IMG/VR virus record: IMGVR_UViG_3300042397_001603
Coordinates: 1 to 45,995 of that record
Origin: a virus
Strand: one strand, 5' to 3'
Length of the DNA stretch: 45,995 bases
In this document: positions 1 through 45,995 of the stretch, piece by piece
Layout: each line of letters begins with the position of its first letter
Numbering within the stretch: the stretch's first letter is position 1
Translations under genes and position numbers: made by a program
Notes under the pieces: model-generated
The model's database searches: none
Told to the model about the DNA's origin: nothing
The model's input: only the letters and a program-made list of their open reading frames with translations

Positions 1-1374
1 ATCAACACCACTTAATCCGCTTGAACCCGAAGTGCCTGAACTTCCGTCAGTTCCACTTGTTCCTGATGAACCATCTGTTCCTGAACTTCCGCTAGTTCCT
101 GATGAACCATCTGTTCCTGAAGTTCCTGAACTACCGTCAGTTCCGCTTGTACCTGAACTACCATCTGTACCACTTGAGCCCGATGTTCCTGAAGAACCAT
201 CTGTTCCACTAGTTCCTGATGAACCATCTGTTCCTGAACTACCGTCAGTACCGCTTGTTCCTGAAGAACCGTCAATACCACTAGTTCCTGAACTACCGTC
301 AGTTCCACTTGTACCTGAACTACCGTCAGTTCCACTTGTACCTGAACTACCATTGGTACCACTTGTTCCGCTTGAGCCCGATGTTCCTGAAGAACCATCT
401 GTTCCTGATGTTCCTGAAGACCCACTATTTCCTGACGTACCTGAACTACCATCGGTCCCACTAATACCTGAAGTCCCTGAAGAACCATTAACACCACTTA
501 TACCACTAGACCCTGAAGTTCCCGAAGAACCATCAGCACCTGAAGTTCCCGAACTACCGTCAGTTCCTGAAGTTCCTGAAGAACCGTCAATCCCACTTGT
601 TCCTGAAGAACCTGACGTTCCTGAAGAACCGTCAGTCCCACTTGTTCCTGAACTACCATCAGTACCTGAAGTACCTGATGAACCATCAGTACCCGAACTT
701 CCACTAGTCCCTGAAGAGCCGTTAGTCCCTGAAGAGCCGTTAGTCCCTGAAGAGCCGTTAGTTCCTGAAGAACCACTACTACCAGAAGAACCACTACTAC
801 CTGACGTACCCGATGTTCCTGATGAACCACTTTCACCCGAAGAACCCGATGAACCCGATGAACCGTTAGTTCCTGAAGAACCGTTAGTTCCTGAAGAACC
901 GTTAGTTCCTGAAGAACCACTACTACCAGAAGAACCACTTGAACCTGAACTTCCTGATGAACCACTTGAACCTGAACTTCCTGATGAACCACTTGTTCCA
1001 CTAGAACCTGATATTCCTGAAGTACCACTTGAACCTGATGTTCCTTTAGTTCCTGAACTACCCGAAGAACCGCTACTTCCTGATGTTCCACTACTTCCTG
1101 AAGAACCACTTAAACCTGAAGTACCATTTTGACCACTTGAACCTGACGAACCATTAACACCACTTGTTCCTGATGAACCATTAACACCACTTGTTCCTGC
1201 AGTACCTGAAGTACCAGCAAGGGATAGAGCATCCGCAATTTGTTGGATACTTGCTTTATATGATGAACCTGCGGGGTTTTGTGATGTATCACCCGTAATG
1301 ACAATGTGTACAATGTCATCTGGAGATACTATCGGAGCTTGGGTTCTGTCGGTCAGTCTTTGATAATTCGGCAT
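1..1374 (-). CDS. Collagen-like fibre protein (C-terminus beyond window)
   Basis: The reading frame starts at the ATG at 1374 and stays open to base 1, so at least 458 codons are present and the C-terminus lies outside the window. About 55 non-collagen residues come first (start MPNYQRLTDRTQAP), then an almost unbroken Gly-X-Y array made of GSSGTSG-like units to the edge. X and Y are mostly Ser, Thr, Asn, Asp, Leu and Val, with essentially no proline. Such repeats form triple-helical stalks in many phage tail fibres, so a trimeric fibre or virion decoration is inferred. The first 50 residues would be the virion-anchoring part. An ATATTTATA element lies at 1391-1399, 16 bases upstream. Long open frames on the other strand and in other frames here are by-products of the 9-base periodic repeat. 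Confidence 0.85.
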   Translation of the reverse strand, partial: MPNYQRLTDRTQAPIVSPDDIVHIVITGDTSQNPAGSSYKASIQQIADALSLAGTSGTAGTSGVNGSSGTSGVNGSSGSSGQNGTSGLSGSSGSSGTSGSSGSSGSSGTKGTSGSSGTSGISGSSGTSGSSGSSGSSGSSGSSGSSGSSGSSGSSGTNGSSGTNGSSGTNGSSGSSGSSGESGSSGTSGTSGSSGSSGSSGSSGTNGSSGTNGSSGTNGSSGTSGSSGTDGSSGTSGTDGSSGTSGTDGSSGTSGSSGTSGIDGSSGTSGTDGSSGTSGADGSSGTSGSSGISGVNGSSGTSGISGTDGSSGTSGNSGSSGTSGTDGSSGTSGSSGTSGTNGSSGTSGTDGSSGTSGTDGSSGTSGIDGSSGTSGTDGSSGTDGSSGTSGTDGSSGTSGSSGTDGSSGTSGTDGSSGTSGTDGSSGTSGSSGTDGSSGTSGTDGSSGTSGSSGLSGVD

Positions 1375-1421
1375 CTTTTTAGTCTATATGTATAAATATG
1401 AATCTTTTCATAATTTGGTTT

Positions 1422-1724
1422 TTATTGGTCTTCGAATATATAAATATTTGCATCCATGAAAATAAAGATTTCTCCGTCTTGATAAATCTTACCTTTCTCG
1501 TCACAATAAATTATTCCGAACTTTTCGCACCCCAAAGAGTCTATGATTTTTATTCCAACGGCGGGGGCTGAATTGAATGTGGTTGGTAGTACAATAGATA
1601 TTGATGGAGGTACTTGAGTGTTAATAGTTGAAATTAAAACACATTGATTCCCATACACATCACACGCATATAAATCATACGGTAATGTAACTCCAGAAAC
1701 TCCAGTAATCTCAATTTGTGTCAT
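1422..1724 (-). CDS. Small hypothetical protein of the fibre cluster
   Basis: A 100-residue protein starting MTQIEITGVSGV with alternating hydrophobic residues that suggest an all-beta fold, three cysteines (residues about 21, 28 and 66) plus one more near 74, and an acidic C-terminus. No signal peptide or membrane segment is visible. I do not recognise a family. It lies between the LamG-like gene and the collagen-like gene on the same strand, after a terminator at 1764-1792, so a small fibre or virion accessory role is likely but unproven. A weak TATTTATT-type element sits just upstream of its ATG. Confidence 0.6.
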   Translation of the reverse strand: MTQIEITGVSGVTLPYDLYACDVYGNQCVLISTINTQVPPSISIVLPTTFNSAPAVGIKIIDSLGCEKFGIIYCDEKGKIYQDGEIFIFMDANIYIFEDQ

Positions 1725-1763
1725 ATTGAATAAATAGTTAGTATTTACTTTAACTCTTTTTTA

Positions 1764-1792
1764 AAACAAAAAATCCCCCAAGGGTTGGAGGA
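1764..1792 (-). terminator. Intrinsic terminator after LamG-like gene
   Basis: On the minus strand an 8-bp stem (bases 1785-1792 with 1774-1781, one G-U pair) and a 3-base loop are followed by a T-rich run read from 1773 down to 1764. It sits just after the stop of the LamG-like gene and before the next gene, as expected of a rho-independent terminator. Confidence 0.75.
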
Positions 1793-1815
1793 CTTTATTT
1801 ATGTTTTTATAGTTA

Positions 1816-2850
1816 TTAATAAGGAGTGTCAGAACTACGTGTTATTGCCCCAACAATAACGGTACTACCTAAATTACTAAGGTCTTGTTGAAAAGAGGGT
1901 GAATTTAATGAGTCAATTAAAAGAACACAGTCACCATCATTAATTTGATTAGTGGACGCACCTCCGTAAGGATTTGCACCTTGTATTGGTAATAATGAAC
2001 TTTTGGGGGTTGTAAACCCACTTGTATATACAATATTTCTACATATCCTTATATCAGTAAGTTTCGCATCTAAAAAATTACTACTCGATAGTAAAGAGCC
2101 AAAATAAATTAAACCAATAGTGTTACTAATCAGAGTGTTAGGTATTCCAACGGCAGTTTTGTCATTACCATCAAAATAGACTTTAACTTGACCATTGTCA
2201 CATGTAATTGCAATGTGTTGCCAAACATTTGTTGACAATGGTAGAGATATCGCATTACCAGTGGATAATCCGTGAAGACAACTATCTGATGGGTCAATAT
2301 ATAAATTTAAATCACCACCACCAAATGAAGCACTTTGACTAAATATGTATTGGTTACTACCTGTTGATACTGGATTTCCAAAATACCAAAATTCAATTGT
2401 AAAGAATTCATTAACTGTACCAATATGAGTAGGAATAATCCTTGCCGTATTAGAACTATTTGGAAATATTAACGAACCTGGATTTACTTCCCAAGAAGAC
2501 CAATGTCCAAAACCGTTCATCCAAATATACGCCTCGTCACCTGTTGTGTAAGTTTTACTACTAACAAATCCCGCCTTTTCAACAAATGAAATTTCATTTA
2601 ACGACAACGACCTCCAAAATCCTACATACGCAGAAATCCCTAACGGATTTGGTTGTGTTCCTGTTGGAACTGAGTGAGCGATTACATACCCAAGGTCTTC
2701 ATCGGGTCCGTTCCACCATTGAATTCCACCTGGTTGTAATGTGTAGTCTTGGTCGTCAACCCCAATAGTTAATGTACTATTAAATACTCGGATAGCCCCA
2801 TTGATTAGTGATAATGTTGGATTATATGCAAATGGTCTTGATGTTGACAT
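1816..2850 (-). CDS. LamG/concanavalin-like lectin domain virion protein
   Basis: A 344-residue protein. The N-terminal ~110 residues are unrecognised and beta-rich. From about residue 140 to 290 it has the signature of a concanavalin A-like (LamG_3) jelly roll: a FTIEFWYFG strand, an IFSQS strand, a WQHIAITCDNGQVKVYFDG segment and a closing DIRICRNIVY segment. Such domains bind glycans and occur in phage fibre and host-recognition proteins. No signal peptide. It sits in the minus-strand fibre block, with an ATATTTATT element at 2866-2875 about 15 bases upstream of the ATG and a terminator after it. Host-surface or capsule binding is inferred. Domain call is firm, the exact role is not. Confidence 0.8.
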   Translation of the reverse strand: MSTSRPFAYNPTLSLINGAIRVFNSTLTIGVDDQDYTLQPGGIQWWNGPDEDLGYVIAHSVPTGTQPNPLGISAYVGFWRSLSLNEISFVEKAGFVSSKTYTTGDEAYIWMNGFGHWSSWEVNPGSLIFPNSSNTARIIPTHIGTVNEFFTIEFWYFGNPVSTGSNQYIFSQSASFGGGDLNLYIDPSDSCLHGLSTGNAISLPLSTNVWQHIAITCDNGQVKVYFDGNDKTAVGIPNTLISNTIGLIYFGSLLSSSNFLDAKLTDIRICRNIVYTSGFTTPKSSLLPIQGANPYGGASTNQINDGDCVLLIDSLNSPSFQQDLSNLGSTVIVGAITRSSDTPY

Positions 2851-2907
2851 AGTTTTTTTTTTATTTAATAAATATCTTTTATTTTTATTTTATTCTTAAA
2901 CTTAATA

Positions 2908-3405
2908 TTATAAACCAATTGTTGGTGTTACACAAGGGGTGCGAGTTAATGTTGGTGTTGGTCTTGGAGCACGAGTTGGTTTTGGGGTTGGTGTTGGGGT
3001 GGCGCAAGGGTCAAAAGTAGGGGTTGGTGTTGGGTGTAGTGTTGGAGTTGGTGTTTTGGTTGGTTTAGGCGTTTTAGTTGGTTGTGGGGGGCAAGGAGTG
3101 TCTGTTGGTGTTGGTGTTGGCGTACTTGTAGGAATAGGAGTTGGGGTACTTGTAGGTGTTGGTGTAGGTGTTGGTGATGGAATTGGTCTAACAACAGTTA
3201 AGAAGTTAGGGCAGTCAGAATTAATAACTAATATAGTATAAACACCATAAACCTCTCTTGGGGGAGTTAATAAGTTAGGTTCAAATAAAAAAGGTAATAA
3301 TACATCACCTAAATTAATAGCGTCCATACTGTTGTCAGGTTTAAAAACAACATTAGCAATTTGACCATTATAATTGATACTAGATATTACAATTGTTTCA
3401 TTCAT
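2908..3405 (-). CDS. Virion protein with Thr/Pro-rich tail
   Basis: A 165-residue protein. The first ~75 residues look like a small beta domain (start [15 protein letters not shown]). The remainder is a (PT)n-type low-complexity stretch with a few cysteines, ending [10 protein letters not shown]. Such Pro/Thr tails are extended, mucin-like linkers and are frequent targets of O-glycosylation. Its ATG overlaps the stop of the upstream 1001-aa gene (ATGA at 3402-3405), which indicates translational coupling and probably a shared assembly. The GT-rich open frames on the opposite strand are shadows of this repeat. Confidence 0.7.
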
Positions 3406-6400
3406 ATACTTAAATTATTTGGGTCACAATCACAATTGATATCAACAACTGTTACAGTTCCTCCACCATTAAGTTTAATTACATTGATGGCACATTTATA
3501 AGTTATGGTAACATATAATGGTACATCAATAACTTCGACAGTATTATCACAATATAAAATTTGATACGTTGAACCAGTTCCAGGTCCAAATCCACTATAT
3601 AATTGGAATGTTTTGCAACAAGATGAACAATCTCCAATAACCGTATACGTCAGAAAATTTATATGCTGTATTCCTGCACCGCCTCCATATAGACAACTAC
3701 CTATAATATTTGGTAGTGGTACCCAATTATTCATTCCCCCAATTGGTGTAAGACTATTTATAGGAAGATATGCGAGTGGGTTAGGTAATGGATAATATGT
3801 GGACATATCCTCTAAAATCCAATAATTATTTATATTATCCCAAGAAATCCTCATTAATACGGTGGGTGGGGCGATAGAGTAATAAGTGAAATAATATGAT
3901 GATTTACCATTAATCTGAGTTGAAGGACTTATATTTGATGGTAATGCAATTGTACCAGTACAATCCGTTAAATCATCAATAAAACGAATACACTCTCCAG
4001 GTGTATAAACCGTAGGTGTAGGTGTAGGTGTAGGTGTTGGTGTTGAAGTTGGTGTTGAAGTTGGTGTTGAAGTGTTAGTCGGTGTTGGTGTTGGGGTGTT
4101 AGTTGGTGTTGGGGTCGGTGAATATGTGGTTGTAGTTGTTGTTAAATTTGAGGTTGTAGTTGTTGTTGTTAAATTTGAGGTTGTAGTTGTTGTCGTTAAA
4201 TTTGAGGTTGTTGTTGTCGTTGTGGTTAAATTTGTGGTGGTGGTTGTTGTTGTTTCTCCAGATATTTGGTATGTAAAGTCGTTAGGTAAACAAACCGATG
4301 TCGAGCAGTCAGGACAATCAGGGTTAAACATTCTGAAAGTATTTTTTAATAAATTAAAGTTGTGTTTTACCTCAGGAGCCGATAATGGGGTAACATACAT
4401 TCTAAATTGTGAAATGGCACCATCAAAAGTTCCCGCAAAATTCTGTTCAATTAATATATTAGTTTTTAACCCATTAAATGTTGTCCCCGATAAATCATTA
4501 ATTGGGAAATTTTCAGGGTCTTGAATATAAGGTCCGTAAGGTTGCGTCATAGATGAAAAAGTTAAATTTTCTCTAAGTCCTTGGGTACCTCCACCCCACG
4601 ATATATTAAATGGAACACCAACTTGTTTTTCTTTGTCGGTATCTAACCCTCTTGGGATAATCTCCTCAAAATTTTCAATTGTATGAAATAATTTACCATT
4701 AACGTAAATCTTAAGTCTCCCATTTCGATATAATTTATCAATTAACCATTTTTCATTTAATCTAACCAACTCAATTTGTTCTGATGTTTTACCACCAATT
4801 TGAGTGTATGGTATTGTAATTAATGATGTTGCATTATTTGCTAATGATTCTAAATAAAGTTTTTCAGTTATATCACCAAGTCCTCCTCGATACCATAAAT
4901 CACACGTATCTAACCATGTATATCTTTCCCATACCGCATCTACTTGAAACCAATGTTCCTCCTCTAACCACGCGGGATTCTCTAATAAACATGTAGGGTA
5001 AATTGGGGGTGTACAATAATCAACAATAGTGTGTCCTGTAGTGTACGTAATTCCACTTGTTTCACAAGAACCCGTAGTAACACAGTCTCCTGTGAATTTT
5101 AACATTCTAACTCCGATACCAGGATTTTTTGGGTCACCACATAATCTAAAAGATAATGCGTTTGACATAGAATCATATATTGGATTTGTTTCACAAGTAT
5201 TTTCGATTGATGTAAATCCTGTATTACAGTTATAACAAGTTGTGGTTGTTGTACAAACATCACATGATGGTGTGCAAACAGGTGGTAGTTCACAATCAGG
5301 TATTGGCGTTGGAGGGGGTGTTGGTGTTGGTGTTGGGATAATTATAGTGTCGCATATGTGTGTTTGACATTCCCACCCACAAGTTTCACAAGGGTCTAAA
5401 TTACAATCACAACCACAAGTAATTTTCTTTTCTGGGTCTCCATTACAACTACTACACCCATAATTAACGTGAGGGTCATGAATATTATTTACTGACCTTG
5501 GCGGATAAACAAATACACATCTACTATCCGTAATTGTTCTATTACAACAAGCACATGTTTGTAGTTGAGTTAGACCTGATGTTACTCGATTGTACCCCGA
5601 AAAACACAATGGACTACCACTGGCGTGGTGATAAAATTTATTTTCAGCTCTAGTTCCAAAATAAAAAAAAGTATTCTTATTGTTTGGATAAATTTCATTA
5701 AGAGTTGTTTCATTAGGTAATGGAGAATACTCATTGATAAGTCTTGGTTTCAAAACCATTTCAACGGACCATCCTTTATTCATTCTTTCAGGAAAAATCT
5801 CATAATCAAAACCAAATAATTTATAAAACCCTTGATAAAAACCACCATATAATTCGTGGTATCTACCCTCAAAAGGGCTTGATTTACTAACCACTTCGTA
5901 TAAAACGGTTTTATTAAACCCCGAAAATCTTACGTTAGGTAAATTGGTGTGACCTGTAACTTGATGTAACTTTAATCTTCGGTCGTAATACATTCTATTG
6001 AATTTTAAATAATCAGAATATAAACCTTTAGTGAATGTTATCGTTTCACCCGTCATTTGGTTGACTAATCCGTTGTCAACACCTGTTAACCCAATATCAC
6101 ATGATGTTGATGATGAGTAACAAGTCAAATCATCATTATTTGGATTGTAATAATTTTGAGATACAAAAATATTATTATTATTGTATTGTTTATATGAAAG
6201 TGTTTGGTTTTGAACACTTAAAGGATTGTTAATGTCAAAATAAACAGGAAGTCGGTTTCCGTATGTTTGTGCAATCAAATATGGGGAGAAAACAACCTCT
6301 TGATTGTAGTCTTGTTCATCTGAGGTCAAAGACATATCATTGGAATCTAAATTAAGTTTTAGAGACCAATTTGAGCGGACGTATTGATTTATATTTTGAC

Positions 6401-6407
6401 TTGCCAT
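3402..6407 (-). CDS. Large LamG-like, Cys-rich, mucin-like fibre protein
   Basis: A 1001-residue virion-type protein. The N-terminal half contains pieces typical of a LamG-like fold ([10 protein letters not shown] near 215, then [18 protein letters not shown] near 565, and [10 protein letters not shown] near 665). A Cys-rich insertion lies between them at roughly residues 290-450, with several CxxC pairs and a short PTPTP hinge. Residues ~725-800 are Thr-rich blocks (runs of T6-T7 separated by SNL) followed by PTPT repeats. The last ~200 residues form another Cys-containing domain. No signal peptide. It begins the fibre operon, and its promoter is shared with the divergent gene at 6458. Host-binding or decoration is inferred. 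It may be glycosylated by the phage's own transferases. Confidence 0.75.
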
Positions 6408-6417
6408 CTTTTTTATG

Positions 6418-6444
6418 ATAAATACTCTAAATCGAAGTATTTAT
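6418..6444. promoter_or_regulatory. Divergent promoter, inverted AGTATTTAT pair
   Basis: The 50-base gap between two divergent genes contains a 9-bp inverted repeat, ATAAATACT at 6418-6426 and AGTATTTAT at 6436-6444. Read in each gene's own sense, both arms give AGTATTTAT, 10-13 bases before the ATG. This matches the recurrent ATATTTATA element upstream of other virion genes, so a bidirectional late promoter is inferred. Confidence 0.55.
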
Positions 6445-6457
6445 TGGAAAATGTGTT

Positions 6458-7294
6458 ATGATAAATTTTAACAAAGAATACTACAGTAATAATTATTACT
6501 TCTTTTTAAAAGATAGAGGAGACCAAATCTCCTTATACTATTCTATTGCTGACACTTTAACCGAATCTAGAAAAAAAGACAAAAAAATGGACTTCGATAA
6601 AAAAGATTCGAAAAAAGTTAAAGATGTTGTAAATAATATTTTAAAATCAAAAGAAAAACAAACAACAATTGATATTGAGGATAAATTAAAAGGTGTAAAA
6701 AAATCTTCGGGTGAGATTGGTGAGTTAGTTGATTCTGACGGAACTATGTTAAGTTCAAGAATTCCTTTGATAAATTTAACCCTTTCCCCAAGAAAAACAA
6801 TGGACCAAACTGTTGTTATGGCTAGAACAACAAATGACCCTGTAACAAGAGGTTACCGTGTTTATTATGGTGAGAGTGAAGAAGAAAAAGAAAATATTGT
6901 GTCAGAAGTTGACTATTCAGAAGCCTTTGGATATGTTGAGACTGAAGGAAAAGATTTTAAAGAAACTATAAATATATTAAAAAAGATGGGTGTTGAGAAT
7001 CCCGTACAAAGAGCAAAAGAATTTGGTAAATTACCCAAAGCTAAGAAAGTTGGTGGTAAATTAAAACAAAGACTTTCTGAAAAAGATAGTATTGAAGAAC
7101 AACAAAAAGAAAAAATGATTAAAATGGTTGAGGACATCTTAACTAAGAAATCTAAAGATAGTTCAGACGTTGTAAAACGTGATGAAAGCGTTAGTAAGAT
7201 ATTAGTTAAAAATTTACAATCAATTAAAAAATTAGCAGATAAAGAAGGTATCAGTATTTCTAAATTAATTAACATATTAAAATCAAATGAATAA
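6458..7294 (+). CDS. Hypothetical protein, lysine-rich, possible virion protein
   Basis: A 278-residue protein rich in Lys and Glu. The N-terminus (MINFNKEYYSNNYYFFLKD) is aromatic; the middle (~70-180) carries a small beta-rich part; the C-terminal ~80 residues look helical or coiled (EEQQKEKMIKMVEDI and VKNLQSIKKLADKEG). The C-terminal helix resembles a small helix-turn-helix-like unit but I see no firm family. It is the first gene of a tight plus-strand run, overlapping the next gene by 8 bases. Its probable late-type promoter suggests a structural or assembly role. Function not recognised. Confidence 0.6.
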   Translation: MINFNKEYYSNNYYFFLKDRGDQISLYYSIADTLTESRKKDKKMDFDKKDSKKVKDVVNNILKSKEKQTTIDIEDKLKGVKKSSGEIGELVDSDGTMLSSRIPLINLTLSPRKTMDQTVVMARTTNDPVTRGYRVYYGESEEEKENIVSEVDYSEAFGYVETEGKDFKETINILKKMGVENPVQRAKEFGKLPKAKKVGGKLKQRLSEKDSIEEQQKEKMIKMVEDILTKKSKDSSDVVKRDESVSKILVKNLQSIKKLADKEGISISKLINILKSNE

Positions 7295-7757
7295 AGATTT
7301 ATATGGAAATAAATTTTCTCTACCTGAGGAGGTTGTAAGTTATTTACAACAGTGTCATGATGCCGCGGGAGGTGCTGACGAAAGTGTTGAGGGTTATAAG
7401 AGAAACAAAGAACTAAGAGATAGTCGTGAAGTTACATATCAACAATTAAAACGAATGAAAAATTGGTTTGATAAGTTTGAGGGTGACGAAAATGATTTAT
7501 CTTATATTTTAAATGGGGGTCATTATGTTAAAAATTGGGTTCACAACACCTTAACTTCAATGAGAGATAATGTACACAATACTAAAAAGAATAAATCTGA
7601 GGTTTTACCTAATCAATTTATTCAGCCACATGAGAAGAATGACATGACAACGATTAATAGACCTAGTAAAAGTCACAAATCAACCGTTGATAAATATGAC
7701 ACTGCTATCATGGAAAATTTAACTAGAATAAACGATTTAATTAAAAAAATAATATAA
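7287..7757 (+). CDS. Hypothetical protein
   Basis: A 156-residue, mostly helical, charged protein starting MNKDLYGNKFSLPEEVVSYL. A conserved-looking central stretch (RDSREVTYQQLKRMKNWFDKF) is followed by a less ordered Lys/Ser-rich region and a C-terminal helix. It overlaps the previous gene by 8 bases and is followed one base later by the next, so it belongs to the same transcript. Similar short proteins accompany structural genes in T4-like phages of Bacteroidota, as far as I recall, but I cannot name a function. Confidence 0.6.
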   Translation: MNKDLYGNKFSLPEEVVSYLQQCHDAAGGADESVEGYKRNKELRDSREVTYQQLKRMKNWFDKFEGDENDLSYILNGGHYVKNWVHNTLTSMRDNVHNTKKNKSEVLPNQFIQPHEKNDMTTINRPSKSHKSTVDKYDTAIMENLTRINDLIKKII

Positions 7758-7758
7758 T

Positions 7759-8052
7759 ATGCCAACAACAGAACCAATTAGTTTCGAGCAACCTAAAAAT
7801 GATTTATCATCAATTGCTGAGATGGAGAGAGCAAAATTATTCCCAAAGAATGATTATAAACCAACAAACCAATATTCTGCGGTTAATCCTGACGCTATTG
7901 CCGATGGAGATGCTCAAGGTAAAGGTACTGGAGGATTTTTAGATGTTTATAATCAAGGTGCGGGAGCAATCCAAGACATTTTAGAGAGAAAGGCCGAGGT
8001 AGTTATTAATGAATTTAAACCCAACTCACCGTATACTACACCAAGTGCATAA
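7759..8052 (+). CDS. Small hypothetical protein
   Basis: A 97-residue protein starting MPTTEPISFEQPKNDL, with a low-complexity Asn/Pro/Asp-rich composition and a short Gly/Ala segment around GKGTGGFLDVYNQGAG. It probably has little fixed structure. The stop overlaps the next start (TAATG at 8050-8054), so the two are translationally coupled. No family recognised. Confidence 0.55.
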   Translation: MPTTEPISFEQPKNDLSSIAEMERAKLFPKNDYKPTNQYSAVNPDAIADGDAQGKGTGGFLDVYNQGAGAIQDILERKAEVVINEFKPNSPYTTPSA

Positions 8053-8486
8053 TGAAACTTTACAACACAGTTAAATCTCTTATTTTAGAAGTAGCGTCGA
8101 TTGACTCAATCGTTGATGCTATAAAAAAAAGAAATAAGATAGTAATTTACTATGATGGTGATGAGCCAGGTGGTAGAGGGTTAAGAGAAATCGAACCTGT
8201 TTGTCTTGGGTATAGTAAGTCAGATAATCCTGTTTTAAGAGCTTGGGATAATGAAGGGTCTTCTCATACCGCGTATAAAGGCGAACAACCTTTACCTGGG
8301 TGGAGATTATTCAGAGTTGATAAAATATTATCATTTAAACCAACGGGAGAAAATTTTGATTCATCTAAACCAGGATATAATCCATCAGGGGACAAAAGTA
8401 TGAATAGAGTTATTATTAACGCAGTGTTTAATCAACAACCAACGGAACCAACGGAACCAACGGAACCAACGGAACCAATACAATAA
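8052..8486 (+). CDS. WYL-like domain protein with N-terminal (I/L)xE tag
   Basis: A 144-residue protein. Residues ~17-98 resemble a WYL domain: an AIKKRNKIVIYYDG strand, R-x-IEP at about 45-49, LRAWD at 62-66 and GWRLFRVDKI at 83-92. In bacteria WYL domains are ligand-sensing modules (nucleic-acid or nucleotide binding) usually fused to a helix-turn-helix; no DNA-binding part is present here. The first 13 residues (MKLYNTVKSLILE) are hydrophobic/basic and end in IxE, like a T4 capsid-targeting peptide. The C-terminus is a PTE x4 tandem repeat. The domain call is moderately firm; packaging into the capsid is inference. Confidence 0.65.
   Translation: MKLYNTVKSLILEVASIDSIVDAIKKRNKIVIYYDGDEPGGRGLREIEPVCLGYSKSDNPVLRAWDNEGSSHTAYKGEQPLPGWRLFRVDKILSFKPTGENFDSSKPGYNPSGDKSMNRVIINAVFNQQPTEPTEPTEPTEPIQ
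8441..8476 (+). repeat. Four tandem 9-base repeats coding for PTE
   Basis: The unit AACGGAACC occurs four times head to tail at the 3' end of the WYL-like gene and encodes a Pro-Thr-Glu repeat tail. Identical copies at the DNA level suggest recent expansion by slippage. Confidence 0.9.
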
Positions 8487-8493
8487 TTAAGAT

Positions 8494-9078
8494 ATGACAA
8501 ACGAAAACGACTTAATACAAAAATTAATGGTATCTAAGGCTATTATGGATAAACATAATAATACCCCAAGAGCGGGTAATAATTTAAATATGACAAGTCC
8601 AATGGTTCAGGATTACGAAGCCCCACAAGCCAAGTATAACTTACCACAAGAATTTATGCAGGAATCTGTAACTCAATCAGTTCCTTCAACACAACAACCA
8701 ATAACCAAAGATAGGGTTATGTCATCTAAATTACCTGATGAGATTAAAAGGTTAATGATAGAACATCCAATCAATCAACCAAACTCAATGGCAGGACCTT
8801 CATTATCTAATGATTTGATTGATAAAGCCGCAAGATTGATGAATGTTGACGCTAAAGGAACTCCAAGAGGACCTCAACCAAAAAGAGTTACCGAACAATC
8901 AATACCGACTCAAGATTTGTCAAGTTTAAAAGAATTGTTAAGAGAAGTTGTTGAAGAGGTTTTATTAGAAAATGGATTAATCGCCGAATCAACCCAAAAA
9001 TCAAATGAAGTATTTTCTTTTAAGGTAGGTAAGCATATATTTGAAGGTAAGGTTACTAAGATAAAAAAAATATCTTAA
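8494..9078 (+). CDS. Hypothetical protein with helical C-terminal segment
   Basis: A 194-residue protein. The first ~140 residues are Gln/Asn/Pro-rich and probably flexible. A strongly amphipathic helix follows (LKELLREVVEEVLLENGLIAE at about 144-164, containing LxE and IxE sites), then a small basic beta-like end (FSFKVGKHIFEGKVTKIKK). It is the last gene before a terminator. No family recognised. The combination of a disordered body and a helix with (L/I)xE sites would fit a prohead core or scaffold-bound protein, but this is a guess. Confidence 0.55.
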   Translation: MTNENDLIQKLMVSKAIMDKHNNTPRAGNNLNMTSPMVQDYEAPQAKYNLPQEFMQESVTQSVPSTQQPITKDRVMSSKLPDEIKRLMIEHPINQPNSMAGPSLSNDLIDKAARLMNVDAKGTPRGPQPKRVTEQSIPTQDLSSLKELLREVVEEVLLENGLIAESTQKSNEVFSFKVGKHIFEGKVTKIKKIS

Positions 9079-9097
9079 AAACAAGTTTACTCTAAAG

Positions 9098-9130
9098 AAA
9101 ACCCCCCTCATAACTATGTGGGGGTTTTTT
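9098..9130 (+). terminator. Intrinsic terminator
   Basis: A run of C (9102-9107) pairs with a run of G (9120-9124), extended by A/T pairs, with an inner CAT/ATG pairing at the loop. A T6 tract follows at 9125-9130. It ends the 6458-9078 gene run. Confidence 0.8.
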
Positions 9131-9190
9131 ATTTTATAAGGTTGATATTCTATTATTTTCTTATTATATTTTCTAAGACAATTTTATATT

Positions 9191-10411
9191 ATGAAAGAAA
9201 AAATTAATGTTTTAGTACTACCAAGTGATAAAAGTGGTGTTGGGAAATTTCGTTCTATCGACCCTCACGTACATTTACAAAATTTATATCCTGACGACTT
9301 CCATTTAGACATTGACTACGAACCAAAAATCAATGACCCAAATTATTGGAAAAAATATCAAATCGTTCACGTACATAGAAATATTGGTAGTAATTACGAC
9401 AATACTCCACTAATCATTAGAAAGTTAAAATCACTAGGAATTATCGTTATTGTTGACATTGATGATTATTGGTTACCAACAAAAGAACATCCTATTCATC
9501 AAATAATTGTTCAACAAAAAATTAACGAAAAAATTGTTGCAAACTTAAAAGAAGCTGATTATGTTACAACAACAACAGATATTTTTGCAAATGAAATTAG
9601 AAGGTTTAATAAAAATGTTGTTGTATTCCCCAATGCAATTAACCCAAAAGAACCTCAATTCAATCAACCAACCGTTGAATCAGATAGAATTAGAGTTGGG
9701 TGGTTAGGTGGCTCATCTCACTTACATGATTTAATGTTACTACAAGGGTTCACTCAAAGAAATGGTAAGGACATTAATGACAAAATTCAATATGTTATTT
9801 GTGGGTTTGATACTCGTGGTACTGTTACTGAGATTAATCCACAAACGGGGGAACAAAAACGTAGAGACATTTTACCTCACGAAACTGTGTGGGCAAAATA
9901 TGAAGAGATTTTTACAAACAATTATAATTTAGTTGATGAGGATTATAAAAAATTCTTAATGGAATATAAAGAACAAGATTATGTTTCAAATAAAGAATTA
10001 CCTTATCTTAGAGTTTGGACAAAACCTGTTACCACATATGCAATGAATTATTCTAAATTTGATATTTCATTAGCTCCAATCAAAAATCACGTCTTTAATA
10101 GAATGAAATCTCAGTTAAAAGTTATTGAAGCAGGATTTTATAAGAAAGCGTTAATCGCGTCTGAAATAGGTCCATATACAATCGACTTGAAACATTGTAT
10201 GAAGAATGGTAACTTTGTTGATGGTAATGCTTTATTAGTCGGTGAGCAAAGAAATCATAGTGATTGGTCGAAACACATCAAAAAGTTAGTTCAAAACCCT
10301 AATTTGATTACAGATATGGGAGAAAGATTATATGAAACGGTTAAAGACAAATACGATTTAAATACCGTAACAAAAAATAGAGCAGAATTTTATAAATCAT
10401 TAATTAAATAA
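9191..10411 (+). CDS. GT-B (GT4-like) glycosyltransferase
   Basis: A 406-residue protein with the outline of a GT-B glycosyltransferase: an N-terminal NVLVLPSDKSGVGKFR segment, the DIDDYWLPTKEHP loop near residue 95 in the first Rossmann-like half, VFPNAINP near 148 starting the second half, RVGWLGGSSHLHDL near 168 (sugar-nucleotide side), and K-V-I-E-A-G-F-Y near 310 as the acceptor/nucleotide glutamate region. It opens the sugar-gene block and is followed one base later by a cytidylyltransferase. Substrates cannot be read from the sequence. Transfer of a sugar onto a virion protein, DNA or host glycan is possible. The family call is fairly firm. Confidence 0.75.
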   Translation: MKEKINVLVLPSDKSGVGKFRSIDPHVHLQNLYPDDFHLDIDYEPKINDPNYWKKYQIVHVHRNIGSNYDNTPLIIRKLKSLGIIVIVDIDDYWLPTKEHPIHQIIVQQKINEKIVANLKEADYVTTTTDIFANEIRRFNKNVVVFPNAINPKEPQFNQPTVESDRIRVGWLGGSSHLHDLMLLQGFTQRNGKDINDKIQYVICGFDTRGTVTEINPQTGEQKRRDILPHETVWAKYEEIFTNNYNLVDEDYKKFLMEYKEQDYVSNKELPYLRVWTKPVTTYAMNYSKFDISLAPIKNHVFNRMKSQLKVIEAGFYKKALIASEIGPYTIDLKHCMKNGNFVDGNALLVGEQRNHSDWSKHIKKLVQNPNLITDMGERLYETVKDKYDLNTVTKNRAEFYKSLIK

Positions 10412-10412
10412 T

Positions 10413-10871
10413 ATGTATAATAAAAAAGGTAAAGTTGGGTTCACCGCAGGTAATTTTGATTTATTACACCCAGGTTATATTTACACTTTTGAAGCGGCAA
10501 AAGAAAAGTGTGATTACTTTATGGTCTTTTTACAAAGAGACCCGTCTGAGACAAGATTTACAAAGTATAAACCAGTCGTTCCATTATATGAAAGATATAA
10601 AACTTTAATGTCAATAAAGTATGTTGATGAAGTTGTGACATATCAAACTGAAGAGGATTTAATAAAACTTATTGAGTTTTATAAACCTGATGTTAGAATT
10701 TTAGGTGACGATTATATTGGTAAGAGGTTTACTGGAGACCATCTACCAATTGAGGTAGTTTACACCACAAGGTCTCACAATTGGTCAACAACTAAAATCA
10801 AAGATTTAATCACAATACAAACATTGAAACAAAACCCTGAAATTTTAAAAAATTTAGAGACAAATGATTAA
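10413..10871 (+). CDS. Cytidylyltransferase-like nucleotidyltransferase (TagD/RfaE type)
   Basis: A 152-residue protein of the class I cytidylyltransferase fold. The nucleotide-binding signature is GNFDLLHPGY at residues ~13-22 (HPGY in place of the usual H-x-G-H), and the second signature is RSHNWSTTKIKD near 131-142, equivalent to the R-T-x-x-x-S-T-T motif. Such enzymes couple CTP to a phosphorylated substrate such as glycerol-3-phosphate, or ATP to a heptose phosphate, to make an activated sugar or polyol. It sits inside the glycosylation gene run and overlaps the exonuclease gene by 8 bases. The replacement of the second His by Tyr may alter activity. Substrate unknown. Confidence 0.8.
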   Translation: MYNKKGKVGFTAGNFDLLHPGYIYTFEAAKEKCDYFMVFLQRDPSETRFTKYKPVVPLYERYKTLMSIKYVDEVVTYQTEEDLIKLIEFYKPDVRILGDDYIGKRFTGDHLPIEVVYTTRSHNWSTTKIKDLITIQTLKQNPEILKNLETND

Positions 10872-11583
10872 AATACCTATTACTAAAATTTTGTTTCTTG
10901 ATATAGAAACAGTTGGGATTGAAAAAGACTTCGATACTTGTGTTGAAAAACGTCCTGAAATTGCACATCAATTCGATAAGTATTTCGATTGGTTTTTAAA
11001 ACGATTCCCTGAAGACGCAATTAAAGGGGAAAACGAAGATGAAAGAAAAAATATTATATTCTCAACAAGAACCGCGCTGGTACCCGAATTTGCAAAGATT
11101 GTATGTGTTAGTGTTGCCTTTGTTATGGATAATGGTGAAGTTAAAAAACAAACGTTTTCTGGTGATGATGAGGAACAATTATTACGTGATTGTCAGAAAT
11201 TATTGGACCGTTGTGGAAGATTGGATTTCTTTCTGTGTGGGCATAATCTAAAGAATTTTGATATTCCAATGATGGCTAAAAGAATGATTATTAATGGATT
11301 ACTTCCACCATCAATTTTACCGTCATACGATACAAAACCATGGGAAATTAAAGCCATCGACACTAAAGAAATTTGGCAATATGGTGCTTATACGGCGATT
11401 GGTTCATTAGATTTAATGTGTACCTCAATGGAGATTCCATCACCAAAAGAAGGTGAAATCACAGGAGATAAAGTACATAATTCATATTGGAACCATGGTA
11501 AATTAAAAGAAATCTCAGAATACTGTGAACGAGACGTTAACGTATTAATTGAGGTGATAAAAAAATTAAAAGAACTTAAATAA
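10864..11583 (+). CDS. DEDDy 3'-5' exonuclease, PolB-exonuclease-like
   Basis: A 239-residue DnaQ-superfamily exonuclease. The four acidic residues are visible: D13 and E15 in FLDIETVG, D133 in GHNLKNFDIP, and D224 with Y220 in YCERDV (Y-x3-D, the DEDDy subtype). The overall layout fits the predicted PolB-like 3'-5' exonuclease family (DNA_pol_B_exo2) and is similar in length to it. It would trim single-stranded or mismatched 3' ends in phage DNA replication or repair. It overlaps the preceding gene by 8 bases, and its stop overlaps the dUTPase start, so it lies in the same transcript as sugar genes. Function call is firm at family level. Confidence 0.85.
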   Translation: MIKIPITKILFLDIETVGIEKDFDTCVEKRPEIAHQFDKYFDWFLKRFPEDAIKGENEDERKNIIFSTRTALVPEFAKIVCVSVAFVMDNGEVKKQTFSGDDEEQLLRDCQKLLDRCGRLDFFLCGHNLKNFDIPMMAKRMIINGLLPPSILPSYDTKPWEIKAIDTKEIWQYGAYTAIGSLDLMCTSMEIPSPKEGEITGDKVHNSYWNHGKLKEISEYCERDVNVLIEVIKKLKELK

Positions 11584-12185
11584 TGTCAGAAGAAATAGAT
11601 TTAGATTTTTTAAAGAAAAAAGCCGAAGAGCTAAAATCAATACTATCAATGTCAGAAAACAATGATATTGATTATAATCAAATCCTTGAGGAGTTTGGTG
11701 TTGATGTTAAACAATTAGAAGTTGATATGAAAAACTATAAAGCTCAGTTAGAATTAGGTTTTAATAAACTACATCTTGATGCCGTAACCCCAAGTTATAA
11801 CTACCCAAGTGATTCTGGATTTGATTTATACTCAGTTGAAGATATTACAATTGAGGGACTTGGTAGAGGTTTAGTTCCGACAGGATTATCATTTGACATT
11901 AAAGATGGATATGAAATTCAAGTTAGGTCTAAAAGTGGGTTAGCCATTAATCAAGGTTTAATGTGTTTAAACTCTCCAGGAACGGTAGATAATGGATATA
12001 CAGGTGAAGTAAAAGTAATTATATTTAATACAAATAAAGAACCTTTTACAATTACTAAAGGTATGAAAGTTGCTCAAGCAGTTTTATGTCCCGTAGTTAA
12101 TGGTGGTTGGGTTTATTTGGATGAGAGAAATGAAGTAACAAAAAAAGACCGTAATAGTAACGGATTCGGTTCAACAGGAATTTAA
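11583..12185 (+). CDS. dut: dUTP diphosphatase with N-terminal extension
   Basis: A 200-residue trimeric-type dUTPase, hydrolysing dUTP to dUMP and PPi. All five motifs are present: GFDLY (79-83), RSKSGLA (115-121), GTVDNGYTGE (133-142, with the catalytic Asp), GMKVAQ (160-165) and RNSNGFGSTG (190-199). The first ~58 residues are an added acidic, helical, coiled-coil-like segment not found in minimal ~150-residue dUTPases; it may mediate oligomerisation or binding to another replication protein. It is coupled to the exonuclease gene (stop and start overlap), which supports a role in nucleotide pool or DNA quality control during replication. Confidence 0.95.
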   Translation: MSEEIDLDFLKKKAEELKSILSMSENNDIDYNQILEEFGVDVKQLEVDMKNYKAQLELGFNKLHLDAVTPSYNYPSDSGFDLYSVEDITIEGLGRGLVPTGLSFDIKDGYEIQVRSKSGLAINQGLMCLNSPGTVDNGYTGEVKVIIFNTNKEPFTITKGMKVAQAVLCPVVNGGWVYLDERNEVTKKDRNSNGFGSTGI

Positions 12186-12186
12186 T

Positions 12187-13686
12187 ATGATAACAATAAT
12201 TTATTCAACCCATAAAGACGAAACTTATAATAACAAATTTAAACAACATTTGTTACAAACTGTTGGATTAAAACATGTTCAGATTTTAGAGTTTCAGAAC
12301 AATAATCAATACAGTTTGGCTGAGGTATATAACAAAGGTATATCACAATCAATTTATGATATTGTGGTTTGTTGTCATAACGACATCAAATTAGAAAATA
12401 ATTGGGGTAAGAAATTATTTAAAGATTTCGAAAATAACCCTGATTACGGAATCATTGGGAAGGCAGGGTCAACATATTTTCCTGAATCAGGAGTCTATTG
12501 GGAACGAATGGCTCAAACAATGGTTGGTCATGTATATCACCAACCTGAGGGTCGTAAAAAATGGGTTAATAAGTATTCCGCAAAATTAGATGAATTAACA
12601 CCAGTAGTGACTATTGATGGTTTATTCATTTCATTCGATAAAACAAAAATAAAACATAATTTTAATGAGACTATTGGTAAGTTTCATTTTTATGACCACC
12701 CATTCTGTTTAAGTAATTATTTAGACGGGGTAAAAATTGGGGTTACATTTTCTTTTGATATTACCCACCAATCAGTTGGACGACCAAATGAGGAATTTTT
12801 TGAAAGTAAAACTAAATTTTTAGAGAAGTTCTCGTCTAAATTGCCATTAGACTTAAAACCAAACAGTATTTACGTTCCTAAAATAAACGAAAAACCAACT
12901 AAAAATATTGGTAAAGTTTCGGTAATTATACCAACAAAAGATAAGTTCGAATTAATAAGTGAATGTATTCTATCTTTTTACGAACATTGTAACCCTAATT
13001 TATTTGACATTTTTATCGCCGACACTGGGTCAACTGATGAAAATAAAGAAAAACTTAAATCATTTATTTCTGATTATAATAATATTAAATTAATTGAATA
13101 TGATTATTATAATTTTGCAAAAATTAATAATGATGTGGTTAAAAACCATCTAAATAACACTCACGAATATTTGTTATTTTGTAATAATGATATTAAATTA
13201 TTAAACAACGTTATTTATGGTATGTTAAAAATATTCAAAACAACTCCAAAAGTTGGTACTGTCGGTTGTCGTCTACATTATTTAGATAATACCGTACAAC
13301 ATGATGGTATGGTAATTTATATTCATAACAATATAATACAATTAACACATTCGGGATTAAAAGGATATTATACTTATACACCATCAATAAAAAAAGTATT
13401 GGGGTCTACTGCAGCTCTATTAATGATTAATAAAACCATATTTGAAAAGTGTGGTTATTTTAACGAAAATTATCAAACTTGTTTAGAGGATGCGGAATTA
13501 AACATCAAATGTCTTTCATTAGGTCTAAATAATTATTATGACGGTAATTTAGTTGCTTATCACTATGAGAGTCAAACCAGAGGAGATAATGATGATAATT
13601 ACCGTCAAGATTACATTAACACTTTTTATCCTTTTATGATTAAAAACGAAAACAATATTAAACCTTTTATATTTAAATTAAACTAA
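12187..13686 (+). CDS. Two-domain GT2-type glycosyltransferase
   Basis: A 499-residue protein with two GT-A (GT2-like) units in tandem. The first (~1-215) has ITIIYSTHKDE at the start and CCHNDIKLE (metal-binding D-x-D-like) near 72. The second (~240-499) has SVIIPTKDKFE, IADTGSTDE and CNNDIKLL near 332, then an ACLED-type CLEDAELN near 440. Such proteins transfer sugars from nucleotide-sugars to polysaccharides or proteins. Two catalytic units in one chain suggest two successive additions. It overlaps the next gene at TAATG (13684-13688). Acceptors cannot be deduced. Confidence 0.8.
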   Translation: MITIIYSTHKDETYNNKFKQHLLQTVGLKHVQILEFQNNNQYSLAEVYNKGISQSIYDIVVCCHNDIKLENNWGKKLFKDFENNPDYGIIGKAGSTYFPESGVYWERMAQTMVGHVYHQPEGRKKWVNKYSAKLDELTPVVTIDGLFISFDKTKIKHNFNETIGKFHFYDHPFCLSNYLDGVKIGVTFSFDITHQSVGRPNEEFFESKTKFLEKFSSKLPLDLKPNSIYVPKINEKPTKNIGKVSVIIPTKDKFELISECILSFYEHCNPNLFDIFIADTGSTDENKEKLKSFISDYNNIKLIEYDYYNFAKINNDVVKNHLNNTHEYLLFCNNDIKLLNNVIYGMLKIFKTTPKVGTVGCRLHYLDNTVQHDGMVIYIHNNIIQLTHSGLKGYYTYTPSIKKVLGSTAALLMINKTIFEKCGYFNENYQTCLEDAELNIKCLSLGLNNYYDGNLVAYHYESQTRGDNDDNYRQDYINTFYPFMIKNENNIKPFIFKLN

Positions 13687-14315
13687 TGGCACAAGGAATT
13701 TACCAAATAACAGAAAATTTTGAAACTAAACTATCCGAATATACAGGTGCGAAGTACGTTGTAACAGTGGATAATCAAAGTAACGCATTATTCTTATCAC
13801 TAATGTATGAGAATATTAAAGGTATGGAAATTGAGATTCCATCCAGAACATACCCATCGGTACCATGTGAGATTATTCATGCGGGAGGTAAGGTTAAATT
13901 TACCCCTGTTGAGGGTAAAACTATAAAAGGTGCGTACCAGTTGTCCCCAACAAAAGTTTGGGATTCGGCACTTAGGTTTACTAGTAATATGTACATACCT
14001 AACACTCATATGTGTATCTCATTCACAGGACCATACAAACACTTTAAACTGTCTAAGGGTGGTGCAATTTTAACAGACGACTATGATGCGTATCTTTGGT
14101 TCAAACGAGCAAGATATAGTGGGAGAAGAGAATGTTCATACCATGACGACCATTTTGATATGTTAGGTTGGAATTTTTATATGATGCCCGAATTAGCCGC
14201 GAGAGGTTATTTATTAATGAATCAGTTCTATAATATGGATGGGACTCCAAAACATAATGAGGATTTAGAATTACCTTATCCAGATTTATCAAATTTTAAA
14301 ATATATCAACAATGA
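13686..14315 (+). CDS. Short DegT/DnrJ-type PLP aminotransferase
   Basis: A 209-residue protein matching the N-terminal large domain of DegT/DnrJ/EryC1/StrS sugar aminotransferases. Visible are the cofactor-phosphate loop (NQSNALFLSL near 30), the D93 of VWDSAL that would contact the pyridine nitrogen, and SFTGPYKHFKLSKGG with K118 at the Schiff-base position, six residues before GG. Family members are usually ~370 residues, so the C-terminal small domain is absent. There is no frameshift or remnant downstream: the next gene begins at once with an ATGA overlap. It would aminate a keto-sugar if active. It may be a minimal enzyme or a non-catalytic partner. Confidence 0.65.
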   Translation: MAQGIYQITENFETKLSEYTGAKYVVTVDNQSNALFLSLMYENIKGMEIEIPSRTYPSVPCEIIHAGGKVKFTPVEGKTIKGAYQLSPTKVWDSALRFTSNMYIPNTHMCISFTGPYKHFKLSKGGAILTDDYDAYLWFKRARYSGRRECSYHDDHFDMLGWNFYMMPELAARGYLLMNQFYNMDGTPKHNEDLELPYPDLSNFKIYQQ

Positions 14316-14929
14316 AAAATTACAAATTTACAGAAGAATGGTTTACCAACGATGGGTTATCCGTATTAAATAATTTAGACCCAACAAAAGAAATTCATAT
14401 CCTTGAGATAGGTTGTTTTGAGGGTAAATCCACTATTTGGTTTTTAGATAATATTTTACAAAACGACAAATCAACGATAACTTGTGTCGACCCATGGACT
14501 AATTTTAGTCAAGATAATAATAGTTTAAATTCTTACTTTAAAGATAACGCTGAATGGTTATTAAGTGAAAGAAAAACTAAAGAAATGTTTTTACATAATA
14601 TTAATGAAAGTACAAACGCCAATAAGGTAATCGTTAGGGAAGGTCTTTCAAATAAAGTCTTACCATTTTTAATTACTGAAGGAAAAATGTACGATATAAT
14701 TTTTATTGACGGTAATCATACCGCACCATATGTTATGATGGATGCGATTATGTCATGGGAATTATTAAATGATAATGGTATTATTATTTTTGACGATTAC
14801 TTATGGGAAATGAGTCGGCCAACAAACTTAAGACCGAAAGAATCTGTAGACTATTTTATGTTAACCTTTTCTGACTATATTACCGAATTACATTCAAATT
14901 ACCGTAAAATAATTAAAAAAATAAAATAA
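14312..14929 (+). CDS. Class I SAM-dependent methyltransferase
   Basis: A 205-residue Rossmann-fold methyltransferase of the Methyltransf_24 type. Motif I is EIGCFEGKS near residue 31, the acidic end of strand 2 is CVDPW near 66, and motif IV is IIFIDGNHTAPYV near 128, followed by GIIIFDDYLW near 150. Relatives act on sugars or small molecules in glycan and secondary-metabolite clusters. It is coupled to the aminotransferase gene by a 4-base overlap, so it may methylate the same sugar. An 87-base gap with a structured element follows it. Confidence 0.8.
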   Translation: MKNYKFTEEWFTNDGLSVLNNLDPTKEIHILEIGCFEGKSTIWFLDNILQNDKSTITCVDPWTNFSQDNNSLNSYFKDNAEWLLSERKTKEMFLHNINESTNANKVIVREGLSNKVLPFLITEGKMYDIIFIDGNHTAPYVMMDAIMSWELLNDNGIIIFDDYLWEMSRPTNLRPKESVDYFMLTFSDYITELHSNYRKIIKKIK

Positions 14930-14940
14930 AAAAATCGAGA

Positions 14941-14996
14941 ATAGGTACAGGTGAGTTTGGAAGGAAAGTGAGTAATAATCTTTCTTTACTGTCTAT
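14941..14996 (+). other. Possible structured RNA element in intergenic gap
   Basis: Two nested stems can be drawn in the 87-base gap: an outer one pairing ATAG and ACAG (14941-14950, with two unpaired bases) with CTGTCTAT (14989-14996), and an inner 8-bp one pairing AAGGAAAG (14961-14968, one G-U) with CTTTCTTT (14980-14987) around an 11-base loop. No long T tract follows, so this does not look like a terminator. It could be a leader element for the acyltransferase gene at 15017, or chance pairing. Confidence 0.35.
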
Positions 14997-15016
14997 AAAA
15001 ATTAATTAAAATAACT

Positions 15017-15574
15017 ATGTTTTATACTAAAGAAGAATTAAAATTAATTGGATTTAAATCAATTGGGGAAAATGTTTTGATTTCAAACAAATGTTCAATT
15101 TACAATCCACGGAACATATCGATAGGTAACAATGTTAGAATTGATGATTTTTGTGTGATTAGCGCTGGTGAAGGTGGAATTAAAATAGGTAACTATGTTC
15201 ACATTGCCGTTTTTTGTAGTTTAATCGGGAACGGTAAAATAACACTTGACGATTTTTCAGGATTATCATCAAGAGTATCAATATACAGTTCAACTGATGA
15301 TTATAGTGGTAATTTTTTAACAAATCCAACAGTAAGTAAAGAATACACTAATGTTATATCAGGTGATGTTAGGTTAGGTAAACACGTTATTGTTGGTGCG
15401 GGGAGTGTGATATTACCAAATGTTAATATTGATGACCATAGTTCTGTTGGTTCGTTATCATTAGTGACTAAAGATGTTGAAAAGTCTAAAATTGTTGTTG
15501 GTATACCATCTAAGGTCATAAAAAATAGAGAAAATAATTTATACAGTTTAGAATGCGAGTTTCTGAAAAAATAA
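15017..15574 (+). CDS. Left-handed beta-helix (hexapeptide) acyltransferase
   Basis: A 185-residue protein with hexapeptide repeats ([LIV]-G-x4) through most of its length: ISIGNNVRI, IKIGNYVHI, ITLDDFSGL, VRLGKHVIVGAGSVILP, VNIDDHSSVGSLS, then IVVGIPSKVIK. This is the pattern of WbbJ/CatB-like O- or N-acyltransferases that acylate sugars using acyl-CoA; the closing 'G-x-P-(A/S)-K' segment is typical. A His in NYVHIA near residue 60 could be catalytic. It overlaps the downstream enoyl-CoA hydratase gene by 22 bases, which suggests that the two act in one acyl-sugar pathway. Acyl donor and sugar are inferred only. Confidence 0.8.
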   Translation: MFYTKEELKLIGFKSIGENVLISNKCSIYNPRNISIGNNVRIDDFCVISAGEGGIKIGNYVHIAVFCSLIGNGKITLDDFSGLSSRVSIYSSTDDYSGNFLTNPTVSKEYTNVISGDVRLGKHVIVGAGSVILPNVNIDDHSSVGSLSLVTKDVEKSKIVVGIPSKVIKNRENNLYSLECEFLKK

Positions 15575-15921
15575 CTATAACAGATAAAATGGTGAGGGAT
15601 TTTTCCGAACTGTCTGGAGATAAAAATCCAATCCACTTAGATGATGAGTATTCCAAAAATAGTATATTTGGAAAAAGAATTGCACATGGAATGTTATTAT
15701 CTTCCTTTTTTTCTAAGATAATTGCAACCTATTACCCTGGTGAAGGTTCAATATATTTAAAACAAGATTTAAATTTTAAAAACCCTTGTTACATTAATGA
15801 TGAGATTGAAATTGTGATTGAGTTAGACAAAAAAGAAAATAATAAGTATTTTTTAAAAACAAAAATAATAAGAGACGATGTAGAAATTATTGATGGTAAT
15901 GCGATAGTTTTAAAAAAATAA
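15553..15921 (+). CDS. MaoC/PhaJ-like (R)-specific enoyl-CoA hydratase
   Basis: A 122-residue hot-dog-fold protein. It has the hydratase-2 motif with the catalytic pair D23 and H28 (SGDKNPIHLD), followed by IAHGMLLSSFFSKII and PGEGSIYL, a pattern very close to the short bacterial PhaJ enzymes as I remember them (about 134 residues). PhaJ hydrates trans-2-enoyl-CoA to (R)-3-hydroxyacyl-CoA. The start at 15553 preserves the normal N-terminal strand. Its gene starts inside the end of the acyltransferase gene, so the natural inference is supply of a 3-hydroxyacyl-CoA donor for sugar acylation. This enzyme is unusual in a phage. The family call is firm; the pathway is inference. Confidence 0.85.
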   Translation: MRVSEKITITDKMVRDFSELSGDKNPIHLDDEYSKNSIFGKRIAHGMLLSSFFSKIIATYYPGEGSIYLKQDLNFKNPCYINDEIEIVIELDKKENNKYFLKTKIIRDDVEIIDGNAIVLKK

Positions 15922-15939
15922 AGTAAAAACTAAATAATC

Positions 15940-16650
15940 ATGAAACTATCAATTATAATATCAACATACCAAAGAACAGATAACTCAACACCTTTTTACT
16001 TAAAAAGAGCGTTAGATTGTGTTTTTAATCAAACTCATGAAGATTTTAAAGTTTACGTTATTGGAGACAAGTACGAAGATAATGAAGAGTTTATTAACAT
16101 ATGTAAAAGTTACGATAAAGATAAACTCTATTTTGAAAACCTCCCGTTTGCTAAAGAAAGGGACCGTTATGGTAAAGGGTATGCTCTTTGGTCTTACGGT
16201 GGTGTTAACGCGGTTAACTACGGAATTGATAAATCATTAGACGATGGAAACTATTATATTTGTCATTTGGACCATGACGACGTATGGGAACCAAATCATT
16301 TAGAAGTAATTAATAAATGTCTATTAAATACAAACGCCGATTGGGTTTGTACTAAGTCAACTTACTTGTCACCAGAAAAAACTATGCCAAAAATAATTGG
16401 TATCGAAAATCATTATATTAATTTTCTACCAAGTTATGCGACATTAATCCATTCTTCAGTATGTATGAATTTTAATACAATACCATTTAAATATCGTGAT
16501 TTATTTGATGAAACAGGGGTTGTTGGGTTACCCTCTGATGGTGAATTATGGAATAGATGTAGAGAACATATATTAAAAAATAACTTAAAAAGTTATTTAA
16601 TTAACTCAATAACCTGTCACCATGATGAAGAAGGATTTGAAAGAAATTGA
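15940..16650 (+). CDS. GT2-type glycosyltransferase
   Basis: A 236-residue GT-A enzyme. It starts with the classic strand-1 segment KLSIIISTYQRTD, has the FNQTHEDFKVYVIGD second strand (~30-45) and a CHLDHDDVWEPNHLE segment near 106, where D-H-D-D is the metal and nucleotide-sugar site. A C-terminal GLPSDGELWNRCREH near 203 may be the acceptor-side acid. It is 18 bases downstream of the hydratase gene and is the last gene of this sugar block before PhoH. Substrates unknown. Confidence 0.8.
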   Translation: MKLSIIISTYQRTDNSTPFYLKRALDCVFNQTHEDFKVYVIGDKYEDNEEFINICKSYDKDKLYFENLPFAKERDRYGKGYALWSYGGVNAVNYGIDKSLDDGNYYICHLDHDDVWEPNHLEVINKCLLNTNADWVCTKSTYLSPEKTMPKIIGIENHYINFLPSYATLIHSSVCMNFNTIPFKYRDLFDETGVVGLPSDGELWNRCREHILKNNLKSYLINSITCHHDEEGFERN

Positions 16651-16709
16651 TTTACATAAACAGTAACTAAAGTATATTTTAAAAAACAATTAACATTTAA
16701 GTTTTTAAC

Positions 16710-17447
16710 ATGACAGAAAGAAAAAAAAGAAGTACAGTACCACCAAAACCAGTTGATGAGTACAAACCAAGACTAACAAAAAAAGAATTAATATCACAAA
16801 TCATAAAGAAAAAATCTAAAGAGAAGTTTCTTTCGGAAAGTCAAAGAAAGTATTATGACATTTTAACTAATAGTCAAATTACCATTTGTTCAGGACCTGC
16901 AGGTGTTGGTAAAAGTTACATAGCGATGAAAGCGGCGGTAGATTTACTCGCAGACCCTACAACACCTTATGAAAAAATCATTATTGTAAGACCCGCAGTT
17001 GAGGCCGAAGAAAAATTAGGTTCACTCCCTGGTAATGTTGAAGAGAAATTAGACCCTTACATTTTCCCATCGTATTATTTATTAAATAAGATTATTGGTA
17101 AAGAAGCGAGAGAAAAATTAAAAGAGATTGAAGCTATCGAAGTTTTTGCATTGGCCTACATGAGAGGTATGAACATCGACAATTCAATTCTACTATTCGA
17201 GGAGGCTCAGAACTCAACACCAAGTCAAATGAAATTATTATTAACAAGGATTGGGTTTAATTCTAAATTCTTCCTTTCAGGTGACTTAGAACAATTTGAC
17301 CGACATAAAGATAAAACTCAGACAGGGTTGTGGGACGCACTACAAAAGTTTCAAAATATGGATGATATTGGAACATTCGAATTCAAACCTGAAGATGTGG
17401 TTAGAAACCCATTAATTAGTAAAATCCTAAAAAGATACGAAAACTAA
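16710..17447 (+). CDS. phoH: PhoH-like P-loop ATPase
   Basis: A 245-residue PhoH-family protein. Walker A is GPAGVGKS (62-69), the PhoH block RPAVEAEEKLGSLPG follows near 94, Walker B is ILLFEEAQN (160-168, Glu where Asp is more usual), and FLSGDLEQFDR near 188 is the sensor region. PhoH-like ATPases (PhoH2 forms are RNA helicase/RNase fusions; this one has the ATPase part only) are common in phages, but their role is unresolved; links to phosphate stress or RNA metabolism have been proposed. It has a basic N-terminal tail and ends at a strong terminator. Confidence 0.92.
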   Translation: MTERKKRSTVPPKPVDEYKPRLTKKELISQIIKKKSKEKFLSESQRKYYDILTNSQITICSGPAGVGKSYIAMKAAVDLLADPTTPYEKIIIVRPAVEAEEKLGSLPGNVEEKLDPYIFPSYYLLNKIIGKEAREKLKEIEAIEVFALAYMRGMNIDNSILLFEEAQNSTPSQMKLLLTRIGFNSKFFLSGDLEQFDRHKDKTQTGLWDALQKFQNMDDIGTFEFKPEDVVRNPLISKILKRYEN

Positions 17448-17457
17448 AATAATTACG

Positions 17458-17505
17458 AACCCAATAAGTATAAATTCAATTTAATTTACTTATTGGGTTT
17501 TTTAC
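17458..17505 (+). terminator. Intrinsic terminator after phoH
   Basis: A perfect 13-bp stem (17458-17470 with 17487-17499) around a 16-base loop is followed by a T run. It ends the long 9191-17447 transcript. Confidence 0.9.
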
Positions 17506-17521
17506 ATATTTTTTTACGTAT

Positions 17522-18118
17522 ATGAGAATAGGTATAGAAATTAATGGTGTTCTACGAAACACTTTAGACAAAATAGAACAAACTTATCAAAAATTCATGA
17601 TTGATAAGACTGACGGTATTGAGGAAGAAAACACCTTCAATTACGAGATAACAACACCTGTTGATAGTCTTGATTTAAAAAAACATTTTAGTTTTGAAAA
17701 TGATGAGGAGTTATACTCATTCTTGTATGAAGAATTTCCTATGGAAATTTTTGGACATGCTCAATCAGCAGAATACTCAACATTTAACGATTTAAATGAA
17801 ATCTACTTAAAATTAAGAAATGAACATGATTTAATTATTATTTCTGACGAAATTAATAAATCAAAACCCGCTTCATTATTTTTCTTATCTAAATTTGGAT
17901 GCGAATTTGAAAAGGTAAAATTCTATAGTAATTTAACAATTAACTCTATGTGGGATGAAATTGATGTTTTACTTACCGCAAATCCCGCACTATTATTAGA
18001 CCATCCATCAGATAAAACATTAATTAAATATGAAACAATTTATAACAATAATGTTGAATCGGAATACACAATAAACACAATCAAAGAATTGGAAGATAAA
18101 TTAAAAATTATTTTATAA
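17522..18118 (+). CDS. Degenerate HAD-like (5'-nucleotidase-type) protein
   Basis: A 198-residue protein whose start, RIGIEINGVLRNTL, aligns with HAD motif I (DxDGVL) of deoxyribonucleotidase-like phosphatases, but both aspartates are replaced (E6 and N8). A LIIISDEINKSKPASLFFL segment near 105-123 resembles motifs II/III (Ser and Lys), and VKFYSNL follows as in the family. The motif IV aspartates appear replaced by ANPALLLDHPSD. This would be a HAD fold without the nucleophile, so probably a binding or regulatory protein rather than an active phosphatase. Its stop overlaps the next start (TAATG). Confidence 0.5.
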   Translation: MRIGIEINGVLRNTLDKIEQTYQKFMIDKTDGIEEENTFNYEITTPVDSLDLKKHFSFENDEELYSFLYEEFPMEIFGHAQSAEYSTFNDLNEIYLKLRNEHDLIIISDEINKSKPASLFFLSKFGCEFEKVKFYSNLTINSMWDEIDVLLTANPALLLDHPSDKTLIKYETIYNNNVESEYTINTIKELEDKLKIIL

Positions 18119-18393
18119 TGTTAAAAATATTAGGAGAACATTACTATTTGGATTTAGATAAGATTGACGAATATATCCAAATAAAACAAGAGCCGTCATC
18201 TTCTTCGGGTGAAACCGATAGTACACAAATTAATATCGTAAAATACGAAACGATTAAACTCATGTTAGATGTTATTATGGATGATGGAGATGAAGTCGAC
18301 GAAACTTTAGCAGGTAAAGGGTCAGAGATTACAATTCCATTTAAATTAGCCTTTAACACACTTTTAAATAAAAAATTACTAAATAAATACTAA
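18118..18393 (+). CDS. Small hypothetical protein
   Basis: A 91-residue acidic protein starting MLKILGEHYYLDLDKIDEYI, with a Ser/Glu-rich hinge (EPSSSSGETDS) and two helices (KYETIKLMLDVIMDDGDEVDE and FKLAFNTLLNKKLL). It is coupled to the HAD-like gene by a TAATG overlap and is followed 4 bases later by a glycosyltransferase gene. No family recognised; the layout suggests a small dimerising or adaptor protein. Confidence 0.6.
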   Translation: MLKILGEHYYLDLDKIDEYIQIKQEPSSSSGETDSTQINIVKYETIKLMLDVIMDDGDEVDETLAGKGSEITIPFKLAFNTLLNKKLLNKY

Positions 18394-18397
18394 TACA

Positions 18398-19462
18398 ATG
18401 AATAAAGAACAAATTTCAAAATTAGAACAGTCAGTTCAAAACATGAAAGATAAGAAATCAAGAATCTATCTTTTAGTTCAGGATACTAAGGGTAATGCCA
18501 AAGCATCAATCGCCTACATTTATAATTTAGGAATGGCATTATTAAACGAAGGATATAACCCAATCATTTTACATGAGAAACCTGATTATACAGGAGTATC
18601 AGGATGGTTAGGTGAATCATACATGACATCATTACCTCATAAATCTATCGAAGGTCAAAACTTAGAGGTTTCACCTGAAGATTTTATTGTTATCCCTGAA
18701 TTATACGGATTTGTAATGAGTCAAATCGCTAAATTACCTTGTGGTAAAATTGTGTTATGTCAAGCTTATGACCACGTATTGGAAACATTACAACCAGGTC
18801 AATCTTGGTCACAATTAGGGTTTTACAAATGTATTACTACATCAGAAACCCAAATGGAGTTTTTAGAAAACTTAATGAAAGGTATTTCTTATGATGTTTT
18901 AAAACCATTCATTTCGGAATCATTCACCAAACAAACATTACCACCAAAACCAATTGTTGCAGTCCATTCAAGAGACCAAAGAGATTCGGTTAATTTAATT
19001 AAATCTTTCTACATAAAATTCCCTCAATATAGATGGGTCACTTTTAGAGATATGAGAGGTTTATCCGAAGAAGAATTTTCTAAATCATTAAAAGAAAGTT
19101 TCTTATCTGTATGGATTGATGAAACAAGTGCTTATGGTACATTCCCATTAGAATCAATGACTTGCGGGGTACCTGTTTTAGGTTTAACACCAAACTTACT
19201 ACCATCTTGGATGTCAGAGGATAATGGTATATGGATTAACAATAAAAATCAAATGGTTGATTTTGTTGCTGACTTCTTACAAAATTGGTTGGAGGACAAT
19301 GTTAACCCTAATTTATATGAGGAAATGATTAAAACAGTTGAGAATTTACCAACAAAAAAAGAATTCAATGAGGTTTCGGTAAAATTATTTACTGATTATA
19401 TTAACACAAGATTTGCCTCATTTCAAGAACAATTAACTAAACTAGAAACTATCGAAGAGTAA
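18398..19462 (+). CDS. GT-B-like glycosyltransferase
   Basis: A 354-residue protein. The first half has a YLLVQDTKGNAKASIAYIYNLG segment near 24, like the N-terminal Rossmann domain of GT4 enzymes; the second begins near KPIVAVHSRDQRDS (~184). The stretch SAYGTFPLESMTCGVPVLG near 245-263 is the typical GT4 donor-binding region, with E in FPLES as the key glutamate. It is followed one base later by a GT2-like gene, and the pair probably act together. Acceptors cannot be determined; a role in phage-encoded glycosylation is inferred from context. Confidence 0.7.
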   Translation: MNKEQISKLEQSVQNMKDKKSRIYLLVQDTKGNAKASIAYIYNLGMALLNEGYNPIILHEKPDYTGVSGWLGESYMTSLPHKSIEGQNLEVSPEDFIVIPELYGFVMSQIAKLPCGKIVLCQAYDHVLETLQPGQSWSQLGFYKCITTSETQMEFLENLMKGISYDVLKPFISESFTKQTLPPKPIVAVHSRDQRDSVNLIKSFYIKFPQYRWVTFRDMRGLSEEEFSKSLKESFLSVWIDETSAYGTFPLESMTCGVPVLGLTPNLLPSWMSEDNGIWINNKNQMVDFVADFLQNWLEDNVNPNLYEEMIKTVENLPTKKEFNEVSVKLFTDYINTRFASFQEQLTKLETIEE

Positions 19463-19463
19463 T

Positions 19464-20276
19464 ATGGAAAACACACAAAAATTTGACGTATCGGTTATTT
19501 TACCAATTAAGTCAGGAAAAGCAAACGGATTTACTGAATATTTTGAAAAATGTATTGAGTCATTAAAAAATCAAAAAGTTGGTATCAATGAATTAATTAT
19601 AGTTCACACTAACGAAACACATATTGTAGATTACTTAAATCAATTTGATTTTGGTACTTTAAATGTAGTTAAAGTTGCGTGGACAAAAGACGCTAACTAC
19701 GCATCACAAATAAATCATGGTGTGAGGTCGGCAAAATCTAAATGGGTTTCTCTATTTGAGTTTGACGATGAGTATTCAAGTATTTGGTTTAAAAACGTTG
19801 AGGTCTACGCTAACTCATATCCTGATGTTGACGCATTCTTACCTATCGTTGTTGATACAGACCAAACAGGTAAATTTGCAGGATTTACAAATGAGGCAAC
19901 ATTCGCAGCAAACTTCACACCAGAAATGGGTATTTTAACTCATGAAACTTTATTAGAATATCAGAATTTTCAAACTTCAGGTATGGTTATTAAAACATCA
20001 TCTTTTATTGATTTTGGTTTAATTAAACCATCATTCAAATTAACATTTGGATATGAATTTTTCTTAAGAATGACACATAACTCAGTTAAGATTATGTCAA
20101 TACCTAAGATTGGGTATAAACATGTTAACTTGAGAGACGGGTCTATTTTTTGGAATTATAAAAATGGTGACGATAGATTAACGGAAGGTGAAGTAAGATT
20201 TTGGATTGACTCGGCCAAAAAAGAATACTTTTTTATTAACGACAGGGCCATAAAGTATGAACCCCAAACAGTTTAA
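19464..20276 (+). CDS. GT2-like glycosyltransferase
   Basis: A 270-residue GT-A-like protein: strand 1 FDVSVILPIKSGKANG, strand 2 LIIVHTNETH (~46), then the GVRSAKSKWVSLFEFDDEYSS segment near 82-102 with F-D-D-E at the D-x-D position. A GYEFFLRMTHN helix near 198 is in the acceptor-side position. It follows the GT-B gene by one base and overlaps the sigma-like gene (TAATG). It appears complete. Sugar and acceptor unknown. Confidence 0.7.
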   Translation: MENTQKFDVSVILPIKSGKANGFTEYFEKCIESLKNQKVGINELIIVHTNETHIVDYLNQFDFGTLNVVKVAWTKDANYASQINHGVRSAKSKWVSLFEFDDEYSSIWFKNVEVYANSYPDVDAFLPIVVDTDQTGKFAGFTNEATFAANFTPEMGILTHETLLEYQNFQTSGMVIKTSSFIDFGLIKPSFKLTFGYEFFLRMTHNSVKIMSIPKIGYKHVNLRDGSIFWNYKNGDDRLTEGEVRFWIDSAKKEYFFINDRAIKYEPQTV

Positions 20277-21025
20277 TGACAGAAATTATTAATTTAACAG
20301 GAAACACCAATGTTGAGTTAAAAAAGAAAGGTAGAAAACCAACACAATTAAATTATTTTGATGTTCCCGAAGAGCAGGCCGTTGTTAGATTTTTAGAATC
20401 AACCTCCTACGAAGAACGAAATAAAATTTATAATGATTTTTTAAAAAAACCTTTAGATAAGATGATATCTTCGATAATTCGAAGATACAAATTATATAGA
20501 AAAGACATGGACTTTACGGAGATACATGTAGACACTCACTCATTCTTAATGACAAAAATTGAAAAGTTTAAACCCTCTAGAGAGAAAAAAGCTTATTCAT
20601 ATTTTGGTACAATCTGTAAGAATTATCTTATGGGTCAAATTATTAAGGACCAAAAAGAAACTAACCGAAAAATATCATATGAAGATATCTCAACGAGTAT
20701 AGAAAATAACCCTAACTTTTCTTACAGTATAGAAAAAGAAGGTATTGATTCAGAAAAAGTAATTAAAAACTTTTTACTTGAGTTAGATAATTTGCTAGAA
20801 AATGAGAGTTTATCGGAAAACGAAATCAAACTAGGTCATGCGTTACATGACCTTTTTGAGAATTATGAATCTATTTTTATCGGTAACGATAATAATAAAT
20901 TTAATAAAAATATTATACTACTCTCATTAAGGGAAATGACTAATTTGTCAACCAAAGAAATTAGGGGGTCAATGAAGAAATACAAAACAATGTATTATAC
21001 TTTAGTGGAGAATATGGTTAAATAA
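20276..21025 (+). CDS. Probable late sigma factor (T4 gp55-like)
   Basis: A 249-residue, basic, helical protein. The segment LDKMISSIIRRYKLYRKD (~63-80), FLMTKIEKFKPSREKKAYSYFGTICKNYLMGQII (~94-125) resembles sigma region 2 (aromatic-rich 'AYSYF..I..N' turn), and the KEIRGSMKKYKTMYYTLVENM end resembles a region 4 helix-turn-helix. This is the arrangement of sigma-70-family factors and of T4-like late sigma gp55 (185 residues). It would direct host RNA polymerase to phage late promoters; the ATATTTATA element found upstream of many virion genes here is a candidate target. Moderate confidence: similarity is by motif reading only. Confidence 0.55.
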   Translation: MTEIINLTGNTNVELKKKGRKPTQLNYFDVPEEQAVVRFLESTSYEERNKIYNDFLKKPLDKMISSIIRRYKLYRKDMDFTEIHVDTHSFLMTKIEKFKPSREKKAYSYFGTICKNYLMGQIIKDQKETNRKISYEDISTSIENNPNFSYSIEKEGIDSEKVIKNFLLELDNLLENESLSENEIKLGHALHDLFENYESIFIGNDNNKFNKNIILLSLREMTNLSTKEIRGSMKKYKTMYYTLVENMVK

Positions 21026-21050
21026 AATTTTATAGTTAATATTTATTGTA

Positions 21051-21428
21051 ATGGGAAGACCACAAAAAAAAGAAATTAATTTAACTAAAGAGTCGATGTT
21101 ATCTTTGATGCAAGAAATCTATAATGAACTTGTTGAACAAAGAAACACTGCGATTAGAATACAAAATAAAATGTTGACAATGATGAAAGAACCTGAAGAT
21201 ATGACTCTAATAGGTCCTGTTATTGAAAAGCAACAAAAAATCATTAACGATTGTGTTGAAAAGAAATTAACATTATCTAAACTGCAATCTACTATGTGGG
21301 AAAAATCTAATACCGCAGGAAGTGGTAGTTTCTCAATTACTGATTTAGGTGTGGATGATGATTTATTAGAAAATTTAATACTAAAAGACGCGTCTAAACC
21401 TGACGGGTCTTACAAAATGAAAAACTAA
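21051..21428 (+). CDS. Small helical hypothetical protein
   Basis: A 125-residue protein starting MGRPQKKEINLTKESMLSLM, largely two long helices (LSLMQEIYNELVEQRNTAIRIQNKM and IEKQQKIINDCVEKKLTLSKL) with heptad-like hydrophobic spacing, so a helical hairpin or coiled coil is likely. The C-terminal third is more acidic and flexible. It precedes the large baseplate-like genes by five bases, and an ATATTTATT element (21039-21047) is only 4 bases from its ATG. Perhaps a small virion or assembly protein; no family recognised. Confidence 0.55.
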   Translation: MGRPQKKEINLTKESMLSLMQEIYNELVEQRNTAIRIQNKMLTMMKEPEDMTLIGPVIEKQQKIINDCVEKKLTLSKLQSTMWEKSNTAGSGSFSITDLGVDDDLLENLILKDASKPDGSYKMKN

Positions 21429-21433
21429 CTAAA

Positions 21434-23341
21434 ATGGCATCATTAGATTTAGGTCTTGATTATAAAGACGCACAAAAAAAGATTGCGGCGACCACCACAT
21501 ATAAGGATTTAAAAACTCAATATGATGACACTTCTAAAAAAGCTGGAGAGTCTTTTGATACTGCCAAACAAAACGTTACTGAGTCTATAGATAAAGTCAA
21601 AGAACAGACTAAAAGATTTCAAAGGGAAATCAAAAATCAATTTGAACAATTACTAGATATTAATAATCTTACTGGTGGTAAGGGAGGTAGTTCAATTAGT
21701 TACGTTAAAAAAACATTAATTAGGGTTATTAAGAATATTGAACCTAAAATTATTGAGCTTCTTATGGAAGAAGCAATAAATGCGGTTGGTTGTGACCAAC
21801 AACAAACATATGCGGCTCAGGTGGTGTATGTTAAAGTAAGTTCAATAGACTTGATTAACCTATTAAAAAAAGACCCGTCAAGTAAAGAAGGTAAAGTCTT
21901 ATACGAAAGAAATCCTGTTAACGTACAACTTTATCCATTCTCAATGAACAAAGAGTTGTATCAAAGAATTCAAAGTGGTCAACCTTACTCAACTGACAAC
22001 GGTCAACAATATATTGGTCAATCAGGACAAGCGTTATTTGATATTCAATACGTTGACACAAATAACTTAGGAGAAACTGGTCCGTGGTTTAAGGTAACTC
22101 TACCTAATAGAGCAAACAATATTAATAAAGTTGGTACTTTTTTAGCCGATTATTATAGAACAACTAAAGTTGTTGAGTTCACAAATATTATGGCAAATAT
22201 TATGGAGTCATTAAGTGGAGCCATATCTATTAGTGCAAATGTTGGAGTAGCTCAAGCCGAAGACACTAATAAACTTATGTTAATCATCCAAAGGGTTTTA
22301 GGTTTATGTTTTGATAATAAAAAAGAAATCGATGTTAGTGGTATTGCAAAATTAGCCGAACTCGATGATATTGATGAGTCGTTTTTTGAATTCACAGATA
22401 TTGATTTACGTAATATTGACCAAAGAGTAACTAACATTAAAAATGGTGTGATTGAATTTGAGGATTGTGGTAATGTTAAATTACCCGTTAATTATGATGA
22501 CATTCTAAATGATTTAGGTACATTAAATTTTATTGAGGATAAGGATTTAGTCGATGCTGCTGACGCATTAACTCAAACATTAATTAACAATCCTGAATGG
22601 CAAGGTTTTGCTATTGAGGGGAATATTAAAGCCACGGTAGATTTAAACTTCCTTAAATTAATCGTTCAAGGAATTGCCGCGTCGTTACTATCTCCAAAAG
22701 TATTATTACCAATATTTGTAATGTTAAAATCATTAGGTCAAACATTTGTTGATGGTGTTAACTCATTCGTCGCTTTCATGAAAACATTTAAAAAGTTTTT
22801 TATAAACTTAATGTCAAAAATAGGAGCTTTATTTGTTAAGGAACTTTTTGAAATAATTAAAAAAGATATTTTAAATTTAATCCAATCAGTAATTCAAGAT
22901 GTTGCTAGAGAAAAAATGGATAAAAGAATTATTATGATTTTAAAGTTAATCCAACTTATAATTGTTGTGGCTCAGTTTATATCGGATTGGCGTAAATGTA
23001 AGAGTGTTATTGATGAAATTCTATCATTGTTAAAGATTGCGACTTCTGGATGGGGTGGTGAAATACCATTACCTCTATTATTTGCATCTCAATTTATGGA
23101 TGGATATTCTGAATCTCGTGCGTTTATTGGAGCTATTGAGGAAATGCAAAAACTTGGTATCCCAACAGGTACAATGCCAGATGGAAGTCCTAATTTAGAT
23201 GTTCTAAAAATGTTAGGGCAAATGAAATCTATGTCATCGGAAGAGGCTGAAAATGGTAAGGTACAAATTGCAATACCACCATTAACAATGACACCAGCAG
23301 GTCTGACAGTTCCTTCGAGTGCTTTCGGTAAAAAAATGTAA
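21434..23341 (+). CDS. Large virion protein, probable baseplate/tail component
   Basis: A 635-residue protein. Residues ~1-75 are coiled-coil-like and charged; ~85-270 form a mixed domain beginning SISYVKKTLIRVIKNIEPKI; ~300-390 are acidic; ~405-520 are strongly hydrophobic and helical (LIVQGIAASLLSPKVLLPIF and following), reading as helical bundle or membrane-active segments; the C-terminus is Gly/Pro/Met-rich. No signal peptide. It is adjacent to a gp5-like spike gene. I infer a baseplate or tail structural role; the hydrophobic stretch might contact the membrane on ejection. No specific family recognised. Confidence 0.55.
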   Translation: MASLDLGLDYKDAQKKIAATTTYKDLKTQYDDTSKKAGESFDTAKQNVTESIDKVKEQTKRFQREIKNQFEQLLDINNLTGGKGGSSISYVKKTLIRVIKNIEPKIIELLMEEAINAVGCDQQQTYAAQVVYVKVSSIDLINLLKKDPSSKEGKVLYERNPVNVQLYPFSMNKELYQRIQSGQPYSTDNGQQYIGQSGQALFDIQYVDTNNLGETGPWFKVTLPNRANNINKVGTFLADYYRTTKVVEFTNIMANIMESLSGAISISANVGVAQAEDTNKLMLIIQRVLGLCFDNKKEIDVSGIAKLAELDDIDESFFEFTDIDLRNIDQRVTNIKNGVIEFEDCGNVKLPVNYDDILNDLGTLNFIEDKDLVDAADALTQTLINNPEWQGFAIEGNIKATVDLNFLKLIVQGIAASLLSPKVLLPIFVMLKSLGQTFVDGVNSFVAFMKTFKKFFINLMSKIGALFVKELFEIIKKDILNLIQSVIQDVAREKMDKRIIMILKLIQLIIVVAQFISDWRKCKSVIDEILSLLKIATSGWGGEIPLPLLFASQFMDGYSESRAFIGAIEEMQKLGIPTGTMPDGSPNLDVLKMLGQMKSMSSEEAENGKVQIAIPPLTMTPAGLTVPSSAFGKKM

Positions 23342-23343
23342 TT

Positions 23344-23556
23344 ATGACAAAAAAAGAACAATCGGAAAAAGCCGTAAAAATAATAAAAGACTACAAATCA
23401 CACTCAAATAAAGATTTGACTTTTGTTATGGATTTTATTCAGGAAGATTTTAAATTTACCAAAGATGCGGTCATTAAAATGACCGAACATTTAGATAAAT
23501 TAGAATTAACTTACAATACTATTCTTAAAGAATATCAAAACAGAACTATTAAATAA
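23344..23556 (+). CDS. Small helical protein
   Basis: A 70-residue, charged, helical protein starting [20 protein letters not shown], with two helices ([14 protein letters not shown] and [22 protein letters not shown]). Its stop overlaps the next start at 23554-23556, and it lies 2 bases after the previous gene. It is probably a small baseplate-assembly chaperone or adaptor, judged only from position. Confidence 0.55.
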
Positions 23557-25136
23557 TGAAAATAGACCAATCTAATAAGTATCAAATTATATTTCCTGGT
23601 ATCGTTTACGATAACCAAGACCCGATGATGTTAGGTAGACTTAGAGTAATACCTGAAACACAAACATATAGTGATATTTTAGCTTCAGTTCCTGATTGGA
23701 ATGAGGAAATAGATAAATGGACTTCTAAAGACCCGTTAATTTTTTTACCATTACTACCTTTTTATTTTAGCCAAGTACCGAAAAAAGACGAGTACGTACA
23801 TATTATATATCAAAATAAAAAATTTAATTTCCAAAGTCAATTTTATATTCAAGGACCGTTTTCGTCACCAATGACAACACCTTTTGAGTATTATCAAGGC
23901 GCTAAGAAATTTTTAGCTGCGGGAGATAGAATTAAACAAGGTATTTCGATTAAAAATAGTGATGGGCAATATCGTAACAAAGATAGTTATGGTGTATTTC
24001 CCGAACCTGGTGATAACGCATTGTTAGGACGTGGTTCCGCCGATGTAGTTGTTAAAGAAAATGAGGTTTTAATTAGAGCGGGTAAAACAAAAGTATTAAG
24101 TACAACACAATTACCTGTTGGAAATGCGATGAGGTCATTCTTACAACTTTCAAATTTTACCCAACAAAAAGTTTTATTACCCCAAGAAAGTCAAGCTAGA
24201 TTAGTTGAAAATGTAAAGGTAGTTAAAAAAATAATAATCTGGGATATTGAAAATTTAGAAAACACTCAAAATGTTTTTAATGGGTCTGTTGGATTATACA
24301 ATGTAATACCAAGTCAGAAAGTTAACAGTAAAAATTTTAAGTCCGACACTATCCTTAACTTAAGTGTTGGTACCGATTATAGTGGCCCTATTGAGGAAGT
24401 AAAATTTACCGCCAAAAGTTTTAACGAATCATTAACTTTAATTAATAAATTTAGTGATGGAGTTTTTAAAAAATTTATTGATTTACCTAATTATGTTGTT
24501 AACAACCAATTACGTAATATACCTCAAGACCAAATATTTCCATTTGTTGTTACCCCATCAAAATTAACTTATGAAAAAGGTGTTAAATTCTCACCATCAC
24601 AAGTTGTAAATGATGTTGCGGAACTAACTAATTATGTTAATTTTTATAGTAAAATTAAATTAAATATGGGGTTAGTTAATAGTGGGTGGTTTTTAGTTTG
24701 GGAAAACAAAAATGGAACTGCACTTATTGGACCTCAAGGGGATATTAAAACTGAAACAGTTACTCCATCCGAGTTTGTACCTTCAGATGTCACTTATGGT
24801 GTCTTAGGAGCTCAAAAAATTTATTTACTATCTCAAGACTCTACAGGACCTAAAGGTAAGATTAGTTTAAGTCAAACTTTATATGGTATACCACAAGATA
24901 AATTTATTGGTGACGAAAGTAGTATTTTTAATAAGACATACCCAACAACAAGAGGTGATGAGTTAATGAAACTACTTAGAAAAATATTTTCATTTGTTAC
25001 TGGTCACGTACATCCTGTGGCTACGGCACCACCTATTCCTGTTGCCGCAGGTAACGGACAAACCTCCGCAGAAATTAATGCAATTCTTGCTGACGCAGAA
25101 AATACCATCCTAAATCAAAATATCCGAATTAATTGA
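23556..25136 (+). CDS. Baseplate hub/spike protein with gp5-like OB domain
   Basis: A 526-residue protein. The start [19 protein letters not shown] followed by [25 protein letters not shown] and FYIQGPFSS is the pattern of the OB-fold at the N-terminus of T4 gp5/VgrG-type spike proteins. The middle is beta-rich with aspartate/glycine turns. Near the C-terminus, [13 protein letters not shown] has an H-x-H pair (H484, H486) resembling the iron-binding histidines at the tips of phage spike proteins. It would form the membrane-piercing hub or spike trimer. No lysozyme insert is evident. Moderate-to-good confidence in the OB domain; the exact T4 equivalent is uncertain. Confidence 0.65.
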
Positions 25137-25144
25137 TATTTATA
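25135..25144 (+). promoter_or_regulatory. GATATTTATA late-promoter candidate
   Basis: The element GATATTTATA lies 14 bases upstream of the ATG at 25159. The same decamer recurs at 26638-26647, and on the minus strand upstream of the genes starting at 31770, 35851 and 38460. Confidence 0.5.
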
Positions 25145-25158
25145 AGTAAAACACTTAA

Positions 25159-26634
25159 ATGTCAATTAATAACTCCTACTTTAGTAAGAACAATACTATC
25201 ATATCCAACAGTTTCACCAATACTGGTAGAAACCCAGTTACGGAATTGTTTTATGGTTCTACCGCAGTGTCTCAATATCCTAGTGGGTATAGTAGATTCA
25301 TATTCGATTTAGACCTTTCATTACTATTTCAGAAGATAAATGACGGTACAATTTCTACAACTTGTAACGACACAATTGTTCACACTTTAAGAATGGTGAA
25401 TACCTCAACCTTTGATATTGAGTTATTAAACACCTCAACATCTCAAGGTAGAAAAAGAGCCACGTCATTTGATTTAATTTTATTCAGAATCCCATACATT
25501 AATAACAACCCACTAAACCCACAGATTTGGGATGAAGGTGTTGGTTATGATTTTGCTGATTTAGTTTATGAATATAGTGATACGGACAAATCTTTTTCTG
25601 ATAGACCCTCGAATTGGTTTCAAACAACGACAATTGGTGTTTGGACTGAGCCTGGTGTCTACAATAACTTAAACAGTGGGGTTGTTCCTTTTAGCTCATT
25701 AACTATCGTTGACACACAACATTTTGAATTTGGTAATGAGAACGTTAGTTTTGACATGACTAGTGAAATTAATTCAATTATTGATGGTTCATTAACTAAT
25801 GTCACAGGATGGGGAATTGCTTACAAACCTCAGGTCGAAAACTTATCAGGTCTTACTGATACCTATGAAACTCAATTTTTTACAAGACATACTCAAACAT
25901 TTTACGAACCATTTTTAGAAACAAACTATAATGACCTTATTGAAGATGATAGAAACTTATTTTCTTTAGGTAGAACAAACAAACTTTATTTGTACTTGTT
26001 TGATAACGGTAACCCAATCAATTTAGACAATAATCCAAGTGTTACTATTATGGATTCATCGGGAAATGACATTCCTGGATTAACAGGGTTAACCGCTTGT
26101 CAAAGAACTAAAGGTGTTTATGAAATTGTTATACCACCAATAATTGGTTATAAAACACCATGTATGTTTACTGATAAATGGTACAACTTAAATTACAATG
26201 GTTTCCCATTACCCCAATCGTTTAATGAGTTTACAATACAACCATTAAAAAATTCAATTCAGATTGGTACTAATTCAGTCGACCCTAAATTATATGGGTT
26301 TGACTTTTATGGTATTAAACAAGATGAAAAAATATACAATACTGATATTAGAAAAGTTGGTGTTGTCATTAAACAAGCTTACACAACTCAAAAACTTTTA
26401 CAAAATGTTGACGCTCACTACAGAGTATATGTTAGAGAAGGCCAGACTGAGGTTGAGGTTCAAGGTTGGACCAAAATCAACAGGACGCCAAACGAATATT
26501 ATTTTATGTTTGACACTAGGGATAAAATACCTAACGAGTATTATATAGATATTAAGGTGGATAGTAGTGGAGAGATAAATACATACAAACGACAAGTTAA
26601 ATTTCAAATCGTTAATATGAAGTATTTAGATTAA
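25159..26634 (+). CDS. Virion structural protein (tail/baseplate region)
   Basis: A 491-residue, beta-rich protein with few charged runs and no signal peptide. N-terminal sequence MSINNSYFSKNNTIISNSF; the middle has FSSLTIVDTQHFEFGNENVSFD and an aromatic-rich FTRHTQTFYEPF segment; the last ~100 residues look like a small Ig-like or FN3-like domain (VQGWTKINRTPNEYYFMFD). It follows the spike gene, behind a GATATTTATA element. Such features are common in neck, baseplate wedge or fibre proteins of T4-like phages. I cannot name the T4 counterpart. Confidence 0.6.
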   Translation: MSINNSYFSKNNTIISNSFTNTGRNPVTELFYGSTAVSQYPSGYSRFIFDLDLSLLFQKINDGTISTTCNDTIVHTLRMVNTSTFDIELLNTSTSQGRKRATSFDLILFRIPYINNNPLNPQIWDEGVGYDFADLVYEYSDTDKSFSDRPSNWFQTTTIGVWTEPGVYNNLNSGVVPFSSLTIVDTQHFEFGNENVSFDMTSEINSIIDGSLTNVTGWGIAYKPQVENLSGLTDTYETQFFTRHTQTFYEPFLETNYNDLIEDDRNLFSLGRTNKLYLYLFDNGNPINLDNNPSVTIMDSSGNDIPGLTGLTACQRTKGVYEIVIPPIIGYKTPCMFTDKWYNLNYNGFPLPQSFNEFTIQPLKNSIQIGTNSVDPKLYGFDFYGIKQDEKIYNTDIRKVGVVIKQAYTTQKLLQNVDAHYRVYVREGQTEVEVQGWTKINRTPNEYYFMFDTRDKIPNEYYIDIKVDSSGEINTYKRQVKFQIVNMKYLD

Positions 26635-26637
26635 TAA

Positions 26638-26647
26638 GATATTTATA
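26638..26647 (+). promoter_or_regulatory. GATATTTATA late-promoter candidate with short upstream ORF
   Basis: A GATATTTATA element begins 4 bases after the stop of the previous gene. An ATG at 26659, 11 bases later, opens a 12-codon frame (MLNNIKLLNFTL, ends 26697). The main gene starts only at 26733. Confidence 0.4.
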
Positions 26648-26732
26648 ATAAAAACAAAATGTTAAATAATATAAAATTATTAAATTTTACATTATAACCT
26701 ATAAAAATTAAAAAAAAAATAACACAAAAGAT

Positions 26733-27335
26733 ATGGCAAATTATATTATAAATGAATGTTTAACTAATGATGTATACATTCTTTCTGCAGCAACGTTAAC
26801 TTTGGGGGCCACAGTAGAGTTCGATATTAGCGAGGCTCGATTTTGTGGTACTGTTGGGGCAGTAACAGAAAGCGCGGAAACTCTAAATATATCCTTTGTT
26901 CAATTACACGACGATTGTTGTACGTGTTTAAGTGGTCTTACAGAGTCTTTAAATTTTAAATTTATAGGATGTAATGACTTAGAAGTGTTTAATATTGAAG
27001 CAACTAATTTTTGTCGTGAATATGGTACTCCTACAACAGGTATTACTTATGAAATACAATTTGGTTCTGAAACACCATTTTGTGCTACTTTTGATGAGTT
27101 ATCACTAACGGGTGAAACAAATTATCATTACAGTTCAGGGCCATTTTTAGATTGTGAAGATTGTAAAAATCTACCACCATTATCGTCTAACACTGAAACC
27201 ACCATATGCCAGGAAATATGCGACAATTCGGTAATTACAATAATTCCTCCACATCCAACCTATACAAATAGTGCTGGTAGAGAAGTTGTTCAAATGAACG
27301 CGGTTCTTATTGGTGGTAACGGATTAAACGGGTAA
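26733..27335 (+). CDS. Cys-rich hypothetical virion protein
   Basis: A 200-residue, acidic, beta-rich protein starting MANYIINECLTNDVYI, with about 15 cysteines in small clusters (DDCCTCLSG, CEDCKN, CQEICD). Paired cysteines without a signal peptide may bind metal or form disulfides in the assembled virion. It is the last gene of the 20276-27335 run and ends before a strong terminator. Similar Cys patterns occur in the fibre protein at 3402-6407, so a virion-surface role is plausible. No family recognised. Confidence 0.6.
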   Translation: MANYIINECLTNDVYILSAATLTLGATVEFDISEARFCGTVGAVTESAETLNISFVQLHDDCCTCLSGLTESLNFKFIGCNDLEVFNIEATNFCREYGTPTTGITYEIQFGSETPFCATFDELSLTGETNYHYSSGPFLDCEDCKNLPPLSSNTETTICQEICDNSVITIIPPHPTYTNSAGREVVQMNAVLIGGNGLNG

Positions 27336-27365
27336 TTAGTAAGACTAATAATAAAAAATACAAGA

Positions 27366-27400
27366 AATAACCTTAATTATTTTAAGGTTATTTTTTTTTG
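27366..27400 (+). terminator. Intrinsic terminator
   Basis: A perfect 11-bp stem (27366-27376 with 27382-27392) around a 5-base loop, followed by a T run ending at 27399. It ends the virion gene run. Confidence 0.9.
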
Positions 27401-27421
27401 TCAATATTTTTACTATCTTTG
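27397..27421 (+). promoter_or_regulatory. Bacteroidota-type promoter
   Basis: TATCTTTG at 27414-27421 matches the Bacteroidota -7 consensus TAnnTTTG. A TTTG sits at 27397-27400, though its spacing of 13 is shorter than the usual ~19-21, so the -33 part is uncertain. It follows the terminator and precedes the gene at 27457. Confidence 0.6.
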
Positions 27422-27456
27422 TACTTAAGATAATGTAATCAACATACAACAAAAAA

Positions 27457-27867
27457 ATGAAAATATATTTAAAGAGGGTTCTAAAGAGATGGTACACTAA
27501 ATTTACTCTTTGGCACAAGTATCGATTTTTCACAGAAAAAAGTCGACTATCGGAAAATGAAAAGATTTGTACCGCAATTTGTCGTAGACTTATTAATCAT
27601 CCTGATTCTAAATTTTTAATTGCTCCACTATCAGGTAAGAAATATATCAAGAATGTTACGTTAGGTTTATTTATCCTTATGGACGATAGAAAAATTAGTA
27701 TTACCAATCACGTATACCATTATGATATAGTTTTGTCTCAGAGAGATTGGGAAAAATTAAATGTTTTGTATGATAACAAAACAGAGATTATGAGACAAGG
27801 GTACGAAGATGAAATAAAATCACAAATAGTTCATTCTTTATCATCAATATTAGAAAAAATTGCTTAA
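27457..27867 (+). CDS. Hypothetical protein, probably early-expressed
   Basis: A 136-residue basic protein starting MKIYLKRVLKRWYTKFTLW, with an aromatic/basic N-terminal segment, a small beta part (VTLGLFILMDDRKISITNHVY) and a C-terminal helix (DEIKSQIVHSLSSILEKI). No signal peptide or motif I recognise. Unlike its virion neighbours it has a host-type promoter, so it is likely expressed with host sigma factor, early in infection. Such small basic proteins are often host-takeover factors, but that is only a guess. Confidence 0.6.
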   Translation: MKIYLKRVLKRWYTKFTLWHKYRFFTEKSRLSENEKICTAICRRLINHPDSKFLIAPLSGKKYIKNVTLGLFILMDDRKISITNHVYHYDIVLSQRDWEKLNVLYDNKTEIMRQGYEDEIKSQIVHSLSSILEKIA

Positions 27868-27876
27868 CTTTGTAAT

Positions 27877-28272
27877 ATGAAAAAATTAATCACACTCATC
27901 GTTTTAGTCTTAACCACATGTGTTGGTTTCGCTCAGGTTGAATCCTCTATTAAGAAGGCGGGGAACTTCTATGAGTTAAGTGATTTATGGGTTAAAGATT
28001 CCGTATCCGTTAAGTTGTTACTTAACACATACAAGATTGATATCACTAATCTTGATTCAGTTAGATTTTTCAAGGACTTCAAACTTAATCAAACGTTACA
28101 TAATGAATTCACATACGATTCATACGTATATATCCAAGATAAGAAAACAGGGGTTGTCACATTAGATAGTATTCCACATACTAATACTCATCCTAAGTTA
28201 GGTAAGTATGTTTTAATCTACTGCTTTGATGACTACACTGATAAGAAAATTATCAACATCAAAGTGTTCTAA
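27877..28272 (+). CDS. Small secreted protein with signal peptide
   Basis: A 131-residue protein with a clear Sec signal peptide: MKK, a hydrophobic core (LITLIVLVLTT), then CVGFAQ with predicted cleavage between A19 and Q20, the A-Q junction common in Bacteroidota. The mature part is ~112 residues with beta-like pattern and no recognised domain. TAACTTTG at 27865-27872, overlapping the previous stop, resembles a -7 element, but no -33 match is seen. A periplasmic protein encoded by a lytic-type phage could act in superinfection exclusion or envelope change; this is inference. Confidence 0.7.
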   Translation: MKKLITLIVLVLTTCVGFAQVESSIKKAGNFYELSDLWVKDSVSVKLLLNTYKIDITNLDSVRFFKDFKLNQTLHNEFTYDSYVYIQDKKTGVVTLDSIPHTNTHPKLGKYVLIYCFDDYTDKKIINIKVF

Positions 28273-28274
28273 AT

Positions 28275-28306
28275 AAAAAAGAGGTCTAATGACCTCTTTT
28301 TTTTTT
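28275..28306. terminator. Bidirectional intrinsic terminator
   Basis: A 12-bp stem (28275-28286 with 28291-28302) with a TAAT loop. It has T runs after it on the plus strand, and A runs before it that read as T on the minus strand. It lies between two convergent genes, and the minus-strand stop is inside its tail. Confidence 0.9.
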
Positions 28307-29750
28307 ATTCTGTATAATCTTTAATTTTAATTACAAACCTTCTATTAGGTTGTGTTTGGTCAGTAGTAGTTGATTTTTCTTTTGTCCATCCTGGCCCGAA
28401 CTCAGTCGTTTCACCTTTACCAATAGGGGTCATAACAATACCCGTTTTCTCTTTAATCATATTAGCGATTGTATTTGCTCTTTGTTGTGATAAACATTGA
28501 TTATACTCACCAATAGTTTTAGATGATTGACATGCAGGTAATTTACCAATTATTCTATCGTTAGGGTCTTTATCTCTTGATGAATATCCGATAATTAATG
28601 GGACGTTTTGTAATAAGAATTTACCATACTTAGGATATGTTTTCAAGTAACCATTTAAATTAGAAATAAATTTATCAATCTTATCTTGAGCTTCAGGTTT
28701 TAATTCTGTTTTGTCAAATACGAACGGTTCTGTAATATCCAAACTAATATTAGTCGGTGTTGGTGTTGTTTTTTTTGATGACCCACCAATTGTAACTTCA
28801 GTACCAGGTCTTGCGCCAGGATATAACATCACATAATACCCTTTTCCACCCTTCTTATAATACATCATAGGTGAAATGGTAGTATCTTTAGATTCGGTCA
28901 TTCCGATTGATTTTAAGACACTTATGTCCTCTGCAACAATATTACCCGTGTAAACAACTGGTTTACCGATTGAGGCCTTATTAGGAACACCTTCAGGTGC
29001 CACGGCAATAAATTTGTATCTTACATTATTATATTGTCCAGGTTGTATATCAGAACGAACTATATCATTCCAATAAAACTCTGTGAATTCGATATTTGTT
29101 CTATAGTCCTCGTCAAGTACTTCACCTGTTTTAACATCTACTTTGAAGTCGTATAACTCCCCGTTTAATGCGTAGTCTGGTTTTACTTCACCTGTTGATT
29201 TATTAAATAATACCGTGTATAATTTTCCATCAATAATTTTAAATCCTAAACCTGTTGCACCTAACTTATAATAAGTTTTTTCATCATCTTGTTCAGATAA
29301 AATTCTTTTTACCATTCGAATAATATCACCTTCGTTAAGTTTAATTACTTTCTTTTCACCAACAACTACAGTGTCTTTTTTTATTTCAATCCACTCTTTT
29401 AGAGTTGTGATTGGTACAATACTTTTTTTACCTCCAGGTGTTTGGTTTATATTATTACCTTCATCATCACCAGATGTTAAAGTAGGGTGATTCTTAATAT
29501 AATTGGAGATGTTTTTTGCTTTATTTTCCATCTTTTTAATTTTCTTTTTAGGGGTACTCATTTTACCGTCATAACTGTCGTATCCCAACTCAGTATTGAC
29601 ATACTTTGATACGGGTGTTATAAATGGTTGTAACGACTCTTTACTAAATTCTCTAACACCAGGTTGTAAAGGAGAAACATAGGACCCTCTACCCCCATTA
29701 CTGTCAGAAGTTGCCTCGAGTAATACTTTCTTTATTAATTGATTTAGCAT
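28305..29750 (-). CDS. OmpA-like peptidoglycan-binding protein with capsid-targeting-like N-terminus
   Basis: A 481-residue protein with no signal peptide. The first 12 residues (MLNQLIKKVLLE) form a basic amphipathic segment ending LLE, followed by ATSD; the major capsid protein has the same ATSD after its predicted cleavage site. A second segment of this kind (VIKLNEGDIIRMVKRILSEQ) lies at about 135-154. Residues ~345-478 match the OmpA C-terminal domain: a FVFDKTELKPEAQDKI start, CLSQQRANTIANMI near 419-432, a G-x-G segment and NRRFVI at 469-474. OmpA domains bind peptidoglycan. I infer an internal or injected virion protein that engages the cell wall. Late-type element at 29768-29776. Confidence 0.75.
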   Translation of the reverse strand: MLNQLIKKVLLEATSDSNGGRGSYVSPLQPGVREFSKESLQPFITPVSKYVNTELGYDSYDGKMSTPKKKIKKMENKAKNISNYIKNHPTLTSGDDEGNNINQTPGGKKSIVPITTLKEWIEIKKDTVVVGEKKVIKLNEGDIIRMVKRILSEQDDEKTYYKLGATGLGFKIIDGKLYTVLFNKSTGEVKPDYALNGELYDFKVDVKTGEVLDEDYRTNIEFTEFYWNDIVRSDIQPGQYNNVRYKFIAVAPEGVPNKASIGKPVVYTGNIVAEDISVLKSIGMTESKDTTISPMMYYKKGGKGYYVMLYPGARPGTEVTIGGSSKKTTPTPTNISLDITEPFVFDKTELKPEAQDKIDKFISNLNGYLKTYPKYGKFLLQNVPLIIGYSSRDKDPNDRIIGKLPACQSSKTIGEYNQCLSQQRANTIANMIKEKTGIVMTPIGKGETTEFGPGWTKEKSTTTDQTQPNRRFVIKIKDYTE

Positions 29751-29767
29751 AGATATTTTAGTATACT

Positions 29768-29776
29768 TATAAATAT
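29768..29776 (-). promoter_or_regulatory. ATATTTATA element for OmpA-like gene
   Basis: Read on the minus strand this is ATATTTATA, 17 bases upstream of the ATG at 29750. The 48-base gap also serves the divergent gene at 29799, which sees the opposite orientation. Confidence 0.45.
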
Positions 29777-29798
29777 ATCAAAAAAAGATATTTTCACA

Positions 29799-30032
29799 AT
29801 GGAAGAACAACAATTATTTGGAAAACTATTCGACACAATACCTCTACTAACTGAGGACCATTTAGACGTGCTACTACAATCTATGGATAAAGACAATGCT
29901 TCATACCTATTAATACAAGCGGTTAAGAAGGCATACCACGAGGGGGTTTATTCTTTAGGTGAGGCAGAGGTTGTATCAAGAGCAATTAGAGTTATGTCAA
30001 AACAGGAAATTAAAAATGAAACAGAAGATTAA
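29799..30032 (+). CDS. Small acidic protein coupled to methylglyoxal synthase gene
   Basis: A 77-residue, acidic, helical protein starting MEEQQLFGKLFDTIPLL. No motif recognised. It overlaps the methylglyoxal synthase gene by 17 bases, so the two are likely translated together. This two-gene plus-strand unit sits in the middle of minus-strand genes, consistent with a transferable cargo cassette. It could be a partner or regulator of the enzyme. Confidence 0.6.
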   Translation: MEEQQLFGKLFDTIPLLTEDHLDVLLQSMDKDNASYLLIQAVKKAYHEGVYSLGEAEVVSRAIRVMSKQEIKNETED

Positions 30033-30399
30033 ATTAGCGTTAATCGCTCACGACGGTAAGAAGGCCGATATGGTATCATTCGTAATGAAACGACTACCTT
30101 TCTTCACTTCAGATAATGTTGAAGTAGTTGCCACAGGTACAACAGGAAAACATTTAAAACATGCTGGATTAACTAAGGTTGAGACGATGTTAAGTGGTCC
30201 TATGGGTGGTGACGCTCAGATTGCGTCAATGATTGTAAACAAAGAAGTCGATATAGTTATATTCTTTATCGACCCCTTAGAAGTTCATCCACATCAAGTA
30301 GATGTTAGTATGTTATTAAGAATTTGTAATGTCCATGACATTGCAATCGCTACGAATTATTCTACCGCTAGTAGATTAATCAGTCCCTTAGAAGATTAA
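30016..30399 (+). CDS. mgsA: Methylglyoxal synthase
   Basis: A 127-residue protein with all residues known to matter in E. coli MgsA (152 aa): H12, D13 and K16 in AHDGKK; T40, T42 and T43 in ATGTTG; S60, G61 and D66 in SGPMGGD; D86 in DPL; H93 and D96 in HPHQVD. The enzyme converts dihydroxyacetone phosphate to methylglyoxal and phosphate. I chose the ATG at 30016 (MKQKIKLALIAHDG), because the frame upstream of it (from 29959) lies in the preceding gene and lacks family similarity. It is shorter than the bacterial enzyme at both ends but complete in the core. Its stop overlaps the stop of the convergent gene. Phosphate release or disruption of host glycolysis are inferred roles. Confidence 0.95.
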   Translation: MKQKIKLALIAHDGKKADMVSFVMKRLPFFTSDNVEVVATGTTGKHLKHAGLTKVETMLSGPMGGDAQIASMIVNKEVDIVIFFIDPLEVHPHQVDVSMLLRICNVHDIAIATNYSTASRLISPLED

Positions 30400-30878
30400 A
30401 CCGTTAAGCTATCAACAGGTTCATCTGTTGCTGACGCAACTGTAGTTCCAGCGGGTGTTTGTACTCCTGCGGGTGTTTGTACTCCTGCAGGTGTTTGTAC
30501 TCCTGCGGGTGTTTGAGTTCCCGAACTTTTACTCAAATCAATACCCGTACAAGCATTAATTGCGTTCATAGTATTAGTACCGTATATACCATCCTCAACT
30601 AATTTTTTAGATATCTTAGTACATTTATCGTTAATTTTAACTTGTACATCTAAAACTTTTTGTTTACATCTTGTAGGATTTTTAGTTGTTGTACAATCTA
30701 CTTTTCTATCTTGGGATGCAGGAGCTGCGGTTGCAGGAGCTGCGGTTGCAGGAGTTGCGGTTGCAGGAGCTGCAGTTACAGGAGCTGGTGTTTGTTCCAT
30801 TAATCTATTTTTATACGTGTTATGTAAATTTAAAATAGACTCTTTTTCAGATTCAGTTATTTTTATAATTTTCTTCAT
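30396..30878 (-). CDS. Peptidoglycan-binding-like protein with repeats and LxE N-terminus
   Basis: A 160-residue protein. N-terminal helix MKKIIKITESEKESILNLHN runs on to RLME at 25-28, an LxE site. An Ala/Pro/Thr repeat (~31-54) follows, then a Cys-containing domain (~60-112) with DGIYGTNTMNAI near 96-107, the signature end of PG_binding_1 domains. The tail has four TPAGVQ repeats. The N-terminal segment is clearly related to that of the next gene (shared ILNLH). No signal peptide. Possible internal virion protein that binds the cell wall; the PG-binding call is moderate. Confidence 0.6.
   Translation of the reverse strand: MKKIIKITESEKESILNLHNTYKNRLMEQTPAPVTAAPATATPATAAPATAAPASQDRKVDCTTTKNPTRCKQKVLDVQVKINDKCTKISKKLVEDGIYGTNTMNAINACTGIDLSKSSGTQTPAGVQTPAGVQTPAGVQTPAGTTVASATDEPVDSLTV
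30446..30516 (-). repeat. Tandem 18-base repeats coding for TPAGVQ
   Basis: Near-identical 18-base units give four successive TPAGVQ-type repeats in the C-terminal tail of the peptidoglycan-binding-like protein. A second repeat with GCAGGAGCTGC-like units (about 30719-30785) codes for its Ala/Pro/Thr linker. Confidence 0.85.
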
Positions 30879-30894
30879 TTTAATAATTAATAAT

Positions 30895-31770
30895 TTAAAG
30901 TTTAGTCAATACCATATCTAAATCTGTATCTGAAGGTATTGTTGGTTGTTTAACTTTTGTCTTAGTATTTGTCTTAGTATTAGACGATTCTTTACCACAA
31001 GAATAACTGGCCATAGTTCCGTCGACCAATTTTTTTCTACCATTCCCGTAATAAACCACCCCATCAATTATGTAAGCAATACTACCGTCACTCAATTTTG
31101 ATGATTTCGCTTTTGGGTTACTTGGAATACAAGGAAATTTTTCAAATCCCTTTACGACACTTGATTCCTTTTGTGCCGCCAATTTTTTACCAAGGTCAAC
31201 ACTGTTTTCATATGCGTCTAATAATGGTAAAAAAACATATTGTTTCCATTCACCCTCAGAATCGATGTCCCCATCAATTGCTGCGAATAAACTTTCACCA
31301 TGTCTTGTATTATATATGTTTGACATCGCACATAAATCAGGAATTGTTGTGATTTTTTGTAGATTACTTTTAATTGCATCCTCATCAGTACCCATACCAT
31401 CAACCGCTGCGTTAATACCATCGGCAATACCATTTAATGTGGCTCTACTCAGTGTTGATTTACCAACTTCTTTTAAATTTCCACAAGCTTGTAAAATTTT
31501 TTCGGCACCTTTGTAAGAATAATTCCCACCATTAATTAATCCGTTAATTAATCCAATCGCTCCACCGATAATTGCTCCTGGAACTAAACCAACGGCTCCA
31601 CCAATTGCAGCACCTGTTGCCATTGACGCCATTACACCATCTTCGGCTAACTCATTTTCAGATGACATCATAGTGTCGTCTTCTTTAAGATATTGTTTTT
31701 TAGTTGCTTCTTTATGAAGATTTAGAATTCTTTTAGATTCTTCTTCATTTAAAAAATATAATTTTTTCAT
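30895..31770 (-). CDS. Glycine-zipper, annexin-repeat-like protein with LxE N-terminus
   Basis: A 291-residue protein. Residues 1-30 (MKKLYFLNEEESKRILNLHK onward to YLKE) resemble the N-terminus of the previous gene product. Residues ~48-82 are a Gly/Ala zipper (GAAIGGAVGLVPGAIIGGAIG), typical of membrane-inserting helical hairpins. Residues ~117-187 resemble one annexin repeat: G125-M-G-T128-D-E, with an acidic residue (D168) 39 residues after the Thr, the spacing of type II calcium sites. The C-terminal part has Cys and a YYGNGRKKLVDG motif. No signal peptide. I infer a virion protein that inserts in membranes upon ejection. Late element at 31789-31797. Confidence 0.55.
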   Translation of the reverse strand: MKKLYFLNEEESKRILNLHKEATKKQYLKEDDTMMSSENELAEDGVMASMATGAAIGGAVGLVPGAIIGGAIGLINGLINGGNYSYKGAEKILQACGNLKEVGKSTLSRATLNGIADGINAAVDGMGTDEDAIKSNLQKITTIPDLCAMSNIYNTRHGESLFAAIDGDIDSEGEWKQYVFLPLLDAYENSVDLGKKLAAQKESSVVKGFEKFPCIPSNPKAKSSKLSDGSIAYIIDGVVYYGNGRKKLVDGTMASYSCGKESSNTKTNTKTKVKQPTIPSDTDLDMVLTKL

Positions 31771-31816
31771 ACCTATTTCTGTTTAATATATAAATATCTG
31801 TTTTTTCGAAAAAAAA

Positions 31817-31847
31817 GTTGTGGATTCAGTATATTTACTTATCTTTG
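31817..31847 (+). promoter_or_regulatory. Bacteroidota-type promoter for a small RNA
   Basis: GTTG at 31817-31820 and TATCTTTG at 31840-31847, separated by 19 bases, fit the Bacteroidota TTTG/TAnnTTTG promoter. Transcription would start near 31852-31855, in a gap that has no plus-strand gene. Confidence 0.7.
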
Positions 31848-31852
31848 TAATG

Positions 31853-31964
31853 TGGTTGAGGGAAACGATTCAGATACAACTAAATCAATCATAATGGTTA
31901 GGACGAAAACCTCCTAATTTGAACGGGATAGAAACGATTTAGATACTAAGTCCCGTTCTTTTTT
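31853..31964 (+). ncRNA. Candidate ~110-nt phage small RNA
   Basis: This stretch has its own promoter (31817-31847) and an intrinsic terminator (8-bp perfect stem 31921-31928 with 31951-31958, then T6 to 31964). Between them is a hairpin (TTAGGA with TCCTAA) around 31898-31916 and a 16-base direct repeat, GAAACGATTCAGATAC at 31862-31877 and one with a single change at 31931-31946. Only very short frames exist (14 codons from 31850, then 7 codons after a TAATG overlap), so a leader peptide cannot be excluded. It overlaps the end of the minus-strand gene at 31963 by two bases. No known RNA family recognised. Confidence 0.6.
31921..31964 (+). terminator. Terminator of the small RNA
   Basis: Stem GAACGGGA with TCCCGTTC, 22-base loop holding the second copy of the 16-base repeat, followed by T6. 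Confidence 0.75.
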
Positions 31965-32376
31965 AAATCCAAATAACAAATTGGTCTTTACCAACTCTAA
32001 AAGATAAATCATACGATTCTCTAAAAACGGTAATTATAAGTAATTTCCAATAGGAGCCACCACCATGTTTTGGTACTATGACCATAGCGATTTCTTTTTC
32101 TTTTGATTTAATAACAAATGCTACATCATCTTTAATCTCTCCTGTGGTAATTCCTTCCGCAATTTCTCGTCTACAACTCTCAATTATATATTTTAATTCA
32201 CCGTTAGATATTTCTCTATCATTATAATCAGGAATATCAGTTCTGTTTTTTCTTTCATATGCGTGGGTAGTTCTATCAATCTCAAAACCAAAGGCAATTT
32301 CTATTTTGGCCATAATATGCCCAATTTTCTTTTCTAATAATAAATGTTCTTTGATTAATCTACGTAATTCGCTCAT
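31963..32376 (-). CDS. Hypothetical protein with LxE N-terminus
   Basis: A 137-residue protein when started at the ATG at 32376 (MSELRRLIKEHLLLEKKIGH). I prefer this start to 32400 because an ATATTTATA-like element at 32381-32389 would otherwise be inside the gene. The N-terminal basic helix ends LLLE. The body is mixed alpha/beta (GYKEIAMVIVPKHGGGSYW-type strands; THAYERKNR near 38 resembles phage-encoded toxin or nuclease-like motifs but not convincingly). No family assigned. It lies downstream of the capsid gene's terminator. Confidence 0.55.
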   Translation of the reverse strand: MSELRRLIKEHLLLEKKIGHIMAKIEIAFGFEIDRTTHAYERKNRTDIPDYNDREISNGELKYIIESCRREIAEGITTGEIKDDVAFVIKSKEKEIAMVIVPKHGGGSYWKLLIITVFRESYDLSFRVGKDQFVIWI

Positions 32377-32400
32377 ATAATATAAATACTTGTAAAACAA

Positions 32401-32427
32401 AAAAAGGGACGATTACTCGTCCCTTTT
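32401..32427 (-). terminator. Intrinsic terminator after major capsid gene
   Basis: A perfect 11-bp stem (32402-32412 with 32417-32427) with a TTAC loop and, on the minus strand, a T run after it. It ends the packaging/capsid transcript. Confidence 0.9.
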
Positions 32428-32447
32428 CATATTATTTAAGATGTTGA

Positions 32448-34319
32448 TTATCTCAATTCTCTTAAGTCGAATGTTCTAACTCCATCAACTGTGATACGTC
32501 CGTAGAAACGGTTGTTAACCATTTTCTTAGCGTAACGTGTCATAATACCTTTAATAGGTGTGAAGTTGAATGGGTTATACATTGTAGGTGTTAATTGTAA
32601 TGGTACATACGGTGCGTAGATGTAACCTGTGTCTAACAATGACGTTCCTTTATGTCCTACTAACACTGTGTTAGCTGGGAAGTAAGGGTCACGGTAAACT
32701 TGGTAACGACCTGCTAATGTTCCAACTCTTTCAATACCCATGTTGTATTGGTCTTGCTCTGGAGACGCGTTAGATACGTGGAAGTACTCTAAATCATCAA
32801 AAATAGCCGAAATCTCAGAAGAAACTACAATCCAGTTAGCTCCACCTCTTAATGTAGATTTGTGGATTTGTGCTGACAATTGGTTAATTGCAGTAATTAA
32901 TGTTTGATTCCAATCTTTTTGAGTATAAGATGTAGTTTGAGAAATTCTTCTCCATCCGTTGTAATCCCAACGTAAGTTCCATGCCGCACCTTTACGTAAA
33001 TCTCTTAAGATTTCACGGTCGATTTCAGCAGCAACTTGTTCAGATAATAAAGCCGTTAATTCAGCTTCAGCATCGATGTTGTGGAATGCAGCAACGTCTT
33101 GAGCTAACTCAGGAGACCATTGTGCTCTTAATTTTCTTTCTGTAACAGATACAGTAACTGAATCTAAGTCGAAAGAAACCTCACCGATTTTATCTTCAAA
33201 TTCTAATTGTTCGTAACGTCTGAACGCTGCGTAGAATGATGTTCCTGAAGACGCTTCAGTAATAGTAGTACCTGTGTAACCATCTAAAGATGTAGAATCA
33301 CAATCAGCACATACTGGACAAGATAAATCAACTTCTAAGTAGATACATCCGTTAGCGTCACATACGGTTTTAAACGAACCACCGTTACCTGCAGGGTTAT
33401 TACCTGATGCCGCTGGCCAATTAGTTTGAACTGTATTACCGTAAGAAACGATTCCTTTACCATATTGTTGAGTAACAACTCTGAACAATAATGCTCCTGT
33501 TGAAACTGTACATGGAGAACCTTCAGCAACTGTTAAACCAGCACCTGTAAAGATAACTAAATCAGATAAGAAAGATTCTGTATCCATTTCATTACCGTCA
33601 GGTCCGATTAATTTACCAGCTCCTGTATCAGCGAAACCACACATTTTAACAATAACTTTTCTTGTGTTACCTGAAGCAATTTCAATACCATTTGCTGGTG
33701 CACCATCATTAATAGTTGCATCAACTAATGACCCATTTGACCATGCTTGAATCAACGTACTTGCAGTGATTGCTGACCAACGACCTTTTGAATAATCGAA
33801 TAAACCTGCTGGGTCTAAACCTGGTTCAGTTCCTTCGTAGAATAAGTCATAAAGGTTTTTAGCAACCGCTCCAGTTCCTGTGTAACCTGCATTTTGAGAT
33901 GTTGGTCCGTTTGGTGCTCCTAGTGGTGCGTAGTGGTCTCCTGAAGATACATCACTCCATGGAGTGTTAGTACCACCTGAATACCCTTGAATTTTAGGTA
34001 CAAAGAAGAATAATTTACCGATTGGTAAATTCATCGCTTGTACTGATACGATGTCATTCGCTAATAATTTAGAGAATACACGTCTTACGATAGGGAATAC
34101 AACAGTTTCAAATGAACCTGAAGACCCGTCAGACGTTGCTTCGTTAATTAAGAAAGACGCTTGGTTCTCATATAACTGAGCTACGTTTTCTTTTAGGTGA
34201 CCTTTAAGGCCTTCTAGGAATCCTAATTTATCCCATTTGTTGATAGTATCTTCTTTGATAACTTTAAGGTGTTTTAACCCGATGTTACCAACAAGACCTG
34301 ATTCTAATAATGCTCCCAT
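32448..34319 (-). CDS. Major capsid protein (T4 gp23-like)
   Basis: A 623-residue gp23-type capsid protein. The N-terminal ~60 residues are the helical delta segment, ending FLINE60 followed by ATSDGSSG; this fits T4 prohead protease cleavage at IxE and lies close to T4's cleavage after residue 65. VVFPIVRRVFSKLLANDIVSVQAM (~73-96) and EDKIGEVSFDLDSVTV (~375) are typical of HK97-fold phage capsids of this group. A loop at ~318-341 holds five cysteines. It is the last gene of the module, behind scaffold and protease genes as in T4. About 100 residues longer than T4 gp23 (521). Confidence 0.93.
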   Translation of the reverse strand: MGALLESGLVGNIGLKHLKVIKEDTINKWDKLGFLEGLKGHLKENVAQLYENQASFLINEATSDGSSGSFETVVFPIVRRVFSKLLANDIVSVQAMNLPIGKLFFFVPKIQGYSGGTNTPWSDVSSGDHYAPLGAPNGPTSQNAGYTGTGAVAKNLYDLFYEGTEPGLDPAGLFDYSKGRWSAITASTLIQAWSNGSLVDATINDGAPANGIEIASGNTRKVIVKMCGFADTGAGKLIGPDGNEMDTESFLSDLVIFTGAGLTVAEGSPCTVSTGALLFRVVTQQYGKGIVSYGNTVQTNWPAASGNNPAGNGGSFKTVCDANGCIYLEVDLSCPVCADCDSTSLDGYTGTTITEASSGTSFYAAFRRYEQLEFEDKIGEVSFDLDSVTVSVTERKLRAQWSPELAQDVAAFHNIDAEAELTALLSEQVAAEIDREILRDLRKGAAWNLRWDYNGWRRISQTTSYTQKDWNQTLITAINQLSAQIHKSTLRGGANWIVVSSEISAIFDDLEYFHVSNASPEQDQYNMGIERVGTLAGRYQVYRDPYFPANTVLVGHKGTSLLDTGYIYAPYVPLQLTPTMYNPFNFTPIKGIMTRYAKKMVNNRFYGRITVDGVRTFDLRELR

Positions 34320-34351
34320 TTTTTTGGTTTTTATTAATTTTTTAGTTTATT

Positions 34352-35851
34352 TTATTTTAATTTTGACATTAAATCTTTCATTCTTAAGAACTGAGGATTT
34401 TCGTATGTTTTAGACTCAATCAAGTTAGCCGAAGAACCTGTTGATGGAGAACTTTGAATGGTTCTTTCCATTGATTCATTCATTGGTTGACTTGTCGTAG
34501 CCGAAAGGTCATCTTTTAATGTCTTATACAAGTTTTTAGATTCTTTAATAGTTTCAACACTATCAAAACGTCTTAAGATATTAATCTTCTCTTGTTTTGA
34601 TGTCGAATGTTCTGTAAACAAACGTGTAGCATAAGCTAAGTTTGAATTAAACACTGCAACTTCGTTTAATTTATTTCTGAAAACGTTAAGTGCTTTTCTG
34701 TACTCTTCATTTTTTTCTCTAAGAACTTGTAATTCTTTGTTATCAACACTCTCTTTTTGGATTGCGGTATTAAATTTAGAGTGAGCTCTTGGTTTTGATA
34801 AACCACCCTTTCTAAAGTTAGAACCGTTTCCTAAAGTTCTTGATGCTTCTTTGGTTTCAACCTTTTTAACAGTTTTCATATCACCGTCAAGATTTTCACC
34901 GTCTTTGTATTCAAATTTCGCTTTACCAGTACCCATAGTTTTATTAACTGTTTTTTTCACAGTTTTGAAACCACCTTCTTGGTTAGGTTTGTTTGAGTAT
35001 ACTTTTTTCTTATTTGGATTTCCCATGCCAACACCCTTAGGTTTGATTGACATCTTTTTAGATTCCATAACAGGTTCTTCTTCCATATCCTCGTCTTCTT
35101 CTTCGTAAGATTCGTACATTTCTTCTTCTACTTCATCTTCTTCAGATAGACCCATATCTTCTTCACCTTCTTCTTCGTTGAATTCAATTTCATAAACAAT
35201 TTCTTCACTGTCCATTCCTTCTTCTTCTCCGAACTCTAATTCATCTTTTTCAAAATCCATTTCTTCTAATTCGTCGTTATCTTTTTTAAATACTCTATCA
35301 ATGATGCTATTGATGTCTTCGTCTTCATCGTCTTCCATACCAAAATCTGACATATCATCCATTTCAAACATTTCTTCAGAATCATCCATAAATTCTTCAC
35401 CTTCACCAACAATCATATATTCTTTTTCAGAATCTTTAAGATTGATATTACCTGAATTATCTTTGGTAACCACGATATTATCTTCAGGTCCCATTAAACT
35501 AAATACACGTAAGATTTCATCTTCGTCGTCAACGTCGGTAAGGTCAATAGTTTCATCGTCATCCATAAAGTCATCCTCCATAGAATCTTCATCATCCATA
35601 TCCATATCTAAATTATCAGTATCCATTTCCATTCCTTCGTCGTCAGACATATCGTCTTCCATTTCAGGCTCGTCCATTTCAACATCCGTTTCAATCTCGT
35701 CTTCTTGTTCAGTTAGAGATTCTTTTACTAGTTCTTTGATTTCTTCCTTCATAGTTGAAGCAAGTATTCCTTTTGCATTTTCCGCAACCGCTTCTTCCAA
35801 ATTTTTCATTTGGATGATTGCTTCTTCCACTAAAGATTTTTCTTTCGCCAT
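34352..35851 (-). CDS. Prohead scaffold/core protein (T4 gp22-like)
   Basis: A 499-residue protein with a helical N-terminus (~1-50), a strongly acidic low-complexity region (~50-265, Asp/Glu/Met-rich), a basic Lys/Gly segment (~265-370) and a C-terminal helical part (EEYRKALNVFRNKLNEVAVF). Position directly before the major capsid gene, and this composition, match T4 gp22, the scaffold that is degraded by gp21. LVKESLTEQ near 43-51 may contain a protease site. An ATATTTATA element lies at 35873-35881. The open frame on the opposite strand is a Ser-rich shadow. Confidence 0.85.
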   Translation of the reverse strand: MAKEKSLVEEAIIQMKNLEEAVAENAKGILASTMKEEIKELVKESLTEQEDEIETDVEMDEPEMEDDMSDDEGMEMDTDNLDMDMDDEDSMEDDFMDDDETIDLTDVDDEDEILRVFSLMGPEDNIVVTKDNSGNINLKDSEKEYMIVGEGEEFMDDSEEMFEMDDMSDFGMEDDEDEDINSIIDRVFKKDNDELEEMDFEKDELEFGEEEGMDSEEIVYEIEFNEEEGEEDMGLSEEDEVEEEMYESYEEEDEDMEEEPVMESKKMSIKPKGVGMGNPNKKKVYSNKPNQEGGFKTVKKTVNKTMGTGKAKFEYKDGENLDGDMKTVKKVETKEASRTLGNGSNFRKGGLSKPRAHSKFNTAIQKESVDNKELQVLREKNEEYRKALNVFRNKLNEVAVFNSNLAYATRLFTEHSTSKQEKINILRRFDSVETIKESKNLYKTLKDDLSATTSQPMNESMERTIQSSPSTGSSANLIESKTYENPQFLRMKDLMSKLK

Positions 35852-35872
35852 TTGTATGTTTTTAATTTACTA

Positions 35873-35881
35873 TATAAATAT
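35873..35881 (-). promoter_or_regulatory. ATATTTATA element for scaffold gene
   Basis: On the minus strand the sequence reads GATATTTATATAG, 21 bases before the ATG at 35851. A second copy (ATATTTATA at 35939-35947) lies further upstream, after a terminator. Confidence 0.5.
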
Positions 35882-35965
35882 CTCCCAATATCAAAAAAGT
35901 TTTAATTAAACTAATTTGATAATTGGTTTTTTATTTATTATAAATATTACCATTTTGATAAAAAA

Positions 35966-35990
35966 CAAAAAAGGGGACAAATGTCCCCCT
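35966..35990 (-). terminator. Intrinsic terminator before scaffold gene
   Basis: GGGGAC (35973-35978) pairs with GTCCCC (35983-35988) with AT extensions, and the A run upstream reads as T on the minus strand. It separates the protease-containing transcript from scaffold and capsid genes. Confidence 0.8.
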
Positions 35991-36016
35991 TTTATTATTA
36001 TTGAAATGTAAAGATT

Positions 36017-36226
36017 TTATTCTATCACTTCATCTATTTTACTTTCAACAATTGCAGTTAGTCTCCAATCCTGTGTGTAGTTCTCAAAAACTTTCGTTAC
36101 TTTGGCCTCAACATCAGTAGGGTTATAACCTTTTACTAATTTTTCTTCTCTTAATTTTTTAAGTTTTCCCGATTTTTCATCAATCATATCGGTTGTGATT
36201 TTTGCAATAAAATACTTTTCGTCCAT
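36017..36226 (-). CDS. Small DUF4494-like protein
   Basis: A 69-residue protein starting MDEKYFIAKITTDMIDEKSG. The pattern KYFIAKI, then KLREEKLVKGYNPTDVEAKVTKVFE, resembles DUF4494, a short family common in Bacteroidota and their phages, though somewhat shorter. No catalytic motif visible. It is 14 bases downstream of the protease gene and is the last gene before a terminator. Role unknown. Confidence 0.6.
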   Translation of the reverse strand: MDEKYFIAKITTDMIDEKSGKLKKLREEKLVKGYNPTDVEAKVTKVFENYTQDWRLTAIVESKIDEVIE

Positions 36227-36240
36227 GTTATAATTTTTTT

Positions 36241-36969
36241 TTAATATCCTAAATAATCGTTCAATTTTTTCATTAAGTCAAGTGATTTATTTCCACTTTC
36301 CCCAACTTGTCTTTCGACTTTCATTTTTTTCTCCTCTTCCAAGTTCTCCTCAAAGTTAAATCTATCTTCAGGATTTTGGAATAAATACGCTCCTGGTGTT
36401 GATGGTGAGGATACTAAGTCAAAACAGATTAATTCAAAATCTTCTTGGACCTCATTCTGTTCACCAACTTTTTTAAGGGAACCAACTCCTCTTGAAGAGA
36501 TTCCTAACGTAACTCCTTGTCTTAGGTAATTAGCGGCTAAATCTCCTTTAGTTGATACAATACCTCTTTCGTGGAATCCTGGTGATGTAAGTAATTGTAT
36601 CTTACCCATTAGTACAGGACCTTCCCACCATATTTCAGTTATTGCATGAGAAACTCTATCTAAATCAATTAATGACGATTCAGGGTGATTTAACTCTGAA
36701 AGAGCGGTGCCCTTTTCTATCATTTTTTTATAGTTTTCTGATTCTCTTTTTAAAATACGTTCAGGGTATATTCTACCATTTCTGTTTGGGGTATTATATT
36801 TCTGTAATACCGCATAAAATTCAAATGGTTTAGAGTGGTCTAACATATTACCTTTAGATTCTTTAATAACCTTAGCATTATGTGTATCTGTTGGTGATAC
36901 GTAACCCGCATCGTATTCTATTAATATACCTTTACCTATTTCAGTTGGTTGTAAAATTCTTAAATTCAT
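36241..36969 (-). CDS. Prohead protease (T4 gp21-like)
   Basis: A ~242-residue serine protease of the phage prohead family. A likely catalytic triad is visible: His in SELNHPESS, Ser in GVTLGISSRGVGS and Asp in FDLVSSPSTPGA. It would cleave scaffold and capsid proteins at (L/I)xE. I choose the ATG at 36969 (MNLRILQPTEIGKG) over 36999, because an ATATTTATA element at 36984-36992 ends 14 bases upstream and the first ten residues of the longer form lie over it. The longer form would overlap the previous gene by 8 bases. It lies between core genes and scaffold, as in T4. Confidence 0.85.
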   Translation of the reverse strand: MNLRILQPTEIGKGILIEYDAGYVSPTDTHNAKVIKESKGNMLDHSKPFEFYAVLQKYNTPNRNGRIYPERILKRESENYKKMIEKGTALSELNHPESSLIDLDRVSHAITEIWWEGPVLMGKIQLLTSPGFHERGIVSTKGDLAANYLRQGVTLGISSRGVGSLKKVGEQNEVQEDFELICFDLVSSPSTPGAYLFQNPEDRFNFEENLEEEKKMKVERQVGESGNKSLDLMKKLNDYLGY

Positions 36970-36983
36970 CTCAAATGTTTTAT

Positions 36984-36992
36984 TATAAATAT
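36984..36992 (-). promoter_or_regulatory. ATATTTATA element for protease gene
   Basis: AATATTTATAATA on the minus strand, overlapping the stop of the upstream gene and 14 bases from the preferred start at 36969. Confidence 0.45.
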
Positions 36993-37462
36993 TAAACATT
37001 CTCTAATTGTAGCGTATCATCGTTTGTTTTGATTTTTTTAGTTAGATAAAAGTTGAAGTAATCGTTACCGATAAAGTTTTCGTAAAAAATTCTATTAGTA
37101 ATATCTTTAAGTGAATCTTTAATTTCTTTTGATTTAAAGTCATGTCCTTCATGATTTAAAAAGAAATTAATCTCTAAGTTCATAAAAGATTTTTTACCTT
37201 GATTTAATCCGCTGGACCTTAAATCTAAATCTACTATAAATTTATCATCAAATAACTCTTTATCTAAGGATTCGTAGACCGAATGTTTTATGGCTCTGCT
37301 CATATTGAGAACTGTCCTTGTCCAATTTTCGCACTCTGTAGTTGGTTCTACCCATGTTTGGATGTTAAGATAGAGTGACTTTAAATTCATCGAATCAACT
37401 GTTCCATATACTACCTTGGCAGTGTTGAATCCGTGAATGTGTGAGGTTTTACCCTTTTTCAT
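36992..37462 (-). CDS. Hypothetical protein between portal and protease genes
   Basis: A 156-residue protein starting MKKGKTSHIHGFNTAKVVYG. Mixed alpha/beta; LKSLYLNIQTWVEPTTECENW and MNLEINFFLNHEG are beta-strand-like, with a helix in the middle (RTVLNMSRAIKHSVYESL). Its position corresponds to T4 genes 67/68 (prohead core), but it does not look like those small acidic or basic peptides. I do not recognise a family. The N-terminus has no LxE tag. Confidence 0.6.
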   Translation of the reverse strand: MKKGKTSHIHGFNTAKVVYGTVDSMNLKSLYLNIQTWVEPTTECENWTRTVLNMSRAIKHSVYESLDKELFDDKFIVDLDLRSSGLNQGKKSFMNLEINFFLNHEGHDFKSKEIKDSLKDITNRIFYENFIGNDYFNFYLTKKIKTNDDTLQLENV

Positions 37463-37549
37463 TAAATTTCATAATTTCTAAGTTTATTGTTTTAATAAAA
37501 ATAGGTATATTTACTGCAATAGTCAAAATAAATATAAACTCACAAAAAC

Positions 37550-37744
37550 ATGTTAATCATAAAGGTAGAAAAAAATGTAACTCTTGAAAAAGCGTTAAAA
37601 ATTTACAAAAGCAAAGTCATAAAGACAAGGCAAAGTAAGGAATTAAATGAACGAAAAGAATTCCAAAAAAAATCTGTTAAAAATAGGAATATGATTTCAA
37701 AAGCGAAATACGTTCAGAAAAAATATAAATCAAATAACGATTAA
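37550..37744 (+). CDS. rpsU: Ribosomal protein bS21
   Basis: A 64-residue basic protein of the bS21 family: MLIIKVEKNVTLEKALKIYK opens like the bacterial protein, followed by helices KVIKTRQSKELNERKEF and KKSVKNRNMISKAKYVQKKY, with the usual F-x-K-x-S-V-K-x-R segment. bS21 binds the 30S platform near the 16S rRNA 3' end and influences initiation. Here it is alone on the plus strand inside the minus-strand capsid module. Upstream, TATATTTA near 37507-37514 resembles a -7 element. Its stop overlaps that of the convergent gene at 37741. Phage bS21 genes are known in large phages; a role in redirecting host ribosomes is inferred. Confidence 0.92.
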   Translation: MLIIKVEKNVTLEKALKIYKSKVIKTRQSKELNERKEFQKKSVKNRNMISKAKYVQKKYKSNND

Positions 37745-38460
37745 AGATTCTCATTCAAACTTTTAAGTTTGAAATAAGTTAACTTGTCGTATTTTTCTGA
37801 AATTACTTTATCAAGAGTTTCATCAATTCTTGTTTGAGTTGAGTTATCTTCATTATTATTTTTCATTTCAGTTAATTTAGTTACAACACTTTTTTTAACA
37901 TCATCAAATTTTTGGTTTAAAGTAACGTCATCTTCAGATAAAAGTTTTGTTAATTCTTTTTTATCTGACTCAGTTAATGAATCAATAAAATTTGTGATTG
38001 TTTTATTTGCAACATTAACCATAGAAGTTAGCGATATTTGAACAGTATCTGCTTTCTTGATAGGTAATTTCTTAAGAGATTCTGAAATGTATTTTTTACT
38101 AGTTATTCTTGATTCGATTGTTAGGACATCTCTCGAGAATAAATTATCAATATTATTATACTGATTGTCAACCTTAGAATTTTTAATCCAAGACTTTAAT
38201 GGTGTAATATCCGACTCTTGTATTTTATTAATGGTATTTTCATAAATGGTTATACATTCATTCACATATTCATTAACGATAGATTCCGATAATCCTTTAT
38301 TAGAAGATAAATCATCATATAAATAAAAAAGTTTGCATATTTTTTTATTTTCTAAAACTAACTTTTTAAAGTTTTTGAATTCTTGTTTAAATGTGTTGTT
38401 TTTATATGATTCTAATAACACATCTTCTATCTTCGATTTAATTATTCCAAAATTTGTCAT
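37741..38460 (-). CDS. Probable prohead core protein with LxE N-terminus
   Basis: A 239-residue, helical, Lys/Glu/Ser-rich protein. The start MTNFGIIKSKIEDVLLESYK contains LLE at 15-17, like the capsid-targeting-type segment of the OmpA-like protein. The rest shows repeated helices (FKNFKKLVLENKKICKLFYL; KKELTKLLSEDDVTLNQKFD) without Cys or recognised motif. It lies directly after the portal gene, where T4 has core genes 67/68. I infer a prohead core or internal protein. An ATATTTATA element lies at 38473-38481, 12 bases upstream. Confidence 0.6.
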   Translation of the reverse strand: MTNFGIIKSKIEDVLLESYKNNTFKQEFKNFKKLVLENKKICKLFYLYDDLSSNKGLSESIVNEYVNECITIYENTINKIQESDITPLKSWIKNSKVDNQYNNIDNLFSRDVLTIESRITSKKYISESLKKLPIKKADTVQISLTSMVNVANKTITNFIDSLTESDKKELTKLLSEDDVTLNQKFDDVKKSVVTKLTEMKNNNEDNSTQTRIDETLDKVISEKYDKLTYFKLKSLNENL

Positions 38461-38472
38461 CTCTTTTTTATT

Positions 38473-38481
38473 TATAAATAT
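38473..38481 (-). promoter_or_regulatory. ATATTTATA element for core gene
   Basis: GATATTTATAAAT read on the minus strand, 12 bases upstream of the ATG at 38460 and overlapping the portal stop codon. Confidence 0.5.
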
Positions 38482-39800
38482 CAGTCTTTTAGAAGTTTGT
38501 TTAACTCTTTTTCCATTTCACCTAAAGAATTTCTTGCTTTAGACAAATCAATAAATGAATCCGAATCTGTTAAGTTATCACTTTCTAATAAAATTGTTAA
38601 GTTATCACGTTTATATGATTCAGGTGTTATCTCCGCTTCACCTCCTGGTTCAGGTCCTGGTGGTGGTGGTATTGGAGCCCCTCCACCCATATCTTCAGGT
38701 GCTCCTAATCCTCCACCACTTGATTCACCTCCTGGAGGTGGTGGGGTTGCTCCCACAGTTTGAGTTGCGCCTGATTTAACACCATATAGTTTATCAATAT
38801 TGTCAAATACACCTGTATGACTGATAATAGTCGCCGTGTTAGTTAATTCAGCACCAACCGCTTTTTCAATACGTTGTTGTTGTAAATCTAATTTAATTTC
38901 TTCATCAGAGAATCCTAATACGTGTTTCTTAGCCCAAGTTACAGAAACTGGTGCAATACCTTCGATTGCCGTTACTGCATCTTTATATAATAAAACTTTT
39001 TCTTTCCAAACATCAATTTTTAATAAATCGGCCTGTGTTGATGGGTTAGTTAAACCTAATGTAAAGTTTGACAATTCATCTTCAAACCCTAATAAGAATA
39101 AATGGATGATAGCTATTTTATTCATTTCCGCAATCATAGATTTTTGAATTCTATTAATTGTTCTTGCGAAACGGATATCTTGTAATGATAAATTCTTACC
39201 ATCACCAACAACTTCCTCAAACCCTAAAAACGCTTTAGGAACTCTAAGGGCGGTTAATAATTTCTTTTGGATGTATTCAATATCGGCAATCTCCGCTAAA
39301 TTCTGTGCACCTGGTAGAGTCTCAATTGGAGATGCTTGAGCAGGGTCACGTACAGGAATAAAATAATCTTGGTCAACCGCCATTTGATTAAATCTCATAT
39401 CAACATTACCTGATTGACTATCAACAACCTGACTACGTTTGAATTTGTTCGCAACACGTTGTACATACGACTCAACATCTTTATCGTCCATATTACCTAC
39501 AAAGACTTTAAAGACACGTCTTTCAGGGGCTCTTGAGGTACGATAGATTAACATTGCGTCTTCCGATAATAATAATTGTTTCCAAATACGTCTCGCTTTT
39601 TCTAACATAGAAGTACCATAAGGTAATTTTCTATCATCACCTAATAATCTAAAGTGGGCAATTTCCCATGAATTAAATTCCATGTCTTTAGCCTTCCACT
39701 TAAATCTTAAACCTTTATTTTCTGCGGGTTCCTCGACGTTTGCCGATTTTGCCGCCATACCTCTTTCAAGTCGTTCAATCTCAATATTTGGTAATTGCAT
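38481..39800 (-). CDS. Portal protein, C-terminal part (T4 gp20-like)
   Basis: A 439-residue frame beginning MQLPNIEIERLERGM. It contains the gp20-type portal core: EIAHFRLLGDDRKLPYGTSMLEKARRIWKQL (~45-75), ALRVPKAFLGFEEVVGDGKNLSLQDIRFARTI (~185-215) and the helical wing/stem. The end is Pro/Gly-rich followed by an acidic tail. Upstream, six codons and then a TAA separate it in the same frame from the N-terminal part (39819-40325). It has no promoter-like element of its own. Together the parts would make ~614 residues (T4 gp20 is 524). Whether it is made as a separate chain, by readthrough, or is an artefact cannot be told from here. Confidence 0.85.
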   Translation of the reverse strand: MQLPNIEIERLERGMAAKSANVEEPAENKGLRFKWKAKDMEFNSWEIAHFRLLGDDRKLPYGTSMLEKARRIWKQLLLSEDAMLIYRTSRAPERRVFKVFVGNMDDKDVESYVQRVANKFKRSQVVDSQSGNVDMRFNQMAVDQDYFIPVRDPAQASPIETLPGAQNLAEIADIEYIQKKLLTALRVPKAFLGFEEVVGDGKNLSLQDIRFARTINRIQKSMIAEMNKIAIIHLFLLGFEDELSNFTLGLTNPSTQADLLKIDVWKEKVLLYKDAVTAIEGIAPVSVTWAKKHVLGFSDEEIKLDLQQQRIEKAVGAELTNTATIISHTGVFDNIDKLYGVKSGATQTVGATPPPPGGESSGGGLGAPEDMGGGAPIPPPPGPEPGGEAEITPESYKRDNLTILLESDNLTDSDSFIDLSKARNSLGEMEKELNKLLKD

Positions 39801-39818
39801 ACATCCAACAATACCTGT

Positions 39819-39821
39819 TTA
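39819..39821 (-). other. In-frame TAA interrupting the portal gene
   Basis: Minus-strand reading is KLDA, TAA, then TGIVGCMQLPNIEI with no frame change. A single-base change (from AAA, CAA or GAA) would explain it. Other genes in the window use TAA as a normal stop, so general TAA reassignment is excluded. Confidence 0.85.
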
Positions 39822-40325
39822 AGCATCTAATTTTAAATAAACAAAATTATCACCGTATTTTGCGGTATTTCTTGTCCACATCGGTAAATTAGTATTGATA
39901 TCTAAAACATTATTAAACAAGTCAATTAAGATTGATTTAATACGTTTAGATTCTGAATATATTTGTAACATGTAACCATTTTGGTCAACAGTTGTTGATT
40001 CTTCACCGTAGATATCTAAAGCCGCCGAAATTTCAGGAGTATATTCCATTGATTCATAATCATAGAATGATGCTAATCTTGTTGGTTCATAATAAACCGC
40101 TTGAGTGTATAAGTTACTCTCAATTTTAGTCCATTGATTGGCTAAGTAATACGTTTGTTGAGCTTGTAATTTTTCTTTATCGTATTCCTGTTTTGATGTC
40201 GTTTTTAATAACTCAGTCTTGTCTAACTTATATGTTGGATAATCTTGATTTAACAGGGCGTTAGGACCGAAGGCTTGAGATAGCCTCTGCCAAACTGTAA
40301 ATTGATTATTTTGATTGTTTTCCAT
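39819..40325 (-). CDS. Portal protein, N-terminal part (T4 gp20-like)
   Basis: A 168-residue frame starting MENNQNNQFTVWQRLSQAFG. It matches the N-terminal part of gp20-like portals: YEPTRLASFYDYESMEYTPEISAALDIYGEESTT (~80-113) and MWTRNTAKYGDNFVYLKLDA at the end, where homologues simply continue. The portal ring sits at the capsid vertex and starts prohead assembly, so a truncation would be expected to be lethal. It follows a 51-residue gene and the terminase, as in T4-like genomes. Confidence 0.85.
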   Translation of the reverse strand: MENNQNNQFTVWQRLSQAFGPNALLNQDYPTYKLDKTELLKTTSKQEYDKEKLQAQQTYYLANQWTKIESNLYTQAVYYEPTRLASFYDYESMEYTPEISAALDIYGEESTTVDQNGYMLQIYSESKRIKSILIDLFNNVLDINTNLPMWTRNTAKYGDNFVYLKLDA

Positions 40326-40362
40326 GTAATAAATTTAATTCTAATTATCTATAATTAAATAG

Positions 40363-40518
40363 TTAATTTTGTTTACCTTTCTTTCCATTAGGGTCACCCT
40401 TTTGTTGGTTTATTTTATTATCACCACCAGGTCTAACATTACTAATACCCTGACCAGGTACGTTTAATTTACTACCATTAAGTTTGTTCCCCGATTTTTT
40501 TCTAGAAGTTAGTCCCAT
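40363..40518 (-). CDS. Short basic protein between terminase and portal genes
   Basis: A 51-residue frame starting MGLTSRKKSGNKLNGSKLNV and ending GDPNGKKGKQN, Gly/Asn/Lys-rich, with no hydrophobic segment. It fills the 215-base gap between terminase and portal. An ATATTTATT element at 40532-40540 lies 13 bases upstream of its ATG, the same distance as at other virion genes, which is the main reason for calling it. It may be a basic virion or DNA-associated peptide. Confidence 0.6.
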   Translation of the reverse strand: MGLTSRKKSGNKLNGSKLNVPGQGISNVRPGGDNKINQQKGDPNGKKGKQN

Positions 40519-40539
40519 GTGATATTTTATTAATAAATA

Positions 40540-42309
40540 TTATCTAATACCAAATAACCAACCGTACTTTTGATAATCTTCTTTAGACATGTTCTGATTA
40601 TTATATTGACCTATTCTTTCTGACATGTGTGGTATAACAGGATTAAATTCTAAATTTTTCGCAACTTGGTCATTATTGCTAACCGCCCAAGACTCAATCA
40701 TTGCCTTAGTATGTTCGACAACTTTAGTTAAATTACTAAATGACGACTCAGCAACATAAGTTGCCATGGCGACTGACATAATTAAGTCATCATGATGTCC
40801 TTTTTGGTGGTCAGGACGACCATTAATGTAAATGAAAGTATTCATTTCATTGAAAAGTCTTGAACTGTAGATTTTAAACCCATGTCTCATCCCTTCTTCA
40901 AATGAAGCAATAATTTGAACTCTTTTATTATTAAAATTAATTCCTGGTATTTTTTCATGGGACTTAGAATCGTATTTCCACTTATTAGCGGTGTCAACAC
41001 CATCAACATATAAGTCTTTATAACCCATTTCCTGTAATTTTCTTGAGGTGGAAACTCCCATTCCACCTGTGATATCAATCACAATAAAACATGAATACAT
41101 GTTGGCCCATTTATAACAAATTTCCGCCATAGTATCAGGAGGTAATTTACCAACATATTCCGCAACTTGTTCTCTTTCGTCAAAATCAATGATTTGGAAC
41201 GAACTAAAGTCTTCACTATCCCCACGAGAAACGTCGACCCCCATAATGTATTTATGTCCAACGACAGGTTCTTTCCAAATCCACAAAGCATTACCCATCA
41301 TTTTATTCTTGGGTTCTACAATAGAATTTTCTCTAATTGTTTGTAACATTTTAGAATCAAATACGTTATCACCTGAACCTAAGAAGTTACATTCCAACTC
41401 CTGAGATACTTTACGTTTATCATATTTTAATTTCTTAACCATCGCTTCAAACCAAGACGAGCAAGGTTTATAACCTTGATTCATTAATTCTCTCAGTTCT
41501 TTATAATCTCTTTCGTGTGCGGGTATATGGGACCAACTGAGTATATCTTTTTCACTGTATTCTTCTTTATTTAAAAGATAGTGAATCATATCGTCGGTTT
41601 TAACCAAATATAAATCTTTTGTGTAACGAGGGTCACGGTACCAATACATTTCAGAAATCCTGAAGTCATTCATATTCCTTAACGCTTGGTCGTATATCTC
41701 ATAATAAATTCGGTCATAACCATTTGGTGTTGAGACTACGATTACTTTACCACCTGTAGATAAGGACGCCATACAAGCTGCCCAAAAATCACTGTCGGCC
41801 TCGATAAATGCCGCCTCATCAAATACAAGTATTGTTGGTGTAAATCCACGTAAGGCATCTTTAGATGTTGCAACGGCTTTAACCTCACTACCGTTATTTA
41901 GTTTATAATGTTTTTGTGAGTTTTTTTCTACCGCAAAATCAATACCGACCCAACTTGGCCATTGACTGATAAAAGCTCTAATCTTGTTAGCCATCTCTAA
42001 TGACGTATCAAGTTTATTGGCTATTATAAGGATTTTTTCGGGTTTGTTTTTCTTAGCAAAAGAAAGTTTCATCGAAGCCCAAGCTGCGGTAACCGTAGAT
42101 ACACCCGCTTGTCGATATTTTAAGGCAATATTTTCGTTGTAATTTTCGTAATCCTCAAGTAATGATACTTGGTCAGGAAATAATTCTAACGGTACGTATT
42201 TAGAAACTGTGTTATCGTATGTTTGTAGATATGTTTTTAACGCATATTGTACGTCCTTATGACATTTTACGTACTCTATTAGTACCTGTTCTCTGGTTAA
42301 ATTTGACAT
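40540..42309 (-). CDS. Terminase large subunit (T4 gp17-like)
   Basis: A 589-residue packaging motor. ATPase domain: Walker A KYRQAGVST (64-72), Walker B ILVFDEAAF (160-168), coupling STPNG near 199. Nuclease domain: D in GVDVSRGD (~358), D in IDITGG (~413) and HHDDLIM near 513, the RNase H-fold acidic set. Length is close to T4 gp17 (610). It translocates DNA into proheads through the portal and cuts concatemers. It follows the 441-residue gene by 6 bases. No separate small subunit was recognised in the window. Confidence 0.95.
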   Translation of the reverse strand: MSNLTREQVLIEYVKCHKDVQYALKTYLQTYDNTVSKYVPLELFPDQVSLLEDYENYNENIALKYRQAGVSTVTAAWASMKLSFAKKNKPEKILIIANKLDTSLEMANKIRAFISQWPSWVGIDFAVEKNSQKHYKLNNGSEVKAVATSKDALRGFTPTILVFDEAAFIEADSDFWAACMASLSTGGKVIVVSTPNGYDRIYYEIYDQALRNMNDFRISEMYWYRDPRYTKDLYLVKTDDMIHYLLNKEEYSEKDILSWSHIPAHERDYKELRELMNQGYKPCSSWFEAMVKKLKYDKRKVSQELECNFLGSGDNVFDSKMLQTIRENSIVEPKNKMMGNALWIWKEPVVGHKYIMGVDVSRGDSEDFSSFQIIDFDEREQVAEYVGKLPPDTMAEICYKWANMYSCFIVIDITGGMGVSTSRKLQEMGYKDLYVDGVDTANKWKYDSKSHEKIPGINFNNKRVQIIASFEEGMRHGFKIYSSRLFNEMNTFIYINGRPDHQKGHHDDLIMSVAMATYVAESSFSNLTKVVEHTKAMIESWAVSNNDQVAKNLEFNPVIPHMSERIGQYNNQNMSKEDYQKYGWLFGIR

Positions 42310-42315
42310 GTTTCA

Positions 42316-43641
42316 TTATTTTGGTCTTGATATACCTAAACCACTTAAGAAATCATCTAATCCATCATCGTCATCTTCTTCATCATCACCACCACTTAAC
42401 GCTTCTTCAGCATCATATTGTTTCAGTTCAGTAACGATTTCATTAACCATTCTCTGAATAAATTGAGTTCCTTGTGGGTTACCTGAAAGTATAAGTTTAG
42501 CAACTCTGAAAAATTCTTCAGCATTTAATTTAGAAAATCTCATAAATAAGTAGTGTTGGATATGTTTCATATCCTCATCAAACAATTCCATCGGGTAAGC
42601 CTCTAAGAATTTTTCCCAAAAAATTGGTCCTAAACGAGAATCCCAAATCTCAGCTGGTAAAGTATCCTCAGCCTTCATAATCATTTCTTGTTGTCTTGGG
42701 TCATCAGGTAAACCGTGAGTACCAAATATTTCATAAACACCTTTAACCAATTCATGAACTAAAAGTGGGAACGTCATTGCCCTCGCTTTTACTGTTGGTG
42801 GGTCTGTTTCGGTATCAACTTCTGATTGTCCCATTTGACCACCGCCACCGCCAGCCATTCCTTCCATATCAGGGAATAACCAATATGCGTGTTCCATTAA
42901 AGATTGCGACACGGTGTATAAATTCATTAATCTAGGGTCAACGTCATTAAGTTCTCTTGAAACTAAATTAAACATATGTCCCCCTTTGAAGGCGGCCCCT
43001 TGAATAAGTGAGTTAATAAATCTTCTTTTCGCTCTCTCCAAATCAAATGTTTCGGCATCACCCATAAACTCTTCGATTTCTTCTTCACTTGGCATTTCAG
43101 GTTCTTCTTGCATTCCTTGAGACGCTCCCATTGGTTGCATAACCAATTTAGCATCAAACTGCATCGCTCCTTCAGGAATACCCATTTCTTTAATAACTAA
43201 ATCAACCGCAAGTTGTTCTAAAACTTCTTTGTTTTGCATTTGAATCGACACAACTGTTTGTAGCGATTGCATTGCGGTCATCATTAATGAATTTAATGGA
43301 TTCGCTCCTTGGATTGCTCTGGTATCACCCATGGCTCTTCTAACTTTATCTACAGAATCTTTAAATCTTTTTGAGGAGATTAATTCAATATAATCCTTAT
43401 CCATATCCATATTAGGGATTGCTGGAAAGTTATTATAAGGAGTCCCTTTGGATGTAATTTTTCTTTCAATACCAGGTTCCATTCTTTCAGGGCCTTCATA
43501 ATCAATAGGAGCTTCTTTTAAGTTATTTTTTAACTCACTTAAAAGACTACGTTCACTATTAGTTAAACCTTCACTAACTAATTTTTTTTCTAAAAATTTT
43601 TTAACTTTTAGATTTTTTTCTGTATTTGGATTTAGACTCAT
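42316..43641 (-). CDS. Hypothetical protein upstream of terminase
   Basis: A 441-residue, mostly helical, acidic protein. The N-terminus NLKVKKFLEKKLVSEGLT has an FLE and a VSE segment. The middle contains Met/Gln-rich helices (NPLNSLMMTAMQSLQTVVSIQMQNKEVLEQL) and a Gly run (~265). The C-terminal part (RLGPIFWEKFLEAYPMELFDED; HYLFMRFSKLNAEEFFRVAKLIL) looks globular, with an acidic tail ending in SGLGISRPK. It lies where neck or terminase-associated genes occur in T4-like genomes, but I cannot assign it. Six bases separate it from the terminase gene. Confidence 0.6.
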   Translation of the reverse strand: MSLNPNTEKNLKVKKFLEKKLVSEGLTNSERSLLSELKNNLKEAPIDYEGPERMEPGIERKITSKGTPYNNFPAIPNMDMDKDYIELISSKRFKDSVDKVRRAMGDTRAIQGANPLNSLMMTAMQSLQTVVSIQMQNKEVLEQLAVDLVIKEMGIPEGAMQFDAKLVMQPMGASQGMQEEPEMPSEEEIEEFMGDAETFDLERAKRRFINSLIQGAAFKGGHMFNLVSRELNDVDPRLMNLYTVSQSLMEHAYWLFPDMEGMAGGGGGQMGQSEVDTETDPPTVKARAMTFPLLVHELVKGVYEIFGTHGLPDDPRQQEMIMKAEDTLPAEIWDSRLGPIFWEKFLEAYPMELFDEDMKHIQHYLFMRFSKLNAEEFFRVAKLILSGNPQGTQFIQRMVNEIVTELKQYDAEEALSGGDDEEDDDDGLDDFLSGLGISRPK

Positions 43642-43645
43642 TTTC

Positions 43646-44575
43646 TTACTTTAATTTAATTCCTAATGATTTAAATGATAACCAACTTGGTACCTTTGTT
43701 TTCGCTTTAGGGGCTGGTTTAACTCCTGGCTTAGGTTGGTACGGTGTTGCAGGTTTTGAGGGTCTTGTTGGGGTATCAACATCAGGTTTAACCCCTGGTC
43801 TTGATGGCGCCGTTTTAGTACCTTGTTCTTTAACTAAATTAAGGAATTCCTGCTTAGTCATTTTTGGTGTGATATGTTTTTCCACTAACTTCATAATTTT
43901 TTTCTCTATTTCGTTCTCACCAAATGTAACGCTTGGGGAGATGGAATTCAACTTATTTTTTACTCCACCAGCATATGCCGCAGAAACTTTATTAACTAAA
44001 TTATTTAAACCGCTTTCTTTAGCTTCAGTTTTTTTCTTTTCAGGTAACTTTTTAAAGTTTGTTTTATCGGCAAATTCTTCAGCCATTTTACACCATTTTT
44101 TTTGTTCTTTTGTTTTACCATCACCGCATTTGGCGAAGAAATATTTTTGTTGTTTTTTAGACTCAAATTTTTCCGCAAGATTTTTATACTCTTGTAATGA
44201 ATCAGGGTCACCGTCACCTGTAGGTCCTTTTTGAACTGGGTCTTGTGTATCACCTTTCATTAACCAATTCATTTCAGAATCAGTGTCTTCGGTCATTTCA
44301 GTCTCCATAGGTGTTGCTTTCATAGTACCATCAGGTTTTTTCTCAACCTTATATCCCTTTCCTGTTGGGTTATTTGGTAATTCACCTCCTTGAGTTCCTA
44401 TATTAACAATTTCTTTAGCGGGCTCAGTAGTTTTGGTAACTTGTTCTTTATTTTCTTTTTTAGACTCATTCAGTCTGTTAAACAAAATATCCACTTGTGA
44501 TTCACTTAATTTAGTGACAGTGGAAGCCTTCAACCCGTGTTGTATTAATTTTAATTGTTTTTGGTTAGTTTTCAT
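43646..44575 (-). CDS. Basic hypothetical protein with LxE segment
   Basis: A ~309-residue Lys-rich protein. I use the ATG at 44575 (MKTNQKQLKLIQHGLKASTV), overlapping the upstream gene by 11 bases; a start at 44593 would add six residues. VTKLSESQVDILFNRLNES has the same pattern (K-L-x-E-S, then RLNE) as the N-terminal tags of several other proteins here. The middle has CGDGKTKEQKKWCKMAEEFADKT, a conserved-looking Cys pair. The C-terminus is Pro/Lys-rich. Probable internal or core virion protein by analogy; function not recognised. Confidence 0.55.
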   Translation of the reverse strand: MKTNQKQLKLIQHGLKASTVTKLSESQVDILFNRLNESKKENKEQVTKTTEPAKEIVNIGTQGGELPNNPTGKGYKVEKKPDGTMKATPMETEMTEDTDSEMNWLMKGDTQDPVQKGPTGDGDPDSLQEYKNLAEKFESKKQQKYFFAKCGDGKTKEQKKWCKMAEEFADKTNFKKLPEKKKTEAKESGLNNLVNKVSAAYAGGVKNKLNSISPSVTFGENEIEKKIMKLVEKHITPKMTKQEFLNLVKEQGTKTAPSRPGVKPDVDTPTRPSKPATPYQPKPGVKPAPKAKTKVPSWLSFKSLGIKLK

Positions 44576-44975
44576 AGACAACCTTTTTTTCAAATTCTAA
44601 AACGATATCACGTTCATATAATTTATCTTTGACTGTGGTTTCTTCGTCACCGAATCTAAACACTAATCTTTTTTGATGGTCAAAATCGACATCATCACTT
44701 TCGTTCTCCCAAGCCATCGCAATTACTCCATCCATAGAATCCATCATTGAGAAGTAATCAGAATTTTGGATAACTGATAATGTAACTTGGTCATCTTTTA
44801 GAGTTCCTACTTTTCGTATAAATTCTAAATCAGGTGGTAGTGGGTAACCATTTGATGGTTTTGACTCCCAATTATCCCCCCATATTTTTTCTAAAGTATC
44901 AGAAAATATGAATTCATATATGTTATCTCCCTTATAATTAGGGCCTAATTCATTAACATATATTAAATAACTCAT
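44565..44975 (-). CDS. Hypothetical protein
   Basis: A 136-residue acidic protein starting MSYLIYVNELGPNYKGDNIY. It has conserved-looking aromatic and Trp residues (EKIWGDNWESKP near 29-40) and a strand/helix pattern (VTLSVIQNSDYFSMMDSMDGVIAMAWE). No signal peptide or motif known to me. It overlaps the upstream gene's stop by one base (44975) and the downstream gene by 11, so it belongs to the same operon. Confidence 0.6.
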   Translation of the reverse strand: MSYLIYVNELGPNYKGDNIYEFIFSDTLEKIWGDNWESKPSNGYPLPPDLEFIRKVGTLKDDQVTLSVIQNSDYFSMMDSMDGVIAMAWENESDDVDFDHQKRLVFRFGDEETTVKDKLYERDIVLEFEKKVVYEN

Positions 44976-45995
44976 TATAGTATCTGACCTTTAACCGTAA
45001 CTCTAAGTTGTTTATTATTCATTTCAAAAACTAAATTTTTGTGATTTGTTTTACCCACTAATTTAGCGTTAGGGTATTTGGAAACCAATTTAGTTGATGC
45101 AACTTCTTGAGAAATACTTTCAGAAACAATCTTAATTTTACTAATCGTTTTTGATTTGTTTTCTTTAATTAAATTAAGTTTTTGTTTTTTAGCTTCGATT
45201 AAATTACGTTCGTTTTCCTCAACCTTGAAGTATTTTTTTAATATGTCATCAACTTTAGATTCGGTAAAAAGTCCTTCGATAACATCTTCCATGTGTTTAC
45301 CATGTTTTGGGTTAACACCTTTAATTTTTGAACGATATTCTTCACCATCTTCTTCATCATGACCTTCACCAAAAATATTATCTGCTAATTTTTTACCCGC
45401 AGAAAGTGCTTCGTCTTCATCATCAAACATGCCAGAATCACCCTCAGCCATTTCACCTTCAGGTTCTTCCATACCCATTTCGTCACCCTCAGGTTCTTCC
45501 ATATCCATTTCTTCACCACCAAATTCTTCCTCAGATTCAATACCCTCAAGTTTATTTAAAATATCTTCTTTATCTTCTTCATCCAATGATTCTAAATTCA
45601 ATGCTGATAAGATAGAATTAATAACATATTTAATGTCTTTAGATGTCATTGGTTCCTCATCTTCTTGAGTGTCTTGGAAAGCTCTTAATTTCTGAGCTAA
45701 TTTACCTGTTAATTTTTGAATAACTTTTAATGTAATAACTTCATCTTCTTCAGGTTGTTCCATTTCTTCACCTTCAGGTTCTTCCATACTCATATCATCT
45801 TCCATACCTAAATCGTCTGTCGGTGCAGGAGCGGGTGAGGGTACAGGAGCAGGTACAGGAGCAGGTGCGGGTGCAGGTGCGGGTGCAGGAGCGGGTGCCG
45901 CTTGTTCCTTAGTTTCCCCCATTTTCAAAATGTATTTTGTCGCCGCTTTTTCATCAATATCGCTCTCACCAAATAATGAAACATTTGATTCATAT
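44975..45995 (-). CDS. Acidic scaffold/core-like protein (N-terminus beyond window)
   Basis: The frame is open to the right edge, reading YESNVSLFGESD before the first internal Met, so the true start lies outside the window; a nominal start at 45928 would use TTG. At least 339 residues are present: an Ala/Pro repeat (~30-60 from the edge), long Asp/Glu/Met/Gly-rich acidic stretches, a helical segment (DIKYVINSILSALNLESLDEED), and a basic C-terminal part with LIEAKKQKLNLIKENKSK. The composition resembles that of the scaffold protein at 34352-35851. Probably a prohead core or virion protein; not assigned. Confidence 0.65.
   Translation of the reverse strand, partial: YESNVSLFGESDIDEKAATKYILKMGETKEQAAPAPAPAPAPAPAPVPAPVPSPAPAPTDDLGMEDDMSMEEPEGEEMEQPEEDEVITLKVIQKLTGKLAQKLRAFQDTQEDEEPMTSKDIKYVINSILSALNLESLDEEDKEDILNKLEGIESEEEFGGEEMDMEEPEGDEMGMEEPEGEMAEGDSGMFDDEDEALSAGKKLADNIFGEGHDEEDGEEYRSKIKGVNPKHGKHMEDVIEGLFTESKVDDILKKYFKVEENERNLIEAKKQKLNLIKENKSKTISKIKIVSESISQEVASTKLVSKYPNAKLVGKTNHKNLVFEMNNKQLRVTVKGQIL

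Follow-up and report, generated by a model that had tools for sequence, protein, structure and literature searches.

Modular N-terminal tags ending in (L/I)xE suggest an expanded T4-type capsid-targeting system in bS21-encoding phages

Short, exchangeable N-terminal segments that commonly end in (L/I)xE are present on many unrelated proteins of a group of T4-like phages, and they are probably modular capsid-targeting propeptides that work in the T4 manner, the protein bodies being cut free in the head and ejected with the DNA. The window, i.e. the whole stretch of 45,995 nucleotides that we analysed (IMG/VR record IMGVR_UViG_3300042397_001603), belongs to one of these phages. At the sequence level, the evidence consists of tags that recur on unrelated bodies, the exchange of tags and bodies, (L/I)xE at the junctions, a gp21-type protease gene and a common upstream element. 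In our best reading, these features represent a greatly expanded version of the T4 system of capsid-targeted internal proteins, in phages that encode bS21 and have Bacteroidetes as predicted hosts.

The preliminary description of this DNA had proposed that at least six non-capsid proteins carry such segments. We checked the presence and residue numbers of the segments in the translations, and all of them are in place (LLE12, LME28, LKE30, LLE15, ILE13, LLE17, RLNE and, in the capsid protein, INE60 followed by ATSD). "At least six" was nevertheless an undercount: the 42316 protein has a site of its own, the OmpA-like protein contains a second tag, and the tagged set is much larger than described. 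Of note, the gene calls are the longest open reading frames, and part of their starts are wrong; two listings of sequence stretches each gave 80 out of 120.

On the reverse strand, the OmpA-like protein (28305-29750) begins with a type-C tag ending in LLE12 before ATSD (29715..29750), as seen in the translation and with the tag profile. Its translation harbours a second complete tag, KKVIKLNEGDIIRMVKRILSE, at residues 133-153, ending in LSE153 (29292..29354, reverse strand). This internal segment resembles type A, to the alignment of which it was added by hand, and a helix is predicted at residues 140-152 in a low-confidence model of the protein (mean pLDDT 50.8). Type-D tags, also identified by translation and tag profile, are found on the reverse strand in the 30396 protein (30396-30878; tag at 30795..30878, ending in LME28 before Q) and in the annexin-like protein (30895-31770; tag at 31681..31770, ending in LKE30 before D), with a helix predicted at residues 9-27 of the latter (structure model, mean pLDDT 63.7).

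The other segments of the window were read from translations. The tag-like N-terminus of the 31963 protein (32332..32376, reverse strand) ends in LLE15 before KK, numbered from the ATG at 32376, and as read by eye its homologues retain [LI]xEK[KR]I after differing starts. The WYL-like protein (8052-8486, forward strand) has ILE13 before VAS (8052..8090), and [LI]xE is present by eye in 7/7 listed homologues. The core-position protein 37741 (37741-38460, reverse strand) has LLE17 before SY (38410..38460); by eye, its homologues mostly have LxE, with MLE or FVE in some. In the 43646 protein, the tag-like segment (44465..44575, reverse strand) ends in RLNE before SK, corresponding to LNE37 from its ATG, and is kept only in part among homologues examined by eye. 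The preliminary description had not included the 42316 protein, whose tag-like N-terminus (43513..43641, reverse strand) ends in LKE43 before APIDYEGPERM; its homologues share one EAPIDY junction behind differing N-termini. The description had held that a lack of (L/I)xE conservation in homologues would speak against its proposal. The motif recurs among the homologues of every protein it named, less regularly for 43646 and 37741, and the strict form is missing from part of the 37741, 42316 and 43646 homologues. The 8052 and 43646 proteins, which have no profile call, remain less certain single cases.

The motif alone makes no strong case, because 400 of the 1053 proteins in the out-of-clade control contain [LI]xE at residues 10-48 (35/55 in the window), and it is common by chance in AT-rich, Lys/Ile/Glu-rich proteins. 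Position is more informative. Among 574 clade body families, represented by one protein each of at least 110 residues, the [LI]xE counts are 495, 316 and 301 for residues 1-40, 41-80 and 71-110, respectively, against 345, 347 and 373 for 711 clean control proteins. For type-A cores, with the downstream sequence left unconstrained, [LI]xE falls at a single fixed offset in 50 of 65 entries and in 0-4 at any other, and a bare Glu is found at that offset in 57/65 as opposed to 0-13 elsewhere; an [LI]xE terminus is present in only 13 of 32 type-F entries. The totals of 65, 32 and 33 refer to entries (one per family for the five large contigs, unreduced for the other contigs) and thus not to strictly independent families. 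Control loci L313 and L408 were dropped after strong tag matches and L295 after a clade-type S77 protease was found on its contig; 12/12, 4/5 and 6/8 of their ORFs, respectively, match the clade collection. The control was redone without all 18 in-clade loci, and distant relatives may persist in it. This position-specific excess and the performance of the tag profiles against decoys and controls leave chance with a negligible probability; it is already refuted for the tag set taken as a whole.

The search for tags over related phage genomes that had been suggested was performed on five related contigs of 229-304 kb. Five types of N-terminal tags were detected on 250 of 1667 proteins, corresponding to 173 of 908 body families, and the same tag models matched 1 of 1053 N-termini in the out-of-clade controls. 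Tagged genes number 25-71 per contig, and tagged proteins make up 11-19% of the proteins of these phages. The tags are short (about 12-30 residues) and basic, with a mean net charge of +1.6. In 11 of 35 multi-member tagged families, at least two tag types are found, such that the same bodies bear different tags. High-scoring pairs were far more numerous between N-terminal than internal 40-mers (886 vs 41); only the internal-segment control was used because the control N-termini, which gave 350 such pairs, had not been collapsed to a single representative of each family. A further candidate, type B (FDLKKFL), was left out of the 250/1667 counts because one of its calls is a PhoH protein.

The type-A and type-D consensus peptides had no match in the annotated phage collection, which thus offers no cultured phage with exactly these tags; the type-D profile matched 13 of the 19 records searched, and not phage immuto. 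The scans of tagged bodies covered 120 proteins, chosen as the longest among 160 eligible representatives from 178 families and including the type-B PhoH call. Body matches in this set include lysozyme, PPK2, SET and DHH, and the tagged lysozymes might also be ordinary lysis enzymes. A defence library yielded three families in it, with one member each.

Conservation at the junctions is best documented for the OmpA-like family. In 30/30 junctions matched by a regular expression, the residue two positions before Glu (P3) is Leu (16) or Ile (14), whereas the one immediately preceding Glu varies freely, and this holds behind several unrelated upstream sequences. Because the search expression itself included Glu, the presence of this residue in 30/30 is by construction and only P3 is a result there; the invariance of Glu12 rests on an alignment of 37 rows. 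Fifteen homologues fell outside the expression: by eye, the junction reads [LI]xE in 11 distinct ones, of which one was listed twice, and VKE in another, also listed twice, whereas the last is a different protein with only the C-terminal half in common with the OmpA-like protein. Type-C profile matches are silent on the terminal Glu, because the profile seeds contained it. In proteins with the DLAVWFG domain, Glu directly precedes the domain in 27/27 cases, 25 of them internal, and [LI]xE is present in 21.

Body replacement behind a constant tag was seen by DNA alignment of the window with a contig about 99% identical to it (L017). In the annexin-like gene, the body alone has been swapped, with the sites LKE and IPE: positions 31148..31689 (reverse strand) are exchanged for unrelated DNA between blastn flanks of 99.6% and 99.0% identity, with breakpoints at or close to the tag ends. 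The C-terminal KFPC domain (residues 207-291; 30898..31152, reverse strand) is the same in both and is also present in other type-D-tagged proteins.

The T4-type protease setting assumed in the preliminary description was confirmed in the window. An S77 (gp21-type) prohead protease is encoded at 36241..36999 on the reverse strand (PF03420, E=1e-24, 81.7 bits for a cut-off of 27), and the propeptide of a gp23-type capsid protein (gp23 Pfam, E=3.6e-73) at 34140..34319, also on the reverse strand, ends in INE60 before ATSD. INE followed by Ala was found in 76/76 relatives with a located N-terminus, out of 80 loci. Adjoining both genes, a scaffold-position protein (34352..35851, reverse strand) is acidic, with a net charge of -80, and harbours ten [LI]xE sites; a Pfam search with it gave no match. 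The tag-A DNA pattern retrieved 21 contigs of 84 kb or more (as well as G001, which is not counted); gp23 is present in 14 of them and S77 in 16, compared with S77 in 4 of 7 random-16-mer control contigs of that size (4/14 at 50 kb or more). Of the 120 loci of that control, 18 turned out to be in-clade. With these control values the comparison is uninformative, and the association between S77 and tags was not used as evidence.

Tagged genes have an upstream element in common with the scaffold and core genes. The element, ATATTTAT, lies 5' of the 30895 gene (31790..31797, reverse strand) and likewise upstream of the 28305 (29769-29776), scaffold (35874-35881) and 37741 (38474-38481) genes. In five contigs, considering intergenic regions of at least 30 bp, it precedes 81/109 tagged versus 136/591 untagged genes. 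This start-proximal enrichment constitutes the evidence, since over the whole window the 16 matches do not exceed chance (reached in 9/100 shuffles). Tag-swapped homologues, junction conservation, body replacement and this element thus bear out the view that non-capsid proteins of the window carry N-terminal tags with a T4-type motif.

The earlier proposal of an injected toolkit of cell-wall-binding, membrane-inserting and WYL proteins fared less well. The WYL assignment of the 8052 protein is marginally above its Pfam cut-off (22.1 vs 21.8 bits), whereas OmpA for 28305 (21.1 vs 27.2 bits, E=3.9e-4) and the annexin repeat for 30895 (16.2 vs 25 bits, E=0.011) are below theirs. Annexins dominate the Foldseek matches of the 30895 model, with a best E of 0.048, a TM score of about 0.2 and 69-75 columns aligned locally at 2.1-4.8 A. 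For peptidoglycan binding by the 30396 protein, there is no Pfam match, and a PHROG endolysin matched at E=0.0046. These functional labels are therefore weak.

We propose that, late in infection, the basic amphipathic N-terminal peptide would dock its protein on the acidic prohead core, and that the gp21-type protease, confined to the prohead, would cut after (L/I)xE and leave the body in the head. An internal (L/I)xE between two fused cargo domains would be cut by the same protease, and the cargo would leave the head together with the DNA. Each of these steps, from docking and cleavage to ejection and any action in the host, is inferred, with packaging and injection suggested by analogy to T4.

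Alternatively, the tags might stay uncut and act as amphipathic helices that bring late proteins to the inner membrane or to another site of assembly, with (L/I)xE as no more than a part of the helix pattern. Their shortness, basic charge and predicted helicity in one model fit this idea, and cleavage itself is a prediction. It is unlikely all the same, as L/I-x-E persists where the remaining tag changes fully and at internal domain junctions, the body starts directly after the motif, and the site is rebuilt exactly after the body swap (LKE, IPE). We find it similarly improbable that, after entry into the prohead and cleavage there, the tagged proteins merely serve head assembly, as core or size-determining components that are either degraded or kept as structural parts, with no delivery to the host. 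The 37741 gene occupies a position at which core genes are found in T4, and T4 core proteins are likewise described in the available text of PMC9026906 as cut at (L/I)xE; 37741 itself probably has an assembly role. However, dozens of non-homologous, strain-variable genes (lysozyme, PPK2, SET, DHH) and body exchange among near-identical phages suit cargo better. That the breakpoints lie at or near tag ends would also be expected if the tags were chiefly recombination homology, i.e. duplicated 5' ends for body swapping with no targeting function. This is very improbable, because (L/I)xE behind dissimilar upstream sequences and the internal junctions would be left unexplained, but the tags may act as homology arms on top of targeting.

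Capsid targeting thus remains our preferred explanation, and exchangeable tags on so many unrelated proteins suggest that the heads hold a large, often-swapped protein set. We lean slightly towards a broader interpretation, in which tags, internal sites and body exchange form a general cargo platform of an abundant Bacteroidetes T4-like clade, akin to polymorphic effector systems and delivering dozens of host-modifying proteins per virion. The tagged phages look like a common environmental group. If the proposal is correct, virion-delivered proteins could be catalogued from sequence, giving several new targeting peptides and hundreds of candidates, for most of which no function is known, and counter-defence and take-over proteins could be found by tag rather than homology. 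It also makes a concrete prediction for the head contents of large phages, for which Flavobacterium phage immuto, with tag-bearing products predicted from its 102-126 kb region, is a cultured relative.

The host prediction is in line with the bS21-encoding phages of PMC9723584, whose available text describes genomes of up to 331 kb, predicted myoviruses and predicted Bacteroidetes hosts. As in those phages, a reverse-strand bS21 gene lies within the terminase/portal/protease/capsid block. That text mentions neither tags nor internal proteins ("internal" has 0 occurrences in it) and proposes possible encapsidation of bS21; the window's bS21 has no tag in its first residues. Genome contigs gave seven loci from metagenome-assembled or single-cell records under mixed names (Prochlorococcus, Paludibacteraceae, Bacteroidales, Mycoplasmatota, Acidobacteria and others), which were not used for host assignment.

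In T4, IPI-III and Alt carry a capsid targeting sequence (CTS) that gp21 cleaves at L/I-X-E, and the internal proteins (IPs) are injected, according to the available portions of PMC9026906 and PMC12373910. For T4 IPIII, the former reports that a version with Glu changed to Asp still enters the head and stays unprocessed. The present system resembles these portrayals in its short N-terminal peptides on non-homologous proteins, the L/I-X-E end (found for types A and D and the OmpA-like and DLAVWFG junctions, and for 13/32 type-F entries), the gp23/gp21 phage type and the variable gene set. The IPs of T4 number three, with ten or more reported in related phages in what is available of PMC12373910; the phages described here depart from this in the 25-71 genes tagged on each contig, in having no fewer than five dissimilar kinds of tag, in their internal sites and in the replacement of bodies behind a tag that stays constant. 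Giant phages of the phiKZ/SPN3US type also have many head proteins cut after Glu by a gp21-like protease, with the motif S/A-X-E in phiKZ and propeptides mostly longer than 100 residues in the SPN3US type, as given in the accessible parts of PMC5694885 and PMC9026906. Many head proteins and gp21-like cutting after Glu are likewise predicted here. The system differs from that of phiKZ by Leu or Ile at P3 in all OmpA-like junctions matched, and from the SPN3US type by its far shorter tags.

All the N-terminal segments that the preliminary description had listed, those of non-capsid proteins for which it had proposed T4-type capsid targeting included, were found at the expected residues of the window translations. 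Because [LI]xE is common on its own, being present at residues 10-48 in 400 of 1053 out-of-clade control proteins, the window alone was insufficient and comparison with relatives was needed. We used five related contigs of 229-304 kb, three retrieved by capsid and two by the DNA pattern of the type-A tag, with genes called as longest ORFs. This gave 1667 proteins with a length of 60 aa or more, which clustering from residue 46 to the C-terminus sorted into 908 body families. Motifs were counted by position in the 574 proteins, one for each family, that reach 110 aa. TES was found 37, 7 and 4 times at aa 1-40, 41-80 and 71-110, respectively, I[IVL]K[KR][IVL][LIV]xE 19, 0 and 0 times and [LI]xE 495, 316 and 301 times. 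For [LI]xE, counts were flat in 711 clean control proteins (345, 347 and 373), and the N-terminal excess reappeared in 135 proteins of control loci found to be in the clade (117, 67 and 66). Among 607 family representatives, 886 pairs of N-terminal 40-mers had an ungapped score of at least 45, versus 41 pairs of internal 40-mers. As 18 of the 120 control loci chosen by an arbitrary AT-rich 16-mer (L295-L414) belong to the clade by protein similarity, members of this clade may be very frequent among the sequences of the viral collection.

Profiles were made for five tag types, exemplified by MKKIIRLTESDLTRIVKRVIKE (A), MNLQESIRRILRE and IIKKVLKE (C), MKKLYFLNEEESKRILNLHKEATKKQYLKE (D), MKPYINEEIFRIKSIMGLLKE (E) and MKIIITESQYKFLTE (F), with the second-best score of 2904 decoys as threshold, which was never set below 6 bits. 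With type B excluded from the totals as unreliable, the profiles identified 51/369, 25/235, 50/317, 53/372 and 71/374 proteins in the five contigs, i.e. 250 proteins in 173 families, and matched 1 of 1053 clean control N-termini. Tagged genes are grouped along the contig, with 39 of the 72 calls in one of them (G030, type B included) located at 36-73 kb. In the window, the profiles called three proteins, 28305 (OmpA-like), 30396 (peptidoglycan-binding-like) and 30895 (annexin-like); its other tag assignments are based on homologues.

The tags have a conserved end, (L/I)xE. With the type-A core alone required and no downstream condition (65 entries), [LI]xE is at core+6 in 50 entries and at any other offset in 0-4, and Glu alone is there in 57, versus 0-13 elsewhere. 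Spacing varies in the 33 type-D entries, for which 25 occurrences of [LI]xE fall at offsets 5-13; type F is less regular (13 of 32 entries). In the OmpA-like family, 30 distinct junctions collected with an expression that fixes Glu and leaves P3, two residues before it, free have Leu (16) or Ile (14) at P3, following diverse sequences such as IIKKVLLE, MKNNKIHINE and RNWYFKKPINE. The junction Glu is an invariant column of a 37-row alignment, and 12 more distinct homologues outside the expression have [LI]xE in 11 cases and VKE in one, by eye. The capsid propeptide ends in INE|A in 76/76 relatives found, usually followed by an A-T/S-rich stretch that is likewise present in the OmpA-like family.

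Similar sites are found inside proteins. In the window 28305 protein, residues 133-153 form a second tag, which is type-A-like, as if two cargo proteins had been fused. Another second domain of the OmpA-like family, starting DLAVWFG, is directly preceded by Glu in 27/27 distinct junctions, 25 of them beyond residue 45, and by [LI]xE in 21. These internal junctions would be accounted for by protease sites separating fused domains, but not by the alternative view of the tags as localisation helices.

Both tags and bodies are exchanged. At least two tag types occur in 11 of the 35 families with several tagged members: different members of a DHH-motif protein carry C and F tags, those of an EAPIDY protein A and C tags, and a YMFFSNL protein has 31 distinct N-termini, alternating A-like and C-like. 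In the most direct case, the window and a close relative (L017) are 99.6% and 99.0% identical on the two sides of a segment within the annexin-like gene, where 542 window bases correspond to 401 unrelated bases. The two tags are the same through QY, followed by LKE in the window versus IPE in L017, and near-identity resumes in the C-terminal domain. This [FW]xK[FY]PC domain (30898-31152, minus strand), constant when the gene middle is swapped, is common to several type-D tagged proteins. Seven body replacements were found in 92 near-identical locus pairs, all overlapping a gene that starts with a tag or a tag-like segment (one judged by eye); this proportion is biased, as five of the seven replacements involve loci retrieved with a type-A tag. 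In the L221/L226 pair the break follows E22 of a type-A tag, and in L249/L256 it follows Q24, one residue past E23.

An upstream element, ATATTTAT, is present within 70 bases of 118 of 249 tagged versus 192 of 1410 untagged genes, and 81/109 versus 136/591 of those whose intergenic DNA spans 30 bp or more; 20 anagrams gave a mean ratio of 1.0 and a maximum of 3.1. Untagged genes with this element include tag-like starts, so the tagged count is probably too low; among those with the longer form GATATTTATA are protease and core genes. Window copies (31790-31797, 29769-29776, 35874-35881, 38474-38481, 25136-25143, 21039-21046, 2868-2875 and 1392-1399) lie shortly 5' of core, scaffold and tagged genes and of some others of late type. 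They precede the scaffold, 37741 (core-position), 28305 and 30895 genes, and none was found in the upstream regions of the capsid, 8052 (WYL-like) or 30396 genes. This distribution fits a late-gene element, possibly a late promoter or translation element.

The window, a virus record of 45,995 bases, harbours a T4-type head block on its minus strand. It encodes a gp23 capsid protein (32448-34319, E=3.6e-73), an S77 prohead protease (36241-36999, PF03420, 81.7 bits for a cut-off of 27) and a core-position protein (37741-38460). Position and the annotated order in Flavobacterium phage immuto named the acidic scaffold-position protein (34352-35851, net charge -80), the portal (38481-39800 and 39819-40325) and the terminase-position gene (40540-42309). 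The portal region (38481-40325) is split into frames of 439 and 168 aa; a single frame of ~600 aa is present in relatives, L035 and L049 among them. Of at least 600 capsid relatives in the viral collection 80 were kept, and the nearest cultured ones are Microcystis phage Mel-JY01 (42% identity) and immuto (41%), over about half the protein. On one 268,739-base contig (G027; loci L275 and L294) the S77 protease and gp23 genes are each present twice, either because it carries a pair of head modules or because the assembly is chimeric. Inside the head block of the window, on the plus strand, lies a ribosomal protein S21 gene (37550-37744, Pfam E=1.4e-7), an arrangement like that described in PMC9723584 for phages that encode bS21 and have Bacteroidetes as predicted hosts. 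Encapsidation of bS21 is proposed there as an idea, which gains no tag-based support from the window S21, devoid of a tag. At the window end, a collagen-like SSGTSG repeat protein (1-1374, minus strand) extending past it is probably a fibre.

Few of 120 tagged representatives scanned matched known families, with three phage lysozymes, two PG-binding domains and single matches including LysM, M23 peptidase, PPK2, SET, PAP2, DHH, OmpA, M78 and helicase or AAA domains. A defence library gave three single matches. A PhoH match was discarded as a type-B protein wrongly called as tagged. For the annexin-like protein of the window, the functional name is weakly supported (Pfam E=0.011; Foldseek matches mostly annexins, best E 0.048). 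Two proteins with different tags, G003_298 (529 aa) and G002_219 (748 aa), harbour a DLDG motif like DHH phosphoesterases, making them possible candidate nucleotide-signal phosphodiesterases. Beyond these contigs, about 20 of 61 ORFs in a 50-kb stretch of LR756508, a 484-kb uncultured phage, start with another tag variant, as in MKLTERKLRNLVKEVLKE, and immuto has about ten such N-termini between 102 and 126 kb (both by eye); of the 219 immuto proteins, the profiles picked out 6, five as type B.

In T4, the CTS takes internal proteins into the core and gp21 cleaves after L/I-X-E, and the injected IPs block type IV restriction enzymes, according to PMC9026906, PMC5694885 and PMC12373910. The basic nature of the tags, whose net charge averages +1.6 over types A, C and D, and the charge of the scaffold-position protein fit the same logic in the window clade: the tag would dock its protein on the acidic scaffold and be cut off, and the protein would be packaged and then injected. 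S77 protease presence did not discriminate tag-bearing from control contigs. These tags were not found described in the open-access literature sampled on capsid targeting in jumbo or huge phages, Bacteroidetes and metagenomes, nor in that searched with the string LTESDL, a library that covers only a minority of subscription journals and preprints. T-even phages are already known to use this principle, and their variable IP genes have been recognised by the leader (PMC12373910). Compared with them, the present system has many more putative cargo genes, tags of several dissimilar types, putative internal sites and cassette exchange.
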